In this document: piece after piece, positions 1 to 64,000 of the stretch | Numbering within the stretch: the first letter of the stretch is position 1 | Layout of the letters: each line of letters opens with the position of its first letter | Assembly: GCA_905221615.1 (NCBI GenBank) | Contig: CAJNDT010006137.1 | Coordinates: forward strand, 219,405-283,404 | Length of the DNA: 64,000 nt | Origin: Symbiodinium sp. CCMP2592 | Lineage: Eukaryota > Sar > Dinophyceae > Suessiales > Symbiodiniaceae | Direction of reading: 5' to 3' | Made by a program: the position numbers and the translations under genes | Notes under the pieces: generated by a model | Databases searched by the model: none | What the model saw: only the letters and a program-made list of their open reading frames with translations | What the model was told of the DNA's origin: nothing

Positions 1-604
1 CCGCACGACCAACCGCAGCACCAGCCAAAGAACGGCGACCTCGTCCCGGCACAGAGGCTTTGAGTCGGACCCAAGAGGTCCCAGTACCATTACAGTAGGC
101 ACTTAGTAGATATTTGGGCCCCACAAGCATCCGAAATATTATGACTTGGACCCTTTGGGTGAGATGGGAGGGCGCTCTCTGATGTTGCGCTCCGCGGCGT
201 GGCAGTCTTGCAGTTGTGCTTCGGGTTCGAGGCACATTGCTTAAGCTTCAGGGGTGTTGCCATGGATTCGCAATAACGTCAAAGAAATCATAACCATATC
301 GCCTCTTTCTAACATATTTCTTTCTATAATAGAAGACCCTGAACCCTAAACCCTAAACCATATACCTTCTTATTTCATCTAAACTACTGCACTGTCAGAT
401 CGGAGGCTCATGGTGCGAGCTTGTAGCTCTCGTAGCCACGCCGAGCCGGAGCAGGGTGTGAAGGGGTTTTGGGTTTAGGGAACTTCAGGAGCAAACAAAG
501 GACGTGGAGCAAGACTTTAGGATTTTAGGGGTTTAGGGTATTCTGAGGTCGTGCCGAAATTTGCCGAAAGAACCACCCACAAAACCACCAGCTCCAGCTA
601 CTCT
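1..604. other. Left-flank mosaic DNA, no gene recognised
   Basis: Non-coding mosaic. It contains short telomere-like pieces (CCCTAAA units near 340-358, TTTAGGG-like pieces near 470-540) and otherwise unremarkable sequence. No open frame with convincing protein character was seen on either strand. Confidence 0.5.
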
Positions 605-705
605 CAGAGACTCCAATATCCCTTAAAGGAACAGACCTTAAATTATAGTAGGATCCTTAGTACAATCTGTGGTATATTCCTTAGTTAAGGGATATTGGAG
701 TCTCT
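605..705. mobile_element. MITE, family M (about 101 bp)
   Basis: A perfect 21-bp terminal inverted repeat, starting CAGAGACTCCAATATCCC at 605-625, is matched by its reverse complement at 685-705. The 59-bp core is AT-rich and non-coding. Related ends occur at about 22336-22483 and inside the VWA-gene intron at 61199-61419. On the minus strand the DNA just beyond it (about 706-800) reads as protein-like sequence, so it may once have interrupted an exon. No clear target duplication can be fixed. Confidence 0.75.
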
Positions 706-1030
706 GGGCTCTGCGGAAAGCTGGGCTGGCGGCATTGAAGAGAGCCGCACCCGGAGTTGTCAGCAGGCGTGCCAAGCACACCTGGTCCATCTTCCACCCG
801 GTTTAGGGTTTAGGGTTTCAGCTGATGTTGAAAACAATTGGTGGCTGATGTTGCTGATGCTGATGCTGATGCTGCCGCAACTTCTGCACTTGTTGTCGCT
901 CTCCTACATCGGTGGCTCTAAACGCTCCCGCGTAAGGGACGACTGTCAAGTCCAGTCGTGCGGACCGTAAGCAAGAGGCAGTCTGTCGGATCCCGAAGCC
1001 GGGAAGGGTCTAGGGTATAGGGGTTTAGGG
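706..1030. other. Short intergenic stretch with a minus-strand coding-like fragment
   Basis: On the minus strand about 706-800 reads as an open, protein-like fragment with mixed composition, but it has no start and is cut by telomere-like sequence at 799-820. From 1005 the sequence becomes TTTAGGG-like and leads into the retrotransposon target site. Confidence 0.3.
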
Positions 1031-1035
1031 TTTAG

Positions 1036-1188
1036 TGCGTGAAGCCCACTTGCGAGCACAGTTGAATGTACGTCTGTACCGAAGGCTGCTTTGTTTTCTC
1101 GAAAAAAGATCGTGAGGTCCGAAGGGTTCTGCAGTTGTTTCCCCATTGGGTCTCGGGTTGAGTCGTAATCCTGGTTTTATTACACGTA
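1036..1188 (+). repeat. 5' long terminal repeat (153 bp)
   Basis: It begins TGCGTGAAGCCC and ends TTATTACACGTA, and matches 13137-13289 base for base by eye. It is preceded by TTTAG, which is also found after the 3' LTR. It should carry the promoter and the R region, but no TATA box is evident. The end is TA rather than the usual CA; an alternative end at 1184 (TTACA) would break the exact target duplication, so 1188 was chosen. Confidence 0.95.
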
Positions 1189-1200
1189 GGTTATCAGCCG
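1189..1200 (+). other. Candidate primer-binding site
   Basis: Directly after the LTR the sequence reads GGTTATCAGCCG. Copia of Drosophila is primed from the anticodon-stem region of a cleaved initiator tRNA-Met. This site resembles the complement of that region but has ATC where the Met anticodon complement is ATG, which would instead fit an anticodon loop reading CUGAUAA. It shows no match to the usual tRNA 3'-end type (TGG...). Function is inferred from position. Confidence 0.45.
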
Positions 1201-1283
1201 TATCGGCGTAGTTTAAGGGCTTTAGACCTGTAGGGTAAGCTTCGAAGCGTCTGTGAGTTTGTCGGCCTTTGTAGTCACCTGCT

Positions 1284-4200
1284 ATGGATACCGTGTCCCG
1301 TCGTCGAAGGGCCGGAGGAGCGGGCGAGCCAGAGGCTGAATCGGCTGCCTTTGAGGCGGCATATCAAGCAGCCTTGGGTCAAGCGGGAGTGGATGGTTTG
1401 CAACCCACTCCGGGTTTGAAGGGCGAAGCGTCGCCCAATACTTTGGAGATGGGCCAAGGGTCTGGTGTGACTGGAGCCGAACCGCTCCTGGTGGCACACC
1501 CGTTTCATAGTGAACGGGTTCAGTCTGAAATTCAGTTACTGCGGAACCGCCCCTCATCCTTAGATGAGGATGGGCAGCGACTGCGTGATGGAGCTGAAGG
1601 AAGGGCAATCGCATTTGGAGGTGCGGCAGAAGATCGGGAAGATGAGCAAGGTGCTGAGCCTGATTATTCTGCTGTATTTCATATGAATGAGGCAACCGGG
1701 CCCAGAGTGGCGAGAGTGGAAACATCGGGCGAGAGCCGAGGGCCCTTGTCGGAGCGAAGCTTTCCTGGAACTCCTGTGGACTCTGGGAGAACCCGGATGG
1801 CCACGGGCCATCTTGTGGAGGAAAAGCCAGAGCCAGCCACTATGGCATCTGGGGCTGGTGTGAGCACGACGGGAGATGAAGAGTTGGTTCCTGACTCGCG
1901 TGGCGCTGGAGGTATGGAGGCGATGCTCATGCAGATTCTTGAGGAAAACAGGAACCTCAAGCGTCGCTTGGAGCAGGCTGAACAACGATCCCACTCGTCC
2001 TGGCATACGGGCACTACAGGTGAACCTGCAGTGGCGGCTTCGTCGCCTATGTCTTTCGCGGCTGGAGGAGTGAGGGGCTCTAACGCTCCGTACGTTAATC
2101 CGGCAGTAGGAATGGGACAGCCTGTACAGCCTCCACCATCGCTGGAAGCGATGCTAGGCTCCTCGCATTTCCCGGCTTCCTCGGGGCAAGGGTTCGAACT
2201 AAGGGCAGGGCAAGATTGTTCTGCGGAGCCTCTGAACCTACCTGTATCTAGACCAGAAGGTGGGGCTTCGGGGCTAGGGGGTTCGATTCCGGGGGAGAAT
2301 GCTTGCGCGTTGGCATTATATGAGGGGCCCAGGCCTAACCCGACTCTAACTGGGCCTATTGTGGGAGCTGAGGAATCAGGACCCCAGGCCCAAACCATGA
2401 GGCAATTCACGGCGCAGGCTTTGGAGATGTCGGGAGGGTTTCATACTCCAAGATCTACGGGGGCAGGAACTTCAGGGTTTGATGCGAATGGTTATCCGTT
2501 GTCTCCTGGGGGGACGGTGATTCGGCCTCCACCACTACCGCCTCCGACGGCATCGGCTGCGGGCTTTCCGGGAGCAGGCCAGGCCCCTTCCGGGAGAGGT
2601 TTGGGATTTGCGGAGATTGCTGGATCTTCGGGGTTCGGCGTAGCTGGATCTTGTCCTGCAGTTTCGCCGGGTCCATTGCTGGGGGGAGCCTCAGGGTTTC
2701 CTCTTTCTGGATTCGGGGGTGCGAATGTCGGTCAAGGAGGCTTACCGTTGGGTTCTTCTCAGTTAGGCGGGGGACCTGTAGCCGCTGCTTCTTTGGGGGT
2801 GTTCCCTGGGAGTTCGGAGGTTTCCGCGGGTTTCCCGATAGGGCTAGGAGGTTCGGGAGCGCAACCAGGGTTTGGAACCCAGGGCAATCCGGGCTTGTTA
2901 GGGCAGGGGACTAGACCTGAGGAACCGGCCCGCTACATAACGGAACTCCCTAAGCTTGTACAAGCGGATCTTTCAACGAGTGCTATAGTATGTGGCAACT
3001 GGTTGGCCCAAATTAGACAGATTTTCATGGGATTATCGCCTAGTGCAGACCTTTGGTTTAGCAGTGTGGAAGAGGCAGCTTCCCAGGGGTACTCTAGGTG
3101 GTTAGTAGCGGACCCGTTAGGTAGGGTTAGTCTTGACCCGGCGTCTATTGTAGCCACCTTCGACCCGGTAAGGTTTCAAAGAGTAGAAAGTCGGGCGGTG
3201 TCCTTGTTGTTGGCGGCTTTGCCACAAGCTGTAAGGGATGACGTTATCACGAATAGATGGCTTGCGTCAAGCTCTATCTTATTTCGGGTTTTGTGTCTTT
3301 TTCAACCTGGAGGCGCATCGGAACGAGCTCTGTTGCTCACAACTTTGGTTCAACCTGAGCCTTTGAAGTCCTTTAGGGATGCTCTAGCGGGGCTTCGAAG
3401 ATGGCAACAGAATTTAGTCCGTGCGCAGGAAGTAAGGGCGACATTACCGGATGCTTCACTTTTGTTGAAGGGCGTTGATAGCGCGACTGCGGGGTTGCTG
3501 TCTACGAATCCAATGATTAGCTTTAGGGTGAATGCCTTCAGACATAGGATTGCGTTGGATTATAACCCTACAACGGCTGGTGTTGTGCAATTAGTGCGAC
3601 TTCTGCAAGCTGAATGTGAGGCTGTGGCTTTGGCAGAGGGCAGTGGGGGTGATAAGAGAGCTAGGGGTGCAGCTTTAGCGGTTCCAAAGGATCCTCCTCC
3701 TGCGCCGAAGCCCCCGCCTGCACCGGCTCCCAATACCGGGAATCCGGGTACGGGGCCGACTGCTACTGTAGCTGCTGCAACCGCGACAGGGAACGAACCT
3801 AAGGGTAAGGGAAAGGGGAAGCCTCAGGAGTTACTGTGTCATAAGTTTTCTGACGGGTCGGGTTGCCGGTTTGGTGATTCGTGCCACTTTAAACACGATC
3901 GTGCCCGAGCTAGGCGTGAGGGTAAGTGTTTGGCATGCGGGCAAGCGGGCCATTACCGACCAGAGTGCTCCCTGGTGGCACCCGAGAATCGTCAGACTAC
4001 GGGGGATAGCAGCTCCGACGCCTCACCTAAGGCCCCTGGAAAGGGAGGGCCTAAAGCGAAGCCCAAACCTAAGCCGGCTGCGCAGGCGAAAGGTGTGACC
4101 GAGGATGTTAGTCCCAAACCTGAGGGCGGAAGCGCTAACCCTTCGGGTAGTAGTTCTGGCGGTGGTGTAAGCCAAGAGGCTCTTCTGGCTGAAGCCGCGA

Positions 4201-7200
4201 AGCTGCTTAAAGGAGTTTCACTGAAGCCATTAAGGCTTCAAGAGCCAGCACCGGATGCAACGTGGTTAAGAAGTGCTCTCACAAGCGCCTCAGATCCCGC
4301 ATTTTGTTTGGTGGACAGCGGAGCGACAAACGCGCTTCGCCCTGCAAATGATGGGGAGCTGAGGGGTTGCCGGGTCATACGCGTAGATCTAGCGAGTGGG
4401 GGTACGGATTTGCGGGTGAATGAATTTGGCACTCTCCTTCATGTTGGGCAATGTCAGGTTATACTTCCAGCGAACTACTTGGTTGAGTTGGGGTTTACTA
4501 TTACCTGGAAGCGAAAGGGCTGCAGGATACGGCATCCCAAGGAAGGCTCCTTGAAAGTAGAAGTAGTTAAGGGTTGTCCTCTTATTCCTAGGGAGGTTGG
4601 TTTGGCAATTCTGGCTCGTTACGAGGAGCGTGTCCGGCAGTCTAGGGGACTTAAGAGGTTGGAGGTGGACCCTGTGTCGTTTGGCCTAGATCAGTCTACT
4701 GGGAGAGCCTGGCTTAAGGAGAAGGTGCAGGAGGTTGGTTCGGAAGGACTGACCGCCGAGGTTCAACTTTGTATCCTGAGGGTTTGGTTTCCACACGTGC
4801 CGTTAGAGTTGTTGAAGGAAGCTTGCGAAGTCTCCGTTTTAGAAGAGGAGGAGGGCTGTTCGGGGTCTCCTTGGAATCGCCGGTTGAGGCGCTCTGTAGA
4901 ACGGGGTGGTCGAGAGTCTCTCCTGGTGTGTAGCTCTGCTTCTGGGGAAGGTTGGAAAGGTTATGGTAGGGTGTTGAAGCTAGTCGGTTGCGGAAGGGAG
5001 CTGAGTGACGATAGGGCTTTTAAGTGTGTATTGAAGTGGGCCTTGTCGGGGTTTATTGGAGGCTTTGTAGGCGAAGGCAGAGTGGAACGGACTCAAGGAA
5101 GTGCTAGCGAGCCGGGGTTGAGCAGTGGCACTCCCGATCGAGATGAGATGATTGCTAATCTTCGGTTTTTCTTGTTAGTTGTGGTTGCTCAAGCGGCTAA
5201 GGACGGCCGACTAAGGGGTACCCATTCTGAGTCCCTAGATTCAGGGCTAGATCAGCCTCCAGCAGGGATTGTGGAGCCAGGGAAACTAGTTGAGTGGGCT
5301 CTTCAAAGGGCAAAAGATAAGCTGAGTCCGTCAGAGCGAGCCCGTGTGAAGTCGAGTGGAGTTTCACCGCCTGTCTTTGTGGCCTGGGGGCAACCCTGGG
5401 AGGTGCAGCAAGATGGGGATCGGTTTTTAAGGGGTTTCGACGAGGGGCTAAGCTCTTTTAAGGATGCTTACGGGTTTCACGTGGCTGAGTTGGATTTGAG
5501 CTGGTTTGGTCTTGGGAGAAGTAATCGGGTTCGTTTGTTGACCTCCTCTTGGTTCCTGTTTGAACACGTACACGGGCGATTTGGTCCTGGGTTGTCTTTG
5601 GGAGGAGTTGCGCTCCGAAGCTCGGGATGGCCTTTGGGTTTCCTTCGTGAGGTTCAGAGGTTTTGGCTGAATTGGGGAAGTGAGTTAGGGAAGCTGGACG
5701 AGGTAGGACAGCGTCAGGTGTTGTTGAGAAAGTTGAGTGGCCGGGAAAGGTTTGAACGACACATTGCAAATGATCATTGTCCATACCTTAAAGGATGTCC
5801 TGTATGTGTGCGAGCACAGGGTCGTAGGCGAGCACATTGGCGGTCTGGGTTTCCTTCGGTCCATTCAGCGTCGTTTGATATAGCAGGACCATTCATCCCT
5901 GGGCAGTCGTTTGACCCGGTAGCTTCAGGACGGGATAAAGGTAAGGGATACCGGTTCTTTTTGGCGTGTTCTTATGCGGTGCCTTCGGGGTATCAGCCTT
6001 TGGATAGGGATCCTAGTTCTGGGGGGGATGCTGTCCCGAAGGTAGCTTCTGTTTTAGGAGAATTTGAAGACGGTCAAGCTGGGTCTTTAGGTTCTGATGG
6101 GCTTATGTGTGCGGTTACACATAGGGTTAGGACCAAACGACCAGAATCCCCCGAAGGGGGTGTCGGGCCGATAGATTGGGGGGAGGACGATCCTCCTCAA
6201 GAAGCTGGGGAACGGCGGAATCTCTTTATCGGTGTACCTTTGCGCACAAAAGGGGGAAAGGAAGTTCTGGGCCACATTCAGTCTGTAATTAACCAGTTGG
6301 AGTCCCAAGGATACCCAGTGCAAAGGTATCACGCTGACCGGGCCCAGGAACTCCGTTCTACTCCTTTGGTTGCTTGGTTACGAGACAAAGGCATCAGCCC
6401 ATCCTGGACGCCAGGTGAAGCGCCGGCCGGTAATCACGCAGAGTTGGCTGTTCAGAATCTTAAGTCTGGAATCCGGCGGTTGCTTCTGGCGTCCCGGATT
6501 GGCCGTGAGTTTTGGCCGCTAGCCCTGCTTCATATCTCCGCCAGGAATTGGTGCCTCTTCTCTGAGTTGCTGGGGGTTCCGCGAGCTCCTTTATTGGCTT
6601 TTGGTCTCCCAGTAGAGGCTAGAAAGCGTACGAGAACGGGGTTTGAATCTCAGTGGCAGGCGAGAACCCTTCGTGGCTTGTATATTGGGCAAGCGCCTCA
6701 CACCCCCGGTGGGCACCTAGTGTTGGTGTCTGACGAAGGGGTTAATCGTGTCTTGTTGACTAGCACGGTGTTTCCGGTTCGCCTTCCTAAGCCTAAGCAT
6801 AGGATTACGGGTAAGCGCTCCTTTGATGTAGCACTGCGTAGCTGTGCTTTGGTCTCGGAGCCGGAGCTGCAGTGGCCGGTGGCTGCAAGAGTCGTAGCTG
6901 CTACCCAGAATGCGCTGTGCATTGATGCCAGGTTTGCACCTGGGGGGGAGCCCTCACTTGGAAATTGGGAGTTTTTAAGTTTTTCGGATTCAGGGACTTC
7001 TGGGTTCGTAGCTCGATTGGAAATAGCTGAAGATTTTGGTTGCCTGGAGGTTGGTGAGGCCTTTGACGGTTGTTGGACTGAGTCTGAAGAGGAAGAAGGT
7101 CTAGAGGTTTGGGGTAGCCCCGGGGAGCCAAGGGGAATTGTAGCTAGTGTCGGGCTGAGTGATGATGAGCTTAAGGAGTGGCTCCAAGCTAAGATTGAAG

Positions 7201-10200
7201 CAGGGGATTACTCAGTAGGGGAGTGCTATGAGGTTCTTAAGAATTGCCTTAGGAGGTTGCCTTCAGCTCGCAGGCCGGTTGCAGGACGGCAGGGAAAGGC
7301 CGCTGTCTTTGGTTTGTATGCAGTGGGGGGTTTCCGAGGGGTGACTAAGTTTTCTATTGAGTACCCTTTGCTGGTCAAGTATCTCAATGCCTTTGTAAAG
7401 TCTCAGAATCCGGATGGTGTTTGGACTACCCTGTATGTTTCTCGGAATAGCTGTCTGCCTCCGCATAGGGACCTTCGGAATGCCCTTGAGTTTCCTATCT
7501 TGGCTCGGGCTGTTGGAGACTTTAAGGGTGGGGGTCTTTGGCTTGAAAGCGATACGGGCGTGACAATCCGGGAAATGCCGAATGGTTTGAAGCTGCCGGG
7601 ACATGTCCATGATCTGAGGGATCATACCCTGAAGTTTTCAGCTGAGTCCTGGCATGCCTCTGAAGAGTGGATTGGGGACCGTTGGGTGATTTCAGCTTTT
7701 GTGCCTAGGGACTTTAGGACGGTGTTGTTGGATCATCGGGAGGAATTATTGGAGTTAGGTTTCCCTGTTGATGAGATTAGTTTGGAGGACAGTCCTAGGA
7801 GCGTAGGCAGAGGAAAAGTTGAGAGCCTTCGTGGCAATCCTGAGGTAGAGGGTGAAGCCTGGGTGGTTAGTTGGCCAGACGACCCTTTGAGTGGGAATGA
7901 TGTTCGGGGGTTACGGCGGCTTCATGAAGGTACTGCTAGGCTTTGTTCTTTGCTGACGGAAGAGATTGTCGGGGAATTGAGGGATCCAGAGGGTCTTCTT
8001 CAGATTGTGCATCAGCTTGAGCAAGAGGAATTGCGGCGGGATTTCTTGGAAGAGCTGTTAACGCGCTGTTGGTCTGAAGAGGATCGTGTAGGATCGTTGA
8101 AGTCTTTGACACTTGAAGTTCCTTTAGTCGAGCGACCGGAAACCGGTAGTGAGCAGTTTTTGCAGACTAGGAATGTAAGCTTGGTGGAGGCTCGTGGCGA
8201 GCTCGCCAAATGGAGGGATCCAGCTTTAGAAGAGGTAGTGAGTCTTGAGGATACGAACCGAGCGGTGGATCGTGTATCTGTGACTGATGTAGATCAGTGG
8301 GCTCGGGATGGTATCTTGATTGTGCAATTGCCAGGAAAGGCGGTTCTGACTAGGAAAGCAGGAACCGGCAAAAGGCGGTGTAGAGCGGTGTGTTGCGGGA
8401 ATTATCTTCCTACGGATAAGTTGGGGTTGACCCGTGAAGAGCTTTATGCCTCTGGGGCGGAGTCCTTGTCGGTGAAAGTAGCCCTGGTGTTTGCGGCGAT
8501 GCATCCTATTTGGGTAGGGGTCACGATAGATGTAAAGTCAGCGTTCCTTTATGCTCCGATTCGTTCTGAGCATCAGGGGACTGAGGAACGTATCATCGTG
8601 AAGCCACCGCATTTCCTGGTGGAGCTGGGTATCCTTTCTTCTGAACATAGATGGTGGATTCGTAAGGCCCTTTATGGGTTGCCCACATCCCCGAGAGATT
8701 GGGGTAGGTATCGGGACTCAGAGTTCCGTAAGTTGAAGGTCTGTCACCAGGGGGCAGAATATCGCTTGATTCAACTGAAGTCCGATGACGCACTATGGGT
8801 TCTGCAGAAGGTTACTGAAGAGGGCCTTGGGGAGACTGCTGGGATCTTGGTGGTTTACGTCGACGACTTGGCGCTGTTCGCGGAGGCTGGCTTAGCCCAG
8901 CAGTGCATCAAGGCGATTCGTGACCTTTGGAAGACCTCGGATCCTGAATGGATTGGGGAAACTCCGGTGACTTTCTGCGGCTTGGAGATTGTTCGAGTGG
9001 AACGTGGCTACCGAATTTCTCAGGGAGCCTATATTAAGGAGCTGCTTTCGAGGTACAACGTTACTGAAGATGCGACGGTACCGGTCACCAAATGGATTGA
9101 TCCGGAGTTGCCGGAATCTGTTTCGGCCAATGAGGTCAGAGAAGCACAGGCCATTACAGGAGCGTTATTGTGGGTGGCAACCCGAACTAGACCGGACATT
9201 TCCTACACCGTGTCTCGCTGCGGACAGCAGGCGACGAAGGTTCCTCAATTGTCCATCAGTTTGGGTATGCAAACGTTGGGATACTTGCGTTCCACACAGG
9301 ACTTTTGTATCGAGATCCCGTTTGAGATTAAGAATCTTTTCTCGGAGCACGGGTCACTTGCCATGCCGCGTACAGAGAAAGTGTTGGAGTTGTACACTGA
9401 TGCTTCTCACAGCCCAGGTGGAGCTAGATCAATGCAGTCCATTTTCCTTGTATGGAGATCTGTACCTTTGGCTTGGGAAGTGACCAGGCAACCGTTCACA
9501 ACACTGTCATCTGCGGAGGCGGAGCTAGTCTCTATGGTGCACGCGATCCAATTGGGGGAAAGCATCCAACCCTTGTTGGATGAACTCCTAGGGGAGGACA
9601 CGCAAGCGTGTCTCCTAGGAGACAACGAAGCAGCTTGCCGAGCTTTTGACCCAGTAAGCGCATCCTGGCGAAGTCGCCACCTGAGAATGCGCGCGGTCTC
9701 GGGCCGCGAAAGAATCACCGCTGGTTTATTAAGAGTCTGTCATTTGGCAGGCGACCTGCAGGTGGCGGACCTCGGAACCAAACCCCTGAGCCGAGCTAGA
9801 ATCCTAAGACTATTAGGGTTTTTAAACATAGGCCAACCTTTGAGCCCCGAATCCCAGCGAGCCTCAGCAAGGGCATTGAGTCGAGGGGTTCAGGGTCCTT
9901 TAGATGTAACTCCGGAACTTGTTGCAGGTTTGGCCCTTTTGGCAATGATCCCTCGAGTGAATGCCCAGCCCGACAGGGCGTTGGTGTCTGAGGGAGCTGA
10001 TTGGCTCGCGTGGGTAGTAGCTGTGTTGATGATTGGGGTATCGGTTCTCTGGAGTGGTTTTCTTTCGAGTTGGTTTGAGGGGAGCCTTGAGAGTGCCTTG
10101 CTTTCGGGTTTTGCGGAGCTTGCTGTTTTGGACGAAGCGCTCGTTGAGTCGTTCTTGACGGATGCCGAGTTAGGTGAGCCGGTTTTGGAAGCAGGGGCTG

Positions 10201-12722
10201 AGGATTCTTCAGGGTCCGCGGGGGAGGTGATAGGTGGTTCACAGGAAGGGCTTGCCGAGACTTGTGGAGAAGAGTCTGCAGACGAGTTCTCTGAGAAAGA
10301 GTGGCTCGAGGCTGAAAGAAAGCTGGCCGAAGCTGAGAGGAGTTCCGGGTTCACTTTTGTTCAGAGGGCCCGTGTTCGTAAGCAAGTTGCCTTAGGAGGC
10401 TTGGTTGAGGTGCCAAACTTTTTGCAAAGGCGAGGACCTGTACCTTCCTGGTTCTCTGGGGTGAGCCCGGAAGGGTCTGAGGCGGAGGAGGCTCCGCAGC
10501 CAGAACTCTTCTCAGCTGCCGTAGCCTTGTTAGGAACCTTGAGTGTGCACTCGGAGAGACTGTGTCAGTTTTTGGGAATGCAAGTCGGAGTTTGGCGGGC
10601 GTTAAGATGGGTTTCGCGTGCCTTCGGCCACAACGTGGTGATTGCGGTGTTGGAGCAGTGGTCTAACACTGGAGTTGACTGCTCTTTACCTGGAGATTCT
10701 AGCTTTCGAGCTGAGTTTCGGTATGATGGTTCAACCTGGGTTCCGGTTAGCTTGGGGGCTTGCGAACAGAGTGAAGGCTTCGGACAGGCTTTGCCGGAAC
10801 AGGATCAGGGCAGTGTTCCATCGGATTCTGCTGGTCAGGTTAGGGGGAGTCCGTCGGAGTGCCCACGAAGTGGACAGGATCAGGGCAGTGTTCCCTCGGA
10901 TTCTGCTGGTCAGGTTAGGGGGAGTCCTGGTTGTTCAGATAGTGTGGGATTAGGTTCGCAGGCAGCTTCTTCGGAGATTCGTCCTCAGGTTCAAGTTGGA
11001 GGAAGCTCAGGAAGTCAAGATCCGGTTGCAGTTGTGGGGCCTCAGGTTCAAGTTGGAGGAAGCTCAGGGAGTCACGGTATGAGGGCTACGACAGACCTGG
11101 ACTTGTGTTATGAGGACTATTGCGGAGAGGACATGCTAGTGGACAGATTTCCGTATGTGGGTTCCTGGCTCAATAGGCATTATCTTATACTGCTGTTGTC
11201 GCAAGTTGGAGAGACCGTCCTATGGACACTTGGGGAGAGGGCTGCAGAGTGGTTTTCCTTAAGAGCTGTTTCGGCAGGAGTTCGGTATGCCATTGTCTTC
11301 GCAGTTGTAGAAGTGCTTCGGCGAGGAAGGTATTCCCTGCTGTACGAGGGCTCAGGGTGGATCGAGGCCACTGAAGCTTTTCTTTTTCGTGGCCACCCCA
11401 TGGGGGTTATTCCGGAGGGAGAGCTGCTGGAGGATCGAGATTCTCCTCCGAGCGCTGTTTCTTTCCCTTACATAGAGGGACCTCCGGGTATGGTTGCGCA
11501 TTACCTCTGGCGAGTGTTCATGTTAGTTGGGTGGTCTGTTTTGGATTTTCTTGGGGATAGAGTCAGAACATGGGGTTTCTTCCGGGCCACGGCAGACGCG
11601 TTTAGGAGCTGTACTACCTTGGCAGTGACGGTTTGGCTTCGGCGAACTTACCAACTTTATGTGGCCCATCCACAGGCGACCTATGATGCCGCAGAGGCTT
11701 ACATTCAGAATGGGGCCATAGGGTATCCGTTTGCAGCCGTGGAAGATAGGGATGATGATGAAGCGATTGATGAGCACCGACTTGGGCCTCCAAGGCCTGA
11801 GACTCCAGAGAGGTTTCCGTTTGGGATGATGTTTGATGAGTTGTACGAGGGCTCAGGTTCGTCGTCCAGCGGAAGCCAGTCAACTACGGAGCCTTCTGTA
11901 GGGCTGTCTGAGTCGGTTATGCCGGTAGAAGAGGAGCCGGGTGAAGGTGACCCGACTGCCGTCGCCTTGCCTGAGCTGCCTGCTCCAGGGCCAGGACTTT
12001 GGTATGAGGCTAGGATTGGGGCTTTTTTGGTTCACTATGTCGATGATGAGTTCCTGGTGACCCTAGAAGGTTGGACTCAGGAGGCGATCGAAGGCGTTGT
12101 GCAGAGTCTGAACAGTGGGGATTGGACTAGGTTTCAGGCGGGCCTAGAGGCTGGAGGCTTCGGAGGTCCTTTGTCTGAGAGCTCAGCTCAATCCCTCGAT
12201 GCTGCACTGCCTTTTTGGGTACCTCCCGCGCTTAGTTGGCCAAGGGTTTTTGGTTTGGTTGTTCTGATTTGGTGGGTTTTAATTCAGAGTGCTTCAGCGT
12301 CCCAGGATGTTGCCCTTTACGGTTCGGGAGAGTCTGCCGTGTGTGTTGACACAGTTGCTCAGGGGCCTTGCGAGGATGGGGGACGAGGCTCTCCAGAAGA
12401 CTGTAGTGGAAGCATGCTAGCTTGGTGCGTCTTGGTGACCTTGATCATAGGAAGCTGGGAAATGTTGCGAATAGGGCTCTGCCGCTGTAGGAAGCTCCCG
12501 GAGCGTAGCCGGACAGTTGGGAGCCAGACTGAGGGTACATATGTTCCGTTGCCTCTTGAGTTAGGGGTCCCTCATCGTGGTCGTATTCTGTTTTGCCTAT
12601 GGCGTGCTGGCTACCCTGTAGATCCTGCAGATTATGATGAGGAAACTCAGGAGGATTTCCACTGGCTCGTAGGTGATTATCTGGTCCGTCAAGAAGAAGC
12701 CGAGCCGTCGGGGTCCGACTGA
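1284..12722 (+). CDS. Giant copia-type Gag-Pol polyprotein with oxygenase-like domain and membrane-spanning tail (3812 aa)
   Basis: Single frame, no frameshift or stop. Approximate residues: 210-235 short coiled coil; 240-545 Gly/Pro/Ser-rich; 552-790 Gag-like helical region; 852-873 CCCH zinc finger (C-x8-C-x5-C-x3-H); 882-895 CCHC knuckle; 1011 protease DSGAT; 1493 onward integrase HHCC motif; catalytic Asp1532, Asp1685, Glu1720 (last pair 34 residues apart); 2061-2133 oxygenase-like H-x-D, distal His and Arg; 2416 reverse-transcriptase Asp and YVDD at 2525-2528; RNase H Asp2706, Glu2745, Asp2780; 2835-3812 tail with hydrophobic segments near 2879-2895, 2907-2927, 3655-3675 and 3712-3730. 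It drives cytoplasmic particle assembly, reverse transcription and nuclear integration. A roughly 90-residue insertion separates the first two integrase aspartates. Tail function is unknown. The first ATG lies 95 bp after the LTR. Confidence 0.96.
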   Translation: MDTVSRRRRAGGAGEPEAESAAFEAAYQAALGQAGVDGLQPTPGLKGEASPNTLEMGQGSGVTGAEPLLVAHPFHSERVQSEIQLLRNRPSSLDEDGQRLRDGAEGRAIAFGGAAEDREDEQGAEPDYSAVFHMNEATGPRVARVETSGESRGPLSERSFPGTPVDSGRTRMATGHLVEEKPEPATMASGAGVSTTGDEELVPDSRGAGGMEAMLMQILEENRNLKRRLEQAEQRSHSSWHTGTTGEPAVAASSPMSFAAGGVRGSNAPYVNPAVGMGQPVQPPPSLEAMLGSSHFPASSGQGFELRAGQDCSAEPLNLPVSRPEGGASGLGGSIPGENACALALYEGPRPNPTLTGPIVGAEESGPQAQTMRQFTAQALEMSGGFHTPRSTGAGTSGFDANGYPLSPGGTVIRPPPLPPPTASAAGFPGAGQAPSGRGLGFAEIAGSSGFGVAGSCPAVSPGPLLGGASGFPLSGFGGANVGQGGLPLGSSQLGGGPVAAASLGVFPGSSEVSAGFPIGLGGSGAQPGFGTQGNPGLLGQGTRPEEPARYITELPKLVQADLSTSAIVCGNWLAQIRQIFMGLSPSADLWFSSVEEAASQGYSRWLVADPLGRVSLDPASIVATFDPVRFQRVESRAVSLLLAALPQAVRDDVITNRWLASSSILFRVLCLFQPGGASERALLLTTLVQPEPLKSFRDALAGLRRWQQNLVRAQEVRATLPDASLLLKGVDSATAGLLSTNPMISFRVNAFRHRIALDYNPTTAGVVQLVRLLQAECEAVALAEGSGGDKRARGAALAVPKDPPPAPKPPPAPAPNTGNPGTGPTATVAAATATGNEPKGKGKGKPQELLCHKFSDGSGCRFGDSCHFKHDRARARREGKCLACGQAGHYRPECSLVAPENRQTTGDSSSDASPKAPGKGGPKAKPKPKPAAQAKGVTEDVSPKPEGGSANPSGSSSGGGVSQEALLAEAAKLLKGVSLKPLRLQEPAPDATWLRSALTSASDPAFCLVDSGATNALRPANDGELRGCRVIRVDLASGGTDLRVNEFGTLLHVGQCQVILPANYLVELGFTITWKRKGCRIRHPKEGSLKVEVVKGCPLIPREVGLAILARYEERVRQSRGLKRLEVDPVSFGLDQSTGRAWLKEKVQEVGSEGLTAEVQLCILRVWFPHVPLELLKEACEVSVLEEEEGCSGSPWNRRLRRSVERGGRESLLVCSSASGEGWKGYGRVLKLVGCGRELSDDRAFKCVLKWALSGFIGGFVGEGRVERTQGSASEPGLSSGTPDRDEMIANLRFFLLVVVAQAAKDGRLRGTHSESLDSGLDQPPAGIVEPGKLVEWALQRAKDKLSPSERARVKSSGVSPPVFVAWGQPWEVQQDGDRFLRGFDEGLSSFKDAYGFHVAELDLSWFGLGRSNRVRLLTSSWFLFEHVHGRFGPGLSLGGVALRSSGWPLGFLREVQRFWLNWGSELGKLDEVGQRQVLLRKLSGRERFERHIANDHCPYLKGCPVCVRAQGRRRAHWRSGFPSVHSASFDIAGPFIPGQSFDPVASGRDKGKGYRFFLACSYAVPSGYQPLDRDPSSGGDAVPKVASVLGEFEDGQAGSLGSDGLMCAVTHRVRTKRPESPEGGVGPIDWGEDDPPQEAGERRNLFIGVPLRTKGGKEVLGHIQSVINQLESQGYPVQRYHADRAQELRSTPLVAWLRDKGISPSWTPGEAPAGNHAELAVQNLKSGIRRLLLASRIGREFWPLALLHISARNWCLFSELLGVPRAPLLAFGLPVEARKRTRTGFESQWQARTLRGLYIGQAPHTPGGHLVLVSDEGVNRVLLTSTVFPVRLPKPKHRITGKRSFDVALRSCALVSEPELQWPVAARVVAATQNALCIDARFAPGGEPSLGNWEFLSFSDSGTSGFVARLEIAEDFGCLEVGEAFDGCWTESEEEEGLEVWGSPGEPRGIVASVGLSDDELKEWLQAKIEAGDYSVGECYEVLKNCLRRLPSARRPVAGRQGKAAVFGLYAVGGFRGVTKFSIEYPLLVKYLNAFVKSQNPDGVWTTLYVSRNSCLPPHRDLRNALEFPILARAVGDFKGGGLWLESDTGVTIREMPNGLKLPGHVHDLRDHTLKFSAESWHASEEWIGDRWVISAFVPRDFRTVLLDHREELLELGFPVDEISLEDSPRSVGRGKVESLRGNPEVEGEAWVVSWPDDPLSGNDVRGLRRLHEGTARLCSLLTEEIVGELRDPEGLLQIVHQLEQEELRRDFLEELLTRCWSEEDRVGSLKSLTLEVPLVERPETGSEQFLQTRNVSLVEARGELAKWRDPALEEVVSLEDTNRAVDRVSVTDVDQWARDGILIVQLPGKAVLTRKAGTGKRRCRAVCCGNYLPTDKLGLTREELYASGAESLSVKVALVFAAMHPIWVGVTIDVKSAFLYAPIRSEHQGTEERIIVKPPHFLVELGILSSEHRWWIRKALYGLPTSPRDWGRYRDSEFRKLKVCHQGAEYRLIQLKSDDALWVLQKVTEEGLGETAGILVVYVDDLALFAEAGLAQQCIKAIRDLWKTSDPEWIGETPVTFCGLEIVRVERGYRISQGAYIKELLSRYNVTEDATVPVTKWIDPELPESVSANEVREAQAITGALLWVATRTRPDISYTVSRCGQQATKVPQLSISLGMQTLGYLRSTQDFCIEIPFEIKNLFSEHGSLAMPRTEKVLELYTDASHSPGGARSMQSIFLVWRSVPLAWEVTRQPFTTLSSAEAELVSMVHAIQLGESIQPLLDELLGEDTQACLLGDNEAACRAFDPVSASWRSRHLRMRAVSGRERITAGLLRVCHLAGDLQVADLGTKPLSRARILRLLGFLNIGQPLSPESQRASARALSRGVQGPLDVTPELVAGLALLAMIPRVNAQPDRALVSEGADWLAWVVAVLMIGVSVLWSGFLSSWFEGSLESALLSGFAELAVLDEALVESFLTDAELGEPVLEAGAEDSSGSAGEVIGGSQEGLAETCGEESADEFSEKEWLEAERKLAEAERSSGFTFVQRARVRKQVALGGLVEVPNFLQRRGPVPSWFSGVSPEGSEAEEAPQPELFSAAVALLGTLSVHSERLCQFLGMQVGVWRALRWVSRAFGHNVVIAVLEQWSNTGVDCSLPGDSSFRAEFRYDGSTWVPVSLGACEQSEGFGQALPEQDQGSVPSDSAGQVRGSPSECPRSGQDQGSVPSDSAGQVRGSPGCSDSVGLGSQAASSEIRPQVQVGGSSGSQDPVAVVGPQVQVGGSSGSHGMRATTDLDLCYEDYCGEDMLVDRFPYVGSWLNRHYLILLLSQVGETVLWTLGERAAEWFSLRAVSAGVRYAIVFAVVEVLRRGRYSLLYEGSGWIEATEAFLFRGHPMGVIPEGELLEDRDSPPSAVSFPYIEGPPGMVAHYLWRVFMLVGWSVLDFLGDRVRTWGFFRATADAFRSCTTLAVTVWLRRTYQLYVAHPQATYDAAEAYIQNGAIGYPFAAVEDRDDDEAIDEHRLGPPRPETPERFPFGMMFDELYEGSGSSSSGSQSTTEPSVGLSESVMPVEEEPGEGDPTAVALPELPAPGPGLWYEARIGAFLVHYVDDEFLVTLEGWTQEAIEGVVQSLNSGDWTRFQAGLEAGGFGGPLSESSAQSLDAALPFWVPPALSWPRVFGLVVLIWWVLIQSASASQDVALYGSGESAVCVDTVAQGPCEDGGRGSPEDCSGSMLAWCVLVTLIIGSWEMLRIGLCRCRKLPERSRTVGSQTEGTYVPLPLELGVPHRGRILFCLWRAGYPVDPADYDEETQEDFHWLVGDYLVRQEEAEPSGSD

Positions 12723-13115
12723 GATTCCTTGATCATGATTCCGGTAGAGCGAGGGAAGCCACTAAAGAACCCAAGAAGATTATGTCCTGAGAGGACGAGC
12801 AAAGCCTTGAGAGGGTTGAGCGCTTTACGGTCATCCAATTTCATATTGGGCTTTTAGAACCTTTGTGTACAGGGGTGTATGACTAGTTGAGTGCCTGCCC
12901 TTGCTGTTAATTTGGCAGAAGGGATGCTGATTTCTCGCCGGGAATTACCTTTTAAAAAGGACCATGCGTGTTTCATGGGCTCGGAATTGAGATGACTTGA
13001 ATCAGTTTTTGTCCCGTGTTGGACAGATGTGCATCGTACAGGAGCGAGTGGGTGTTCTAGGATATCGTGCGAAGTACTTTGTGTTTTCCGGGTGCTTCCT
13101 TGTCGCTTCTCTTTT
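12723..13115 (+). other. Retrotransposon 3' untranslated region
   Basis: Non-coding stretch between the polyprotein stop (TGA at 12720-12722) and the polypurine tract. It has no second open frame of note, so the element seems to encode only one product. An inverted repeat, CGCTTCTC at 13104-13111 with GAGAAGCG at 13121-13128, could form a hairpin overlapping the polypurine tract. Confidence 0.7.
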
Positions 13116-13136
13116 GGAAGGAGAAGCGAGGGGGAG
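13116..13136 (+). other. Polypurine tract (plus-strand primer)
   Basis: A run of purines with a single C lies directly before the 3' LTR and ends in GAGGGGGAG. Position and composition fit the RNase H-resistant primer for plus-strand DNA synthesis of an LTR element. Confidence 0.85.
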
Positions 13137-13289
13137 TGCGTGAAGCCCACTTGCGAGCACAGTTGAATGTACGTCTGTACCGAAGGCTGCTTTGTTTTCT
13201 CGAAAAAAGATCGTGAGGTCCGAAGGGTTCTGCAGTTGTTTCCCCATTGGGTCTCGGGTTGAGTCGTAATCCTGGTTTTATTACACGTA
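13137..13289 (+). repeat. 3' long terminal repeat (153 bp)
   Basis: Identical to the 5' LTR by eye and followed at once by the second TTTAG target copy at 13290-13294. Because both LTRs are copied from one template at each transposition, zero differences implies few or no mutations since insertion. Confidence 0.95.
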
Positions 13290-13382
13290 TTTAGGGTTTA
13301 GGGGGTTAGGGGTTTAGGGTTTAGGGTTTAGGGGTTTAGGGTTTAGGGTATAGAACTTTGGGGTTTAGGGTTTAGGGTTTGG
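13290..13382 (+). repeat. Interstitial telomere-like array (TTTAGGG), retrotransposon target
   Basis: About a dozen TTTAGGG-like units with G-number variants (TTTAGGGG, TTAGGGG) continue from the target duplication. The matching left part of the array is at about 1013-1035, so the element split one pre-existing array. Confidence 0.9.
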
Positions 13383-13829
13383 GTTCGCAAAGTAGAGCCT
13401 GCTTGCCGAGGGTTTACGGCAAAGTTTAGGACTAGGCTTCGGGCTTGGGGATTGAAAGCCTCGGTAAAGCGTAGAGGGATCGGGCAAGAGGTAATGTAGG
13501 GGCCGTAATAATTAGAATGGGGTTTTGGGGCCCATTATGCTTGTACTATAGTAACGGGGCTCTTTCAAGACTCCGAGTGGTTGAGGGCTAGCTTAGGAAT
13601 CCGGTTCAGAATCGACCAGATACACGTTATCCTTGCTTTGGGCCGTTTGCAGTTCGGGGCATGGCACGTTGAAGATGGCGATCAGCAGGAGGATCAGCAG
13701 GATCACCGGGGTGAGGACCAGACAAAGGACCTTGCTAACCCGGAGCAACCGAAAGCTGCACACACCCAGAACTAAACCTCCAAGCCCCAAAGACCAAACA
13801 CAAACTTAACTTAACTAAAGGGTCCTTGT
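13383..13829. other. Mosaic spacer with half of a D-family MITE
   Basis: 13491-13550 matches the left half of the D-family element seen complete at 30300-30407 (shared core ...TTTTGGGGCCCATTAT), without the right half. The rest has no recognisable gene; the short open frames on both strands around 13580-13790 are of low complexity and not convincing. Confidence 0.45.
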
Positions 13830-13929
13830 GGGTACCCAAAGGCTCCATAGTAGTTCCTTTTTGGGATTACCTTATAGGATTCTAAATATGAACCCCAAAA
13901 AGGAACTACTATGGGTCCTCGGGGGTACT
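13830..13929. mobile_element. MITE with 21-bp inverted repeats
   Basis: CCATAGTAGTTCCTTTTTGG begins the inverted repeat at 13845-13865, which is perfectly matched by 13894-13914. An imperfect extension outward (GTACCC... on both sides) brings the element to about 100 bp. Non-coding AT-rich loop. Confidence 0.75.
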
Positions 13930-14031
13930 AGACTTTCCTTGAACCTCGAAGCGAACCCCAGCCGGTCGGCAGGGGCTGCGTCTCTACTCTTCCAGTGGAG
14001 ACAGGTGTCCGTTGGCCATGAACTTTACAAT

Positions 14032-14116
14032 CGTGACTATAAGGATTATCTAGGATTATATTAGGGCCCTAATATATTCCTATTATACCACTATTACAGG
14101 GTGGGGGCAGCTTCTA
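14032..14116. mobile_element. MITE, family A (left end truncated)
   Basis: The right end (…CACTATTACAGGGTGGGGGC then AGCTTCTA) matches the complete copy at 20040-20139. The left part keeps the GTGACTATAAGGATTAT block with a small internal duplication, but the outer left end is missing. Confidence 0.65.
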
Positions 14117-15204
14117 AGATCTTTCGGTTTCTTGCAGGGCTGAGGGTTTAGGGCGGTTTAGGGTCAGCATGCCTGCAAGGGCAGCATAGCTAAATTAAGG
14201 GTATATTACCTAGGGGTCCTTATTAAGGGTCCCTCCTTTTACCCTTGGACTGTCTTTGCTCAACCAACAGGCATTACTATCAATATTGTTGTCATCAGAT
14301 TGCCATGACTGCGAGCACAAGCAGGTTGAAGACAACACTGAAAACAGAACACGGATACGTCTTAACCCTAAACCCTTAAGCCTAAAACCTAAACCGTAAA
14401 CCCTTACTTCCAAGACTTCTTTTCGTCGTCCTACGCCCCACGGAACCTGAAGCACTGAACCCAGAGGGTTTAGGGGTTTACGGTTTAGGGGTTTAGGGTT
14501 TAGGGGTTTAGGGTTTAGGGGAGCCTTTCGTAGCACTTGAAAAAACAATAGAAGTCCTTTATCGTCCCTAATCAAACTAGAGCTTGGAAATACCCCAAAC
14601 CGCTGTTCAACTTATCCTTGCTCCTTAAATCCTCCTATCACCCTCTAGCGTCAAACACAACCAAAGACCTACAAACACCCAACAGCACTTCCAGTATTAT
14701 GAACCCCTTACAGGAACCCTTAAAGAAGAACTCTCAAGGGAAGGCTACAGCCACCCGCATAGAACCCTTATAGAACCCGTTAAGGGATCCCACATTTCTG
14801 GGGCCCGGGCCGGAGAACCCTGGATGCAGCGCCGCAGGGCCAAGGCTGCAGATGAAACGATGCCCGCAACACGACTCACCTTTGGTCGATGGTGACTTCC
14901 TAAACCCTACTTGGGGGTAGGGTTTGGGGTTTGGGTGGGGACTCCGTAAATCCTGCTTTGGGGCTTGTAAGTTTGTACAAAGACCCTCATGAACCACCCA
15001 GACCCCTGAACCCCAGCGAGGATGGCCATGACTGTCACAGCGGCTGTCTTTGTGCTGCGAAAACCGACGGCTGCAGCCCAAGCAACTTGGCTGATGCATG
15101 AGTATCACTTGCTCTAGCCCCGGATCCTGTATCTAGGTGGGGCTTTTAAACCCTTTGAAAAATATTAGTACATAAGATCCTCTTAAGCCCAATAAGGGAA
15201 AATA
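14117..15204. other. Mosaic DNA: MITE halves and telomere-like arrays
   Basis: 14205-14240 is one end of the element seen whole at 17543-17673. Degenerate CCCTAAA units lie at 14363-14403, and TTTAGGG/TTTAGGGG units at 14466-14521. About 15143-15205 resembles the core of the introner that forms the 62023-62118 intron (AAAATATT…AAGCCCAATAAGGGAAAATA) but lacks its ends. No convincing gene. Confidence 0.5.
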
Positions 15205-15257
15205 TAAAATGGCAAGCTGGAGCTGGTGCTGGTTTTGGTGCTGCCGGTGCTGGTTTC

Positions 15258-15288
<31 letters not shown>

Positions 15289-15535
15289 CTGCTGGTGCTG
15301 GTGCTGCTGGTGCTGGTGCTGGTGCTGGTGCTGTTGCTGTTGCTGTTGCTGTTGCGGTTGCTGTTGATGTTGTTCTATTGCTATTGCTCTGTTGCCGTTG
15401 CCGTTGCGGCTGCGGTTGCGGTTGCTGTTGCTGTGGTTGTCTCTGTGGCTGTCGCTGTGGCTGCGGCTGTGGATGTTGCTGTTGCCGTTGAAGTTGCTGT
15501 TGCTGCTGACGTCGGTTGTTGTTGCTGTAACCTTG
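15205..15535. repeat. GCTGGT/GTTGCT trinucleotide-rich low-complexity tract
   Basis: More than 300 bp made of interrupted GCT, GGT, GTT and GCG triplets. The long Leu/Val or Ala/Val open frames across it are by-products of triplet repetition and are not proposed as proteins. Confidence 0.85.
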
Positions 15536-16170
15536 CCGGTTTGGCAGGCGCAGGGCAGTGGTAGGGTAGTGGTGCTTATTTTGCTCGTAGCTGTCGACGA
15601 CGAGTGGCCGTTGTCGAGTGCTGGCCGGTACTGGCCGAGGCGGGTTCGCGTCGCGGTGACGTTTCAGGGTTTAGGGTTTTAGGGTTTAGGGTTCGTCCAT
15701 CCCCACTCCTGCGAGCCGTAATCCGAAGCCCACTTGCGGCCACGTGGGCAGCAGCGAAGCTCATGGTGTGCCTACCGCCCATCACCCAGCGGCATCGAGC
15801 GAAGGACTTGGGTTTCTGTGCTTCTTAGGGAAGCTCGGGGATCTGTGGCTTAGGGATCAGGGTTTAAGAATTTAAGACTTTACGGTTTAAGGGTGTAGGG
15901 CTTACGAGGGCTAAGATAAGTTGAGGGTCGGCGGTTTAGGCCTCATGGGCTCGGGCTTCCTTGGCTTGACCCAAGAATAACCTAGGAATAAAAAGGCCCT
16001 TTTTCGTTTAAAGGGGTTGAACAGGGAATCTGAACCCTAAAAAAGGGAATAAGGGCCTACTCTAGGTCCTAGTTGGGGATAAATTCAGCGCTTAGGGTTT
16101 GGAGTTCTTGGAGTTCGTGTCTGGGTGGCGAGGATTTAGGGGCTACTTGTTCCTGAGGACTTGTCCCAGG
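15536..16170. other. Spacer with small TTTAGGG runs, no gene seen
   Basis: 15663-15692 carries four TTTAGGG-like units and 15850-15945 degenerate ones. About 15960-16080 has a weak inverted repeat (CCTAGGAATAAAAAGG against …AAAGGGAATAAGGGCC) that may be a decayed MITE. Confidence 0.4.
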
Positions 16171-16298
16171 ACCCTAAGCCCTAAACCCCCAAAACCCCAA
16201 ACCCTAAACCCCCAAAACCCTAAACCCGAAACCCTAAACTCTAAACCCTAAACCCTAAACCCTAAGCCCTAAACCCCCAAAACCCTAAACCCCAAACC
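16171..16298 (-). repeat. Interstitial CCCTAAA array
   Basis: About 17 CCCTAAA-type units, with CCCCCAAAA variants, read as telomere-like repeat on the minus strand. Confidence 0.85.
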
Positions 16299-16787
16299 GT
16301 GGCTCCGGGACTTGTGCTAGGCGTGGGGTCTGAGGCAGAGGGTCAAGGGACCTTGTGCTGTGAGCCGCCAAGCATGCGAAGCGATGAATAGGATTTTTTA
16401 AGCATTGTATGAAGGCTTCCATGAGGGTTCTGTTCAGAGTTTGGGATTTGCTTGGTTTGGGTTTTATAGCTCGGGTTTAGTGAGATCGGAATTGGCGTCA
16501 GGTACATTGCTTCAGGTGGACGTCGGTTCAGCTTGGCTGAACATTTGCGCGGATCTGGAAATTAGGGATCAGGGTTTGGGGTCTAGGATATGCGAACTTC
16601 AAAGAAGTACCAGTAGCAACGCTGATATGTTTAGCACGCACATATAGAGACGGGGTGGTGGAGCTTGCTATTGCGAATGGCGTCCATCCATCCTGTCTCC
16701 TCCCCTCTGATTATAGAGTGATCAATGCGTTCAAGGTTTTGGAGCGGCTTCCTGTTAAGCTTCCAGAAGAAAGGAGAAACCCTAAAC
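16299..16787. other. Spacer with an 80-codon open frame of doubtful status
   Basis: Plus-strand 16405-16647 is open for 80 codons from an ATG-like start but has no recognised motif, and its start lies in telomere-like sequence. It is not called as a gene. Confidence 0.3.
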
Positions 16788-16905
16788 GGTACTGTAGGCC
16801 TTAATTTGAATAGGGTTTTCGGCCCATGATACTATAATTCTGAAAATTAACCGCAGAATAGTATAGGCAATTGCCAAGGCCCCTAGATTACTGGTACAGC
16901 ACCCT
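16788..16905. mobile_element. MITE, family D
   Basis: GGTAC…TAGG-CCTTAATT on the left faces …CCAAGGCCCCTAGATTACTGGTAC on the right as an imperfect inverted repeat. The internal ATAGGGTTTTCGGCCCAT block matches the D copies at 30300 and 48757. Confidence 0.6.
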
Positions 16906-17542
16906 TGTACAAACGCAGCCTCCAGAGATCCTCCTCCACCATTAGGCGAGAAAACCCAAAAGCAAGGAGCCGAACCCTGAACCCTAAACCCTAAACCCTA
17001 AACCCTAAACCCTAAACCCTCAACCCTGGAAGCCCTTGCAGACACCCTTAAAGGTTATAGTTAAAGGACCGAAACGCGAACCCAAAACCCCAAGCTCAGA
17101 CCCAAGCCCTAAACCAAACCCTACGCCCTGAACCCATAACCCTAAGCCCTAAGCCAACAACCCTAGATCCTAAACCCTAAGCCCAAACCCGAACTGCCCC
17201 AACCAGAGGGCCCGCCGTCCCCCAGGCTTCTGTGAGTCAGAACCCGATAGGAGCGCCTGGAGACAGGTCCGTCCGGATTTGATCGAATGCTTACCGTGGT
17301 TTTTATCGGGGTTACAAGGCTTACTTTCAAGGATACCGATTAGAAGGGTTACTATAGGGGGTAGGCTTTGCAGTTGGGAGTTTAGGGTCAGGGGTTTGGG
17401 CTTTGGGTTTGGGAACCCTAAACCCTAAACCGTGGGTTTAGGGTTTAGGGCTTAGGGCAAGGTGCAAATGCCAAAGGTCCTCAATTTTGTTCTTCTCTGG
17501 CTCGGCTTCAGTGGATCAAGGCTTCGGGTTGTCTTACGTTTT
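16906..17542. other. Spacer rich in degenerate CCCTAAA units
   Basis: 16974-17030 has seven to eight clean CCCTAAA units and 17090-17200 degenerate ones; 17416-17457 contains both orientations back to back. No open frame of interest. Confidence 0.5.
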
Positions 17543-17673
17543 CCAAGGGCAAAAGGAGGGACCCTTAATAAGGACCCCTAGGTATAAACCCCTAATATAG
17601 CTATTATATACCCATTAAATAGTCCATTATAGGGTGGGGGTCCCCATTAAGGGTCCTTCCTTTTCCCCTTTGA
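17543..17673. mobile_element. MITE with AAAGGAGGGACCCTTAAT ends (131 bp)
   Basis: 17543-17570 (AAAAGGAGGGACCCTTAAT part) is the imperfect reverse complement of 17648-17673. The core TATAGCTATTATATACCCAT repeats at 18187-18250 in a half copy, and one end recurs at 14205-14240. Confidence 0.7.
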
Positions 17674-17851
17674 GTTTTGCTTAAACCAAAACCCTCAACA
17701 CCAAAAACCCGATCAACGCTGAGCCGTTTAGTTGGGGGGTTTGTTTCACCTTTCCGGGTTCAGACCCTCAGACTCGAGGGCAAGCTCCGAAACATGCCCC
17801 ATCCATCTATGCAATTGGGCCCTACTCAAACCATGTTCAGGCCAGAGGGCT

Positions 17852-17956
17852 ATATGGGAGTTTCCGAAAATAGGGGACCCTGGTCAAGTACCCTAAATAG
17901 TAGGATCCGTATTAAAAGGACCCCAGAATAAGCCTAATTTTCGGAAACTCCCATAT
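17852..17956. mobile_element. MITE, family B (105 bp)
   Basis: A perfect 20-bp inverted repeat ATATGGGAGTTTCCGAAAAT at 17852-17871 is matched at 17937-17956. Sister copies lie at 30035-30144 and in a rearranged form at 26920-27112. Confidence 0.85.
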
Positions 17957-18768
17957 GAACCCCCGCTGATCGCCCGAATAGCCTCGGACCCACAACCTCT
18001 CTGAACCCGAAACCCCAACCCTAAACGTCTTGAGGTTTTGAGTTTAGCGTTTAAGCTTTGGCATAAAGTGTCCACCATGAAGCCGCACCTTCGCCTGGTC
18101 GAAAAAGCTTCCAAACATGCCTGGGCCATCAAAAAACAACGGCTACAGAGACCCTCAGCCAGAGAATCGTCCCCGAAGACAAGAAGGGGACCCTTAATAT
18201 AGCTATTATATACCCATTATATAGCCCATTATAGGGTAGGGGTCCCCAGTAAGCCAAACCGGACAGGGAACCCTTACTTCAGGGACGACACTTCAACCAC
18301 TTTCGCAAAAACTTGAGAGAGGAGACAGGGCTCTCGCTTTGGGGGCATTGGTGCGATGACGTGCAAGCGCCCAGACTTGATGTGATGAGTGCAAAAGATG
18401 GGTAGCGCTTTAAGGCGAAGAATCCTCTGCAGGAAGCCACGACACCTCTTTGAGACCTGGGTATCCACGGCCCCACAGCAACATCTTCAATCGAAGATCT
18501 CTGTTGAATCCTCAATCCGTCGAAGCTGACTTAGCGACACAGCTGGTTTCTGGATTGTGTTTCCTGAGTGGATCATGGCGATGGTGAAGACCACCGCGAC
18601 GATTGAAAAAATATGATGATAAGGATGAGCATGAAATCACCATCATCGACGACGGCGGCGACGATGATAGTGATTATTCTGAAGATTGCGATGCGCGCGC
18701 TGATGCTGCCAGTTGTCTGCGGTGAACAGGGTGCGCGCTGTTTGCCTTCGGCTCCGGTTTCGGATTAC
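17957..18768. other. Spacer; half MITE and an acidic coding-like fragment
   Basis: 18187-18250 is half of the element at 17543-17673. Plus-strand 18585-18723 is open and Asp/Glu-rich (Asp-Asp-Gly-Gly-Asp-Asp-Asp type), ending at a TGA; it has no start and could be an exon relic or a GAC/GAT repeat effect. Nothing else was recognised. Confidence 0.35.
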
Positions 18769-18873
18769 TACCTTAACCTACCAAAACCTACTTTTTTGTA
18801 GGAACCCTATAAGTTCCATATTCGGGTTTACAATAAGAACCTACAAAAAAGTGGGTTTTGGTAGTTTAAGGTA
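18769..18873. mobile_element. MITE, family E (105 bp, 34-bp inverted repeats)
   Basis: TACCTTAACCTACCAAAACC… at 18769-18802 faces its reverse complement at 18840-18873 with two mismatches in 34 bp, including a shared CTTTTTTGTAGG block. It is the longest terminal repeat among the MITEs here. Confidence 0.85.
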
Positions 18874-19804
18874 AACCCTAAACCCTAAACCCCAAACCCC
18901 GTCATCCGAGGAGAAGACTGCCAGGCGGACTGGCGACCTGAGGGTCGAGCAAGATTGCTGTTCAGGGCTCTTTTAGGGTTCAGGGTTTAGGGTTTGGGGT
19001 TTCGGGTGTTCGAATCACCACTAAATGTTTTCCATACATTCAACAGTAAATCCGAATTCAGATTTAGCTGCCAAGGCCTGCACTGTCTTAACCATCAGCT
19101 CTAAAGATTGAAGCGCTAGATTGTGAATTCTTAGGGCTGGTTTGGGTTTTGTAGGGATCCTCATGAGGGAATCTCGGCATTCATTGCATGAATTTCTCTG
19201 AAGGCGCTCGAAACTTCAGCGATCCATGTGATGCAAATTCCGGAACCCCGCAGGAATGCTCATGACGCCTTGCTGTAGCTCTGATCCTACCTCATGGGGC
19301 CTTATGACGTATCTCCACTAGTAACCCATACAGTACCCTGAATAGTGACAGCGAACCTGCCGCAGCCCAGCAGGGATCCGAAACAACTCTCAAGTCGTGC
19401 CCGAACTTCACCAGGGGCACTCCGCCGCTGAATGAACGGAACCCTTAACACTCTTGGGGTTTAGAGTTTAGGGTTTGGGCTTTTTGAGGGTTTACGGTTT
19501 GGGGCTTGGTTTTGTCTTAGGGTTTACGAAGTTTAGGGTGTAGGATTTAGGGTTTACAAGACAGAGAAACCCACGGGTTTCGGGTGTAGGGTTTTGGGCT
19601 CCCAACACCCGTGAGACATGAGACCGAACGCTGAACATGCTACGAAGCCTCGCACATAGCAAAGAAACCAGCATACCGAAAACACAAATAGACTCAATGT
19701 CATGTCAAGAGGACTAGCCCTCAAAAACCTTACAGTTTAGCTGCCGAGCAACTTTGATGACAAACATGGCTAGAGACAAATATGCGATTGCACACATGCA
19801 CACA
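18874..19804. other. Spacer, no gene recognised
   Basis: Telomere-like pieces sit at 18872-18897, 18972-19000 and 19455-19600 (TTTAGGG-like, much substituted). The remaining sequence shows no credible open frame or RNA gene by eye. Confidence 0.4.
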
Positions 19805-19915
19805 TGGTGACTTCGGTGCCCATTATACCATAATTAAAATATGGAACCCCCAAAATAGTACAGGTAATCGTTTAAGGCAAGGCTCCTACGTTAATAAATT
19901 CTTACAAGGATGCCG
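19805..19915. mobile_element. Truncated D-family MITE
   Basis: GCCCATTATACCATAATT… through GGTAATCG-TTTAAGGC matches the right half of the D element at 30300-30407. The left end with the GGGGCC inverted repeat is missing. It abuts the minus-strand exon-like island at 19917-20039. Confidence 0.55.
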
Positions 19916-19916
19916 G

Positions 19917-20039
19917 TGGATCCCAGCCCCCCGGGGGCCCTGCCCCGTCATCCGACTTCTTTGCAGCACCAGTGCTCGCACGTTTCTGCAGAAGGCGGGG
20001 TGCATCGCCGGAGTTAGGGTCTTGTTTGCGGACCCTTCC
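19917..20039 (-). CDS. Exon-like island of an unrecognised protein
   Basis: On the minus strand the segment is open for about 40 codons and has protein-like composition: a basic stretch (LLQKRASTGAAKKS) followed by a Gly/Pro-rich end (GAGPPGGWDPPASL) and then a stop. It begins directly after family-A MITE 20040-20139. If that MITE is an intron, the border would be a GA donor and a TAAG acceptor, both within the 9-bp target duplication. The other side abuts a truncated D-family MITE. No family was recognised; it is probably one exon of a decayed or unfinished gene model. Confidence 0.4.
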
Positions 20040-20139
20040 TTAGAAGGGGCCCCCAGCCTGTAATAGTGGTATAATAGGAATATAATAGGGCCCTAATATA
20101 ATCCTTATAGTCACTATTACAGGGTGGGGGCAGCTTCTA
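20040..20139. mobile_element. MITE, family A (100 bp) with 9-bp target duplication
   Basis: Imperfect inverted repeats TTAGAAGGGGCCCCCAGCC… (20040-20068) and …GGGTGGGGGCAGCTTCTA (to 20139). The flanking direct repeat GACCCTTCC occurs at 20031-20039 and again at 20140-20148. This is the longest target duplication seen for a MITE in the window. Confidence 0.85.
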
Positions 20140-20148
20140 GACCCTTCC

Positions 20149-21161
20149 CCTCAAAAAAGAATCTCGGGTGCAGGGTTTTGGGGCTTGGGGGATGGCATGG
20201 TTCAGGATTTTGGGGCTCTGGGTTCAGGATTTCAAGTCCTGGATAAGCTCGTGTGAAGGTTCTTCGAAGGTCGGAGTCTTGGCCAAAGTTCCTCAGAACC
20301 CTGAAATTCTCGAGTCGCGATACATTTCCAAAAATCTCATGTCAAGTGCCTAATTTACTTATCCCCCCACCCTCACATCCCGCCCCGAAGCCCCTAAACC
20401 GAACCTCGAACTCTATCTGCAACCCCGTTAAACGTTGAAAGAAGGGGTCCACCTGCGATGCGCCGAAGCTGGAAACCAGCGGCATGCCGCCTGAGCAAGA
20501 CAACAGAAGGTTCGGGTCAAGGTTTGGGGTTCCTACTATTACTAGGTGTTTTTGTAACGAAATGCAACAACTTCATCCCTGAACCCCAGGAGAAAGGAGT
20601 CAGACGGTGGCAAAGAAAGCGTTGCAATTCTGGCCTGGAAGGGGCGCACCCATCCCACGTGGATAGGAGGCACTCTCCTGAACATTGGACATGCAAGGAT
20701 TCAGAATTAAGGGTTTAAGGTATTGGGTATAGGGTTTAGGGTTTGGGGTTTGGAGTTGGCCCGCGAAACCATGCCGGAAGCTCGGAGCAAGTCTTAAACT
20801 TCAACATCCAATACCGACAGCCCAAAACATCCCCAAACCCTACACTCTACAACCTGCGAACCGGCGGAGCCCCAAAGAAAACAACCTAAGCAACCCTAAA
20901 CGGCGCTTGCACTCGCTTCTCAGCACTTTCAGTTGCCAATCGCTCCTTGGCCGGCGCTGGCCTGCAGCATGGATGACTGAGGGTCTGATTTATGGCTTTC
21001 CCGAAACACTAAACCCTAAACCCGAAACCCCAAACCCGAAACCCCTAAACCCTAAACCCGAAACCTCTACATCCCAAACCCAAAACCCCTAAACCCCTAT
21101 GAACCCGAAGCCCTTTACCTCCAAACCCGAAACTCCCCCAAACCCCTAAACCCCAAACCAA
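20149..21161. other. Spacer with weak open frames and CCCTAAA array
   Basis: 20458-20718 is open for 86 codons on the plus strand and also reads as plausible protein on the minus strand around 20560-20690; neither can be supported. 21004-21155 is a degenerate CCCTAAA/CCCGAAA array. Confidence 0.35.
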
Positions 21162-21291
21162 CCCTACTTGGAGGATCATGGGACTTAGTAAATAAGGTTA
21201 TAAGTACCATAATTGGGGTTATAAATATCTATAAGTAGAGTTACCCTAATTATAAGTCTAGTTACTAAGTCCCATGATCCTTTAAGTAGGG
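21162..21291. mobile_element. MITE, family F (130 bp)
   Basis: A 30-bp inverted repeat with two mismatches: CCCTACTTGGAGGATCATGG… (21162-21191) against its complement ending at 21291. It contains GGACTTAGTAA, shared with the family-F element at 26215-26301. Confidence 0.85.
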
Positions 21292-22335
21292 CTGGGGTTC
21301 CAAGATGTAGGGCTCCGGATCTGACACTGTAAGGCCTACGGTATGGCAGAAGTTTTTAAGGATTTGCTGTTCTGCTGGGGTTTCGGGTTTAGCGCTTAGG
21401 GGGTTTAGGGTTTCGGGGGTTTTGGTTTAGGGTTTGGGGTTTAGGGTTTCCTTCCCAGTGTGACCGTGTCATTATGTGGGAAATTCAATGAGGAATCTAG
21501 ACCGTATATTGACATAAGGACCCCGAACAAAGGTTCTCAAATCACTTGACACAAACGTTTGAAAGAGTTTTAACTGTAAACTCATGCGTGCTCACGAATC
21601 GTTAAGAAAAATCACGCGTCTCATCCACAACGGCTCGCCTCGCAGCCGCCCTTGCGGCAGCGGCCTTGAAATCACAGGACCAGAAACAAAAAGCGGTGTC
21701 GGGGTGGGGAAGGGTAGGGATTTGTGCTTTGCAGCTTTTGAAGCTTTCACGGTTCACGGCTTTTGATTTAAATTCAGGATACACGTCTTCGCCGGTGGGT
21801 TGCAGGGCTGGGCTGGGCCCCTGGCAGCTTCATCAGCCTTCTTCTTCCTGGAGATGTGCTTTGGCTTTCAAAGTAAGTTATGGTTTAGGGTTTAGGGCTT
21901 AGGGTTTAGGGTTGAGGGTTTAGGGTTTAGGGTTCAGGGTTGAGGGTTTAGGGCTTAGCGCTCAAAATTGCACGGTTTGGGTCTTTCGGCTCTGCCCTTC
22001 ATGATGCAAACCGTAATATTCAGGGGGGGTCGGGAGTTAGGGCTCGGATCAGGCGTAGTAGCAGGGTCCCTACCAGGGTTGTTGGGTCTTGATAGTAAAC
22101 ATATTGAGGGACTGCCTAACCCCCCCAAAGTAGATACACTACTGGCTCAACACCTCCAAAAGGCTATAATTCTACATACTCTTGGGTCCAGGTACTTACA
22201 GTAACTAGTCCCAAAAGAGTGATACTAGCATATACCCCAAAACCTGGTGATACTCGTAGTAAGTAGATTTGCCCGAGCCCTATGTTGTAGCTTCGCAGCT
22301 TTTTGCCAAGGCGACCGACAACCTCTTCATAACGC
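21292..22335. other. Spacer with two TTTAGGG arrays
   Basis: TTTAGGG-like runs at 21381-21452 and 21882-21958. Open frames at 21584-21784 (both strands) and 21968-22204 (plus) lack motifs and are not called. 22190-22270 has repeated short CCAAAAGAGTGATACT-like blocks, possibly a decayed MITE. Confidence 0.4.
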
Positions 22336-22388
22336 AGAGCCCAATACCCCTTAATTAAGGAATGTAGCCTAAATCATAATATGAATCC

Positions 22389-22430
<42 letters not shown>

Positions 22431-22483
22431 TTTTTTTAAGGTATATTTCTTAATTAAAAAGATATATTGGGGTCTCTGGGGTT
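22336..22483. mobile_element. M-like MITE disrupted by an AT microsatellite
   Basis: Left end CAGAGCCCAATACCCCTTAA and right end …ATATTGGGGTCTCTG form an imperfect inverted repeat related to the element at 605-705. The loop contains about 20 AT dinucleotides (22391-22430). Confidence 0.6.
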
Positions 22484-22566
22484 TAGACTTTCGGGTCTCC
22501 GGAATCTTTAAAGTTTAAAACCCCAAAACCTTAAAACGTCGAACCGGGGTATTGGGCTCTCTAGGG

Positions 22567-22643
22567 TTTAGGGTTTAGGGTTTAGGGTTTAGGGTTTAGG
22601 GTTTAGGGTTTAGGGTTTAGGGTTTAGGGTTTAGGGTTTAGGG
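22567..22643 (+). repeat. Pure TTTAGGG array (11 perfect units)
   Basis: Eleven uninterrupted, identical TTTAGGG heptamers. This is the cleanest telomere-like run in the window and, unlike the degenerate arrays around it, must be young. Confidence 0.97.
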
Positions 22644-23033
22644 TTTGGGCAGGGCCACGGCCCGACCCCCCTTGACGTTGACTACGCGCGGGCATCTTTA
22701 CTTTTGGGGGGCAAACTCCCGGCATCGATGCCGGCATTGGGGACGGTTTAGGGTTGAGGGCTTAGGGTCCACAATCAAGTAGGGCTTGATTGCGGATACC
22801 ATCATACCCTCTCACCACAACCCTAGCACCCTAGAGGGTTTATGATCCCTGGAGAACTGTGTTGCTTTTCGTGCCGAGGTCGGCTGTCTAAGCTACGTCG
22901 CGGGAGCCAAGATCACCATGAAGCGGTGGAAGGTGCCCACCTCTTCGGTTCAGGGTTGAGGGTTTAGGGTTTCGAGTCCAGGGTTTATGTACGGTTGGTC
23001 TAGGGTTTAGGGTTTGGGGTTTTCGGTTTAGGG
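22644..23033. other. Spacer, no gene recognised
   Basis: GC-rich sequence (22650-22740) followed by scattered TTTAGGG-like pieces at 22740-22770 and 22950-23035. There is a short direct/inverted TTGATTG motif near 22770-22800. Nothing codes convincingly. Confidence 0.4.
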
Positions 23034-23378
23034 CTTCATGTAACATTTCGATACCCCACCGATCTCGTTCAATATGGAGTTTACACTGGATTTTTGCAAG
23101 GCAAATGTCAACTACCTATCCAAGAACTCTGCCAGCAAACCCCTCTTGCCACCTCAAGCACAGTAGCTTTAATATCCATTGCACGAAAGCTTCTTGACAT
23201 GATTTCTGCACCTTCGGCTCCCTTCCAGCCTCGCAAACCTTTTTTCTGCGAAGCATTCTATGCAAAGCCTGACGCAGTCAAAACCTGTCACTGGTTTCTG
23301 AAACAGCTTAAGCCAAGTGTGCCGTCAAGCCAGAAGCTCCAAGGCATAGTGAATGTGCATGAAACTGAAGAGAAGTAA
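23034..23378 (+). CDS. Open frame of an unrecognised protein (possible exon)
   Basis: Open for about 115 codons up to a TAA at 23376-23378. Composition is protein-like, with YPTDLVQYGVYTGFLQGK near the start, ARKLLDMI in the middle, and an ending in VNVHETEEK. There is no ATG in the frame before the middle, so it is either a terminal exon entered by splicing or a relic. The upstream side is telomere-like sequence and the downstream side (50 bp) is a family-C MITE. No family was recognised. Confidence 0.4.
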   Translation, partial: LHVTFRYPTDLVQYGVYTGFLQGKCQLPIQELCQQTPLATSSTVALISIARKLLDMISAPSAPFQPRKPFFCEAFYAKPDAVKTCHWFLKQLKPSVPSSQKLQGIVNVHETEEK

Positions 23379-23429
23379 CGCACCCAAGCCCTGAACCCTA
23401 CTCTTCATCACCTTCCCACCCTTCCTACG

Positions 23430-23526
23430 GTTGATGGACAGAATCCTGCATTACCCATACGAAGGAATATACCATAATTCCCATAGTTTAGGGTCCTTGG
23501 GATAATGCAGGATTTTGTCCATCAAC
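23430..23526. mobile_element. MITE, family C, copy 1 (97 bp)
   Basis: GTTGATGGACAGAATCCTGC… at the left faces …GCAGGATTTTGTCCATCAAC at the right, 24 bp with one mismatch. The core holds an ATACCATAATT…CCATAGTTTAGGGTCCTT block shared with copies 2 and 3. Confidence 0.88.
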
Positions 23527-23622
23527 AGTACCACCGTGCTCCTGCACTTGAGCAATCGCTCTCCTCCGAACGACCGCGAATACTCCATTTAGTACAGCTT
23601 TGGTCAGGAGCGCTCAACAATG

Positions 23623-23729
23623 ATACTGCTGATGGACAAAATCCTGCATGACCCTGAGGACTTTAAACTATGGGAACTATGGTATATTCCTTATAATGGG
23701 TAATGCAGGATTTTGTCCATCAACAGTAT
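23623..23729. mobile_element. MITE, family C, copy 2 (107 bp)
   Basis: Inverted repeats ATACTGCTGATGGACAAAAT… and its complement ending CATCAACAGTAT, about 30 bp with one mismatch near the outside. It lies only 96 bp from copy 1, with its core in the opposite orientation. Confidence 0.88.
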
Positions 23730-24282
23730 TGCTAAAAAAAATCCGACCATGTCCGAGCCCTACATTGCTTCTGCTCCGTCTACTAGACTACCGGCTACTC
23801 GTCATGACCATCAAAGACCGCAACTTCTAAACTCTAAGAGACCCTGAACCCTAAACCCTAAACCCCGACCCCGAAGCTCCAAACCCCCAGCCCTAAGCCC
23901 TAAGCACGAAGCGCCAAGCACGTACGTAGCCCTAAACCGTATAGAGAGCTCCGCGATAAATGCCCCTGTGACCAAACCAGAAACACTACGTTACATGACC
24001 CCCTTGGGTTTATGTTGTAGACATGGGAAAATGATTCGCTATCCTAAATAGCCCCCGAAGTTTCTGTGTAGACATGAGAACATGATTCCGAAGGAACTCC
24101 CAGATGAGTCAGGGCCTCGTCTGCAGGGCGGCCGGCGTAAAACCTGGGAAAATCGCCGGAAGTCTCGAGGACCTACGTTCAAGGGTTTCAGGCTTCGGGG
24201 AAGCTGTAACATGGGTATATTTATAAAGTATACCATTATAGAATAAGGACCCCTAAACCCTTTTGACTTCTGGAGCGTTGTC
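23730..24282. other. Spacer, CCCTAAA pieces, no gene recognised
   Basis: Degenerate CCCTAAA/CCCTAAG units lie at 23843-23930. 24200-24250 has a TATACCATTATAG-like AT-rich patch of the kind found in MITE cores, without clear ends. Confidence 0.4.
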
Positions 24283-24328
24283 AAGTCAGGTACAACAACG
24301 TGTTCGCAAATATTCCATAACAGCGAAG

Positions 24329-24715
24329 TTATCTCTGCTTGGCATAGGTATTACTGGTACTCTGGGTATCTCCAAATCCGTCTCGTGGTTGTAGTATGTG
24401 TCCAAAAGCCACGATAAGACATGCTGTCGCTTCCTGCTGTCTGATAAGGCTGATCGGGTTGGCTGAATCATGTTGAAACCTACCATGCTCTGACTTGAAT
24501 ACAACGTGCACTGTTGTCCACTTCAGCTTGCAAGCAGGTTTCAAGTGAAGCGAAACTGGTAGTGGAAAAAACCCACAGTTTCAGCAGGTTCTGAAGCATC
24601 GTCCCATCAAAGGATGGGCAGCAGCAGACTGCATGGGCGCCTCATCTAAGAAATGCCCAAGGCGCATTTTGCTAATGATGGTCTGAATGGATGCTTTGCA
24701 AGTATCAGTGCTCAT
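24329..24715 (-). pseudogene. Coding-like frame interrupted by one stop, unrecognised protein
   Basis: From an ATG at 24715 the minus strand is open for 44 codons of ordinary protein composition (MSTDTCKASIQTIISKMRLG…), meets a TGA at 24581-24583, then stays open in the same frame for 84 codons to a stop at 24329. A second, overlapping minus frame (24286-24504; …HVLSWLLDTYYNHETDLEIP…) looks at least as protein-like, which suggests either a frameshift or a missed splice. No family was recognised. It may be a decaying gene or exons of an unfinished model. Confidence 0.4.
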
Positions 24716-24720
24716 GGCTG

Positions 24721-25235
24721 ATACTTTCACAGAGCAGTCTCAACTACCACAAAAACACAGAAGCCCCACACAGCCGTAAACGTAAACAGAACTCCGAAAC
24801 CCAAAGCATGTAAAAAGCACTCTAGAAAAACCCTTGAAATCCTTACCCCCCCCCCCCGCCAAACAAGCGAGCAATCGACACCCTCAAATCGCAGGGGGCC
24901 TACAGCATCATAAGATCCACTTCAAGGCCCCTCAGCGTCCGGCGGGTTCTCGCGGATCTCGCAGGATGCACCATGGCTGCGGCAGATCTGGGCGGCTGCC
25001 TCCAAAAATTGGACGTAGAGCTGATAGGAATTCAGGCTTGTTTAGGCCATTCTTGTAGCTTTAAAGCTGTTACGGAATATTCAAGACTTTCAGGGCTCAT
25101 AGATTGTTCAGTGCTTCCGGTCGGTCTTCTTTGGGCCTTAGGGCTGGGTTTTGGGGTTTTTGGAGCTTTAGGGCTTCAGGGCGGAGCGAGGGGGTTTGAG
25201 ACGGTGTTGGGGCTTCGAACCCAGGGTTTCGGAAG
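24721..25235. other. Spacer, no gene recognised
   Basis: A C homopolymer (24845-24857) and GC-rich sequence. Open frames near 24834-25284 on the plus strand are mutually overlapping and run into TTTAGGG-like sequence; not called. Confidence 0.35.
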
Positions 25236-25334
25236 GGTTGATGATATAAATCCTGCATGCCTCATAATCAGGTATATGCCATAATTACCATAGTTCAGGG
25301 TCCTTAAGGTCATGCAGGATTTATATCATCAACC
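25236..25334. mobile_element. MITE, family C, copy 3 (99 bp)
   Basis: A perfect 24-bp inverted repeat GGTTGATGATATAAATCCTG… at 25236-25259 and 25311-25334, flanked by a GAAG direct repeat (25232-25235 and 25335-25338). The ends differ from copies 1 and 2 inside the repeat (ATATAA against GACAAA), yet both arms changed together. Confidence 0.9.
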
Positions 25335-25387
25335 GAAGCAAGGCCTCCGCTTCCTGGCGGAAGAAGGTGGCAAAGACCTGGGCGCGA

Positions 25388-25515
25388 TGGGGTTTAGGGT
25401 TTAAGGGGCTTAGGGCTTTAGGAGTTTAGGGCTTTAGGGTTTTAGGGGTTTAGGGTTTTGGGTTTAGGGCTTTAGGGCTTTAGGGGTTTTTGGGTTAGGG
25501 TTTGGGGTTTAGGCA
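25388..25515 (+). repeat. Degenerate TTTAGGG array
   Basis: About 15 units, many expanded to TTTAGGGG, GCTTTAGGG or TTTTAGGG. Confidence 0.8.
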
Positions 25516-25659
25516 GTCAGGGCTGGGATCGAAAGAGCTCCGGATTTAGGCTCCCAATTGCTCAAGGCTGCTAGGGTTTTAGAAGCCGTTACCAGAAGCG
25601 CTGTAAAGAGTGTAGATGGATTTCGGCTACAGGGTGCAGAGAGTGTTCAGGGTTTGGGG

Positions 25660-25741
25660 GTTCAGGACTCAAAGCTTATCCTCAGAGTTAGCCAGCTCGG
25701 CGGGCTCTCAATCTTGTCTGGGTCGACGTGCCTCTGCAAGA
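25660..25741 (-). CDS. Exon-like fragment, downstream part (unrecognised protein)
   Basis: On the minus strand it reads LLQRHVDPDKIESPPSWLTL and continues open. The upstream part lies on the other side of MITE 25742-25894 (about 25895-25935, reading SRSGPFASD). Removing the MITE together with one 4-bp duplication joins the two in one frame without a stop. No family was recognised and the ends of the gene were not found. Confidence 0.4.
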
Positions 25742-25894
25742 CTAGTTCGTGGTTGGGATCGGATTAAAAATGTGCATCTGTTCATTCCTTATTGGGTTCA
25801 AGTACCCATAAAAATACAAAAAGATACCCATTTTTATTCCTTATTGGGTTCAAGTACCCCTAAAAATGTAAAATGTTACCCAGCTATGACAAAG
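25742..25894. mobile_element. MITE, family J (153 bp), same family as a VWA-gene intron
   Basis: Begins CTAGTTCGTGGTTGGGATC and ends …CAGCTATGACAAAG, flanked by AAGA on both sides (25738-25741, 25895-25898). It matches the 103-bp element forming the 56843-56945 intron. It carries an internal direct duplication of a TTCCTTATTGGGTTCAAGTA block (about 49-bp spacing). Here the duplication read on the minus strand is TCTT, so it does not provide a G-type donor. Confidence 0.85.
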
Positions 25895-25955
25895 AAGAGG
25901 TCAGAAGCAAAAGGTCCTGACCGACTCCTTGAAATACACCCCCAAGCCGCAATGA

Positions 25956-26040
25956 GCCCTAAACCCTAAACCCTAAACCCCTAAACCCTAAACCCCTAAA
26001 CCCTAAACCCCTAAAGCCTAAACCCTAAACCCTAAGCCGC
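25956..26040 (-). repeat. CCCTAAA array
   Basis: About ten CCCTAAA or CCCCTAAA units, nearly clean. Confidence 0.9.
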
Positions 26041-26214
26041 AAATGAGCCACGGCCCCACGGTCCGGACTGCAAGGGCATGGATAGCGTTGGACTGCCCCA
26101 AACCGAAAATTCTCAGCTGAAGGGCCAAAAATGAAGATAGCACAAGGAGGCCCAGAAAACTTAGTAAGTAGGCCATAAATAGTTATAAGCTGGGAGGCCT
26201 TACCTCTTCGATTG
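26041..26214. other. Short spacer with a half F-family element
   Basis: 26158-26205 (ACTTAGTAAGTAGGCCATAA) resembles one arm and core of the neighbouring F-family element, suggesting an older truncated copy beside the intact one. Confidence 0.45.
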
Positions 26215-26301
26215 CTTAGAGGCCCAGGGGCTTAGTAAGCAGCCAATAAGCAGACTTATAAGCACCCCGACTAGACTTACTAAGTCCCCTGGGCCTCTAA
26301 G
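26215..26301. mobile_element. MITE, family F, second copy (87 bp)
   Basis: CTTAGAGGCCCAGGGGCTTA… (26215-26239) faces …AAGTCCCCTGGGCCTCTAAG (26276-26301), 25 of 26 positions with one gap. The CTTAGTAAG motif is shared with 21162-21291. Confidence 0.8.
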
Positions 26302-26919
26302 TGCTGGATCCAAAACCCAAACGCAGAACGGCACCACTCGTCCAAGGGACACATCTCGCACCCTTCACGCGGCTGCGAAGGACGTTCTCGAGGATGGGTA
26401 GCCATGGCCCCCCATTCGTCACCTGCAGAGAAGGCATTGCCCTAAACCCTAAACCCTAAAACCTGAAGCCCGTAAACCCTAAACCCTAACATCCCTAAAT
26501 GCCAAACTCACTCCCTGAACCCGGGAACCTAAAACCCTAAACCCTGCCTTGACCATCGTGTTTTGGGCTTGGTTTCGGCCCTTCAGCTCGGGCTTGAGCC
26601 CGGCATTCTACACCTTTGCAAATTTCTTGCCTAAGGCCTGCCTGTACCCGAAAAGACCTACCCTTTTAGGGTTCCTTATTATGGTTTCTGTTGGTAGATC
26701 TCTTCGGCTACAGGTGGGGCCTAAACCCCAAAGTTTAGGGTGTAGGGCTTAGGGCCCAAATGGCCAAGCCGTCGCGGATGAAGCCCGAAGCCCAAACCCT
26801 CAATCCCCCATCCCAAACCCAAAACCGTAGCTGGCCCTAATCTGGGGCTCTGGGCGAGAAAGCAACCTCAAGGCTTATCGGACCGTCTTCAAGCTTGGCC
26901 TTACCCTGTACGGGGTTTT
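26302..26919. other. Spacer, CCCTAAA pieces, no gene recognised
   Basis: CCCTAAA units at 26443-26545. A 67-codon plus frame at 26549-26752 has no recognisable features and is not called. Confidence 0.4.
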
Positions 26920-27112
26920 CCTAACATGGGGGACCCAGATATGGTACCCTCAATAGTAGGATCCTTATGATAAGGACCCCCAAAAAGGGTACCCCCCTAT
27001 TTTCGGAAACCCTAAACCCTTATAGAGCCCTTTAAAGGAACCCTTATAGTACCCTTAAAGTAACCCTTTAAAGGACCCCCGAATAAAGTACCCCTATTTT
27101 CGGAAACTCCCA
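26920..27112. mobile_element. Rearranged family-B MITE with two right ends
   Basis: The typical right end of family B (TACCCCTATTTTCGGAAAC) occurs twice, at about 26985-27007 and 27084-27108. Between them are repeated CCCTTATAG/CCCTTTAAAGG blocks. Only the outer copy keeps the ACTCCC terminus. Confidence 0.6.
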
Positions 27113-29840
27113 GACTTTCCTCCCAAAGAGGCCTCCGGGTGAGCAGCGAGGATCAGGCCGGAGGGTGGCTGCGCCGACAGAACCAGGTCCTGCTAGAGCG
27201 AGGGCAATAAGGTTTAGGGTTCAGGGTTTAGGGTTTAGGGTTTGCCGTAGAGTGGCGCAGAAGCGGAATGATCTTGGATAGTGTCTTTTCGAGTGCGTCG
27301 TCATGTGACGACTGGCCGTTAAAGCCTGATTGTGGATGGCTCTCTCTTTTAATTCTCCCACCCACGCCGTTTAAGGCGGCCAAACCACCCAAACCTATTC
27401 CTTTTAGGGTTTAGCACCTAAACTCATTCCAAGGTTTCTCTCTCTTCAAACCGCAAACCGCAGGGCAAGGCAGGCAGGGCAGGCAGGAGGGCAGAGCAGA
27501 GCAGGGCCAGAACAGGCAGGGCAGGGCAGGCAGGGCAGGGCCTTGGAACCTGGTCGCTGGAGGCTCCGGGGCCCCCTCTGGGGGGTCCCTTTTTGGAGGG
27601 GGCCCAAAAGGCAAGGTCCCAGGTGAAGGGGGTGCGTTTAGGGTAATTACTTTGTAAGGGACCAGTACTGGTCCCGTGGAGAACCTGCTCCGGTACCGGG
27701 CCTAACGTGGGTGCTACAGTCGGGCAAGCGTATTGGGTCGCTCTGCGCCATCGAGGGTTTGGGGTATAGGGTTTAGGGTGCAGGGTTTAGGGTTTGGGGC
27801 ATAGGGTTTCGGGTTTAGGGTTTGGGATATAGGGTTTAGGGTTGAGGGTTTGGGGTTTAGGGTTCAGGTTCAGGATTTCGGTGCCCAGCCCTTGCGAAGC
27901 ACACCATTCTGTGGGTCAAGATGAGGCCCTTTAAAGGGTCTGGTAAGGGATGGTTTGAGGAACCCACAAAAACATAACAATACAACTCACTCAGGCCCCC
28001 ATACTTGGGATTTAAAGGCCTAGGGCAGTTTGGGCCTCAGATCCACAGTGCATTTTCCATAGTCTCCTGAACTCCCGTTGTGTTCAACCCTACACCATAT
28101 GCTTTAGGGTTGAGGGTTTAGGGCATAGACTATGCCATAGACCTTAAACCACAGGCTACGAACACAAAGCTTAGAGACCTTGAGCTTTACGGCTTGGGGC
28201 TTTAGAGTTGAGCGGTGAGTCTCGGGCGTGGGGTTTGAAGATACGCGAAAGGGAGCCCACCTTAAAGGGAAGTCCAGTTCAAAGGCGTGTCAAAATCCAT
28301 TTTCTTGGTACCTCAAAAGGAACCCCTAGTTTAGAAGAAATACATCACAATAAAACTCAGAGCCAGTAAACACGCCTGAAAAAGCTCCACTCCTGAAGCC
28401 TCACTCCAGGACTCCACCAACCCAGCGATAAAGAAAAACATAACTCGTCCCGAAAACGGACCAAATCACCCAATAAGCCCTCCCTAAAGCATGGTTTGGC
28501 GGCAAATGTGCCCCAAACCCTGAACCCCAGACTCGCAAACGCAAAGCATTGTCTAACCTATGGTTTTTGGGTTCCCTTGGCTCTTTAGCTCCTTATTAAG
28601 TAGGGATTATCGTCACCCCTGGCTCCTTAGCTCCTCCAATATCAGTGGTTAGTTGTGCGAAAAGTTTCTGAATCTTCATGACACAGCCTGCTGCTTCAGC
28701 TCCAGGCGGATCCGGCCGCCAAAGGTGTGCTGGGCCCACTTCTCCTGAAGCACCGCCACGGTCCAGGGTCGGGGGTTAAGGTTGACGGCTCAGGGCTTAG
28801 GGCTTACGGTTCAGGGCTTGGGCTTTTAACTGGGCTTGAAGTTTGGGTGGGTGTAGCAGGTCTGACTTTATTAGGTGCTCCAAGTACGCAACACCCCCGC
28901 CCCCCCCCCCCCCCCACCCCGCCTGCCCCCACAGAAGAAGTGCTCACAACACCCCAAACCACCTACGACCGTCAAAACCACCTCAACCCCACAGATATCT
29001 CTCTGCACCCCAGACCCCTCAACCTCCAAACCTCTGATCCGATACAAACTCTAAGCCCCTAAAGCCTAAAGGGACAAAAGTGCATTCCGAAATCTTCCGG
29101 CGGCCGAGCTGCCCAAGCGCCCCACCAGAAGCTCTGCTCCCGCACATCGCAGCCTACGTGCTTCGGGCTTATGGGTTCGTGATTTGTGGCTTGCTTGTGG
29201 CTGGAGGTTAGGGTCAAGGAGTTCGGGTAGAAGGGTTTGGAGTTTAGGGGTTTACGGTTCCGAGTTTTGGACTTCGGGTGTGGAGGTTGGGATTCGGGCT
29301 TCGGTAGTTGGTTGAACCAGCTCCTCAAAGGGTGAATGCGTGAAGTTGAGGTTCGTCGAGGAAGCGGCGTAGGGCTTCAGGTTGAGGAAGTCCCGGTGTT
29401 TTGCTTTTTGGGCATTTCAACTGACCGCCCCTGGAGGACAAACTCCTTCAATACCTGTGGGTGTTGATTTTACTGCAATTCCGCAATACGGTTTTGATGT
29501 CACTATATATGATTGCAACTTGTAGCATACTCTGGGCTCCGAAGCTTAATACCAGAGCTTCTTCGCTTCGTGGCCGGGTTTAGGGTTGAGGGCCCTGAAG
29601 CGCAATGGCTCAGTTTTTAACCCCAAACTCTAAACCCTCCCTAAGCCTTCATAGACAAAGGCGTCCTGCGTCACTCGCAAAGGGCTGCAAGCCAACCCTA
29701 AACCCTAAACCCCTAAACCCTAAACCCTAAACCCTTTTTCCGGCATGGAAGCCCCACGAAGGTCCAGGCGAAGCTTTCCTGCACAGACTATATGCCACGC
29801 CCAAAGGCCCAAACTCAAAACCTCGAGCCCTAAACTCGAG
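27113..29840. other. 2.7 kb gene-poor stretch
   Basis: Contents: TTTAGGG pieces 27215-27247; a CAGGGCAGG-rich purine tract 27460-27545; a degenerate TTTAGGG array 27756-27870; a C homopolymer with interruptions 28893-28920; and scattered single telomere-like units, including a small CCCTAAA array 29697-29738. A half-palindromic CTCCTTATTAAGTAGGGATT…CTCCTTAGCTCCTC motif is at 28585-28640. The open frames (for example 28727-29062 plus, 29059-29328 minus) are proline- or repeat-driven. No gene is supported. Confidence 0.45.
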
Positions 29841-29944
29841 ATGGGTGGTTGTCAAAATTAGGGTCCGTTTTTGGGTACCGTAAATATTAGGTGCCGTATT
29901 ATAATAGGAACCTAAAAGGGACCATAATTCTCACAACCACCCAT
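29841..29944. mobile_element. MITE, family G (104 bp)
   Basis: ATGGGTGGTTGTCAAAATTA at the left faces …TTCTCACAACCACCCAT at the right (about 26 bp, few mismatches). A close relative is nested inside an intronic element at 57131-57241. Confidence 0.85.
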
Positions 29945-30034
29945 AGAAGCCCGAAGCCCGACCACCCCAAACCCAGAAAGCTAGCCAGCTCGGGGCCTCG
30001 CACCTCTAGTGCCGTGGCGCCGCCTCTCAAAGGG

Positions 30035-30144
30035 ATTTGGGAGTTTCCGAAAATAGGGTGTACATTATTTGGGGGTCCTTATAATAAGGATCCTACTATT
30101 TAGGGTACCATATTAGGGTCCCCTATTTTGGGAAACTCCCATTT
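30035..30144. mobile_element. MITE, family B, second copy (about 110 bp)
   Basis: ATTTGGGAGTTTCCGAAAAT… (30035-30058) against 30121-30144, 22 of 24 positions matching. The core holds TTATAATAAGGATCCTACTA, as in 17852-17956. Confidence 0.85.
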
Positions 30145-30299
30145 GTGCCCAGGTTTGAGCTTTTGCAGATAGTGCGTTCACCTCCATAAATTCAGGGATG
30201 AAACACATTCACAACCTTCGTGAGCAAGCCATGAGATGTTGAGACCCAGAGTTCCAGTGGAGGGTTTTTAGTTTAGGGACAAGGGCTTAGGGCAGGCGG

Positions 30300-30407
30300 T
30301 AATATAGGGGCCTTAATAATTGGAATAGGGTTTTGGGGCCCATTATACTATGATCATAATAAGGAACCCCCACAAAAGTATTGGTAATTATTAAGGCCCC
30401 TCTATTA
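30300..30407. mobile_element. MITE, family D, best-preserved copy (108 bp)
   Basis: TAATATAGGGGCCTTAATAA… (30300-30321) is the reverse complement of 30386-30407 apart from one position. The core TAGGGTTTTGGGGCCCATTA is shared with copies or halves at 13491, 16788, 19805, 48757 and 61058. Confidence 0.9.
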
Positions 30408-31759
30408 AACAGAAGGCTCATGCAACGATACGATATGCCAGCTATGGCGAAGCTATGGGCACCTCAGAGCAAACTTACGTATAGTGACCTGTTAGTAACC
30501 GCTTACAATAACCCCATGCATGCGAACATTATAGCCAACGTCTGTGGCGGTAGATATCAGCCTGCACTCCCACGGATTAGGGTCTAGGGTGCAGGGTTGA
30601 GGGTTTAGGGTTTAGGGCTGAGGCTTACACCTTTGCAGACTCCTGGTCCAACATCCCATAGCTCCAATCCTGAATCCGCCAACTCCTCCTCCCGGATTCA
30701 GGTCTGTTCATTTTTTCAAGTTTTGGATTGAGGGGATTTAGGATGTGAGCACATGGGTTCAGGATTTAAGGTTTTGGGCCTAGGATTGAGGGTTTTGGGG
30801 GCTCATTCGCGGGAGCGCCTGGGCGCAAGAACCTGCTAGCGAGGAACGGCAGCAGGTGTGGCGCCTGGGAAAACACAAGCCCCATTGAACCATGTAAAGA
30901 CCCTAGTGCGGCTTGCAGTATTTTGCTGTGTTCTAGGTTGTTGGGGCCCCGCTCAGACCATGCAGAACACAATAGAATAGAATACAACGTACTGGAATGC
31001 GGGGAGGGGATAGGGATGTCCTTTCCACAGATCTTCAAATGTTCCTTCCTGACCGGCCTTTGAGGGGTCCCGCGTTTTGAGGTTTGGGTTTGGGGGGTTC
31101 AGCTTTGAGGTTCGGGATTGTGCATAGAGGCTCAAGGCTTTCCACGAATTTAGAAGGGTTCTAGACAGGTTTAGGGGGGGATTCGGAAGGTTCCCTAAAC
31201 CCCAAGCCCCTAAACCCTAAAGCCAGAACCCCTAAACCCCAAGCCCCTAAACCCTAAACCTTGCTAAACCCTGAACCGAAAGCCTTAGGTTCTGGCCTCG
31301 AAGAAGTCGTGGCAGAAGGGTGCGGCCACGTGCAGGACGCCCGCTGCATCCAAGGGCAGCTGGGCCAGGAATCCCCAGGCCTGGCTCCATCGAAAGGTCG
31401 CCCAAAAGGTTTAGGGTTCAGGGTTTAGGATTTAAGGTTTAGGATTTAGGGTTTAGGATTTAGGGTTTAGGGTTCAGGGTTTAGGATTTAGGGTTTAGGA
31501 TTTAGGGTTTAGGGTTCAGGGTTTAGGGTTTAGGATTTAAGGGTTTAGGATTTAAGGGTTTAGGGTTTAGGATTTAAGGGTTTAGGGTTCAGGTTTTTTT
31601 TCAACTCCTTTTTCCAGGGGGCGGCAGTCTGCAGCATCCTGGTTCAGGGTTTGGGGTTTAGGGTGTGTCTGGCGAGGTCGCGCGCTCGGGTGTGAACCGC
31701 GCGCTCGCGTTGCTTGTAAACCCACCCCGGCCACCCAAACTATACTCTATTAGGGTTTA
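30408..31759. other. Gene-poor stretch with telomere-like arrays
   Basis: CCCTAAA units 31196-31265; a long alternating TTTAGGG/TTTAGGATT array 31410-31596 with a GATTTAGGGTTTAG higher-order pattern. Short frames elsewhere (30381-30587 plus, 30766-31038 minus) have no motifs. No gene supported. Confidence 0.45.
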
Positions 31760-32490
31760 AGGTTTTTTGATATGATTTTGCGTGTCGCTTTGGAAATGGC
31801 CTCCAGAAAAGCAGCAGGCATGGCTAAATCGACATTCGGCGGCTTTGGACGCCGGACATGCAAGAAATACAACGTGTATTGAAACTGGCGTCCAAAAAGG
31901 GATCGGGTAGTCTCGGCCCTTTTCGGGCCTTCGGCATCGCAGGGCCAGCTCGGCCCTCCAACTTTTTCGCTTGAATGAGTGCTCCCCCTTTTGGTGCTTT
32001 TGTGGGGTTCACCTCCTTTCGGCGGCCATGCAAGCCGGAAATGCAAGAAATCCAGAGAACCTTGGAAATGGCCTCAAGGTTTTTTTGATATGATTTTGCG
32101 CGTCGCTTTGGAAATGGCCTCAGAAAAGCAGCAGGCATGGCTAAATCGACAGTCGGCGGCTTTGGACGCCGGACATGCAAGAAATACAACGTGCTTTGAA
32201 ACTGGCGTCCAAAAAAGGATCGGGTAGCCTCGGCCCTTGTCGGGCCTTCGGCATCGCAGGGCCAGCTCGGCCCTTCAAACTTTTCGCTTGAATGAGTGCT
32301 CGCCCTTTTGGTGCTTTTGTGGGGTTCACGTCCTTTCGGCGGCCATGCAAGCCGGAAATGCAAGAAATCCAGAGAAGCTTGGAAATGGCGTCTTCAAAAG
32401 GAGCGGGTAGGCAAATGACCCCATTTCGGCGGCCGTGGAAACCGAACATCCAAGAAATCCAAGAGGCCTTGGAAATGGTTTCCCGAACGA
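31760..32490. repeat. Tandem duplication (315-bp unit, two copies) of coding-like repeats
   Basis: 31760-32075 and 32076-32390 are direct copies with few differences, both starting at GTTTTTTGATATGATTTTGC. Inside are five related blocks (near 31832, 32026, 32151, 32333 and 32425) that all translate on the plus strand to variants of R-R-x-W-x-P-x-M/I-Q-E-I-Q-x-x-L-x-M-A-S, in different frames with stops between. This looks like a decayed gene of a roughly 20-residue repeat protein, later duplicated. The function of the ancestral protein is unknown. Confidence 0.7.
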
Positions 32491-34315
32491 CAAATTTGGT
32501 GCTTTTGTAAGGTTTTTCCTATTTGGGGGTTTTGGAGGCCAGAAATCCAACAAACATATGCGGCCTGGGCGTGGCCTCCAAAATTGGGGGGAACCAGGAC
32601 CCAGGTCAGGGTCAGCCGGGTTAGGAGGCCAGGGGCCAGGGGGCCAGGGGGGTCAGCAGGCAGGTCAGGCAACCGGGCCCAGGGCCAGGGGGGGCAGGCA
32701 GGCGCCCTGGGACAGGGCTTGGTGTGCCCTATTCGAGGCTGGACGTTGTCGTAAGCAAGGCCAATAGCCGTTGGCCTGTCCAGGACAGGCGGTGAGGCTT
32801 TACCCTCACCTTTCCGTCTCTCTTTTCGAATGGGTGCTCGGGCTGTAAGCCCTTAATCGCGGAAATAGATATCGAACATTATCGAACCATACCGAATCTA
32901 CTTGCCTGCGCATGAGAAACCATGTGGATAACATAGATATTTGGATACAGATACAGATATCGCGATACAGAACATAGAGTTACAAATATCAACAGTTACT
33001 ATGACAGACATAGGACAGATGTCACGCTCCTGCAAGCCCTCCCAACCAGCAAGCAACGGCCCGCACACCGTAAAGTGAAGCCCGAAACCGCTGCAAATGT
33101 TGGTTGGGCCTGCGCCGTCCACCGCATCTGTTTGAATGAGAATGACGTCCATAGCGCCTGGAGGATGCGATGAGACGGCAACTTGGCTTAGATATGAAGT
33201 CCGGGTTTTTCGATTCAGTGCCCTCAAACTCTGCGTCGAGTGTCGGGTAGCACCATGCGCGGTCATAGCAATGTCACCTTTAGTCTGTAACTGTAGGCAT
33301 GTGAGCAGATGGATAAGCATACAAATAAACGAGAAAAATAAAAAAAAAATGTACCTGAATGAAGCATGAATGTATATACAAGGGCCAAGTCCTCATTATG
33401 CCAAGCAGCTGCCCCACCGCATCCCCAACCCCAAGGTCAAGCCCGAAGCCAACACGAACGGTGGGCCTGCAACGTCCACCGGCTTCGCCTGAGACTTCGG
33501 GGAGTCCTTGTCCATTGCGACCTTTGGAGGGTGCGTCGCTCGGTCCACGCATCATCTAGCTTACTGCACGGTCCTGCAACAGATCGTGCGATCCGCAGTA
33601 AAAGTAGTCGCAGGCACCCTACTCCCAATTACCCCAGCTGACTCAACTGCGGCACGCTTGCAACAAGAGCTGCTTGACTGACTGGATCCTTGCGATGCCA
33701 GCCCTTCAGCGCAGCGAGGCTCTGACGCAGGTGAAGGGAGCCGAGGATACGCAGGCTTGAGCACACAGCTGCAGGCACCCAATAACCAATAAATTAGCTT
33801 CCTCCACTTTGCATCTCTAAAGGAGAAGTGGTGCTCGTCTTTGTCCTGCCTGAATGAGCATCAAAAACCCCATGCACAGCGCAAGGAGCTCGTGTCTTGC
33901 GTCGTGTGTCATGTCGTGTGTTGTGCCTGGAGTCGTGTCTCGCATTCTGTAAGCTCTGTAAGTTATGGAACTTTGAAAACTAACAAGCGATCATTGGAAA
34001 TGCCGTGCACCCTGTGTCAAGTTGTCCCTGTAAGTCGGAATCTGAACATAAGTTCCGCGTGTCGTGTCGCGCGTGGCGAGTGCTCTCTTCGCGACGTCCG
34101 TTCCGCGTCTGCACTCGGCTTGATTTTTCCTATCCGGTTCGCTGAAAACTAGTTCATGTGCATAGGTGTGCATAGCAGCATAGCAACACCCGCACCTCTG
34201 CACGAGACCACAGCAAGCACAGAGCCAGGAACACAGTCGAGAAGCCCAGCAACACAAACGGCTACAGAAACGATGTTGCCTTTTCAACGCACATGCGCTG
34301 AGGCGGTATTACCAC
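32491..34315. other. Gene-poor stretch with overlapping weak frames
   Basis: 32590-32700 is a CAGG/GGGCCAGG-rich purine tract. 32890-33000 contains GATAC/GATAT-type repeats. 32900-33640 has overlapping open frames on both strands, none longer than 140 codons and none with a recognisable motif; GTGTCGTGT-type low complexity occurs at 33880-33950. No feature can be supported. Confidence 0.35.
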
Positions 34316-34684
34316 ATGAAGTCCGGTGAAAAGAGTCCTGCAGTATACACTGCGATCAAGGTGGGCAAGGACGAGTTGCGCCGGGACCAGTTCCAGAGCA
34401 CCTTGGCTATTTCACGCATGGGACCCAAGGTGTACATGGGAGTGAACTGCAAGTGCAAGCGGGATGCGGAGATATCGGCGGCCATGGGTTTCTTTGAAGA
34501 CGAGGACAACCAGACATTGTTTAACAACCTGGAGCCTTCGCACAGGGGAGAAGCGAATAAAAAGGCACGGGATAAAGTGTCTTGTGCGCGCAAAGCGGCA
34601 CAAGGGCAGGAAGCAGATAAGGCCAGTGACCAGGCCAGCGTGGCAGAGCCATCAACCGGCATATGTCCTCCGACTTCTGGCTAA
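34316..34684 (+). CDS. Hypothetical protein (122 aa)
   Basis: From ATG 34316 to TAA 34682-34684. Codon use is GC-ending, unlike its surroundings, and the product is hydrophilic and mixed: Lys/Asp-rich N-terminal half (TAIKVGKDELRRDQFQSTLA), a short Cys pair (CKCK) in the middle, an acidic patch (FFEDEDNQ), and a Lys/Ala/Gln-rich end. The frame is open further upstream to about 34280, so it may be an exon rather than a full gene. No membrane segment or signal peptide. The family was not recognised. Confidence 0.5.
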   Translation: MKSGEKSPAVYTAIKVGKDELRRDQFQSTLAISRMGPKVYMGVNCKCKRDAEISAAMGFFEDEDNQTLFNNLEPSHRGEANKKARDKVSCARKAAQGQEADKASDQASVAEPSTGICPPTSG

Positions 34685-36071
34685 TTGTATTTGTTTCTTC
34701 TGGTAGCCTGCGAATGTCACTGGCCTGGTGGCCACGTCCGCGAAGGGTTCAAAGACCGAAGATGTGGCACACTCTAGCTTGCAGCATGTCGTTCGGGGTC
34801 TGTCGCTCGTCGGATGCGACCCCTCACTAAGTTTAGGATTTAAGGGTTTAGGGTTCAGGTTTTTGCTCAACTCCTTTTTCCAGGGGGCGGCAGTCTGCAG
34901 CATCCTAGTTCAGGATTTGGGGCTTAGGGTTTAGGGGTTTAGGGTTTAGGATTTAGGGTTGAAGGTTTAGGGCGATCCTACCGTGTAGGATAGAGGGCTG
35001 ATTATAGGATTTGGGGCTTGGGGTTTGGGGTTAAGGGCTTGTAGCGCTTGTGGGGTCTAGGGTTCAGGGTTCAGGGTTTATAGCGCTTTCGAGGTTCAGG
35101 GTTCAGGATTCGTTCCAATCTCTGAAACCACAAAAATCACCAAAACATAATGCCGAAATCCTAATCAAAAACAACATGCAAAACAACACGAATAGGAAAG
35201 GTAACAACTGCATAAACCCTAAACCCTAAACAATAAGGACTATCTTTGGAAAGCAGAATAGGCAGGCCGCCCTAAACCCTAAATTCCTAAACCCTAAAAC
35301 CCAAACCCTAAACCCTAAGCCCCAAACCCTAAACCCTAAGCCCCAAACCCTAAGCCCCAAACCCTAAACCCTAAGCCCCAAACCCTAAGCCCCAAACCCT
35401 AAACCCAAACCCTTAAATCCTAAGCCCTAAACTCTAAACCCTACAAAAGCCCGAAGCCTACAGCGAGGGAATTTTGGAGCCTCGAGGCTCTCCATGAAGC
35501 ATCGGTAGGCACCATCCCGCCCATCCTTCCGAGGTTCTAGGGTTCAGGGTTTGGGGTTTTAGGGTTTGGGGGTTTAGGGGTTTAGGGTTTTGGGGTTTGG
35601 GGTTTGGGGTTTGGGGGTTGGTGTTTAAAGTTTAGGGTTTTGGGGTTTAGGGTTTGGGGGTTGGTGTTTAAAGTTTAGGGTTTTGGGGTTTAGGGTTTGG
35701 GGGTTTAGGGGTTTAGGGTTTTGGGGTTTAGGGTTTAGGGTCTAGGGTCTTGGCTCTGGGGTTTAAGGCTAGGGGTTTGGGGGTTTAGGGAGCGGCTAGG
35801 CTTTAGGCTCAAAGCCTTCAGGATATCGACTCCTCTGAGAAGTTGGTGCAGTTTTTGGCTTAAGGTTAAAAGCCTAGGGCGAGGGGTTTGGGTGGGGTGT
35901 AGGAACTTGGGCTCAGAATTTGCGGCTCATGCTTTTCGATGCTGTAAGACTTGTTTCTCGCAGGGGCTCGTGTAAACTGTGGTCATTCTTGCTCTCTTGC
36001 ACTGCCGTCTGAACCGTGTTCTAGCAGGATATCGACACAGCCAGACTTGAAAGGGCAACCGGTTCACGAAA
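34685..36071. other. Telomere-like array cluster, both orientations
   Basis: TTTAGGG pieces 34826-34975; a CCCTAAA/CCCTAAGCCCCAAA array 35272-35450 with a clear 14-bp higher-order period; TTTAGGG/TTTGGGG array 35535-35735 with a duplicated roughly 49-bp block (GGGTTGGTGTTTAAAGTTTA twice). The arrays point toward each other. No gene. Confidence 0.7.
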
Positions 36072-36281
36072 ATGTCAGAACGACCACTGCATGCCGACAG
36101 CATATCTGTCGTTCGCATGCAGAGTTTGACGGTCCTTGGTGCTCTGCGACTTCTTCGCCAAGTCCATCGCCACAGCAAGGTCTGCCAAAGCTGTGCAGAT
36201 GTTGGGACTGACACTAGAATTGATCCTGGGGTCGTTCGTTTCGGGCTCAATGCCGATACTTCCAAAGAACTAGAATCTTAA
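36072..36281 (+). CDS. Small hypothetical protein (69 aa)
   Basis: ATG 36072 to TAA 36279-36281. Ordinary composition with a helical, basic middle (LGALRLLRQVHRHSKV) and a C-x2-C pair (CQSC). No homolog was recognised. It may be an exon of a larger model, since neighbouring sequence at 35950-36070 is also repeat-free. Low certainty. Confidence 0.35.
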   Translation: MSERPLHADSISVVRMQSLTVLGALRLLRQVHRHSKVCQSCADVGTDTRIDPGVVRFGLNADTSKELES

Positions 36282-36479
36282 AGGGTGGAGGTTTATTTCG
36301 GTCCCTTTTTTCCCTAAACCCTAAACCCTAAATCCTAAACCCTAAACCCTTTTTGAACCTTAAACCCTGCTCTGCTTTGCGGCACAGAAAGCCGCCAACA
36401 CCCTCCAGAGCCGAAGCACCGGGGGGCAGGTCGGGCGTCTGCACCGGCATGGAAACCGGCCGGGGAATGCCTCAAAGCG

Positions 36480-36516
<37 letters not shown>
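36480..36516. repeat. GA microsatellite
   Basis: About 17 GA dinucleotides, preceded by a short GC-rich block and followed by the stop of the minus-strand frame. Confidence 0.95.
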
Positions 36517-36518
<2 letters not shown>

Positions 36519-36519
<1 letters not shown>

Positions 36520-36785
36520 CAACGCTCGCCGTTCAAGATGACGGGAGGGGTGGTCCAGCAGTTGATGCTAGAGAAACGTGGACTGTCACTGATTACGGTA
36601 AAGCGATAATCATCTTCATTGACACTGACATTTACATTTTTCATTGCACATCTCTCATGAAAGAAGGCTCGGTCACACCAAGGCCGCCAAGGCCCTTGCA
36701 GTCCAAGACACTTGGTGCTGCAAAGGGCGCTTGCTGAATCTGCACTCCTCACACCGAGGCACTGCATGATGCAGCTTCGACACAA
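36519..36785 (-). CDS. Cysteine-rich hypothetical protein or exon (about 88 aa)
   Basis: The minus strand is open from about 36785 (no ATG at the edge; first internal ATG 18 bp in) to a TGA at 36519-36521. The N-terminal half has spaced Cys/His pairs (CRSC, C-x3-C, CDRAFFHERC), as in small zinc-binding modules, and the C-terminal half reads as a folded protein (NVSVNEDDYRFTVISDSPRF). No family was recognised. An upstream acceptor is likely if it is real. Confidence 0.4.
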
Positions 36786-38882
36786 ATTTCATGTGGCAAC
36801 GCTGCGACAGCCTACCCCCCAAATCCCTGAACCTCTGTACAAACCCCTTACCGGTATAAAACCCGTGAGACCCTAAACCCTTAACCCTAAGCCGAAGCCC
36901 AAACCCTCGGCCTGCCTGGCCGAGGCGGTGCGCCGTGTGGTGCCGCAGGTCTCCACAAATTCTGCACGGCGCCTGCTCTTAGGTCTTTCGGGGTTTAGAA
37001 TTCGGGGCTTAACGGTTTCAGGGTTCAGAGGCGTCAGATTTAAGGGTTTAGAGTCTAGGGGTGTTTCGGGCTTAGGGGTTGAAACATTGAGCTTTAGGGC
37101 TTTAGCGGTTCAGGGTTTAGGGGTTTGAAGGGTTAGGATTTCGAGGTTTAGGGGTTAGGGATTGAAGGTTTGGGATTGAAGAGTTCAGGGTCTAGGATTC
37201 TACAAGTTCGCTAAGCATCACTTTAAGGGATACTGTTAGGGCTAGTAGAAGGCTACGAGAGCGAAAACGTCTACCATGAAGACTAGTTGTCGCCACATGG
37301 TCAGAAGCTGCTTTGCATGGTAGGTTTCGGGATTCAGAGCTGTAACCCTCCGCCCTTAAACCCTAAACCCCTAAACCCTAAACCCTTATTCCCCTAAACC
37401 CTAAACCCCTAAACCCTAAACCCCTAAACCCTAAACCCCTAAACCCCTAAACCCCTAACCCCTAAACCCCTAAACCCCAAACCCCTAAACCCGAAACCCC
37501 TAAACCCCTAAACCCCTAAACCCTATCTAAACCCGTCACTCCGAGGCCCTCCACCTGAAATAACGACGGGACCCGGCGCTCGTAACACGCACTGCTGCGG
37601 CCTCGGTGGCGCTACCGCCATGCCGTCATGATGTGACTTTATTAGAATAATAGCAATTTTGGTCAGATTCTGGTATCACTAGATAACACTAGATATTTTC
37701 TGTATATTGCCGCCACCACAACACAGCTGCGGCTACTATGACGACTCGCGGGACGACAAGTGCGACGACTGCTGCAAACCACATTCACCAGCACTTCCGC
37801 TATGATTTTTGAATGCCCCCTAAACCCTAAAGCCTAAACCGTTAGCAGATGGAGTATTGTCTAACGGCCACTTTGACCCAGGTCCATGTTTCTGTGGCGA
37901 CAGGAATCAGTGTAGCCCGAAAAATTGCAACAATGCTGCCGCAAACCCGAAACTCTGCTAAACCCTAAACATGCTAACACCCTACCACCCAAAACCCCAA
38001 AACCTTCAAATCCTGCCCAAATCATCCTGAAGCCCTAAACCTCAAACCCCACCAGCCTGACAAAGCACATAGGCCCCTCAGACTCAGGCTGTGAATAACC
38101 CGAGCAAGGGCTTGCCAAGACCTCTGCTGGGGTCTTAAGGGTTTTAGAGTAAGGAGTTGCTGGTTCAGGATTCGGGGTAAGTAGGTCTCAGGTGAAAGGA
38201 TCATGTTAGGATGAAGGGTGTCGCTCCTAGCTCTGAGATTGGAGGGTAAGGCTCCCGTTGTCGAGGGCTCCTGTTCGTGCATGTGGCTCCGCTCGAGGTT
38301 GCAGAAGTTTGGACAGAAATGCCTCGCACACTCTCAGTCCGCTCTGCGCCCTAAGACCACAGACTACCAGTAGCCAGTACCTTCGCGCTTGCAGTCTGTG
38401 GTGGGAGACTGAGAACCTGGCCGGCGCGGAAACCATCTGGGAAGGGAATGCTCCCGGTGCGGCCATCATCACGGCTGCTGCTTAACAGACTTGTCTGGTG
38501 CACCAACTTTGCTGCATGAAACCGGTCGGGCTTTCGAGTCCGGGGTTCAGATAAGTCGCACTTACTTGGGAAAAACCGTCGTTGTGGCAGCCCACTTGGT
38601 TGCGCTTCTGAGCGATGGCACGTAAGCCACCTAGGCTCTGTGTCTCCCACAGCTAATCTGCTGGCCGGCGGACAGGTCAAGTTTAGTCCAATTCGAAGAA
38701 GCATGGACAGGCAAACAAGACCAAATGTCAAAAGGGCAGTGGCTGAGTACCATCGCAGGTAGAAGAACTACAAGCTTTCGATGCAATCAGTTGCAATCCG
38801 AACTACTGACAGTATCTGACTATGACTGGGGTACGCAGAGCTATGGAGCCGTAAACCCGTGAATTCCAAAACCCCTGGAGCA
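36786..38882. other. Gene-poor stretch with CCCTAAA array
   Basis: 36990-37200 degenerate TTTAGGG-like sequence; 37357-37525 CCCTAAA/CCCCTAAA array; single units elsewhere. Overlapping frames at 38022-38731 on both strands (longest 126 codons, minus 38351-38731) have Ser/Arg-rich composition without motifs. No gene supported. Confidence 0.4.
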
Positions 38883-38990
38883 AAGTCCCATGGTATACTA
38901 TACCATACTAGACTCTACTATACTAGAATGGACTAGACGATACCATACTAGACTGTACTAGTACATATACTATACTAAACTATTACAATG
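38883..38990. repeat. TATACTA/CTAGAC low-complexity tract
   Basis: About 100 bp composed of shuffled ATACTA, TACTAG and CTAGAC words, with many small palindromes (CTAG, GTAC). Confidence 0.85.
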
Positions 38991-40318
38991 TCCTGATCGC
39001 ATCGTGGAAGGGGGTGTGGGCGGCCCAATTCTTGGCGAAGCATTCCTCGCAGCTCTGATGAAAGAACCACTCCAAGGGATTAGGTTTGAGGGTTTAAGGA
39101 ATACACCAAACTTTCGGTTTTGCGCCTCGGGCTTAGGGCTGTGGCTCGGATTAAAGGTCGAGGAATTGGGGCTTGGGTTCAGGTTGAACGATTCTAAAGG
39201 TTTGCGATATCACAACCCAGAAATAGGGTTTCGCGTTTCGGGTTTAGGGTGAAGGATCTGGGACTATGGGATTTAGGGATCCCAACCAAGCACCGCACTT
39301 CGCTCATGCAGCACATCTGGAAATCTTCATAACCCTAAACCCTGTATCTACCGGACATGCGCGCCTGGCTGCAGAAGAACGACGTTTGCCCCAGCCTAGG
39401 TCACTCAGCAACTTGCCATCATCATTCATTGGTTCCAAGTCCAAAATCACACTAGCGTTACGTTCAACAGTGCTGACAGATTGCGAACATGGTTGATTGC
39501 ATGTCAATCCTCTTGGTGGTCGTAGCATGTGCAAGCACGGCATAGCACAGCACTCCAACATACCTAAGTGAAAATCATAGTTTCTAAGGCCTGGGCTCTT
39601 TGCAAGTTGGGCAGCACAGGCGATTCTCGGACTCGCGTCCGCAGCCCTGGAAACAGGGAGCTATGCGTAGAAAGTGTGTTCAGTTGATCTCGGAAGAAGG
39701 CCTGGCCTGGCACGCCATGCCCCGTGTTCGTGTCAAGAAGGCCCTCGACACTCCCCCATTGGAAAGGGGCGCGAATCCATCTTCTGCAACCGGGAGCTAC
39801 GTTTTGATGTGTTTGCTGTTTGGCTTTGCTGCAAGCGAGTTCGGGCAGTGCTTCGTAAGCAAGCATGCCTTCCTGTCGACGTCGTCACTTCATGACTCAT
39901 GATAGTCGCTAACTCATGGACCGCAAGGCACTGAATTTGCACTCGGCAGGCGACACGGCAATGTGAAGCAAAGCTCTCAACCTATGCCACGCCGCGATGC
40001 CGAAACACGACACATGCAAACCACTAACCACGATCACGGAAAGGCACAGTGGGTCCGCAAGCGTCAAACTGAAACAAGATTTCTAACAAACCACTCGGCG
40101 TTTATTGACCCTCGGTTGAACCTGACACAACTGAATGTACCTGCAACGTTATCCCTGCGATCCCGAAAATCATGTTTTGAACCCTCAGAATACGTAATTA
40201 AGTGACGCTCTATCGCGTGCACATGCTTCTATTTTCCTTGCACATTCTAAGTCCGGTGATGGCAGTCAGAGGAATCGCGAAACCTGGGCCACAAGTTTTC
40301 TTTAAGCTGCCGTGAACC
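38991..40318. other. Spacer with competing open frames
   Basis: Plus 39600-39902 (100 codons) and 39674-39895 (73 codons) overlap in different frames, and minus 39564-39866 is open too; none has a motif, so none is called. Few telomere-like units occur between 38.2 and 41.8 kb compared with the rest of the window. Confidence 0.35.
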
Positions 40319-40816
40319 ATGTCAGGATCTGCACACACACACACACAGCTTGCTTCGAAAAACAAGATGTCAAGTCCAATCGGCAATGCAGTTGCAATCC
40401 TGAGTTGTGGGGTGTTGGGAAACACCATTGGGGGGGGAGTTCAAGGTAAAGGCACCAATGTGCCACCAAAATTTGTATGCGTGAAGAACTTGTCCACCAC
40501 TTGTCCCTCCACCTCATGTCTCAAACTCTGTTGCGACGTGTACGATACTCGCAATGCGTATGACGATGCCAACATGGCAAAGTCAGCCTTGTTCAAAACG
40601 GTTGAGAAGGCCCCGTGCTAAAGACATTGGACAAGAGATCACCATAGCCGCAAAGTTATGGAAGCCTCTGTTGACCAAAATCTTACCGTTGAACATTGCG
40701 GTGGAGGCAGAGGAACTAGTGCCCAAGTTTTGGGCATTGTTCGGGGTAACGATCTCAGGTCGGAGGTTGGGGTATGGCTGTTTAGACTATGGAAGAAGTT
40801 GGGGGGGCACACATGA
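40319..40816 (+). pseudogene. Coding-like frame with one internal stop, unrecognised protein
   Basis: ATG 40319 opens 100 codons of ordinary protein sequence (…SSPIGNAVAILSCGVLGNTI…, several Cys including CLKLCC) to TAA 40619-40621. The same frame then continues protein-like for 64 codons (…VLGIVRGNDLRSEVGVWLF…) to TGA 40814-40816. The simplest readings are a gene with one nonsense change or an exon whose splice site was missed. An alternative frame at 40554-40886 (DIGQEITIAAKLWKPLLTKI) is also plausible. No family recognised. Confidence 0.4.
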
Positions 40817-41853
40817 TGCAACTATCGGCGAAGAAGCCTTAAACCCGAAACTCGCAACCTCAAACATCCAGACGGCAAATCTCTGATCCGAACCCCGAAA
40901 CTTGAAACCCTGCGCCTTAAGTTTCGGCATCAAGGTTTGGAACTTAACTTTCCATCTAGTCTGGGGGCACAGGGCCATTCAATCCGCCCAAACTCCCGCA
41001 CCGAAAACTGCAAGCTTCGAGAATTCAAGCTGCAAGGCCAAGCGCATGCCAAACTTAAACGCTTTGAGCTGTAAAATAAACACAAAACATGCCGACGTGC
41101 AGTGCAAGCGGTCTACGGATCGCCCACAAAGTTAAAGTTACAATGCACTGGTCTTGAAACCTACATACCGAACTACGACGAACAATGCTTCATGGAACGG
41201 TCAATGTAACGCCAACCACTACAAGAAAAGAACGAAGTCTGTATTGTCATGTCTCGCAAACAGAAATAGCCAAAAATGCCTGCACAATTTCTTGTGGCTC
41301 TCATGCACAAGCCAGCCAGCTTTCGAAACCCCGACATATAGCACCCGAAGGCACTCGCACTGAAGCCAATGGTTTATATAACGGTTTCCAAGCACTCTGG
41401 CCTTGCTGAAAACCATGGCTTGTTGCAAGACATTGGCCGGGGACCCCAAGATTACAAAGTTCGTCCCACTGCTGCCTGAAAGCTGCTAAGCTTGAGCGCT
41501 GCAGCTGCTGGGACTGGCAAAATCAGGAACACGAAGCTTCGCCAGATGTGCGATGCATCTGATGAGTCGCACCTCGCGCACACCAAACTTGTAGTATAGA
41601 CACTGGCACCGTTCAATCATGACAACTTGCTGCAACGCAAGCCTTTTCCAAACAGCACGTGCTTGCGTGTGCTGGTCCACTTTCCCGGAGAAGCCACGAC
41701 CTTGTAGGACGACCTGGCAAGTAGTCTGACGGTCTCGTTTCCAACTGCATCGGTCTTGATTCAGAAACTGTTTCAGAAACCTGTTGGTTCCTGCACGAAA
41801 TCCTAGCATGAATTGCGAACCATGGCCAGGTTTATTTTTGCCGCTTAAAGGAT
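40817..41853. other. Spacer, few repeats, no gene recognised
   Basis: Open frames up to 107 codons (minus 41486-41809) overlap on both strands and lack motifs. The low density of telomere-like repeats is notable. Confidence 0.35.
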
Positions 41854-42022
41854 CCCTTCACCCAAAACTGATCTGCGACCGGCTTTGCACAGACCCTGTA
41901 GGCCTCGAGGCCCGAGCACCAGGCTCTCAGCCCGAACTTTTCAATTCTGAACCCCAAGCTCTAACAAAACTACACCATAGGGGTTCTACTAAACCTAAAA
42001 CCCTAAACCCTTGATCTGTAAG
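41854..42022. repeat. Segmental duplication alpha, copy 1
   Basis: From CCCTTCACCCAAAACTGATC to CCTTGATCTGTAAG it matches 47841-48099 at about 90 percent by eye. Copy 1 lacks the TTTAGGG array present in copy 2. Confidence 0.85.
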
Positions 42023-42994
42023 CGTGGAATCATAAAGTTCTAAAACCCTTGAACACAAATGCGGGGTCGGGCTTCAAGCTGCTTAGGGTTTACGGAGGGA
42101 TTGTTTGAGGGCCGTTTTGGTGTCCTCTACAGCATGTCCACTACAGCACCCCAACCCCTTTGTGTAGGCACTGGCGGCAGCTGTCAGTCCCCCCGTTTAC
42201 GAGGGATTAGGGTTTAAGGTTTAGCCATACCGAAACGATTGCTTTTTCGAAAGTTTTCAAAAGATGCCCACCATGCTGCAGTCCGTGAAACACCGATCGG
42301 GTCTTGAAGCCATCGGGTCTTGGAGCCACACCGTGAACGATACTGCTGCATGTTCCCATCTACGGTACTGAGTATTGCGCGGGCGCTCCCTGGATATTGG
42401 CCCTTCGGTTACCGAATTGCTTCAAGCTCTATTGACTTGTGCTGGTGGCTGTTCGGAAATCTTAGTTCCCCACTCAATCGTAGTTACCAGCCTCGAGCTC
42501 CGAGGCTTTTTGCTCGGCCAGCGCCTCGGCGAATGACTTACGCACAGTCTTGGCAATTACTAAGCTGTTCGATCGGTTGTCCAAAGAGCAATTACGAGTC
42601 ACAAAGTGCCACGAACAAGTGAAGTGATGACAGCTGGAGCAAATAAGATTTAGAATCCTGCATACGGCTGAAGAAGATAATGCCGAAACATGTAGATTGC
42701 CACTGACATGAACAGCCGAATGACAGCACAAATTACAACAAACCAACGAACCATTCATCAGCCCTTCCACGTTGGGCCTGCTGCCATGCAAACCTGAACG
42801 GTCGCATGGAAGGAGTACAAATGCACGAAAACAAATACCTCGAAATGAAGGCACAGGAGAGTCTCAGGAGAGACAGACCGACCGACCGACCGGCTAGCGG
42901 ATTCAAGACGGACCGACCTGTGGACGGACAGACAAATACGCAAACAAAAAAACTGAAAGACAAACAACAGAACAGCCCTTCGCACAAGCCCTGA
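42023..42994. other. Spacer between two duplicated segments
   Basis: GACCGACCGACCGACC-type short repeat at 42877-42892 and an A-rich tract near 42945-42960. Overlapping frames (minus 42474-42854, 42733-43107) have no recognised family. Confidence 0.35.
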
Positions 42995-43800
42995 CCCGAG
43001 CTCACGGCCACCACCCACTGTGGAATGGTGTCACGGTATAGCACCCTCAGACTGTGCCAATGAAAGTCTTTGAACAGAAAAGCCCGAATCGGTCTCTCAT
43101 CTGGCACATGTCAAAGCTGGGCTTTGGGCGTTGTGTATTGAGCCATCCATTCGTACGCCGCCTCTGGATCAGTCTTTCAGGATTGGTCGGCACACTGCTG
43201 CGGACACACCCGCGTAAGAAGCACTCGGAAAGACCTCGGCTTCGTCCTCTTCGGTCGGCATTTCGTCGAGGTTCCAGTCCTCTGGACAATCTATGTGCAG
43301 AGCGCGGACAGCAAAGCGTGTGTGTGTTTCGTTATTTGCCTGACTTACCTCCCTACTCTAATGTGGCAGATCCAGTTCAAACGCAGCTTGTGCCATGGGC
43401 CATGGGTGCCGATTTGGGTGCAGCAATGCTGAAGAGTTGCTGGGCCTCGAGAAACCTCCAGGGCACAACAGGCTATAAGCTTCAAAGGTTGCTGAGGTTT
43501 GAAGCCTCACTCGAGGGCTTCAGGGCCTTGCGCGCCAGTGCGTTTCAGAGTGCGCCGTATCTTTCCACGAACATCCGGAAGCTTCGCAGGGCATCCAGAA
43601 GCTGGAGTCGGGTGAAGGGTTCCATGTGCATAACCTGATGCCTCCAAGCTTCCCAAATGCTTCCGAAACATGTGCAAAGTGCCAAAGTTCAAGACTCTGC
43701 CACCACATAGACCATAACATCCGAACTTCCAAGCACTTCGCCTACACGGTCTGTGACAAGCCTTGCACAGACCCGGCATCCCAGCCCCTAAGACCCGAAC
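42995..43800. repeat. Segmental duplication beta, copy 1 (about 800 bp)
   Basis: Collinear with 46296-47152: both start CCGAGCTCACGGCCACC and share long blocks, including a CGCCTACACGGTCTGTGACA block near the end. The 194-codon plus frame in copy 1 (43054-43638) is broken by small indels in copy 2, so it is more likely a chance frame or relic than a conserved gene. Confidence 0.85.
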
Positions 43801-45060
43801 AGCCGCAAAACCAAACCATATACCCTACACACTCTGCGCCCCTTGAACCCCAGCCGTCGAAGGCGAACCGCCAAACCGCACGCCCTGTTTGACAATCTCA
43901 GCTCTCAATGCTAAGCCCAAGAATTTACACATCTTATTTTAAATCCCAAGCCCTCCAGTACACGTCCTTGCCACCAGGAAACCCCCAACAGATGAAATCC
44001 TAATCTTCAGACAGTGCACCCGCCCAAAAGCCTTAACAGACCCTTGTCCTGGAACGCACGGAAATTGCCCGTCTGCAGGCAACCAAATTCCTGGAGCGCA
44101 GCAGCTGTAGCCGTAGTTATGGAGCAGGCTTGGGGCTCGAGCTTTTTAAGAGGATGCATAGGGCGTAGGCGAGGGCCTGGGGTTGAAGCGTGGGGTGTAT
44201 GTCCGGGTCAGTTGGCAATGTAGCGGTCGAACAGTTGCCGATAGCATTCCTTGGGGTCCCTAGATATCTACCCCAATCACAAGGACCCCTGATTTGAGGA
44301 GTTCGAGTTTAAAGCCTGGGTTCGGGCTTGAGGGCCGGGGGCGCAGGCCCGTTTCTGTTCCGGTCTTCAAACCCGATGCCCTGAATGTGAGAGCCCGAAA
44401 GCTGCGGGAAAACCGACGCAAAACCAACACAACCCTTTACACAACTGTGTAATCGTTATTACAATGTAAAACCCTCCAAGACCCTTCTAGCACATAAGAA
44501 GCCCCTGAAGCCAAAACTTTCTGTAGAATAGAAGCCTTGAAACAAACCTTAAAGTAAACGCGAAGGACGCGAAGGACACGAAGCCCATTTGGCCAGCAAG
44601 AGTCCTCAAGTGCTAGCGCCGCCCGGCTTTGACCCCAAAATCAACAAATGTTGTAGCATACAAAGAGCACCTGAAGCGTTCGGAAAAGCTACCTAGATTA
44701 AACAACTTAATTAACGATGTTTCCTGAAATGGGTAGGTATGTGAGGGGTATTGTAGGGCTTACAAAACAAAGGCTTTAAGTCTAAAACTGCATGCGCTTG
44801 TAAGCCGCATGCAATTCGGAGCCCTCAACCCTCAACCCACCAAGAGGCCAGCCTCAAATTGTGAGCCACCGAAGAACTCTGGAAGGCCTGCAGTTTGTTC
44901 TATGAGGTGGTTCAATTTACGAGGCGGCTACAAACCCCAAAACCCGGTCGGCTCTACCTGTAGCCCCAAAACCTACAAACTTGGAGCCCTTAAAACTGTA
45001 GGGTGTTGGATCCACAGGTAAGGGTTGCAGGGTTAGGCCTTCGGGGCTGAGGATTCCATA
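43801..45060. other. Spacer, no gene recognised
   Basis: Degenerate sequence with single telomere-like units. Two short blocks, GAAGGACGCGAAGGACACGA at 44569-44590 and ATTACAATGTAA at 44457-44469, are small direct and inverted repeats. No coding support. Confidence 0.35.
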
Positions 45061-45062
45061 GA

Positions 45063-45340
45063 AACCCAATTAATCAATACATATACATATATATATATAT
45101 ATACATACATACATACATACATACATATGTACATGTACAAGGACTGTACATACCTTTTCATAAGCACTTCCGATTGTCTCTTCTGGTGCCCTGCGGACAT
45201 AGACGGGGGCATGGTATAAGCACGAATGCCGAGAAGAGAAGGGGGGAGAGACAAGCAGACTGACAGACAGACAGACAGACAGACCACCGGACGGAGAGAT
45301 CAAAAGCCAAGAGCACAGGTACACACACACACACTTTCAC
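45063..45340. repeat. Microsatellite cluster: TA, TACA, GACA and CA repeats
   Basis: ATAT/ATAC run at 45078-45126, GACA units at 45258-45283 and CA at 45320-45334, within 280 bp. The leucine/serine/valine-rich frames across it come from the repeats. Confidence 0.9.
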
Positions 45341-45561
45341 AAGCAAACCAAAAAGGACGCGACAAGCACTCATCGAGGCTAGCACAGTATCGCAAAGCCG
45401 GGACCCGAAACCCCGCGAAAAGCCTTGTGCATATGGCCTTCAAAACCCAATCCCAATAGTCAACTCAACTCGTGTGAGCTTTAGCACCCCAAAACTCATG
45501 CACAAGCATTATTGCTTGCCGGGAGTATTGGCTCAAGCACCGAAATGAACCTAGCACTTCA

Positions 45562-45848
45562 GCACTCGTGTGGAGTGATACCTGTGTGGCAGGAGTCCGT
45601 TTTGCTTTGCACTCGGGTGGAGCAGTGCTCATGTAAAACAAAGCAAAACCATTTTTCGTCGGCACTCAGGCGGAGCGATACCTATGTGACTGGAGACCGT
45701 TTTCTTTTGCACTGGGGTGGGTGATACCTGCGCAACAGGAGTTCGTGTTCTTCAACACTCTGGTGGGGTGATACCTGTGTAGCAGGAGTTTGCTTTGTTC
45801 AGCATTCGTGTGAAGTGCTACCTGTGATGCAGGAGTTTTTTCTGACTT
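45562..45848 (+). repeat. 47-bp minisatellite, six diverged copies
   Basis: Units start near 45562, 45609, 45662, 45709, 45755 and 45802 (spacings 47, 53, 47, 46, 47). Consensus: GCACTCGTGTGGAGTGATAC then CTGTGTGGCAGGAGTTCGTT and TTGCTTT. There are no inverted repeats inside the unit and no telomere-like sequence. Confidence 0.85.
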
Positions 45849-46295
45849 TTAGTTTGCTCAAACAGAACCGAATCGCGAGGGGTGGAGCCTTTCAAAGATG
45901 GGCGGGCGCAACCGTGCTACGGATTTGCAGCTATCTGCAGTGTGCCTTCCCACAGCAGTCAAGAGAGCAAAAACAACAGATCAAATGCGTAAAGCAACGC
46001 AAGCTACACAAGTCATGACAATCTATAGAAACTTGTAGAAAGCTGCAGGTTTTAGGAAATGGTTAGCATGAATGCTTTAGCAGGTCAGAGCTTAAGATAT
46101 TAACGTCTATTCTCGTCTCTGTTTTGTAAACACTTCTGTTAACCCTCCCCACACGGCCGAAGACTTAGTACAGAGATACAAAAGCCAGTCGGCGGGTTCT
46201 AGGTGGTTAGAAGTAAGCAACCTCTACACTGGGACTTAGCATCAGCTATACGCACCATCTTCGCGAACAGTTCACTGGTCGCAAGCACAGCGTAA
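45849..46295. other. Spacer, no gene recognised
   Basis: Repeat-free sequence between the minisatellite and duplication beta copy 2; a 67-codon plus frame (45815-46018) starts in the minisatellite and is not called. Confidence 0.35.
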
Positions 46296-47152
46296 CCGAG
46301 CTCACGGCCACCAGCCACTCAGGAATCGTGTCACTGTGGAGCACCCTCAGACCGTGCCAATGAACGTCTTTGAACAGAAAAGCCCGAATCGGTCTCCCAC
46401 CTATCCCGTGTCAAAGCTGGGCTTTGGGCGTGCTGTACTCGTCCATCCAGTCGAAGGTGGCCTCTGGATCATGCACCGCAGTCTTTGAGGATTGGTCGGC
46501 ACGCTACTCAATGGACACATGCGCTCAAGAAGCACTCGGAAAGACCTGGGGCTCATCTTCCTCCCAGGGCATCTCTTCCGCCTTCGAAGTCTCTGAATAA
46601 TATGCGTGCAGAGCGCGGACAGCAGAGCTTGTGTGTTTCGTTATTTGCCTGACTTACCTCCCTACTCTAATGCGGCAGATCCAGTTCAAACGCAGCTTAT
46701 GCCATGGGTGCCGGTTTGGGTGCAGCAATGCTGGAGAGTTGTTGGGCCTCGAGAAACTTCCACGGTAATTACAATAGGCTATGAGCTTCCAAGGTGGCTG
46801 AGGTTTGAAGCCTCACTCGAGGGCTTCAGGGCCTTGTGCGCCAGTGCGTTTCGGAGTGCACCGTAATTTTTCCTGGAACATCCGGCAGCGCGTAAAGTGC
46901 TAGGCCTGGGGCCTGGGGCTTCCAGGGGCAGCAGATGGAGTCGGGTGGAGGGGTCCACTTGCCCCAACTCAATCCGCAACGCCTGATGATGCCTGATGCG
47001 TCCAAGCTACCCAAAATCTTTCCGAAAGACCTGCAAGGCTCAAGACTTCGCCACCAAATAGAGCATAACATCCGAACTCCCAAGCACTTCGCCTACACGG
47101 TCTGTGACAAGCCTTGCACAGACCCAACACGCCAGCCCCTGAGGCCCGAGAT
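46296..47152. repeat. Segmental duplication beta, copy 2
   Basis: Diverged copy of 42995-43800 in the same orientation, about 3.3 kb away, with several short insertions that make it about 50 bp longer. Confidence 0.85.
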
Positions 47153-47840
47153 CATCAAGCGTTTTAGCCCTGTAGGTGACGTAAAAAAACTTCCACCTGC
47201 TTGAATTCAATGCACCATATTTGATGCTTCCGAATCCCAAAATCCTGCAATGCTTCCAAACTCCCAACAATCAGGAATCATTAGGGGCCAGGTGTAGGAA
47301 TTTAGGTTCAGGGTTGGGCTGCATTCTGTATTTTCCGGACATTCCCCTCAGCTTGTGGGACCTTGACGATCCCAAACCGCACTACAACCCAACCCTCATG
47401 TTTAAAACAGCGTAACTTCGAAGCCTCGACACTTCGAAAGCCATATGCGCGAAGCGTGTAAACCCCAACACCCCAAAGTCGAATCCTGAAGCATGTTTGG
47501 GAGCAACAAACCCGAGATTGCATTTTTCACGATGCTACATGCACAGGCTTCTGGGTTTTGGAAGTTAAGGTTTAGGAAAGGAGGACTTACCGAACGAGCT
47601 CCCCGATTCCGTGAATATCCCGCCTCCTGCTCGGCTCGTAGGTCTTTGAGGTTCTGGCATGAGTGTGCGCGGTTTAAGGATCTGCTACCGAATAGATTTC
47701 AAACAGGCCATGACACCCTAAATCCTAACAGCCTAAACCCTAACACCCTAAACCCTAACACCCTACACCCTAACACCCTATATAAATCCTAAACCCTAAA
47801 CCCTAAACCCTATAAAAATCCGAAACCCTAAACCCTAAAT
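47153..47840. other. Spacer ending in a CCCTAA-rich array
   Basis: 47717-47835 carries CCCTAACA/CCCTAAA units, including an unusual run of CACCCTAA(A)CCCTAA spacing. No gene. Confidence 0.45.
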
Positions 47841-48099
47841 CCCTTCATCCAAAACCGATCTGCGACCGGCTTTGCACAGACCCTCTAGGCCTCGAGGACG
47901 GAGCACCAGGCTCTCAGCCCGAACTCTTCAATTCGGAACCCCAAGCTCTAAGAAAATTACACCACAGGGCTTTGGGGTTTAGGGTTTAAGGGTTTAGGGG
48001 TTTAGGGGTTTAGGGCTTTAGGGCTTTAGGGGTTTAGGGGTTTAGGGGTTTAGGGTTTAGGACTGCTAAACCTAAAACCCTAAACCCTTGATCTGTAAG
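47841..48099. repeat. Segmental duplication alpha, copy 2, with inserted telomere-like array
   Basis: Same as 41854-42022 but carrying about 95 bp of TTTAGGG/TTTAGGGG units (about 47969-48064) between ACACCACAGG and CTAAACCTAAAACCC, where copy 1 has only a few bases. Confidence 0.85.
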
Positions 48100-48756
48100 C
48101 CTGACGCTCGACCACGAACCCCCATAGGGTTGAAGGCTTAGGTCTTAGGATCCAGGCTTCAGGATTTTGGCTCTGGGGGTGAAGGTTTGGCTTTTCGGGT
48201 TTGCTTTCCGTAGACACGTCCCAGACCCCACCCCGCGCCCCCCCACCCCCTCAACACCAATTGAAGCCTGCAGCGGCGTGAAAATTTGAACCTGGATTCT
48301 GCTAACCGGAGATTGGGAATAACTGTGTCTAGTTGGTGACCGGGTTTGGCTACGTTGCGGGGGCTCGGCAGATATTTCGTAGGTTTCTGATACGTTGGGC
48401 AAGCTCTGACAGGCTACAGTTCATAAAATGACAAAGATCAACTAGAAGTGCCTTGCAGGCGAGAGGGTAGCACTTCGCCATCGTCATGCGAAAACCGTTT
48501 GAACGTAAACTTCTGGCATGAAGTCGTTGAAAAAGAGCCCTTTGCCACACCCTCAACCAGGCACCCTCATCGGCTAGGACTCTCTGAGCCCCCGGGGATA
48601 AAGGTTTGGGGTTGGAGGGTTTCGGGTGGGTAAGACTGCAACTATATGAAGCAACCTCTCACCGTTTGTACCCGTCATTATGCCCCCAAACGAGAAACCC
48701 CGAAGGAGCATTTCGAAGAAACACCCTTATGAACTCGGCGAACCTAAAAACCCTAC
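48100..48756. other. Spacer, no gene recognised
   Basis: Mixed sequence; a C-rich run (CACCCCGCGCCCCCCCACCC) at 48228-48247. Short frames on both strands without motifs. Confidence 0.35.
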
Positions 48757-48859
48757 TATAGAGGCCTAAATAACTACCAATACTAGTTTGGGGTATCCTG
48801 ATAATGCTTATAATATAATGGGCCCCAAAACCCTAATCTAATTATTCAGGCCCCTATAT
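48757..48859. mobile_element. MITE, family D (103 bp)
   Basis: TATAGAGGCCTAAATAA at the left faces TTATTCAGGCCCCTATA at the right. The core TAATGGGCCCCAAAACCCTA matches other D copies in reverse orientation. Confidence 0.8.
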
Positions 48860-49884
48860 TGAACCCCAAAGCGAACATCACGGCCACGCCAAGGCCGCCA
48901 CTCGTGGAACCTTCGCCTTGCCGAGTTTCTAGGATCTTCTCGGGTTTTCGGGTTTGGGTGGATTTTGATGCTTTAGGGCTTAGGCTTTTTGCAGATTTTT
49001 CTGCTTTAAGGCTTTAGGGGTTTAGGCCTTTTGGTGAGATTAGCCTATGGAGTTTTAGGGGTTTTGAGGTGATTTGGGGCGTTAGGGTGTAGGGTTTCTG
49101 GGATTTAGGTTTCAGGGCTTTGGGAATTTAGGGTGTTAGGAATGTAGGGTTTTAGAGCTTTAGGGCCTTAGGGTTCAGGCTTTGGGGTTTTGGTGATTTC
49201 ACGGTTTGGGGTTTGGGGTTTAGTTTCGGGGTTTTGAGTTTGGCAGTTGAGGATTTAGGTAGAGCGGCAGTGGAAGGACACTTGGGTAGGCTGGGTTTGG
49301 GGCATACGGTTTTGGATGACAAGCCGCGAACCCACATGCAGACACATGTCCTGCCTTATGTTTTCAAAAATGCCGCTTCTCCAGAACTTTACGCAACCGG
49401 AGTTATGGTTCACTAATGTCTAACATCTGCGTATCTATGAGTTGTCCATGAGTTAGATTGTCACCATGCAGGAACCCTTATTGCCTACAGCAGCTCTTAA
49501 ACTGAGGCTTCAGCATTAGGGGTCAGCGTCACGGGTTACGCCCACTTGGTTTTCTACATGCATCTCTCAACACGTGCGAGCATATCGGGTATGCGATGCC
49601 AAGCTCCTGCCTTGTGGCAGACCACGGGGTCGAAAAGTCTGCCGCAAAGCACGGGCGCTTATGAACAGTCTACTTCAACTCTGGCGGAATCAATTACACA
49701 ATGCTGATGCATTTCTGACGTCTTCATGGGCTTGCAAGGGCACCTTGGTCTGGGATCGGCAGAGTCCAGGTGCGCTGGAAAGCTGACTTTATGTATCAGA
49801 AGCATCAGTACTTCGTGTCGTCTTACAGAGCAGCCGGCTCCAACCTCGCTCTCGCCCTCGCTCTCGCCATTAGCCCCTAGACTA
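48860..49884. other. Spacer with degenerate TTTAGGG-like sequence
   Basis: 48930-49250 is heavily substituted TTTAGGG-type sequence. The following 600 bp is repeat-poor, with short frames only. Confidence 0.4.
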
Positions 49885-49946
49885 GCCGCAGCAGCATCAG
49901 CAGTAGCAGTAATAGTAGCAGGAGCAGTAGCAGTAGCAGCAGCGGT

Positions 49947-49990
<44 letters not shown>

Positions 49991-50345
49991 TAGAACTTGG
50001 TGGTGGTGGTGCTGGTGGTGCTGGTGGTGCTGGTGGTGCTGGTGGTGCTGGTGGTGCTGGTGGTGCTGGTGGTGCTGGTGGTGCTGGTGGTGGTGGTGGT
50101 GGTGGTGGTGGTGGTGGTGGTGGTGGTGGTGGTGGTGGTGGTGGTGGTGGTGGTGGTGGTGGTGGTGGCGGCGGGGCGGTCGCGGAGTCGCGGAGCGGTA
50201 GCGGTCAAAGGATTAGTGGTGGGGGGTGCGAAGGTCGCGGTAGGGGCAGGCGCAGCGGTAGTGGCAGTGGTGTAGTGGTGGTAGTTTTAGTCGTAGTGAT
50301 AGTAGAAGTCGTCGTTGTAGTCGTAGTAGTAGCATTCTAGACCTC
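49885..50345. repeat. Triplet-repeat tract: AGC, GGAGCA, GGTGCT and GGT blocks
   Basis: Ordered blocks: AGCAGT (49887-49940), GGAGCA hexamers (about 49948-49990), TGGTGGTGC nonamers (about 50000-50090), a pure GGT run (about 50083-50167), then GTAGTC-type triplets to 50335. Poly-Gly, poly-Val and poly-Thr frames are artefacts. Confidence 0.92.
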
Positions 50346-50469
50346 TGTACAACGAAGGATAATTGAGTGGTACTTTAAGCAGGATTAAATCAAAGTTTCG
50401 AGGACGGTCGGTTTACGTACAAGCGGGATGATTACGACGGCCTTCTGATGTGGTAGTCGGCAGGACCCG

Positions 50470-50775
50470 GTGTTGTCTTCTTGGGACCTGCCAAGCGGAA
50501 CGGGAGTCACTCTTGGCTCCATAGCATATATGTTGGCGGCTCATGAGTGCTTCTGGATGCGTGGGCATGTTGGGCACCGGTCCAGATTTGCAGGACAGGC
50601 TTCAGCAGCTCTACCACGCCCAGAGCCCCCGGAACGAATCATCCAACCAGACATCCTCAATGCCATGCTGGCCTCCGAAGCGAGGCACAGAACTGCCGAA
50701 GCCGAGGAGCTGGCAAAGAATCGGGATCCACATGAATCAACTGTCTTAGAATGGCTTTTTGGGCTTTGCAATTAG
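50470..50775 (+). CDS. Hypothetical protein (about 80-101 aa)
   Basis: Open from 50470 (TTG or GTG-type edge) with the first ATG at 50530, ending at TAG 50773-50775. The second half reads as a helical soluble protein (IIQPDILNAMLASEARHRTA then EAEELAKNRDP). No motif or family recognised; possibly a terminal exon, as the upstream neighbour is a triplet repeat. Confidence 0.45.
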   Translation: MLSSWDLPSGTGVTLGSIAYMLAAHECFWMRGHVGHRSRFAGQASAALPRPEPPERIIQPDILNAMLASEARHRTAEAEELAKNRDPHESTVLEWLFGLCN

Positions 50776-51252
50776 GCTAGAGGGCTTGCGGTTTTAACTG
50801 ACAAAATTCTCGACCCTCAATCTTCCATTGCACCTGAAACCTTAAGCTCTCAAATTTGTTCAAGTTTCCAGCTTTCCGGCTAAGGGTGTAGGGTTTTCAA
50901 AATAATGTTGGGTGGGGCAGCGCTACTAAGCCCCTCTTAGGAGTGAAAGAAATATCATGTTCATGGGCTTCCCCTTAACTTAAGAAGCGCTTTAGGCTTG
51001 TTGGAGTTGTGGTTTGAAGGGCAATGGCTACACGGTGTTCAGGGCTCCCAGAGACTCAAGTTTCCCTAAACACCATGAAGAACCCGGTTTCAGGCTACTT
51101 GCGACTACTATGGACCGGTGCGGGGTCTTGCGTTTAGGCTTCAGGCTTCACTGCCTATGGGTTTGGGTTTGGGTGGAGGGTTTTAGGCTTCGGATGTACA
51201 CTTTAGGGTTTGGCTTCATGGCTCAAAGCTTACGAAATAAAGTGTTTGTGTC

Positions 51253-51474
51253 ATGACCCCTTCTCCTCCCCTGCTTGATGCTTTAGTTGCTAGAGGCGGA
51301 AAATTGTCGAATGCTGCATTATTTCATCTCAAACGATCACGAGGTGGTCTTCACATACTCAACGATAGAAGTGACAGATTCTCTTGTAAGGGCTGCATAG
51401 GGCGGCCAAGGGGGCTGGTATGTATGAGGGCCCTAGTTAGGGCTCGAGGAATGGTCTTAGAGTCTAGATTTTAG
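51253..51474 (+). CDS. Small hypothetical protein (73 aa)
   Basis: ATG 51253 to TAG 51472-51474. The N-terminal part is ordinary (PPLLDALVARGGKLSNAALF), the C-terminal part Arg/Gly-rich. No family recognised; could be a chance frame. Confidence 0.3.
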   Translation: MTPSPPLLDALVARGGKLSNAALFHLKRSRGGLHILNDRSDRFSCKGCIGRPRGLVCMRALVRARGMVLESRF

Positions 51475-52224
51475 AGCTCACGGTATGTTGACGATGCTGA
51501 CGGCTATTTCCATTGCTGGCGCCTTAGTCCTGTATTTTTAGAGCCATTGTACAAAAGCACGACCATTGTAGTTTGGACTGTTCTGTTGTGTTTTTCAATT
51601 GCGATATCGGAAGCTTTGAGCTTCAACACCAGTCAGCACCCCAAACTCTAAGGGCTGCTCTTTAAACCTTAAGTCCTGAACTCTGAGAATGCAGTTTCGT
51701 TTCTAGACATTTCTAGTCCTGCACGCTGTGGCACTCGTTCAGGTAGTGTAGGCTCCAACACCCCCGGCGTAGGAGCTGCTAACTCTCCGAGATTTTCGGG
51801 CTCAGGGGTTATAGGGTTCAGCATTTAGACAGAAACACCGGATCCAGGCATCACGTTACCACGACTACACTCCCTTTCGCTACAAGCCGAAGCCCCCAGT
51901 CTTAACCCGAAACCCTAACCCCCCTAAAGCCCTGTCTAAATCCGAACCCCAAGCCCCGCAGGCGCAGTGTTATACGACCGTAAGCAAGTTGTTTTGGGAG
52001 GTTTGGGGTTTGAGGTTTAACTTGGCAGCTTTCTCAATCGTAAAAACTGAACCCCGAAATCCTAAAGCCCTCAACCGTTGGCCTCTACCCTAGTCACTTA
52101 CATGCCGCAATACGCACATGAAGGTGCTTTCGGCTTCGGCTTGGCCCCGACCTGCATGGTTCTGTTCTTTTGGGGCTTGAAAGCCTGAAGCCCGAAAGCC
52201 ATGGACCGAAACTGCCTTTGGGCT
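51475..52224. other. Spacer, no gene recognised
   Basis: Low-density telomere-like units only. 51092-51146 (just upstream) resembles 53107-53161 (GCGACTACT…GGGGTCTTGC…TAGGCTTCAGG), showing local duplication. Confidence 0.35.
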
Positions 52225-52430
52225 TTGGGCTTGTCGTTGCTTGGCGACTGTCTACCCCCTGCGCGCGTCCTCACACAGAGCCCAGCACTTGCAGACTGGA
52301 TTCTAGAATCCTCACTGCTGAACCCTACACCGAAAACTTGCGACCTAAACCCAGAACGACAAAATGCACTAAACACTTATACACCCAAACCAGACTAAAT
52401 CACAAATCCCAAAAAAAACTAGGCCCAAAG
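52225..52430. repeat. Local duplication gamma, copy 1
   Basis: Shares with 52700-52885 the ordered blocks GTTGCTTGGCGAC, GTCCTC-CAGC-A-CTTGCAGACT, CACTG-TGAACCCTA and an A-run followed by CTA. About 75 percent similar by eye. Confidence 0.65.
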
Positions 52431-52699
52431 TCGTAAACCACGCTGGAACCTAAACCCTACAGGCTTTGCGGTACTCCTCACAATTCGACTTCAATCTGGT
52501 CACTAGTCTTTGAAGCATTTTTTGCCAGAGCCGCAGGACGCCCATAAACCCCGTTAAGCGATCCAACATGCAGCTCAGCCCGGCAGTCTGACCAGTGTGC
52601 CTTCTTGGTGGCCTTGATTGTGCTTGCCTGCGTGTTGGAACGGGCGCCGGCAAAAGCCCTCAGCCCCAGACCCTCGTTCAGGGGTTTGGGGCTCTTTGG

Positions 52700-52885
52700 G
52701 TTGTTGGTTTGATGTTGCTTGGCGACGGTCTGCCTCCGTCCTCGCAGCCAGCAATTGTAGACTAGGTTCTAAATCCCCACTGTTGAACCCTAAACCGACA
52801 AACGCACAAAACCCTAAACACCAAACTGTGCTGAACCCTACACCCCCAACCAAGATTTAATAAACCAAAAAAAAACTAAGCTCCG
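52700..52885. repeat. Local duplication gamma, copy 2
   Basis: Diverged copy of 52225-52430 in the same orientation about 475 bp downstream; copy 2 is slightly shorter. Confidence 0.65.
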
Positions 52886-53290
52886 AAAAGCCCCTCACAT
52901 CTGCAGCGTGGCCCTGAACCCCCTAAACCCTTCAACCCTTCACCCTAAACCCTTTAACCCCAAACCCTGCCCACAGAAACCCCAGAGAGAGTGGCTTCGG
53001 GCTGTGGCTTTGGTTTAAGGATGCAAAGCTCAAGCCTAACCGATCTGAAAAGTAACCAATCTTAGGGTTGAGGGGGTAGGAATTACCCTGTTACCCCAAA
53101 AGGTTTGAGGTTGCCTGCGACTACTCTAGGCCTGGCGGGGGTCTTGCATCTAGGCTTCAGGGCTTTTTGGGGTGCAGGGTGATATGCTTCGGGTGTACGA
53201 TTTGAGGTTTGCTTCAGTATGGCTTAGGGCTGCTTAGGGCCTACGGGCTACGGACTGAATCGTTTTTAGGCCCGGACTGCTCCGAGCAGC
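52886..53290. other. Spacer, no gene recognised
   Basis: CCCTAAA units at 52915-52970, then the block similar to 51092-51146. No coding support. Confidence 0.35.
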
Positions 53291-53435
53291 ACTGGTGCAA
53301 GCAGTGGTGGTAATGGTGGCCGTAGCCAGCGGTGGCAATAGCAGTAGCAGTGTCGGTGGCAGGGGCAGTGGCAGTAGCAGTAGGAGTAAGAGCGGCAGTT
53401 GGAGTAGGGGAAGGAGTAGCCGTGGTAGCAGTAGC

Positions 53436-53479
<44 letters not shown>

Positions 53480-53533
53480 CAGTAGCAGTAGCAGTAGCAG
53501 TAGCAGTAGCAGTAGCAGTAGCAGTAGTAGTAC

Positions 53534-53590
<57 letters not shown>

Positions 53591-53609
53591 CAGCAGTATT
53601 AGCAGTATA

Positions 53610-53696
<87 letters not shown>

Positions 53697-53703
53697 CAGT
53701 AGT

Positions 53704-53783
<80 letters not shown>

Positions 53784-53790
53784 CAGTATA

Positions 53791-53862
<72 letters not shown>

Positions 53863-53945
53863 CAGCAGTAGTAGTAGTAGTAGTTGTAGTAGTAGTAGTA
53901 GTAGGAGCAGCAGCAGTAAAAAGAAGAATGGCAGTACTAGCAATC
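53291..53945. repeat. AGT/AGC triplet-repeat tract (about 650 bp)
   Basis: A GCAGTGGC-type start, then several hundred bases of AGT (TAG) triplets with AGC blocks and rare GTTGT interruptions; an AGCAGTATAT TAG-junction appears twice (about 53592 and 53781), suggesting a larger duplicated unit of about 190 bp. Poly-Ser, poly-Val, poly-Tyr and poly-Leu frames are artefacts. Confidence 0.95.
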
Positions 53946-53964
53946 AATACTAATAATACCATGA

Positions 53965-54546
53965 TTAGGGTTGACAGCAACCCAGAGGATGGTGGGTGTT
54001 GGATGCACGATCTGCGTCTTCGGACTCAGGGCTCCTAGCAGGTCGTGCAGGGTTTGTGGGTTTCCTAGGCCCGAGGTCGAATTCGCGGATGTTAGAGCTT
54101 AGGATATTGGGTTTTGGGGTTTGTGGGCTAGGGCTAGGGTTTTTGCCTTCAGGCTTCCGATGTCGGGATTTTCCGAGCATACGCCAGAGCCGGCCAGGCC
54201 TTGCTGTCGCACGAAAAGCCTGCCGCTGAGCAACCGTGCACACTGCCCCAACATACCTCTTCAAGTCCCGGATCTGCTGTAGGATCTTGCACGCTATCTT
54301 TACGATTGCGGAGCTATGCCGAAGAACCGGAGCGCACTCGTTCTTGGAAGGTGTAATTGAGGGCAACAGTGCTTGGAGGAATGCAGCGCTACTTTGGATG
54401 TGCTTCTTCTTGACCCTCATCACCATCGTCGGCATCATCATCGTATCACCAGCAACATCCCCCGTGTTCGTCATCAGCTGCATCATGTTCGTCATCGCAA
54501 CAATCATCACCATCATCATAAACATTATCGTCATCGCCGTCATCAA
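53965..54546 (-). CDS. Coding-like minus frame, core at about 54150-54420
   Basis: Open for 193 codons. The upstream part (54420-54546) is CAT/ATG-repeat derived (poly Met/Thr) and probably not translated. The middle reads as a credible protein (QSSAAFLQALLPSITPSKNE, IVKIACKILQQIRDLKRYVG), and the end turns Pro/Ser-rich. The opposite strand is also open (54236-54595), with a Val/Ile-rich stretch from the same repeat. No family recognised. Confidence 0.35.
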   Translation of the reverse strand: MMTAMTIMFMMMVMIVAMTNMMQLMTNTGDVAGDTMMMPTMVMRVKKKHIQSSAAFLQALLPSITPSKNECAPVLRHSSAIVKIACKILQQIRDLKRYVGAVCTVAQRQAFRATARPGRLWRMLGKSRHRKPEGKNPSPSPQTPKPNILSSNIREFDLGPRKPTNPARPARSPESEDADRASNTHHPLGCCQP

Positions 54547-56403
54547 TCATCAACAGCATCGAGACTGCGGGCTTTGCGTTTCGATTCCGCCGTGACGGGA
54601 TAACTGAGTTGCTGAATGACGAAGTGACTCAGTGACTCAGTTGAACATCTTACAAAACAACTCAGGTACTCACCCCATCTTTTTCTTCAGTAAGTAAACA
54701 ATGTCCGGCCCGGCCTGCTCACGGACTGGCGCTCCCAGACGGATTGGGCCACGTGGCTACCGTCAAGGAGAGAATGTTTCGAACCGAGAGGTTCCGGGCT
54801 TCGGGGGACGCACGGGGGATGGGCTTCTAGGTTCGGGGTTCAAACCCTGGGATAGAGCGGATCAAAACATGGTAGTACGACTCGTAAACGGATTCGTGGA
54901 CCGAGCGGCTTTTACGGGCGGGGACAGCGTAACACCGCACTAACCCAACCCGTGGAGCCCTAGGTTCCAGCCCTTGAACAAAATACAAGTGCGCCAATCA
55001 TCAGGACACGGTTTGACCCGCACCGAGCTCCAGAACCTCCACCCTTTCGCGTTGTGAGCAGGTGTAAGTAAGACGCATCCCTCGTAGAGGTTACAGTAGC
55101 CGTTTCCACAAGGTCCTGGTGATACTGTTTCCTTGCTCAGGGACTGTTAATGTAAGTCGGTGATTGACCCAGAATCAAGGCTTGCTGCCTCTGGGTTGGC
55201 TTCGAGGGGTTAAGATGTAGGGCTTTTCTGTGCGAAGAGCCAGAACCCTGAAATCCCGAAAGCCATGATACCAGTGAAGGGTTTGAGGTTGAGGGTTTTG
55301 AATACTTAAATTCGAACCAAATCCGAAGCCCTGCAAAGTTGAACGCGACGCCAAGGAAAAACATCAAAGACCCTAAAGCTTCTCAACACCTATCCAACAA
55401 AAACCCCTGGGCCCTAAGGCACCGCTAAGGCCCTCAAGAATCCCCTAAACCCTGGGCCATCTGCTTTCTCTACGGTTAGAGCCGGAGTTCTGGTCGTTGA
55501 GCCGACCCCTGGGCTTTGTGGGCTTGGGGATTTAAGGTACAGTATGGGTTTGGGAGGGTTTAGGGTTCAAGGATGTTTAAGGTGTAGGGTTTGGAGTTTA
55601 AGCTTCAGGCCTTAACGAAGTCGGTTAAATCAAGGTTGCAAAGATTCTTATCCCAGAGTGCTATCGCAAGACTTTCGGGTCTAGCCCAAGTAAAGGTTCA
55701 GGTGGTTAGGGGTTTAGGGGTTGTCTTGGGGCCTGTGGGCTTTAGGGGAAATGTACTTCGAGGCTTCACTTCAGTCTTGGGGTTGACGGATTCGGGGTGT
55801 GGGTTCGGGGGAAACGTGGATGGAAGTGGGGAGGGTGGAAAGGGCCTAGTGTTTAGGGTTAGTTTACGGTTGAGGGATGTTGAGGGCTTGGAAATCAGAG
55901 CTAGGGATCTTTACAAGTGGAGTGTCAGACAAAGCACGAAGCGGCATCCAGCTGCATGACCTCCATGGCGGCGAAGAAAAAGCAGGCCGCAATCCATCCG
56001 ATGTCGGCATTCACGAGCGCCGCAGGAAACAGCGGGCCGGAGTCGACATCACCCTGCAGCTTGGTCACCTGGAAACCCTAAACCCTGAAACCTAAGCCGG
56101 CTTAAGGTTTAGAGTTTAGTGTAGCGTTTAGGGTTTAGGGACCTGGATCCATAGTCCAAGGCACCCAACCCGAAGTACCCGGTCCTTCAGTTTATGAAAT
56201 CAGACTCAGCGGCTCTTCTTTGAGGGTCTCCACCGCAAGGGAACTCGGCCAAGAGCTTCGAAACGATGAACCTGCGAGGATAAGATCAGAGCTAGTCACT
56301 CAAAGGGTGCGGACACCCGCAAGACGGGATCCGCAGTAGGGGGAGCAACACAGAAGAAACCTTGTAGTAGCCTCCGAGAAACCCTCATACCCTTAAAGTA
56401 ACT
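54547..56403. other. Spacer upstream of the VWA gene's 3' end
   Basis: Plus frames 54701-54943 (80 codons) and 55591-55959 (122 codons) lack motifs, and the latter is embedded in degenerate TTTAGGG-like sequence. CCCTAAA/TTTAGGG units appear at 56077-56140. Downstream of the VWA stop codon no clear polyadenylation signal was seen, as expected for dinoflagellates. Confidence 0.35.
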
Positions 56404-56842
56404 TTATGATACCCTGCGATCCTCGTCGCAGACCTCGGCCAAAGTCGCCATCCCAGCAGACTCTTCCTGGCCGGGTTCAGCAACCGTGAGGCCAAAGACC
56501 CGCAGGCCATCTTCGCGCAACAGCTGAAGCTCTTCCAGCAGAGGAGGGGAAGGTGCCTCCACCTCACCATCGGTGACGAGCAAGATGTCAGCCGTGCGCC
56601 ACTCGTCTCGCAGCCGCCGCGCACTGGCAGCCAGGGGCGTCTCCAGGTCTGTCCCGCCACCGAAAGATCTGCTCAGGAACGCGAGAACATCCTGCCAAGC
56701 TGGCGCCGGAATGGGTGCCAGTGGGACTTCCAGCTCTTCAAGGTCATCTGGGCCTGAGAAGAAGTAGAGGTAGCAGGGACGCCTCTCGGCTTCAGCGAGC
56801 ATCAAGACTTCCAGCACGGCTGCCTTGGCAATCGCCTCTCTC
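56404..56842 (-). CDS. VWA gene exon 12 (last seen exon)
   Basis: Reads AIAKAAVLEVLMLAEAERRP, CYLYFFSG, FLSRSFGGGTDLETPLAASA and ADILLVTDGEVEAPSPP; the Thr of GGGTD and the Asp of VTDGE complete the metal site. Ends at TAA 56404-56406. Family members usually carry a few more residues after 'CD', so a further exon is possible. Confidence 0.93.
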
Positions 56843-59800
56843 CTAGTTCATGGTTGGGATAGGATCAAAAATTTACATGTTTATTCCTTATTGGATTTAA
56901 GTACGCATAAAAATGTAAAATGTTACCCGACTATGACAAAGTCTCCTTCCCGCCATGCTCCGAGAGGTGTCCACGCAGCAGATCAGGGGTCCCCTCTCCT
57001 GGGCCGGGCGGAACTCCCTCCACTTCAGCGTCTCCGCCTCCTCCTCGACCCAAGCGCTGCGCTCGTAGCTGAGCCTGGGCTCTTGTTAAGGAGTTTAACT
57101 TAAGCTACCATAATGGTAATAGGGATCTATATGGGTGGTTGTCAAAATTCTTGTCTATTTTTGGAGGTCCTTAATATACTACGGCACCTAAGAATTAGCT
57201 AGGGTACCCAACAAGGGACCATAATTTTGACAACTATCCATATATTAATGGTATCTCAACCTAAATCCCTTAACAAGAACCCTGGAGTTGGTTTAACTTA
57301 AGTGACCATTATAGAGATCTATGTAGGAATGGTATCTTAGCCTAAATCCCTTGACAAGAACCCAGGAGCAGGGTTTAGGGTACCATAATAGAGATCTACA
57401 TAGGAATGGTATCTTAGCCTAAATCCCTTGACAAGAACCCAGGAGCAGGGTTTAGGGAACTTAAGTGACCATTACAGGGATCTACACAGTAATGGTATCT
57501 TAACCTGAGTGCCTTAACAAGAACCCAGGAGCAGGGCTGCCTCAGCGCGCCTGAGGCGGAAGAGCGCCCGGGCGCCCGCGGAGCTTTGCCGCGGCGGCTG
57601 GGCGTTCGCGTAGGCCAGGAGGGAGAGCTCGCTGGGCAGCAAAAGCCTAGGCTTAGGGCTTAGGGCTTAGGGATTAGGGCCTAGGGCTTAGGGTTTAGGG
57701 TTTAGGGTTTCCCATGGTAAGCGGCGCGCCTCGACCCAGAGGGTCGCGGGGCGGCGCGCCGAGCTGGACGCGACATCCCACCCCAAGACCACCCAGACAT
57801 TAAATCTATTAGGGTTTAGGGTTTTTCTTATGGGGTTTGGACGACGTACAACGTACCCTTAGCGTTGAAGTCTTGCTCATAAGCTTTCGTCGGGGGGCCG
57901 TTACCAGCGGTACTGAATGTTTGGTGGAGCGCAGGGCGCCGTCCGTACGGGCAGTTCCGGCGCCGTCCGTACGGGCAGTCGGAGCCGCCCGAACCGGCCG
58001 TCCGTACGGGCAGTGGGGTCCGCCGCCGTCCGTACGGGCAGGTTGCTGCCAAACCGGACGGGCTTCTAAGGGTGTCCATCACTAAGAAGGCAAAGATAGG
58101 GGAGCACCGTCCGTACGGGCAGTGTGGGGACAGTGGGGTCCAGTCTGCGGTCCACGCCGTGGTCTCCTTCATTAAGAAGGCAAAGATAAAGGAGCGCCGT
58201 CCGTACGGGCAATCGGAGCCGCCCGAACCGGCCGTCCGTACGGGCAGTGGGGTCCTCCTGCACGCGCCGCCGTCCGTACGGGCAGGCGGCTGCCAAAGTG
58301 GCCGTCCGTACGGACAGGCCTCTAAGGGTGTCCTTCACTAAGAAGGCAAAGATAGGGCAGTGGGGTCCTCCTGCACGCGCCGCCGTCCGTACGGGCAGGT
58401 GGCTGCCAAACCGGCCGTCGGGAGCGCCGTCCGTACGGGCCCGTCCGTACGGGCCGTCCGTACGGGCGCTTGGCGCGTACAGGGGCCCTGCATTTGGTGT
58501 ACAGAAGAATACACGGCCGCTCGAACCGGCCGTCCGTACGGGCAGTTGGCTGCTTTTCGGAAATCTGGAAAACTGAAGCTGATTTTGGAGTATTAAATTC
58601 TTTTCATAAAATGTATATTTTAAGCTAGGCCAGGCGCCAATCTCGAGGTCCCCTCCTTTCTTTTCATGTGGCTACTCTAAACCATGCCCTCTCCTCCATA
58701 AGGAGACTGGGGCCAGCCTGTGAGCTGTCAGGGAGTACACACGCCGCCGTCCGTACGGACAGTTGGGTCCAGCTTCAAGACTTCACAAGCCAGTTAGGAT
58801 CCCGACCCTAGGGTTTAGGGTATTAAAATATACTATTATTTATTTTCACGCTGGAAGCGTAAATGCACCCTCCGAAGTGAACGAATGCGGGTACGGAGCA
58901 CGAAGCTAACTCTTCGCGCTCAAGCTGCAAGCATTAAGCATCCGTTCTTGAAACGGATGCCGGTGCTCAGCGCACGTGCGCTGGTGATGCCATAGGCTCC
59001 TAGACGTCGCGACAGGCATCACCAGCTTTAGTTTAGGGCTTAGTGGGATTATGAAGGCGCACCCTAAACCCTTTGTTCCTACTATCTACATATTTGGTTT
59101 CAAATTTCGGGAAGCTAGGAAGAGCCTAGGCTTTTTGTTCCACCTATCTAGGAGCCTGATTAAGACACCTTGGGTTTTCTCAGGGTTCCTTTTACGAACC
59201 CTATTATATTGGAGTTACAGGGCCAGGGTTTCTGATAATTATCATGCATTGTTTAATTTTAAACTAAGGGAAGCTAGGAGCAGGCTGCCATCGGAGCGAG
59301 TGATGCCCGAGGTCTCGAAGGGGCTGCGGTCGGAGCGCACGACGCCCTCGGCCTCTTTCGACTTCGCACGCTGGGCCCGGTCGAAGCGCAGGGAGGCGTT
59401 GAGGCCGCTGCGCCGACCCATCCTGGGCTCTTGCTAAGGGATTGAATTTAAGTTGCCATAATGAGGATCTATAGTAACTAATACGTTAATACGGTTTCCT
59501 ATTATGGTAACTAATTAATATGGTTTCCTATTATGGTAACTTAAGTTAAATCCCTTAACCAAAAAGGATCCTATGATGGAAACTTAATTAAAATCCCTTA
59601 ACAAGAGCCCAGCATCCTCTTCACGAGGCTCTTCAACTCAGGAAGTCGGCCCAGCATCTTCCTGAGCACCAGGAGGTGCTCCCAGCCCACGGGCTCGGAC
59701 ACAGTGCCCGGCTCCGTGCCGGTGCATGCGGCGAAGGACTCTTTCCTTACCGTTAGTAGGGAATGGAAGAATGGTAGTAATATAATAGCAATATGGCAGT

Positions 59801-62420
59801 AATTTGGTAGTAATAGTAGTTATAATTATACACCATTCCTCCATTCCCTACTAACCAACGGTAAGTTTCGAAGCGGACTCCGAGCCCTCCTCGGAATCCG
59901 AGGGCGCCCAGGACTGCAAGCGAGGCTTCGCGGCCTCTGCCGCCAGCTCCCGCCAGGTCTCCACAAACTGACGCGTCAGCTGCTCTGCCAGCGACTCCTC
60001 CGACCCACTGCCCTCCCCCTCTCCATCTGCCTCGAGCTGCTGCTGCGAGCCATCGGCACTTTGCCCCTCCTGGTCCTCCTGGATGCTCTGCAAGTTCTCG
60101 ACTTCGCCATCTTTCGCGGCGTCCTGTCGCGCAAACGCTGCTTTCCAGACAGGCTCGCAAAAGAAGCCCTTCCTGTCTGGTGCAGAGACCCACCCCCAAT
60201 TTTCCGCAGCAGAATGCCATCCCCGAGCAGGTCTCCGATGGAATTTCTAGCAATCGGAGCAGCAACACTCTGAACTCTAGCCTTTCAACAAATAAGGAAC
60301 ACCAGCGTTGAGGCTTCAGCTTCGAGGCAAGTAATTACGCATGTCCAGTATGTGTAGATATTAGATCTACGCATATATATATATATATATACAAATACAT
60401 TTTCTGTGTATATACATATGTACACATAGACATTCGCTCTTCTGTTGATGTCGTTTATGCAAATACACAATGCAAGGCTTCAATTAGAGTCAACAGGCTT
60501 CGTGAAGCCTAGAGTGTATCCAAAACCCTCAAACCCTAATGCTCTAAATCACAAACCCCGATATGCCGCATTCTACTGCCCTAAAGCCTAAACCCCAAAC
60601 TTCAAACTAAGCCCTAAAACCCTCAAACCCAAGCCCCAAAACCCAAACCTTGAAACCCTGAACCCCAGAACCGTAAACCCCTAAATCCAGGATCGAAAGG
60701 CCTCCTCACCGGAGTCGGTATCTGAGATGGACCTTGCGCTGACCTCTGCAGCTGCAGCTTCCTGGGCTCTTGCAACTTACGGTTTCGATTCTCGGGTTTC
60801 GGGTTTAGGGTTTAGGGTTTAGGGGTCTTAGGCTTTAGGCTTTAGGGTTTAGGGTTTAAGGTCTAGGGTTTAGGGTTTAGGGTTTTAGGCTGTAGGGTTT
60901 GGGGTTTGATGGGGCTTTTGAAAGGGGCTTCAAAGGGTTTCACTCGGGTATCATAGAGGGCTCATAGGGTATTTACAGTGTGTGGGTTAAGCAAACCCAT
61001 GCAAGGTTCCATGAAAGTTGACTTACTTAAGTTACCAGAGTTACGAAAGCACGGTAGTTGCTGTAATATAGACGCCTAGATCGTTACCCATACTATTGTA
61101 GTTATAGTAGAAAAACCCACAACCCTATTCTAATTATCAAGGCCCCTATAGTAGACCTCTACTATGGCAACTCAAACGACATGCCTTACCAAGAGCCCAG
61201 AAACTCCGATCTCCCTCAAGCAAGGAACATTCCTTAAATTATATTACGGAGACTATTCTGACTTCGGGTAGTTCCTTGATGAAGGGATGATATTGCAGTC
61301 CCCTAAACCATAAACCCTGTAGATCCCCTTGAAAAAACCCTGAAAGGAACTTTTGGTAGATCCGTTTAAAGGAAGCCTATGTAGATCCTTTGAAAGAAAC
61401 GCTCGGAGTCTCTGGGAGCCCAGAATCTGATGGCTCGGCATCAGAGCCGTCTCCGGACTCTTCTGCCGTGCTGGCACTGGAAAGGAAGGACCACAGGAAG
61501 GGGCTGCTGTTTGATTGCCTGGGTTCCCCGGTAGCCCCTTGCTGTACTAGTTCGTTTTGAACAAGGGAACACAAAAAGAGAAAGTGCAAAAAGGCACTAC
61601 TCAGGAACCTAGTTGCGAATCCCCGTCGCTTTCAGAAGCTTTCACCGCCTTCTGAAAAGTCTCCACAGCTTGCAGGACGTTCAGCAGAACCGTGTCGACC
61701 AGCTCGGGCTGCTCAGACAACAGCGTCGGAAGATCGATGTCCTGAATACCCATCAAGAGCTGTCTGCGAAGTGGCTCGGGAGGCCAGGTATGCTTGCCTA
61801 TACTGAACTTAGAACCCTAGCAAAAATTATTGTTTTAGCTGTTTCTTAGGGGTTTTAATAACAAACAATAAAAAATCATTTCTAAGTACCCCTAAGTTGC
61901 TGTCTTCGGGCACCTGCCCCCGAACTAAAGAGGAGCGCCACTCACTCAGACCGTCAACCGCGGCCTCCACATCCGCCGGTTTGTCGCAGCTTCGCGCCAA
62001 AGCTGCCCTAAATGCAGCTAACCTAGGTTGGCCCTTTAAAGCCTCTGAAAAATATTCTAGGGTCCTTGTAAGCCCGATAAGGGAAAATACAAACTGTCCC
62101 AAAGGCCTACCTAGTAACTCTGCTGGCATCTGCAAGAGAGCATCCGTCACGCTGAGCTCCTGGCAGTCTTCTGTCGCGTGGCGGGAAGCGCGCTGCCAGC
62201 CGCAGCCGCGCCTCCTACAAGCCAGGGAGCCCCAAACCGCGGCCGCAGCAGAAATCGCTTCCCTCCCGTCGAACTCACCAGCACGCAGCTGACAAAGAGG
62301 GGTTTTATACGAGCCCACAAGGGGGCTGGGGCTTCTATACAACCTCTCTTTGGGAGCCCTGAGCCCCGATGGTAACCGCGACGTGCCCAGGAGATGCGGC
62401 TCAAGCCTTGCCACTTCCAT
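56404..62420 (-). CDS. ViaA/CoxE-like VWA (MIDAS) domain protein, 12-exon gene
   Basis: Exons (5' to 3'): 62420-62358, 62288-62119, 62022-61901, 61797-61609, 61546-61428, 60761-about 60692, about 60270-59870, 59745-59617, 59422-59282, 57646-57533, 57074-56946, 56842-56404. Codon phase closes exactly at nine junctions; exon 6/7 is unresolved. The C-terminal third matches the bacterial ViaA type: LPELKSLVKRMGRRSG, LLPSELSLLAY, RGPLICCVDTSRSM (metal-site D-x-S-x-S), FLSRSFGGGTDL and LLVTDGEV. The N-terminal half is acidic, Ser/Glu-rich and unrecognised. ViaA works with the MoxR AAA+ ATPase RavA, so a chaperone-like role in the cell is inferred. The protein is about 650 residues and soluble. Oddity: Arg replaces Gly in DTSGS. 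The C-terminus after VCDEDRRVS may continue in an unseen exon. Confidence 0.85.
56843..56945 (-). mobile_element. Intron 11: introner, family J (103 bp), GA-AG
   Basis: Coding strand GAGA + CTTTGTCATAGTCGGG… …CAACCATGAACTAG + GAGA. A 153-bp relative lies at 25742-25894. Splicing gives …DTSRSMAGR|REAIAKAAV… in frame, as expected for ViaA-type proteins. Confidence 0.92.
56946..57074 (-). CDS. VWA gene exon 11 (129 bp), metal-site exon
   Basis: Reads LSYERSAWVEEEAETLKWRE then ERGPLICCVDTSRSMAG. The Asp-x-Ser-x-Ser triad of the metal-ion-dependent adhesion site is present; the usual Gly between the serines is Arg. Confidence 0.93.
57075..57532 (-). mobile_element. Intron 10: H-family introner with nested G MITE and tandem copies (458 bp), GC-AG
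   Basis: Coding-strand borders GCTC + CTGGGTTCTTG… …AAGAGCCCAG + GCTC. Inside, a family-G MITE (57131-57241) interrupts the first H copy, and about 57275-57530 holds three tandem partial H copies (each ending CTTGACAAGAACCCAGGAGC or similar). Removal joins …EAAL|LSYERSAW… in frame. Confidence 0.88.
57131..57241. mobile_element. Family-G MITE nested in the intron-10 introner (111 bp)
   Basis: ATGGGTGGTTGTCAAAATTC faces …TAATTTTGACAACTATCCAT. ATAT borders both ends. The H element resumes on each side (…AGGGATCTAT before, TTAATGGTATCTCAACC after). Confidence 0.88.
57533..57646 (-). CDS. VWA gene exon 10 (114 bp)
   Basis: Reads LLLPSELSLLAYANAQPPRQ then ARALFRLRRAEAA. LLPSEL is a hallmark preceding the VWA domain in this family. 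Confidence 0.9.
57938..58770. repeat. CCGTCCGTACGGGCAG dispersed array (15 copies) inside intron 9
   Basis: The motif, whose centre CCGTACGG is a perfect palindrome, occurs 14 times between 57938 and 58545 and once more at 58747. Spacing is irregular (14-90 bp). Between copies are repeated spacers: CAGTGGGGTCC, GCCGCCCGAACCGG and CACTAAGAAGGCAAAGATA (three times). Two copies read CGGACAG instead of CGGGCAG. It is not a CRISPR array (irregular spacing, repeated spacers). Confidence 0.92.
58938..59025. repeat. Cluster of three palindromes in intron 9
   Basis: A stem GCATCCGTT/AACGGATGC with 5-base loop (58938-58960); a perfect 14-bp palindrome AGCGCACGTGCGCT (58969-58982); and an 11-bp inverted repeat CTGGTGATGCC/GGCATCACCAG (58981-58991, 59015-59025). 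Confidence 0.85.
59282..59422 (-). CDS. VWA gene exon 9 (141 bp)
   Basis: Reads MGRRSGLNASLRFDRAQRAK… and ends TSGITRSDGSL; corresponds to the ViaA segment 'GR…GLxRSDDxxRLLPxEL'. Confidence 0.9.
59423..59616 (-). mobile_element. Intron 8: introner, family H (194 bp), GA-AG
   Basis: CTGGGCTCTTGCTAAGGGAT ends are inverted at both sides (59423-59612); CATC is duplicated (59419-59422, 59613-59616), GATG on the coding strand. Splicing yields …LVKRM|GRRSGLN… in frame. The core holds a GGTTTCCTATTATGGTAACT block repeated in tandem. Confidence 0.92.
59617..59745 (-). CDS. VWA gene exon 8 (129 bp)
   Basis: Reads ESFAACTGTEPGTVSEPVGW then LLVLRKMLGRLPELKSLVK. The last part matches the conserved segment before the VWA domain in ViaA (LPELKRLAEQLGRS-like). 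Confidence 0.9.
59746..59869 (-). mobile_element. Intron 7: introner, family L (124 bp), GA-AG
   Basis: A 120-bp element at 59746-59865 with inverted ends CTTACCGTTAGTAGGGAATG and its complement; TTTC is duplicated (59742-59745 and 59866-59869), i.e. GAAA on the coding strand. The donor GA comes from the duplication and the acceptor AG from the element. Splicing gives …SESAS|KESFAAC… in frame. Confidence 0.9.
59870..60273 (-). CDS. VWA gene exon 7 (about 400 bp)
   Basis: Reads GDLLGDGILLRKIGGGSAPD and KGFFCEPVWKAAFARQDAA, then a strongly acidic Ser/Glu/Gln segment and a helix (LTRQFVETWRELAAEAAKPR). The 5' edge is approximate. The overlapping frame on the same strand (59753-60268) is less protein-like and runs into the intron. 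Confidence 0.75.
60274..60691 (-). other. Intron 6 (about 420 bp), borders unresolved
   Basis: Contains CCCTAAA-like units (60540-60680) and a TA microsatellite (60370-60392). No introner ends or target duplication could be identified. Confidence 0.45.
60692..60761 (-). CDS. VWA gene exon 6 (about 70 bp)
   Basis: Reads EAAAAEVSARSISDTDSGEE, acidic. The 3' boundary is uncertain: possible donors are GAGG after …DTDSG or GATC near 60694. Confidence 0.65.
60762..61427 (-). mobile_element. Intron 5: H-family introner with nested M and D MITEs (666 bp), GA-AG
   Basis: The outer ends are H-type (minus strand CTGGGCTC…, …GCAAGAGCCCAG). A family-M element (61199-61419) sits in the H 5' end with GGCTC duplicated on both sides; a family-D element (about 61058-61155) lies further in, and TTTAGGG units fill 60797-60905. 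Removing the whole block joins …DAEPS to EAAAAEVS… in frame. Confidence 0.8.
61428..61546 (-). CDS. VWA gene exon 5 (119 bp)
   Basis: Reads QQGATGEPRQSNSSPFLWSF and a Ser/Glu/Asp-rich end (TAEESGDGSDAEPS); likely a disordered linker. Confidence 0.8.
61547..61608 (-). other. Intron 4 (62 bp), GT-AG
   Basis: Shortest intron of the gene. Minus strand GTTCCTGAGTAG… …AACGAACTAG. CTAG is present at both borders, so the exact cut cannot be fixed within 4 bp, but GT-AG keeps the frame (…DSQL|VQQGA…). Confidence 0.8.
61609..61797 (-). CDS. VWA gene exon 4 (189 bp)
   Basis: Reads PPEPLRRQLLMGIQDIDLPT then a leucine-rich helix (ELVDTVLLNVLQAVETFQKA). Corresponds in position to the helical N-terminal region of ViaA-type proteins, though sequence similarity there is weak. 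Confidence 0.85.
61798..61900 (-). mobile_element. Intron 3: introner (103 bp), GC-AG
   Basis: Minus strand GCAA + CTTAGGGGTACTTAGA… …TCTAAGTTCAGTATAG + GCAA. The ends form an imperfect inverted repeat (ACTTAGA/TCTAAGT). The duplication GCAA provides the GC donor. Confidence 0.85.
61901..62022 (-). CDS. VWA gene exon 3 (122 bp)
   Basis: Reads LAAFRAALARSCDKPADVEA and DGLSEWRSSLVRGQVPED; helical, charged. The reading phase fits both neighbours exactly. Confidence 0.8.
62023..62118 (-). mobile_element. Intron 2: introner, family I (96 bp), GT-AG
   Basis: On the minus strand GTTA + CTAGGTAGGCCTTTGG… …AAAGGGCCAACCTAG + GTTA. The 4-bp duplication GTTA provides the GT donor and the element end provides AG. 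A truncated relative lies at about 15143-15205. Confidence 0.85.
62119..62288 (-). CDS. VWA gene exon 2
   Basis: Codes for an Ala/Arg-rich stretch then LSVTDALLQMPA; ends in the middle of a Glu codon completed by exon 3. Confidence 0.65.
62289..62357 (-). mobile_element. Intron 1: small hairpin introner (69 bp)
   Basis: The minus strand reads GCTCCCAAAGAG… to …CTCTTTGTCAG. The arms CAAAGAGAGGTTGTATAGAA and …TATAAAACCCCTCTTTG form an almost complete hairpin. GC donor, AG acceptor. Its length is a multiple of three and it has no stop, so retention would also keep the frame. Confidence 0.55.
62358..62420 (-). CDS. VWA gene exon 1 (21 codons)
   Basis: Starts at ATG 62418-62420 (MEVARLEPHLLGTSRLPSGL). 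It is the first ATG in the open frame, but no experimental or trans-splice site evidence is visible, so the start may lie further upstream. Confidence 0.5.
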
Positions 62421-62622
62421 GCTTCCTACTACACTACAGAAGGAAGGGTTTGGGTTTAGGGTTTAGGGATTATACAGCAGGAAGCTGCGTTCTGTTAGGC
62501 AACTATGGGCTAGTAAAGGGGGCGACTGTCCGGATTCTATAGAAGGAAGGAGGCTGCATTCTACTTGGCTACTGCAAGGGGGTACTACAAGGTAGTATAA
62601 GTTACAGTCTACTACCGTATAG
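62421..62622. other. Region upstream of VWA exon 1
   Basis: Short TTTAGGG piece (62451-62467), then a partially repeated GGAAG-CTGC-TTCT block (62481 and 62546) and small inverted repeats (GTAGTATAAG/…). Possibly MITE-derived; a shared promoter region with the plus-strand frame downstream cannot be demonstrated. Confidence 0.4.
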
Positions 62623-63117
62623 TACTCCTTACAGGGTTCGACAAGGGGTTTAGCCACGGTTGCAACTGACGAAGACGCATCATTACGCATAAATGCAATC
62701 CAATTTGTCGGAGATTCTATCGCGGATCTGCGCATCGCAAATACTCGCATATCAGACCGAGAAGCTGCGATTTTCAAGAGGTCCCTTTATCAGCGGCTTT
62801 GTGTAAGCTACCAGGTAGGGAGGACAGCTGGACATGCTGGAATCTTGGTTACAGCAGCATCCGGCAGCCATGTAGAATCTCCTGCAAAGTCCAGCTTCAG
62901 CTTCGGAGACTCTGTCCGCTCGGCGGCACTCACTTTTTGTCAGGATGGTGCGTCAGGCTCTCTGTCCACTATGGATCTACGGCGACAGGCTTCGCACTGT
63001 CGCACTTATCGCTTCAAAAGACACCCCGGCAGCCTACGAGCACAAGAAGCCAACAATATGCATCTCAAAATCAATATAGACATATATATATATATATATA
63101 ATTATATGTATACATAG
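62623..63117 (+). CDS. Plus-strand open frame, probable internal exon of an unrecognised protein
   Basis: Open for 164 codons from just after a stop at 62620 to a stop at 63115-63117. No ATG near the 5' edge; a TTACAG|GG acceptor-like site lies at 62629-62636. The first part is convincingly protein-like (ATDEDASLRINAIQFVGDSI, ADLRIANTRISDREAAIFKR), then Ser/Ala-rich, and the end runs into the TA microsatellite, so the true exon probably stops before about 63060. The direction is divergent from the VWA gene. No family recognised. Confidence 0.5.
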   Translation, partial: YSLQGSTRGLATVATDEDASLRINAIQFVGDSIADLRIANTRISDREAAIFKRSLYQRLCVSYQVGRTAGHAGILVTAASGSHVESPAKSSFSFGDSVRSAALTFCQDGASGSLSTMDLRRQASHCRTYRFKRHPGSLRAQEANNMHLKINIDIYIYIYNYMYT

Positions 63118-63235
63118 ATAGATAGATAGATTGATATATTAGCATATACATATATACATATAAACCTACATACATAGATAAATACATACATACATCCATA
63201 CAGTGTATATATATATATATATATACACAGATCAC
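63078..63235. repeat. TA/TACA/GATA microsatellite cluster
   Basis: ATAT runs at 63078-63100 and 63203-63223, GATA at 63117-63133, and CATACATA-type units between. Confidence 0.92.
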
Positions 63236-64000
63236 AGATATATAGCCGCAGCTTTGCTCCTGCGACCTCGCGAAAAGGCGTGAAGTCGGCTGGACCTGTG
63301 CTTGGTGTCGCTGCAGCATGCCTGAAAGCACATTAACACGACGGCCGAATTGCTTCAGGAGCTTGTGTCCCAGAGGCATCGTTCAACGATTGCTGAGCGG
63401 CATCGGCGTTTCCTGCTGGACAAGTCGCCCCTCAAAACTCACACACACACACACAGACACACATGAGTCCTAAATCCCAAACTAGAGTCCTTCTGCGGCA
63501 GTCCAGGAACCACCAAGAAGACGAAGGAGCTGCCACCCAGAAGGAGCAGTCCTCAGCAACACTGCAGCTGACGCCAGCAGCCACCAGCATGCTGAGATTC
63601 TGGGTCGATGAACCCTTTACGGTGACCTCCTAGTGCCAGTACTTATATCCGTATTGCCACAAGTGATACTATTGCTAATGACTATCACTATGACTATGAC
63701 GATGGCTGTTGTTTCCAGACGTATTCTTATTACTGCCACAGAGCAGGTTGCTGCGGGGTCTTGGTTTTTGCAAACCCACCTTTCAGCATAGCTACCAAAA
63801 ACCCTAAACCCTCAAACCCTCAAACCTCAAATCCCAAACCCTCAAACCCGAAACCCTTGACCCCACATTAAAAACAACCTCGACCGCTTCCAAGTTACAC
63901 GCAGCGCTGCAACACCAACAAGTGCTCTAAATCCTGAACCCTAAACCCTTAACCCTGAACCCTAAACCCTGAACCCCAAAACCCTGAACCCAAAACCCTG
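63236..64000. other. Right edge: weak frames and CCCTAAA array
   Basis: About 63330-63450 on the plus strand reads as a plausible helical fragment (AELLQELVSQRHRSTIAERH) before a CA microsatellite (63436-63462); minus 63240-63379 is open too. 63795-64000 is a degenerate CCCTAAA/CCCTGAA array that continues past the window end. Confidence 0.4.

Follow-up and report, generated by a model that had tools for sequence, protein, structure and literature searches.

How did the introns of the ViaA-like VWA gene of Symbiodinium sp. CCMP2592, most of which are bordered by direct repeats of four bases, come into being? We addressed this question in a stretch of 64,000 nucleotides (contig CAJNDT010006137.1, positions 219,405 to 283,404; hereafter the window), for which an initial annotation had read each intron of this gene as one copy of a target duplication followed by a transposable element. 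Our analysis makes it very probable that the introns are introners, that is, non-autonomous, MITE-like DNA transposons whose target duplication serves as the donor and whose end serves as the acceptor.

The VWA gene and its splice junctions

The predicted coding sequence comprises 2,010 nt including the stop codon (669 residues), and the introns total 4,205 nt. Pfam families PF05762 and PF13519 are both above cut-off in the protein. The best E value in a PDB search was 0.45, and Rfam gave nothing at gathering scores within the window. The closest relative is P0001, named 'viaA', from Symbiodinium sp. CCMP2456 (86% identity); an ENA protein, P0017, is 94% identical across 40% of the query and a relative from S. 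natans 87% identical across 41%, and proteins from Effrenium and Polarella are more distant relatives. The candidate start codon at 62420 has no backing from relatives. The features are as follows.

56206..62420, minus strand: ViaA-like VWA gene, 12 coding exons and 11 introns
62023..62118, minus strand: intron 1, duplication GTTA plus F3 element (CTAGGTAGGCC..GGGCCAACCTAG), 96 nt, donor GT
61798..61900, minus strand: intron 2, duplication GCAA plus F5 element, 103 nt, donor GC
61519..61616, minus strand: intron 3, duplication GCAA plus F4 element (CTAGGTTCC..GGAACCCAG), 98 nt, donor GC
60762..61427, minus strand: intron 4, F1 element with decayed duplication GATT/GAAG (2 of 4 bases), donor GA, with nested F8
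61197..61415, minus strand: F8 element in intron 4, 219 bp, CCAGAGACTCC..GGAGTTTCTGG, exact duplication GCTC
60124..60701, minus strand: intron 5, GC..AG, GCCT/GACG (2 of 4 bases), terminal repeats 4/20
59746..59869, minus strand: intron 6, duplication GAAA plus F2 element (CTTACCGTTGG..CTAACGGTAAG), 124 nt, donor GA
59423..59616, minus strand: intron 7, duplication GATG plus F1 element (CTGGGCTCTTG..CAAGAGCCCAG), 194 nt, donor GA
57647..59281, minus strand: intron 8, GCTC/GCTT (3 of 4 bases), 1,635 nt, CTAGCTTCCC..CCTAG, weak terminal repeat (6/20)
57075..57532, minus strand: intron 9, duplication GCTC plus F1 element, 458 nt, donor GC
56843..56945, minus strand: intron 10, duplication GAGA plus F6 element, 103 nt, donor GA
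56272..56421, minus strand: intron 11, absent from the earlier model, GA..AG, GATC/GTTC (3 of 4 bases)
56206..56271, minus strand: last exon, absent from the earlier model, VHRFEALGRVPLRWRPSKKSR
25742..25894, minus strand: second F6 copy, exact duplication TCTT (starting with G on neither strand)

Most junctions were first proposed from the 4-bp repeats and afterwards checked against the proteins of relatives. The alignment to P0001 is free of gaps over introns 2, 6, 7, 8, 9 and 10, and thus over five of the seven junctions with exact repeats. At the intron 3 junction (the second GCAA), P0001 is shorter by two residues. Intron 1 is a multiple of three in length and free of stop codons, and Polarella protein P0005 runs on without the 32 residues that it would encode (a comparison by eye, P0005 being outside the alignment). 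Introns 4 and 5 were located by P0001 rather than by repeats. The exact reconstruction claimed initially is therefore backed by relatives at its junctions, but the gene end that it had placed at 56404 was wrong, and intron 11 and the last exon had been missed. The stop codon at 56404 falls within intron 11 (56421..56272); the P0001 and S. natans proteins go on with VHRFEALGRVPLRWRP after CDE, which led us to place the last exon at 56271..56206. P0017, which comes from another assembly, also reads beyond CDE into different residues (CDEDPSG..) in the region of 56404-56421. Judging by P0017, this suggests that automatic gene models miss the putative GA-AG intron 11.

Intron borders and element families

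The six repeat types named in the initial annotation are all present, exactly at splice junctions, with GCAA occurring twice. Exact 4-bp repeats (GTTA, GCAA, GCAA, GAAA, GATG, GCTC and GAGA, in gene order) border seven of the 11 introns; one further intron matches at three of four bases (intron 8), in one the duplication has decayed (intron 4), and two (introns 5 and 11) are not assigned to an element. When donors and acceptors of different introns were paired, 3 of 110 mismatched pairings were identical in all four bases, as were 117 of 6,970 GH..AG|G pairs drawn at random from the window. The reading of an intron as one duplication copy plus an element fits the seven exact cases, the case at three of four and the decayed case, and it extends to F2 copies in other genes. 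The rule had been stated for the gene as a whole, and here it stands for the seven exact cases but is weaker in introns 8 (3 of 4 bases) and 4 (2 of 4), and introns 5 and 11 lack the CT that otherwise directly follows the first four bases.

As claimed, the donors are GT, GC and GA (one, five and five introns, respectively) and the acceptors AG|G (11 of 11). In all nine introner-like introns the repeat begins with G and the element ends in AG on the coding strand, CT follows directly after the first four bases, and AG forms the last two. For each exact duplication, a single splice position among the equivalent ones yields both the starting G and the terminal AG. Apart from the G, the nine donors share CT at +5/+6 alone. 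Between GNNNCT donors and the usual U1 consensus, G is the sole common base. When the two ends of each intron were compared as inverted repeats, the matches per 20 bases were 13 for intron 1, 11 for intron 2, 14 for intron 3, 12 for intron 4, 14 for intron 6, 19 for intron 7, 6 for intron 8, 16 for intron 9 and 12 for intron 10. Intron 5 has neither an exact duplication nor terminal repeats, and the terminal repeats of intron 11 match at 4/20.

The introners with at least three of four duplicated bases (62118-56843) are in phase 2 in seven of eight cases (expected 33%, p = 0.0025). We do not press this excess because intron 4 is in phase 0, as are L032 and L049, and L029 and L030, the other two of the four F2 copies borne by other genes, are in phase 2.

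A BLASTN self-comparison with the low-complexity filter on and a cut-off of E 0.01 detected no resemblance between the F1 group and the elements of introns 1, 2, 3, 6 and 10, or among the latter, and we therefore count at least six families in the gene: F1 (introns 4, 7 and 9), F2 (intron 6), F3 (intron 1), F4 (intron 3), F5 (intron 2) and F6 (intron 10). Intron 8 probably represents a seventh, F7, enlarged by other repeats. The several unrelated families proposed initially thus number six or seven, but F1 (CTRGG), F3 (CTGGGTTC) and F4 (CTAGGTT) have their outermost 5-8 bases in common. These shared end bases may point to a common transposase. The elements have the inverted terminal repeats, constant duplication length and shortness of MITEs. 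A 21-base F1 end had no exact match in viral contigs. No gene was recognised around the F6 copy at 25742..25894.

Two elements with other kinds of ends are present in the gene, both nested in existing introns. F8 was inserted within the F1 terminal repeat of intron 4, and its removal restores CTGGGCTCTTGGTAAGG; a TG..CA element with the duplication TATA lies inside intron 9 (57132-57240). The F1 5' end together with GCTC occurs four times in tandem in intron 9, at 57532, 57446, 57369 and 57288 (the last degenerate), so several potential donors exist within this intron.

Other repeats were encountered in and around these introns and elsewhere in the window. Intron 8 contains, at 57932-58764, fifteen copies of a 25-nt repeat that include variants of a 17-mer, GCCGTCCGTACGGGCAG, which is palindromic in part and has 309 forward and 485 reverse exact copies genome-wide (0 for the reversed control), often clustered among the matches listed. 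Degenerate TTTAGGG/CCCTAAA arrays are found in introns and beside the gene (56076-56151, 57650-57711 and 60519-60913). A relative of F8 at 605-706 has 22-bp perfect inverted repeats and flanks that read, by eye, ACTC/GCTC. A MITE-like family with ends GGGAGTTTCC..GGAAACTCCC, not CT..AG, is present at 17856-17952 and 30039-30140 with the 4-bp duplications ATAT and ATTT, and an inverted-repeat element, GGTTGATGATATAAATCC, at 25236-25334 has 24-bp perfect arms, GG..CC ends and the 4-bp duplication GAAG. An open frame of 11.4 kb (3,815 codons) occupies 1275-12719 on the plus strand. When the window was scanned without bias for terminal inverted repeats flanked by 2-10 bp duplications, most matches were chance or simple repeats, and the filters of one scan lost at least one true element, that of intron 7; these scans were therefore left out of the statistics.

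Family F2 and other families in the genome

Searching the 1.098-Gb genome for F2 gave 77 match rows at 40 scored places, from among 983 first-look candidates, and the 39 scored places other than the window's own form our sample. Both ends were located in 36 of the 39 copies, with lengths of 115-336 bp; exact 4-bp duplications flank 23 of these, and 13 have none. Where a copy had several candidate 3' ends, the script chose the flank that best matched a duplication, which favours exact duplications; among copies offering just one candidate 3' end they were found in 15 of 24, and among those offering several in 8 of 12. The first duplicated base in the 23 exact cases was T in nine, A in seven, G in five and C in two in the search orientation, and T in 18, A in 11, G in 10 and C in seven of the 46 readings of both strands. 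F2 insertion is thus not specific for G.

Flanks were joined and open frames spanning the junction, 30 in total, were scanned with Pfam for 22 of the 23 exact copies (one to three frames each, some of them trimmed); in the remaining copy, L038, no open frame of 120 nt crosses the junction. In three copies a match above cut-off extends across the junction: ankyrin in L029 and L030, and LRR in L049. Their coding-strand duplications, GCTA, GTTG and GCTA, all start with G, in either orientation of the element. One ankyrin gene accounts for two of these copies, which lie in opposite orientations on either side of a 66-nt exon (coding-strand GCTA and GTTG), and removal of both yields a single continuous ankyrin reading. 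The Pfam-confirmed coding sample outside the VWA gene is therefore three copies in two genes. All 3 confirmed copies start with G, whereas among the 20 remaining exact copies, each read on both strands, G comes first in 7 of 40 readings (Fisher p = 0.0097, or 0.0024 with intron 6 of the window added, the paired readings of one copy not being independent). Below the Pfam cut-off, L032 is HEAT-like (E 0.0094) and has the G-starting duplication GAAG, and L036, with the duplication TCTT, has a likeness to aspartyl proteases of the retroelement type (E 0.16).

A codon-usage score for coding flanks, trained on the VWA gene alone, was tried and rejected: an obvious LRR exon scored -2.3, compared to 11.5 for the null top 1%, and we replaced this score by junction-spanning Pfam matches as too weak. 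By codon score, 11 exact copies exceed the null top 5%, and the favoured strand starts with G in five of them (L030, L032, L037, L046 and L054) and with another base in L036, L041, L044, L051, L058 and L067, of which L036 and L067 exceed the null top 1%. Pfam scans of L041, L044, L051, L058 and L067 gave no match. Exonic F2 insertions without G on the coding strand may therefore occur. The expectation that G-starting duplications are commoner in intronic copies is borne out for F2 by the Pfam matches (3 of 3, compared to 5 of 23 genome-wide), but not by the codon score (5 of 11). Blind duplications genome-wide, together with G in genic F2 copies, make the G at the duplication start look like a splicing filter rather than a target preference, as far as this small sample of genic sequences suggests.

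For other families, flanks were read at ten places within 199 kb from two contigs. Exact duplications were present at five (TTAG for F3, CTGT and TGAA for F5, GAGG and GAGT for F6), and at the remaining five the duplication is imperfect or cut. F2 elements interrupt unrelated genes (VWA, ankyrin and LRR), and taking them out restores the reading. Three VWA introns hold F1 elements, and F3, F5 and F6 have copies elsewhere in the genome; other host genes are known for F2 alone.

Origin of the introns and comparison with known introners

We propose that an element of any of several families inserts with a 4-bp target duplication, with ends that would read CT...AG on either strand, and that the insertion is blind to the target base. 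Where an element lands in an exon before a G with A, C or T as the next base, the first copy of the duplication would supply a GA, GC or GT donor and the terminal AG of the element the acceptor. Removal of duplication plus element would restore the coding sequence exactly. The spliceosome presumably performs this removal, as the intact protein reading across the introners suggests, and exonic insertions without a starting G would be lost by selection.

Several other origins can be weighed against this one. That these are older, ordinary spliceosomal introns into which repeats were later inserted, the 4-bp repeats at their borders being coincidence or border similarity, strikes us as extremely improbable. 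Later nested insertions do exist (F8 in intron 4, TG..CA in intron 9), and introns 5 and 11, two of the 11, are not assignable to CT..AG elements; nevertheless, in seven of the 11 introns the element ends are the intron ends to the base, the repeats are specific to each locus (7 of 11 own pairs compared to 3 of 110 mismatched pairs), and F2 copies break other genes at the same type of border. The introner reading has its own points against it, namely that intron 5 is without an exact duplication or terminal repeats, that intron 11 is unassigned, that intron 4 has lost its duplication and that the terminal repeat of intron 8 is weak. A transposase with a preference for GNNN targets could place G at the donor independently of splicing. 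All nine introner-like introns of the VWA gene start with G, as do two more F6 copies (GAGG and GAGT) of unassigned setting, but such a preference is contradicted for F2, in which G is the first base in 5 of 23 duplications in the search orientation and 10 of 46 on both strands, and there are the duplications TTAG of F3, CTGT and TGAA of F5 and TCTT of F6; we consider it highly improbable.

Alternatively, pairing of the inverted repeats into a stem, and not ordinary recognition of the 5' splice site, might chiefly direct removal of the introns. This is suggested by the sparse signal that the nine donors share (G at +1, CT at +5/+6) and by the predicted folds of some of the seven introns that were folded (1, 2, 3, 6, 7, 10 and 11): the ends of introns 1, 3, 6 and 7 pair, starting at nucleotide 5 and reaching the final base (z of -1.8, -2.8, -8.3 and -9.7, respectively), and those of intron 11 nearly pair (z -2.9). 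Introns 2 and 10, however, fold no better than shuffled sequences (z -0.4 and -0.6), and their minimum-energy folds are not end-to-end, so the stem as a general requirement is not supported. GA and GC donors are, moreover, usual in Symbiodiniaceae according to PMC11453091, and a stem may assist removal without being its mechanism. We therefore regard hairpin-guided excision as unlikely, though less so than the two readings above.

Returning to introners, it is possible, though we hold this tentatively, that an introner is no specialised element, and that the genome carries a pool of MITE families that duplicate 4 bp and have CT..AG, CC..GG, TG..CA or GG..CC ends. With similar reserve, intron creation might then be set by AG facing outward on both strands, with G at +1 as almost the only demand on the donor. 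In the VWA gene, the families whose ends differ from CT..AG are the two nested ones.

DNA-transposon introns that use the duplication for one splice site are reportedly present in Micromonas and Aureococcus, as Huff et al. are said to have described in 2016; the duplications there are said to be of 3 bp and 8 bp, unlike the 4 bp of the VWA gene. The nearest known system is a congener. In Gozashti 2022 (PMC9860276), introners of Symbiodinium microadriaticum have a 4-bp duplication, inverted repeats, a 3' splice site carried by the element and a 5' splice site carried by the duplication; in some families GC and GA donors reach 50% and 40%, respectively, and a genome can hold as many as 43 families. 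The VWA introners share this anatomy, with 4-bp duplications, terminal inverted repeats and a putative source for each of the two splice sites, and S. microadriaticum belongs to the same genus as the gene's closest relatives; the likeness drawn here is one of anatomy, and the VWA gene has six or seven terminal-repeat families in one gene. Novelty was accordingly overrated in the initial annotation, since the same arrangement is printed for S. microadriaticum in the legend of Fig. 2B of PMC9860276.

Family diversity of this kind has been observed in other dinoflagellates. According to PMC11453091, Roy et al. 2023 reported numerous introner families per genome and high intron gain in five dinoflagellate genomes, and Polarella glacialis has 15 families that each account for 100 introns or more; in this respect the VWA gene resembles dinoflagellate genomes. 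The same text reports 25-74% GC/GA donors in Symbiodiniaceae. Introner elements of Amoebophrya, as described by Farhat et al. 2021 (PMC7789003), have inverted repeats, direct repeats of 3-5 nt at the borders and a proposed hairpin, and canonical GT-AG introns make up 34% and 30% in two strains, most borders being non-canonical (PMC11453091). Inverted and direct repeats at intron borders are thus common to both, but the Amoebophrya direct repeats vary in length and position (PMC7789003), whereas the VWA gene has a constant 4-bp duplication and GH..AG|G borders in 11 of 11 introns. A comparison of the first duplicated base between genic and intergenic copies was not found in the available portions of PMC9860276, PMC7789003, PMC11453091, PMC10666404, PMC10522408 and PMC12768974; Roy 2023 or Huff 2016 may have one.

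The conclusion that the introners of the VWA gene are real, well above chance and not new in kind in their mechanism is well supported by the sequence comparisons. The gene provides a worked example that can be checked base by base, in which 9 of 11 introns are explained, seven of them exactly, and it is joined by a family, F2, that inserts without regard to the base, starts with G in its confirmed genic copies and has placed two copies in opposite orientations in one gene. It also carries a warning that GA and GC donors can mislead gene models in this group, as the earlier model and apparently P0017 enter intron 11. Of interest from here is whether, in this lineage, AG at its ends is enough to turn any MITE family into introners. 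These findings support DNA transposons with ends that mimic acceptors as a driver of intron gain in these algae.
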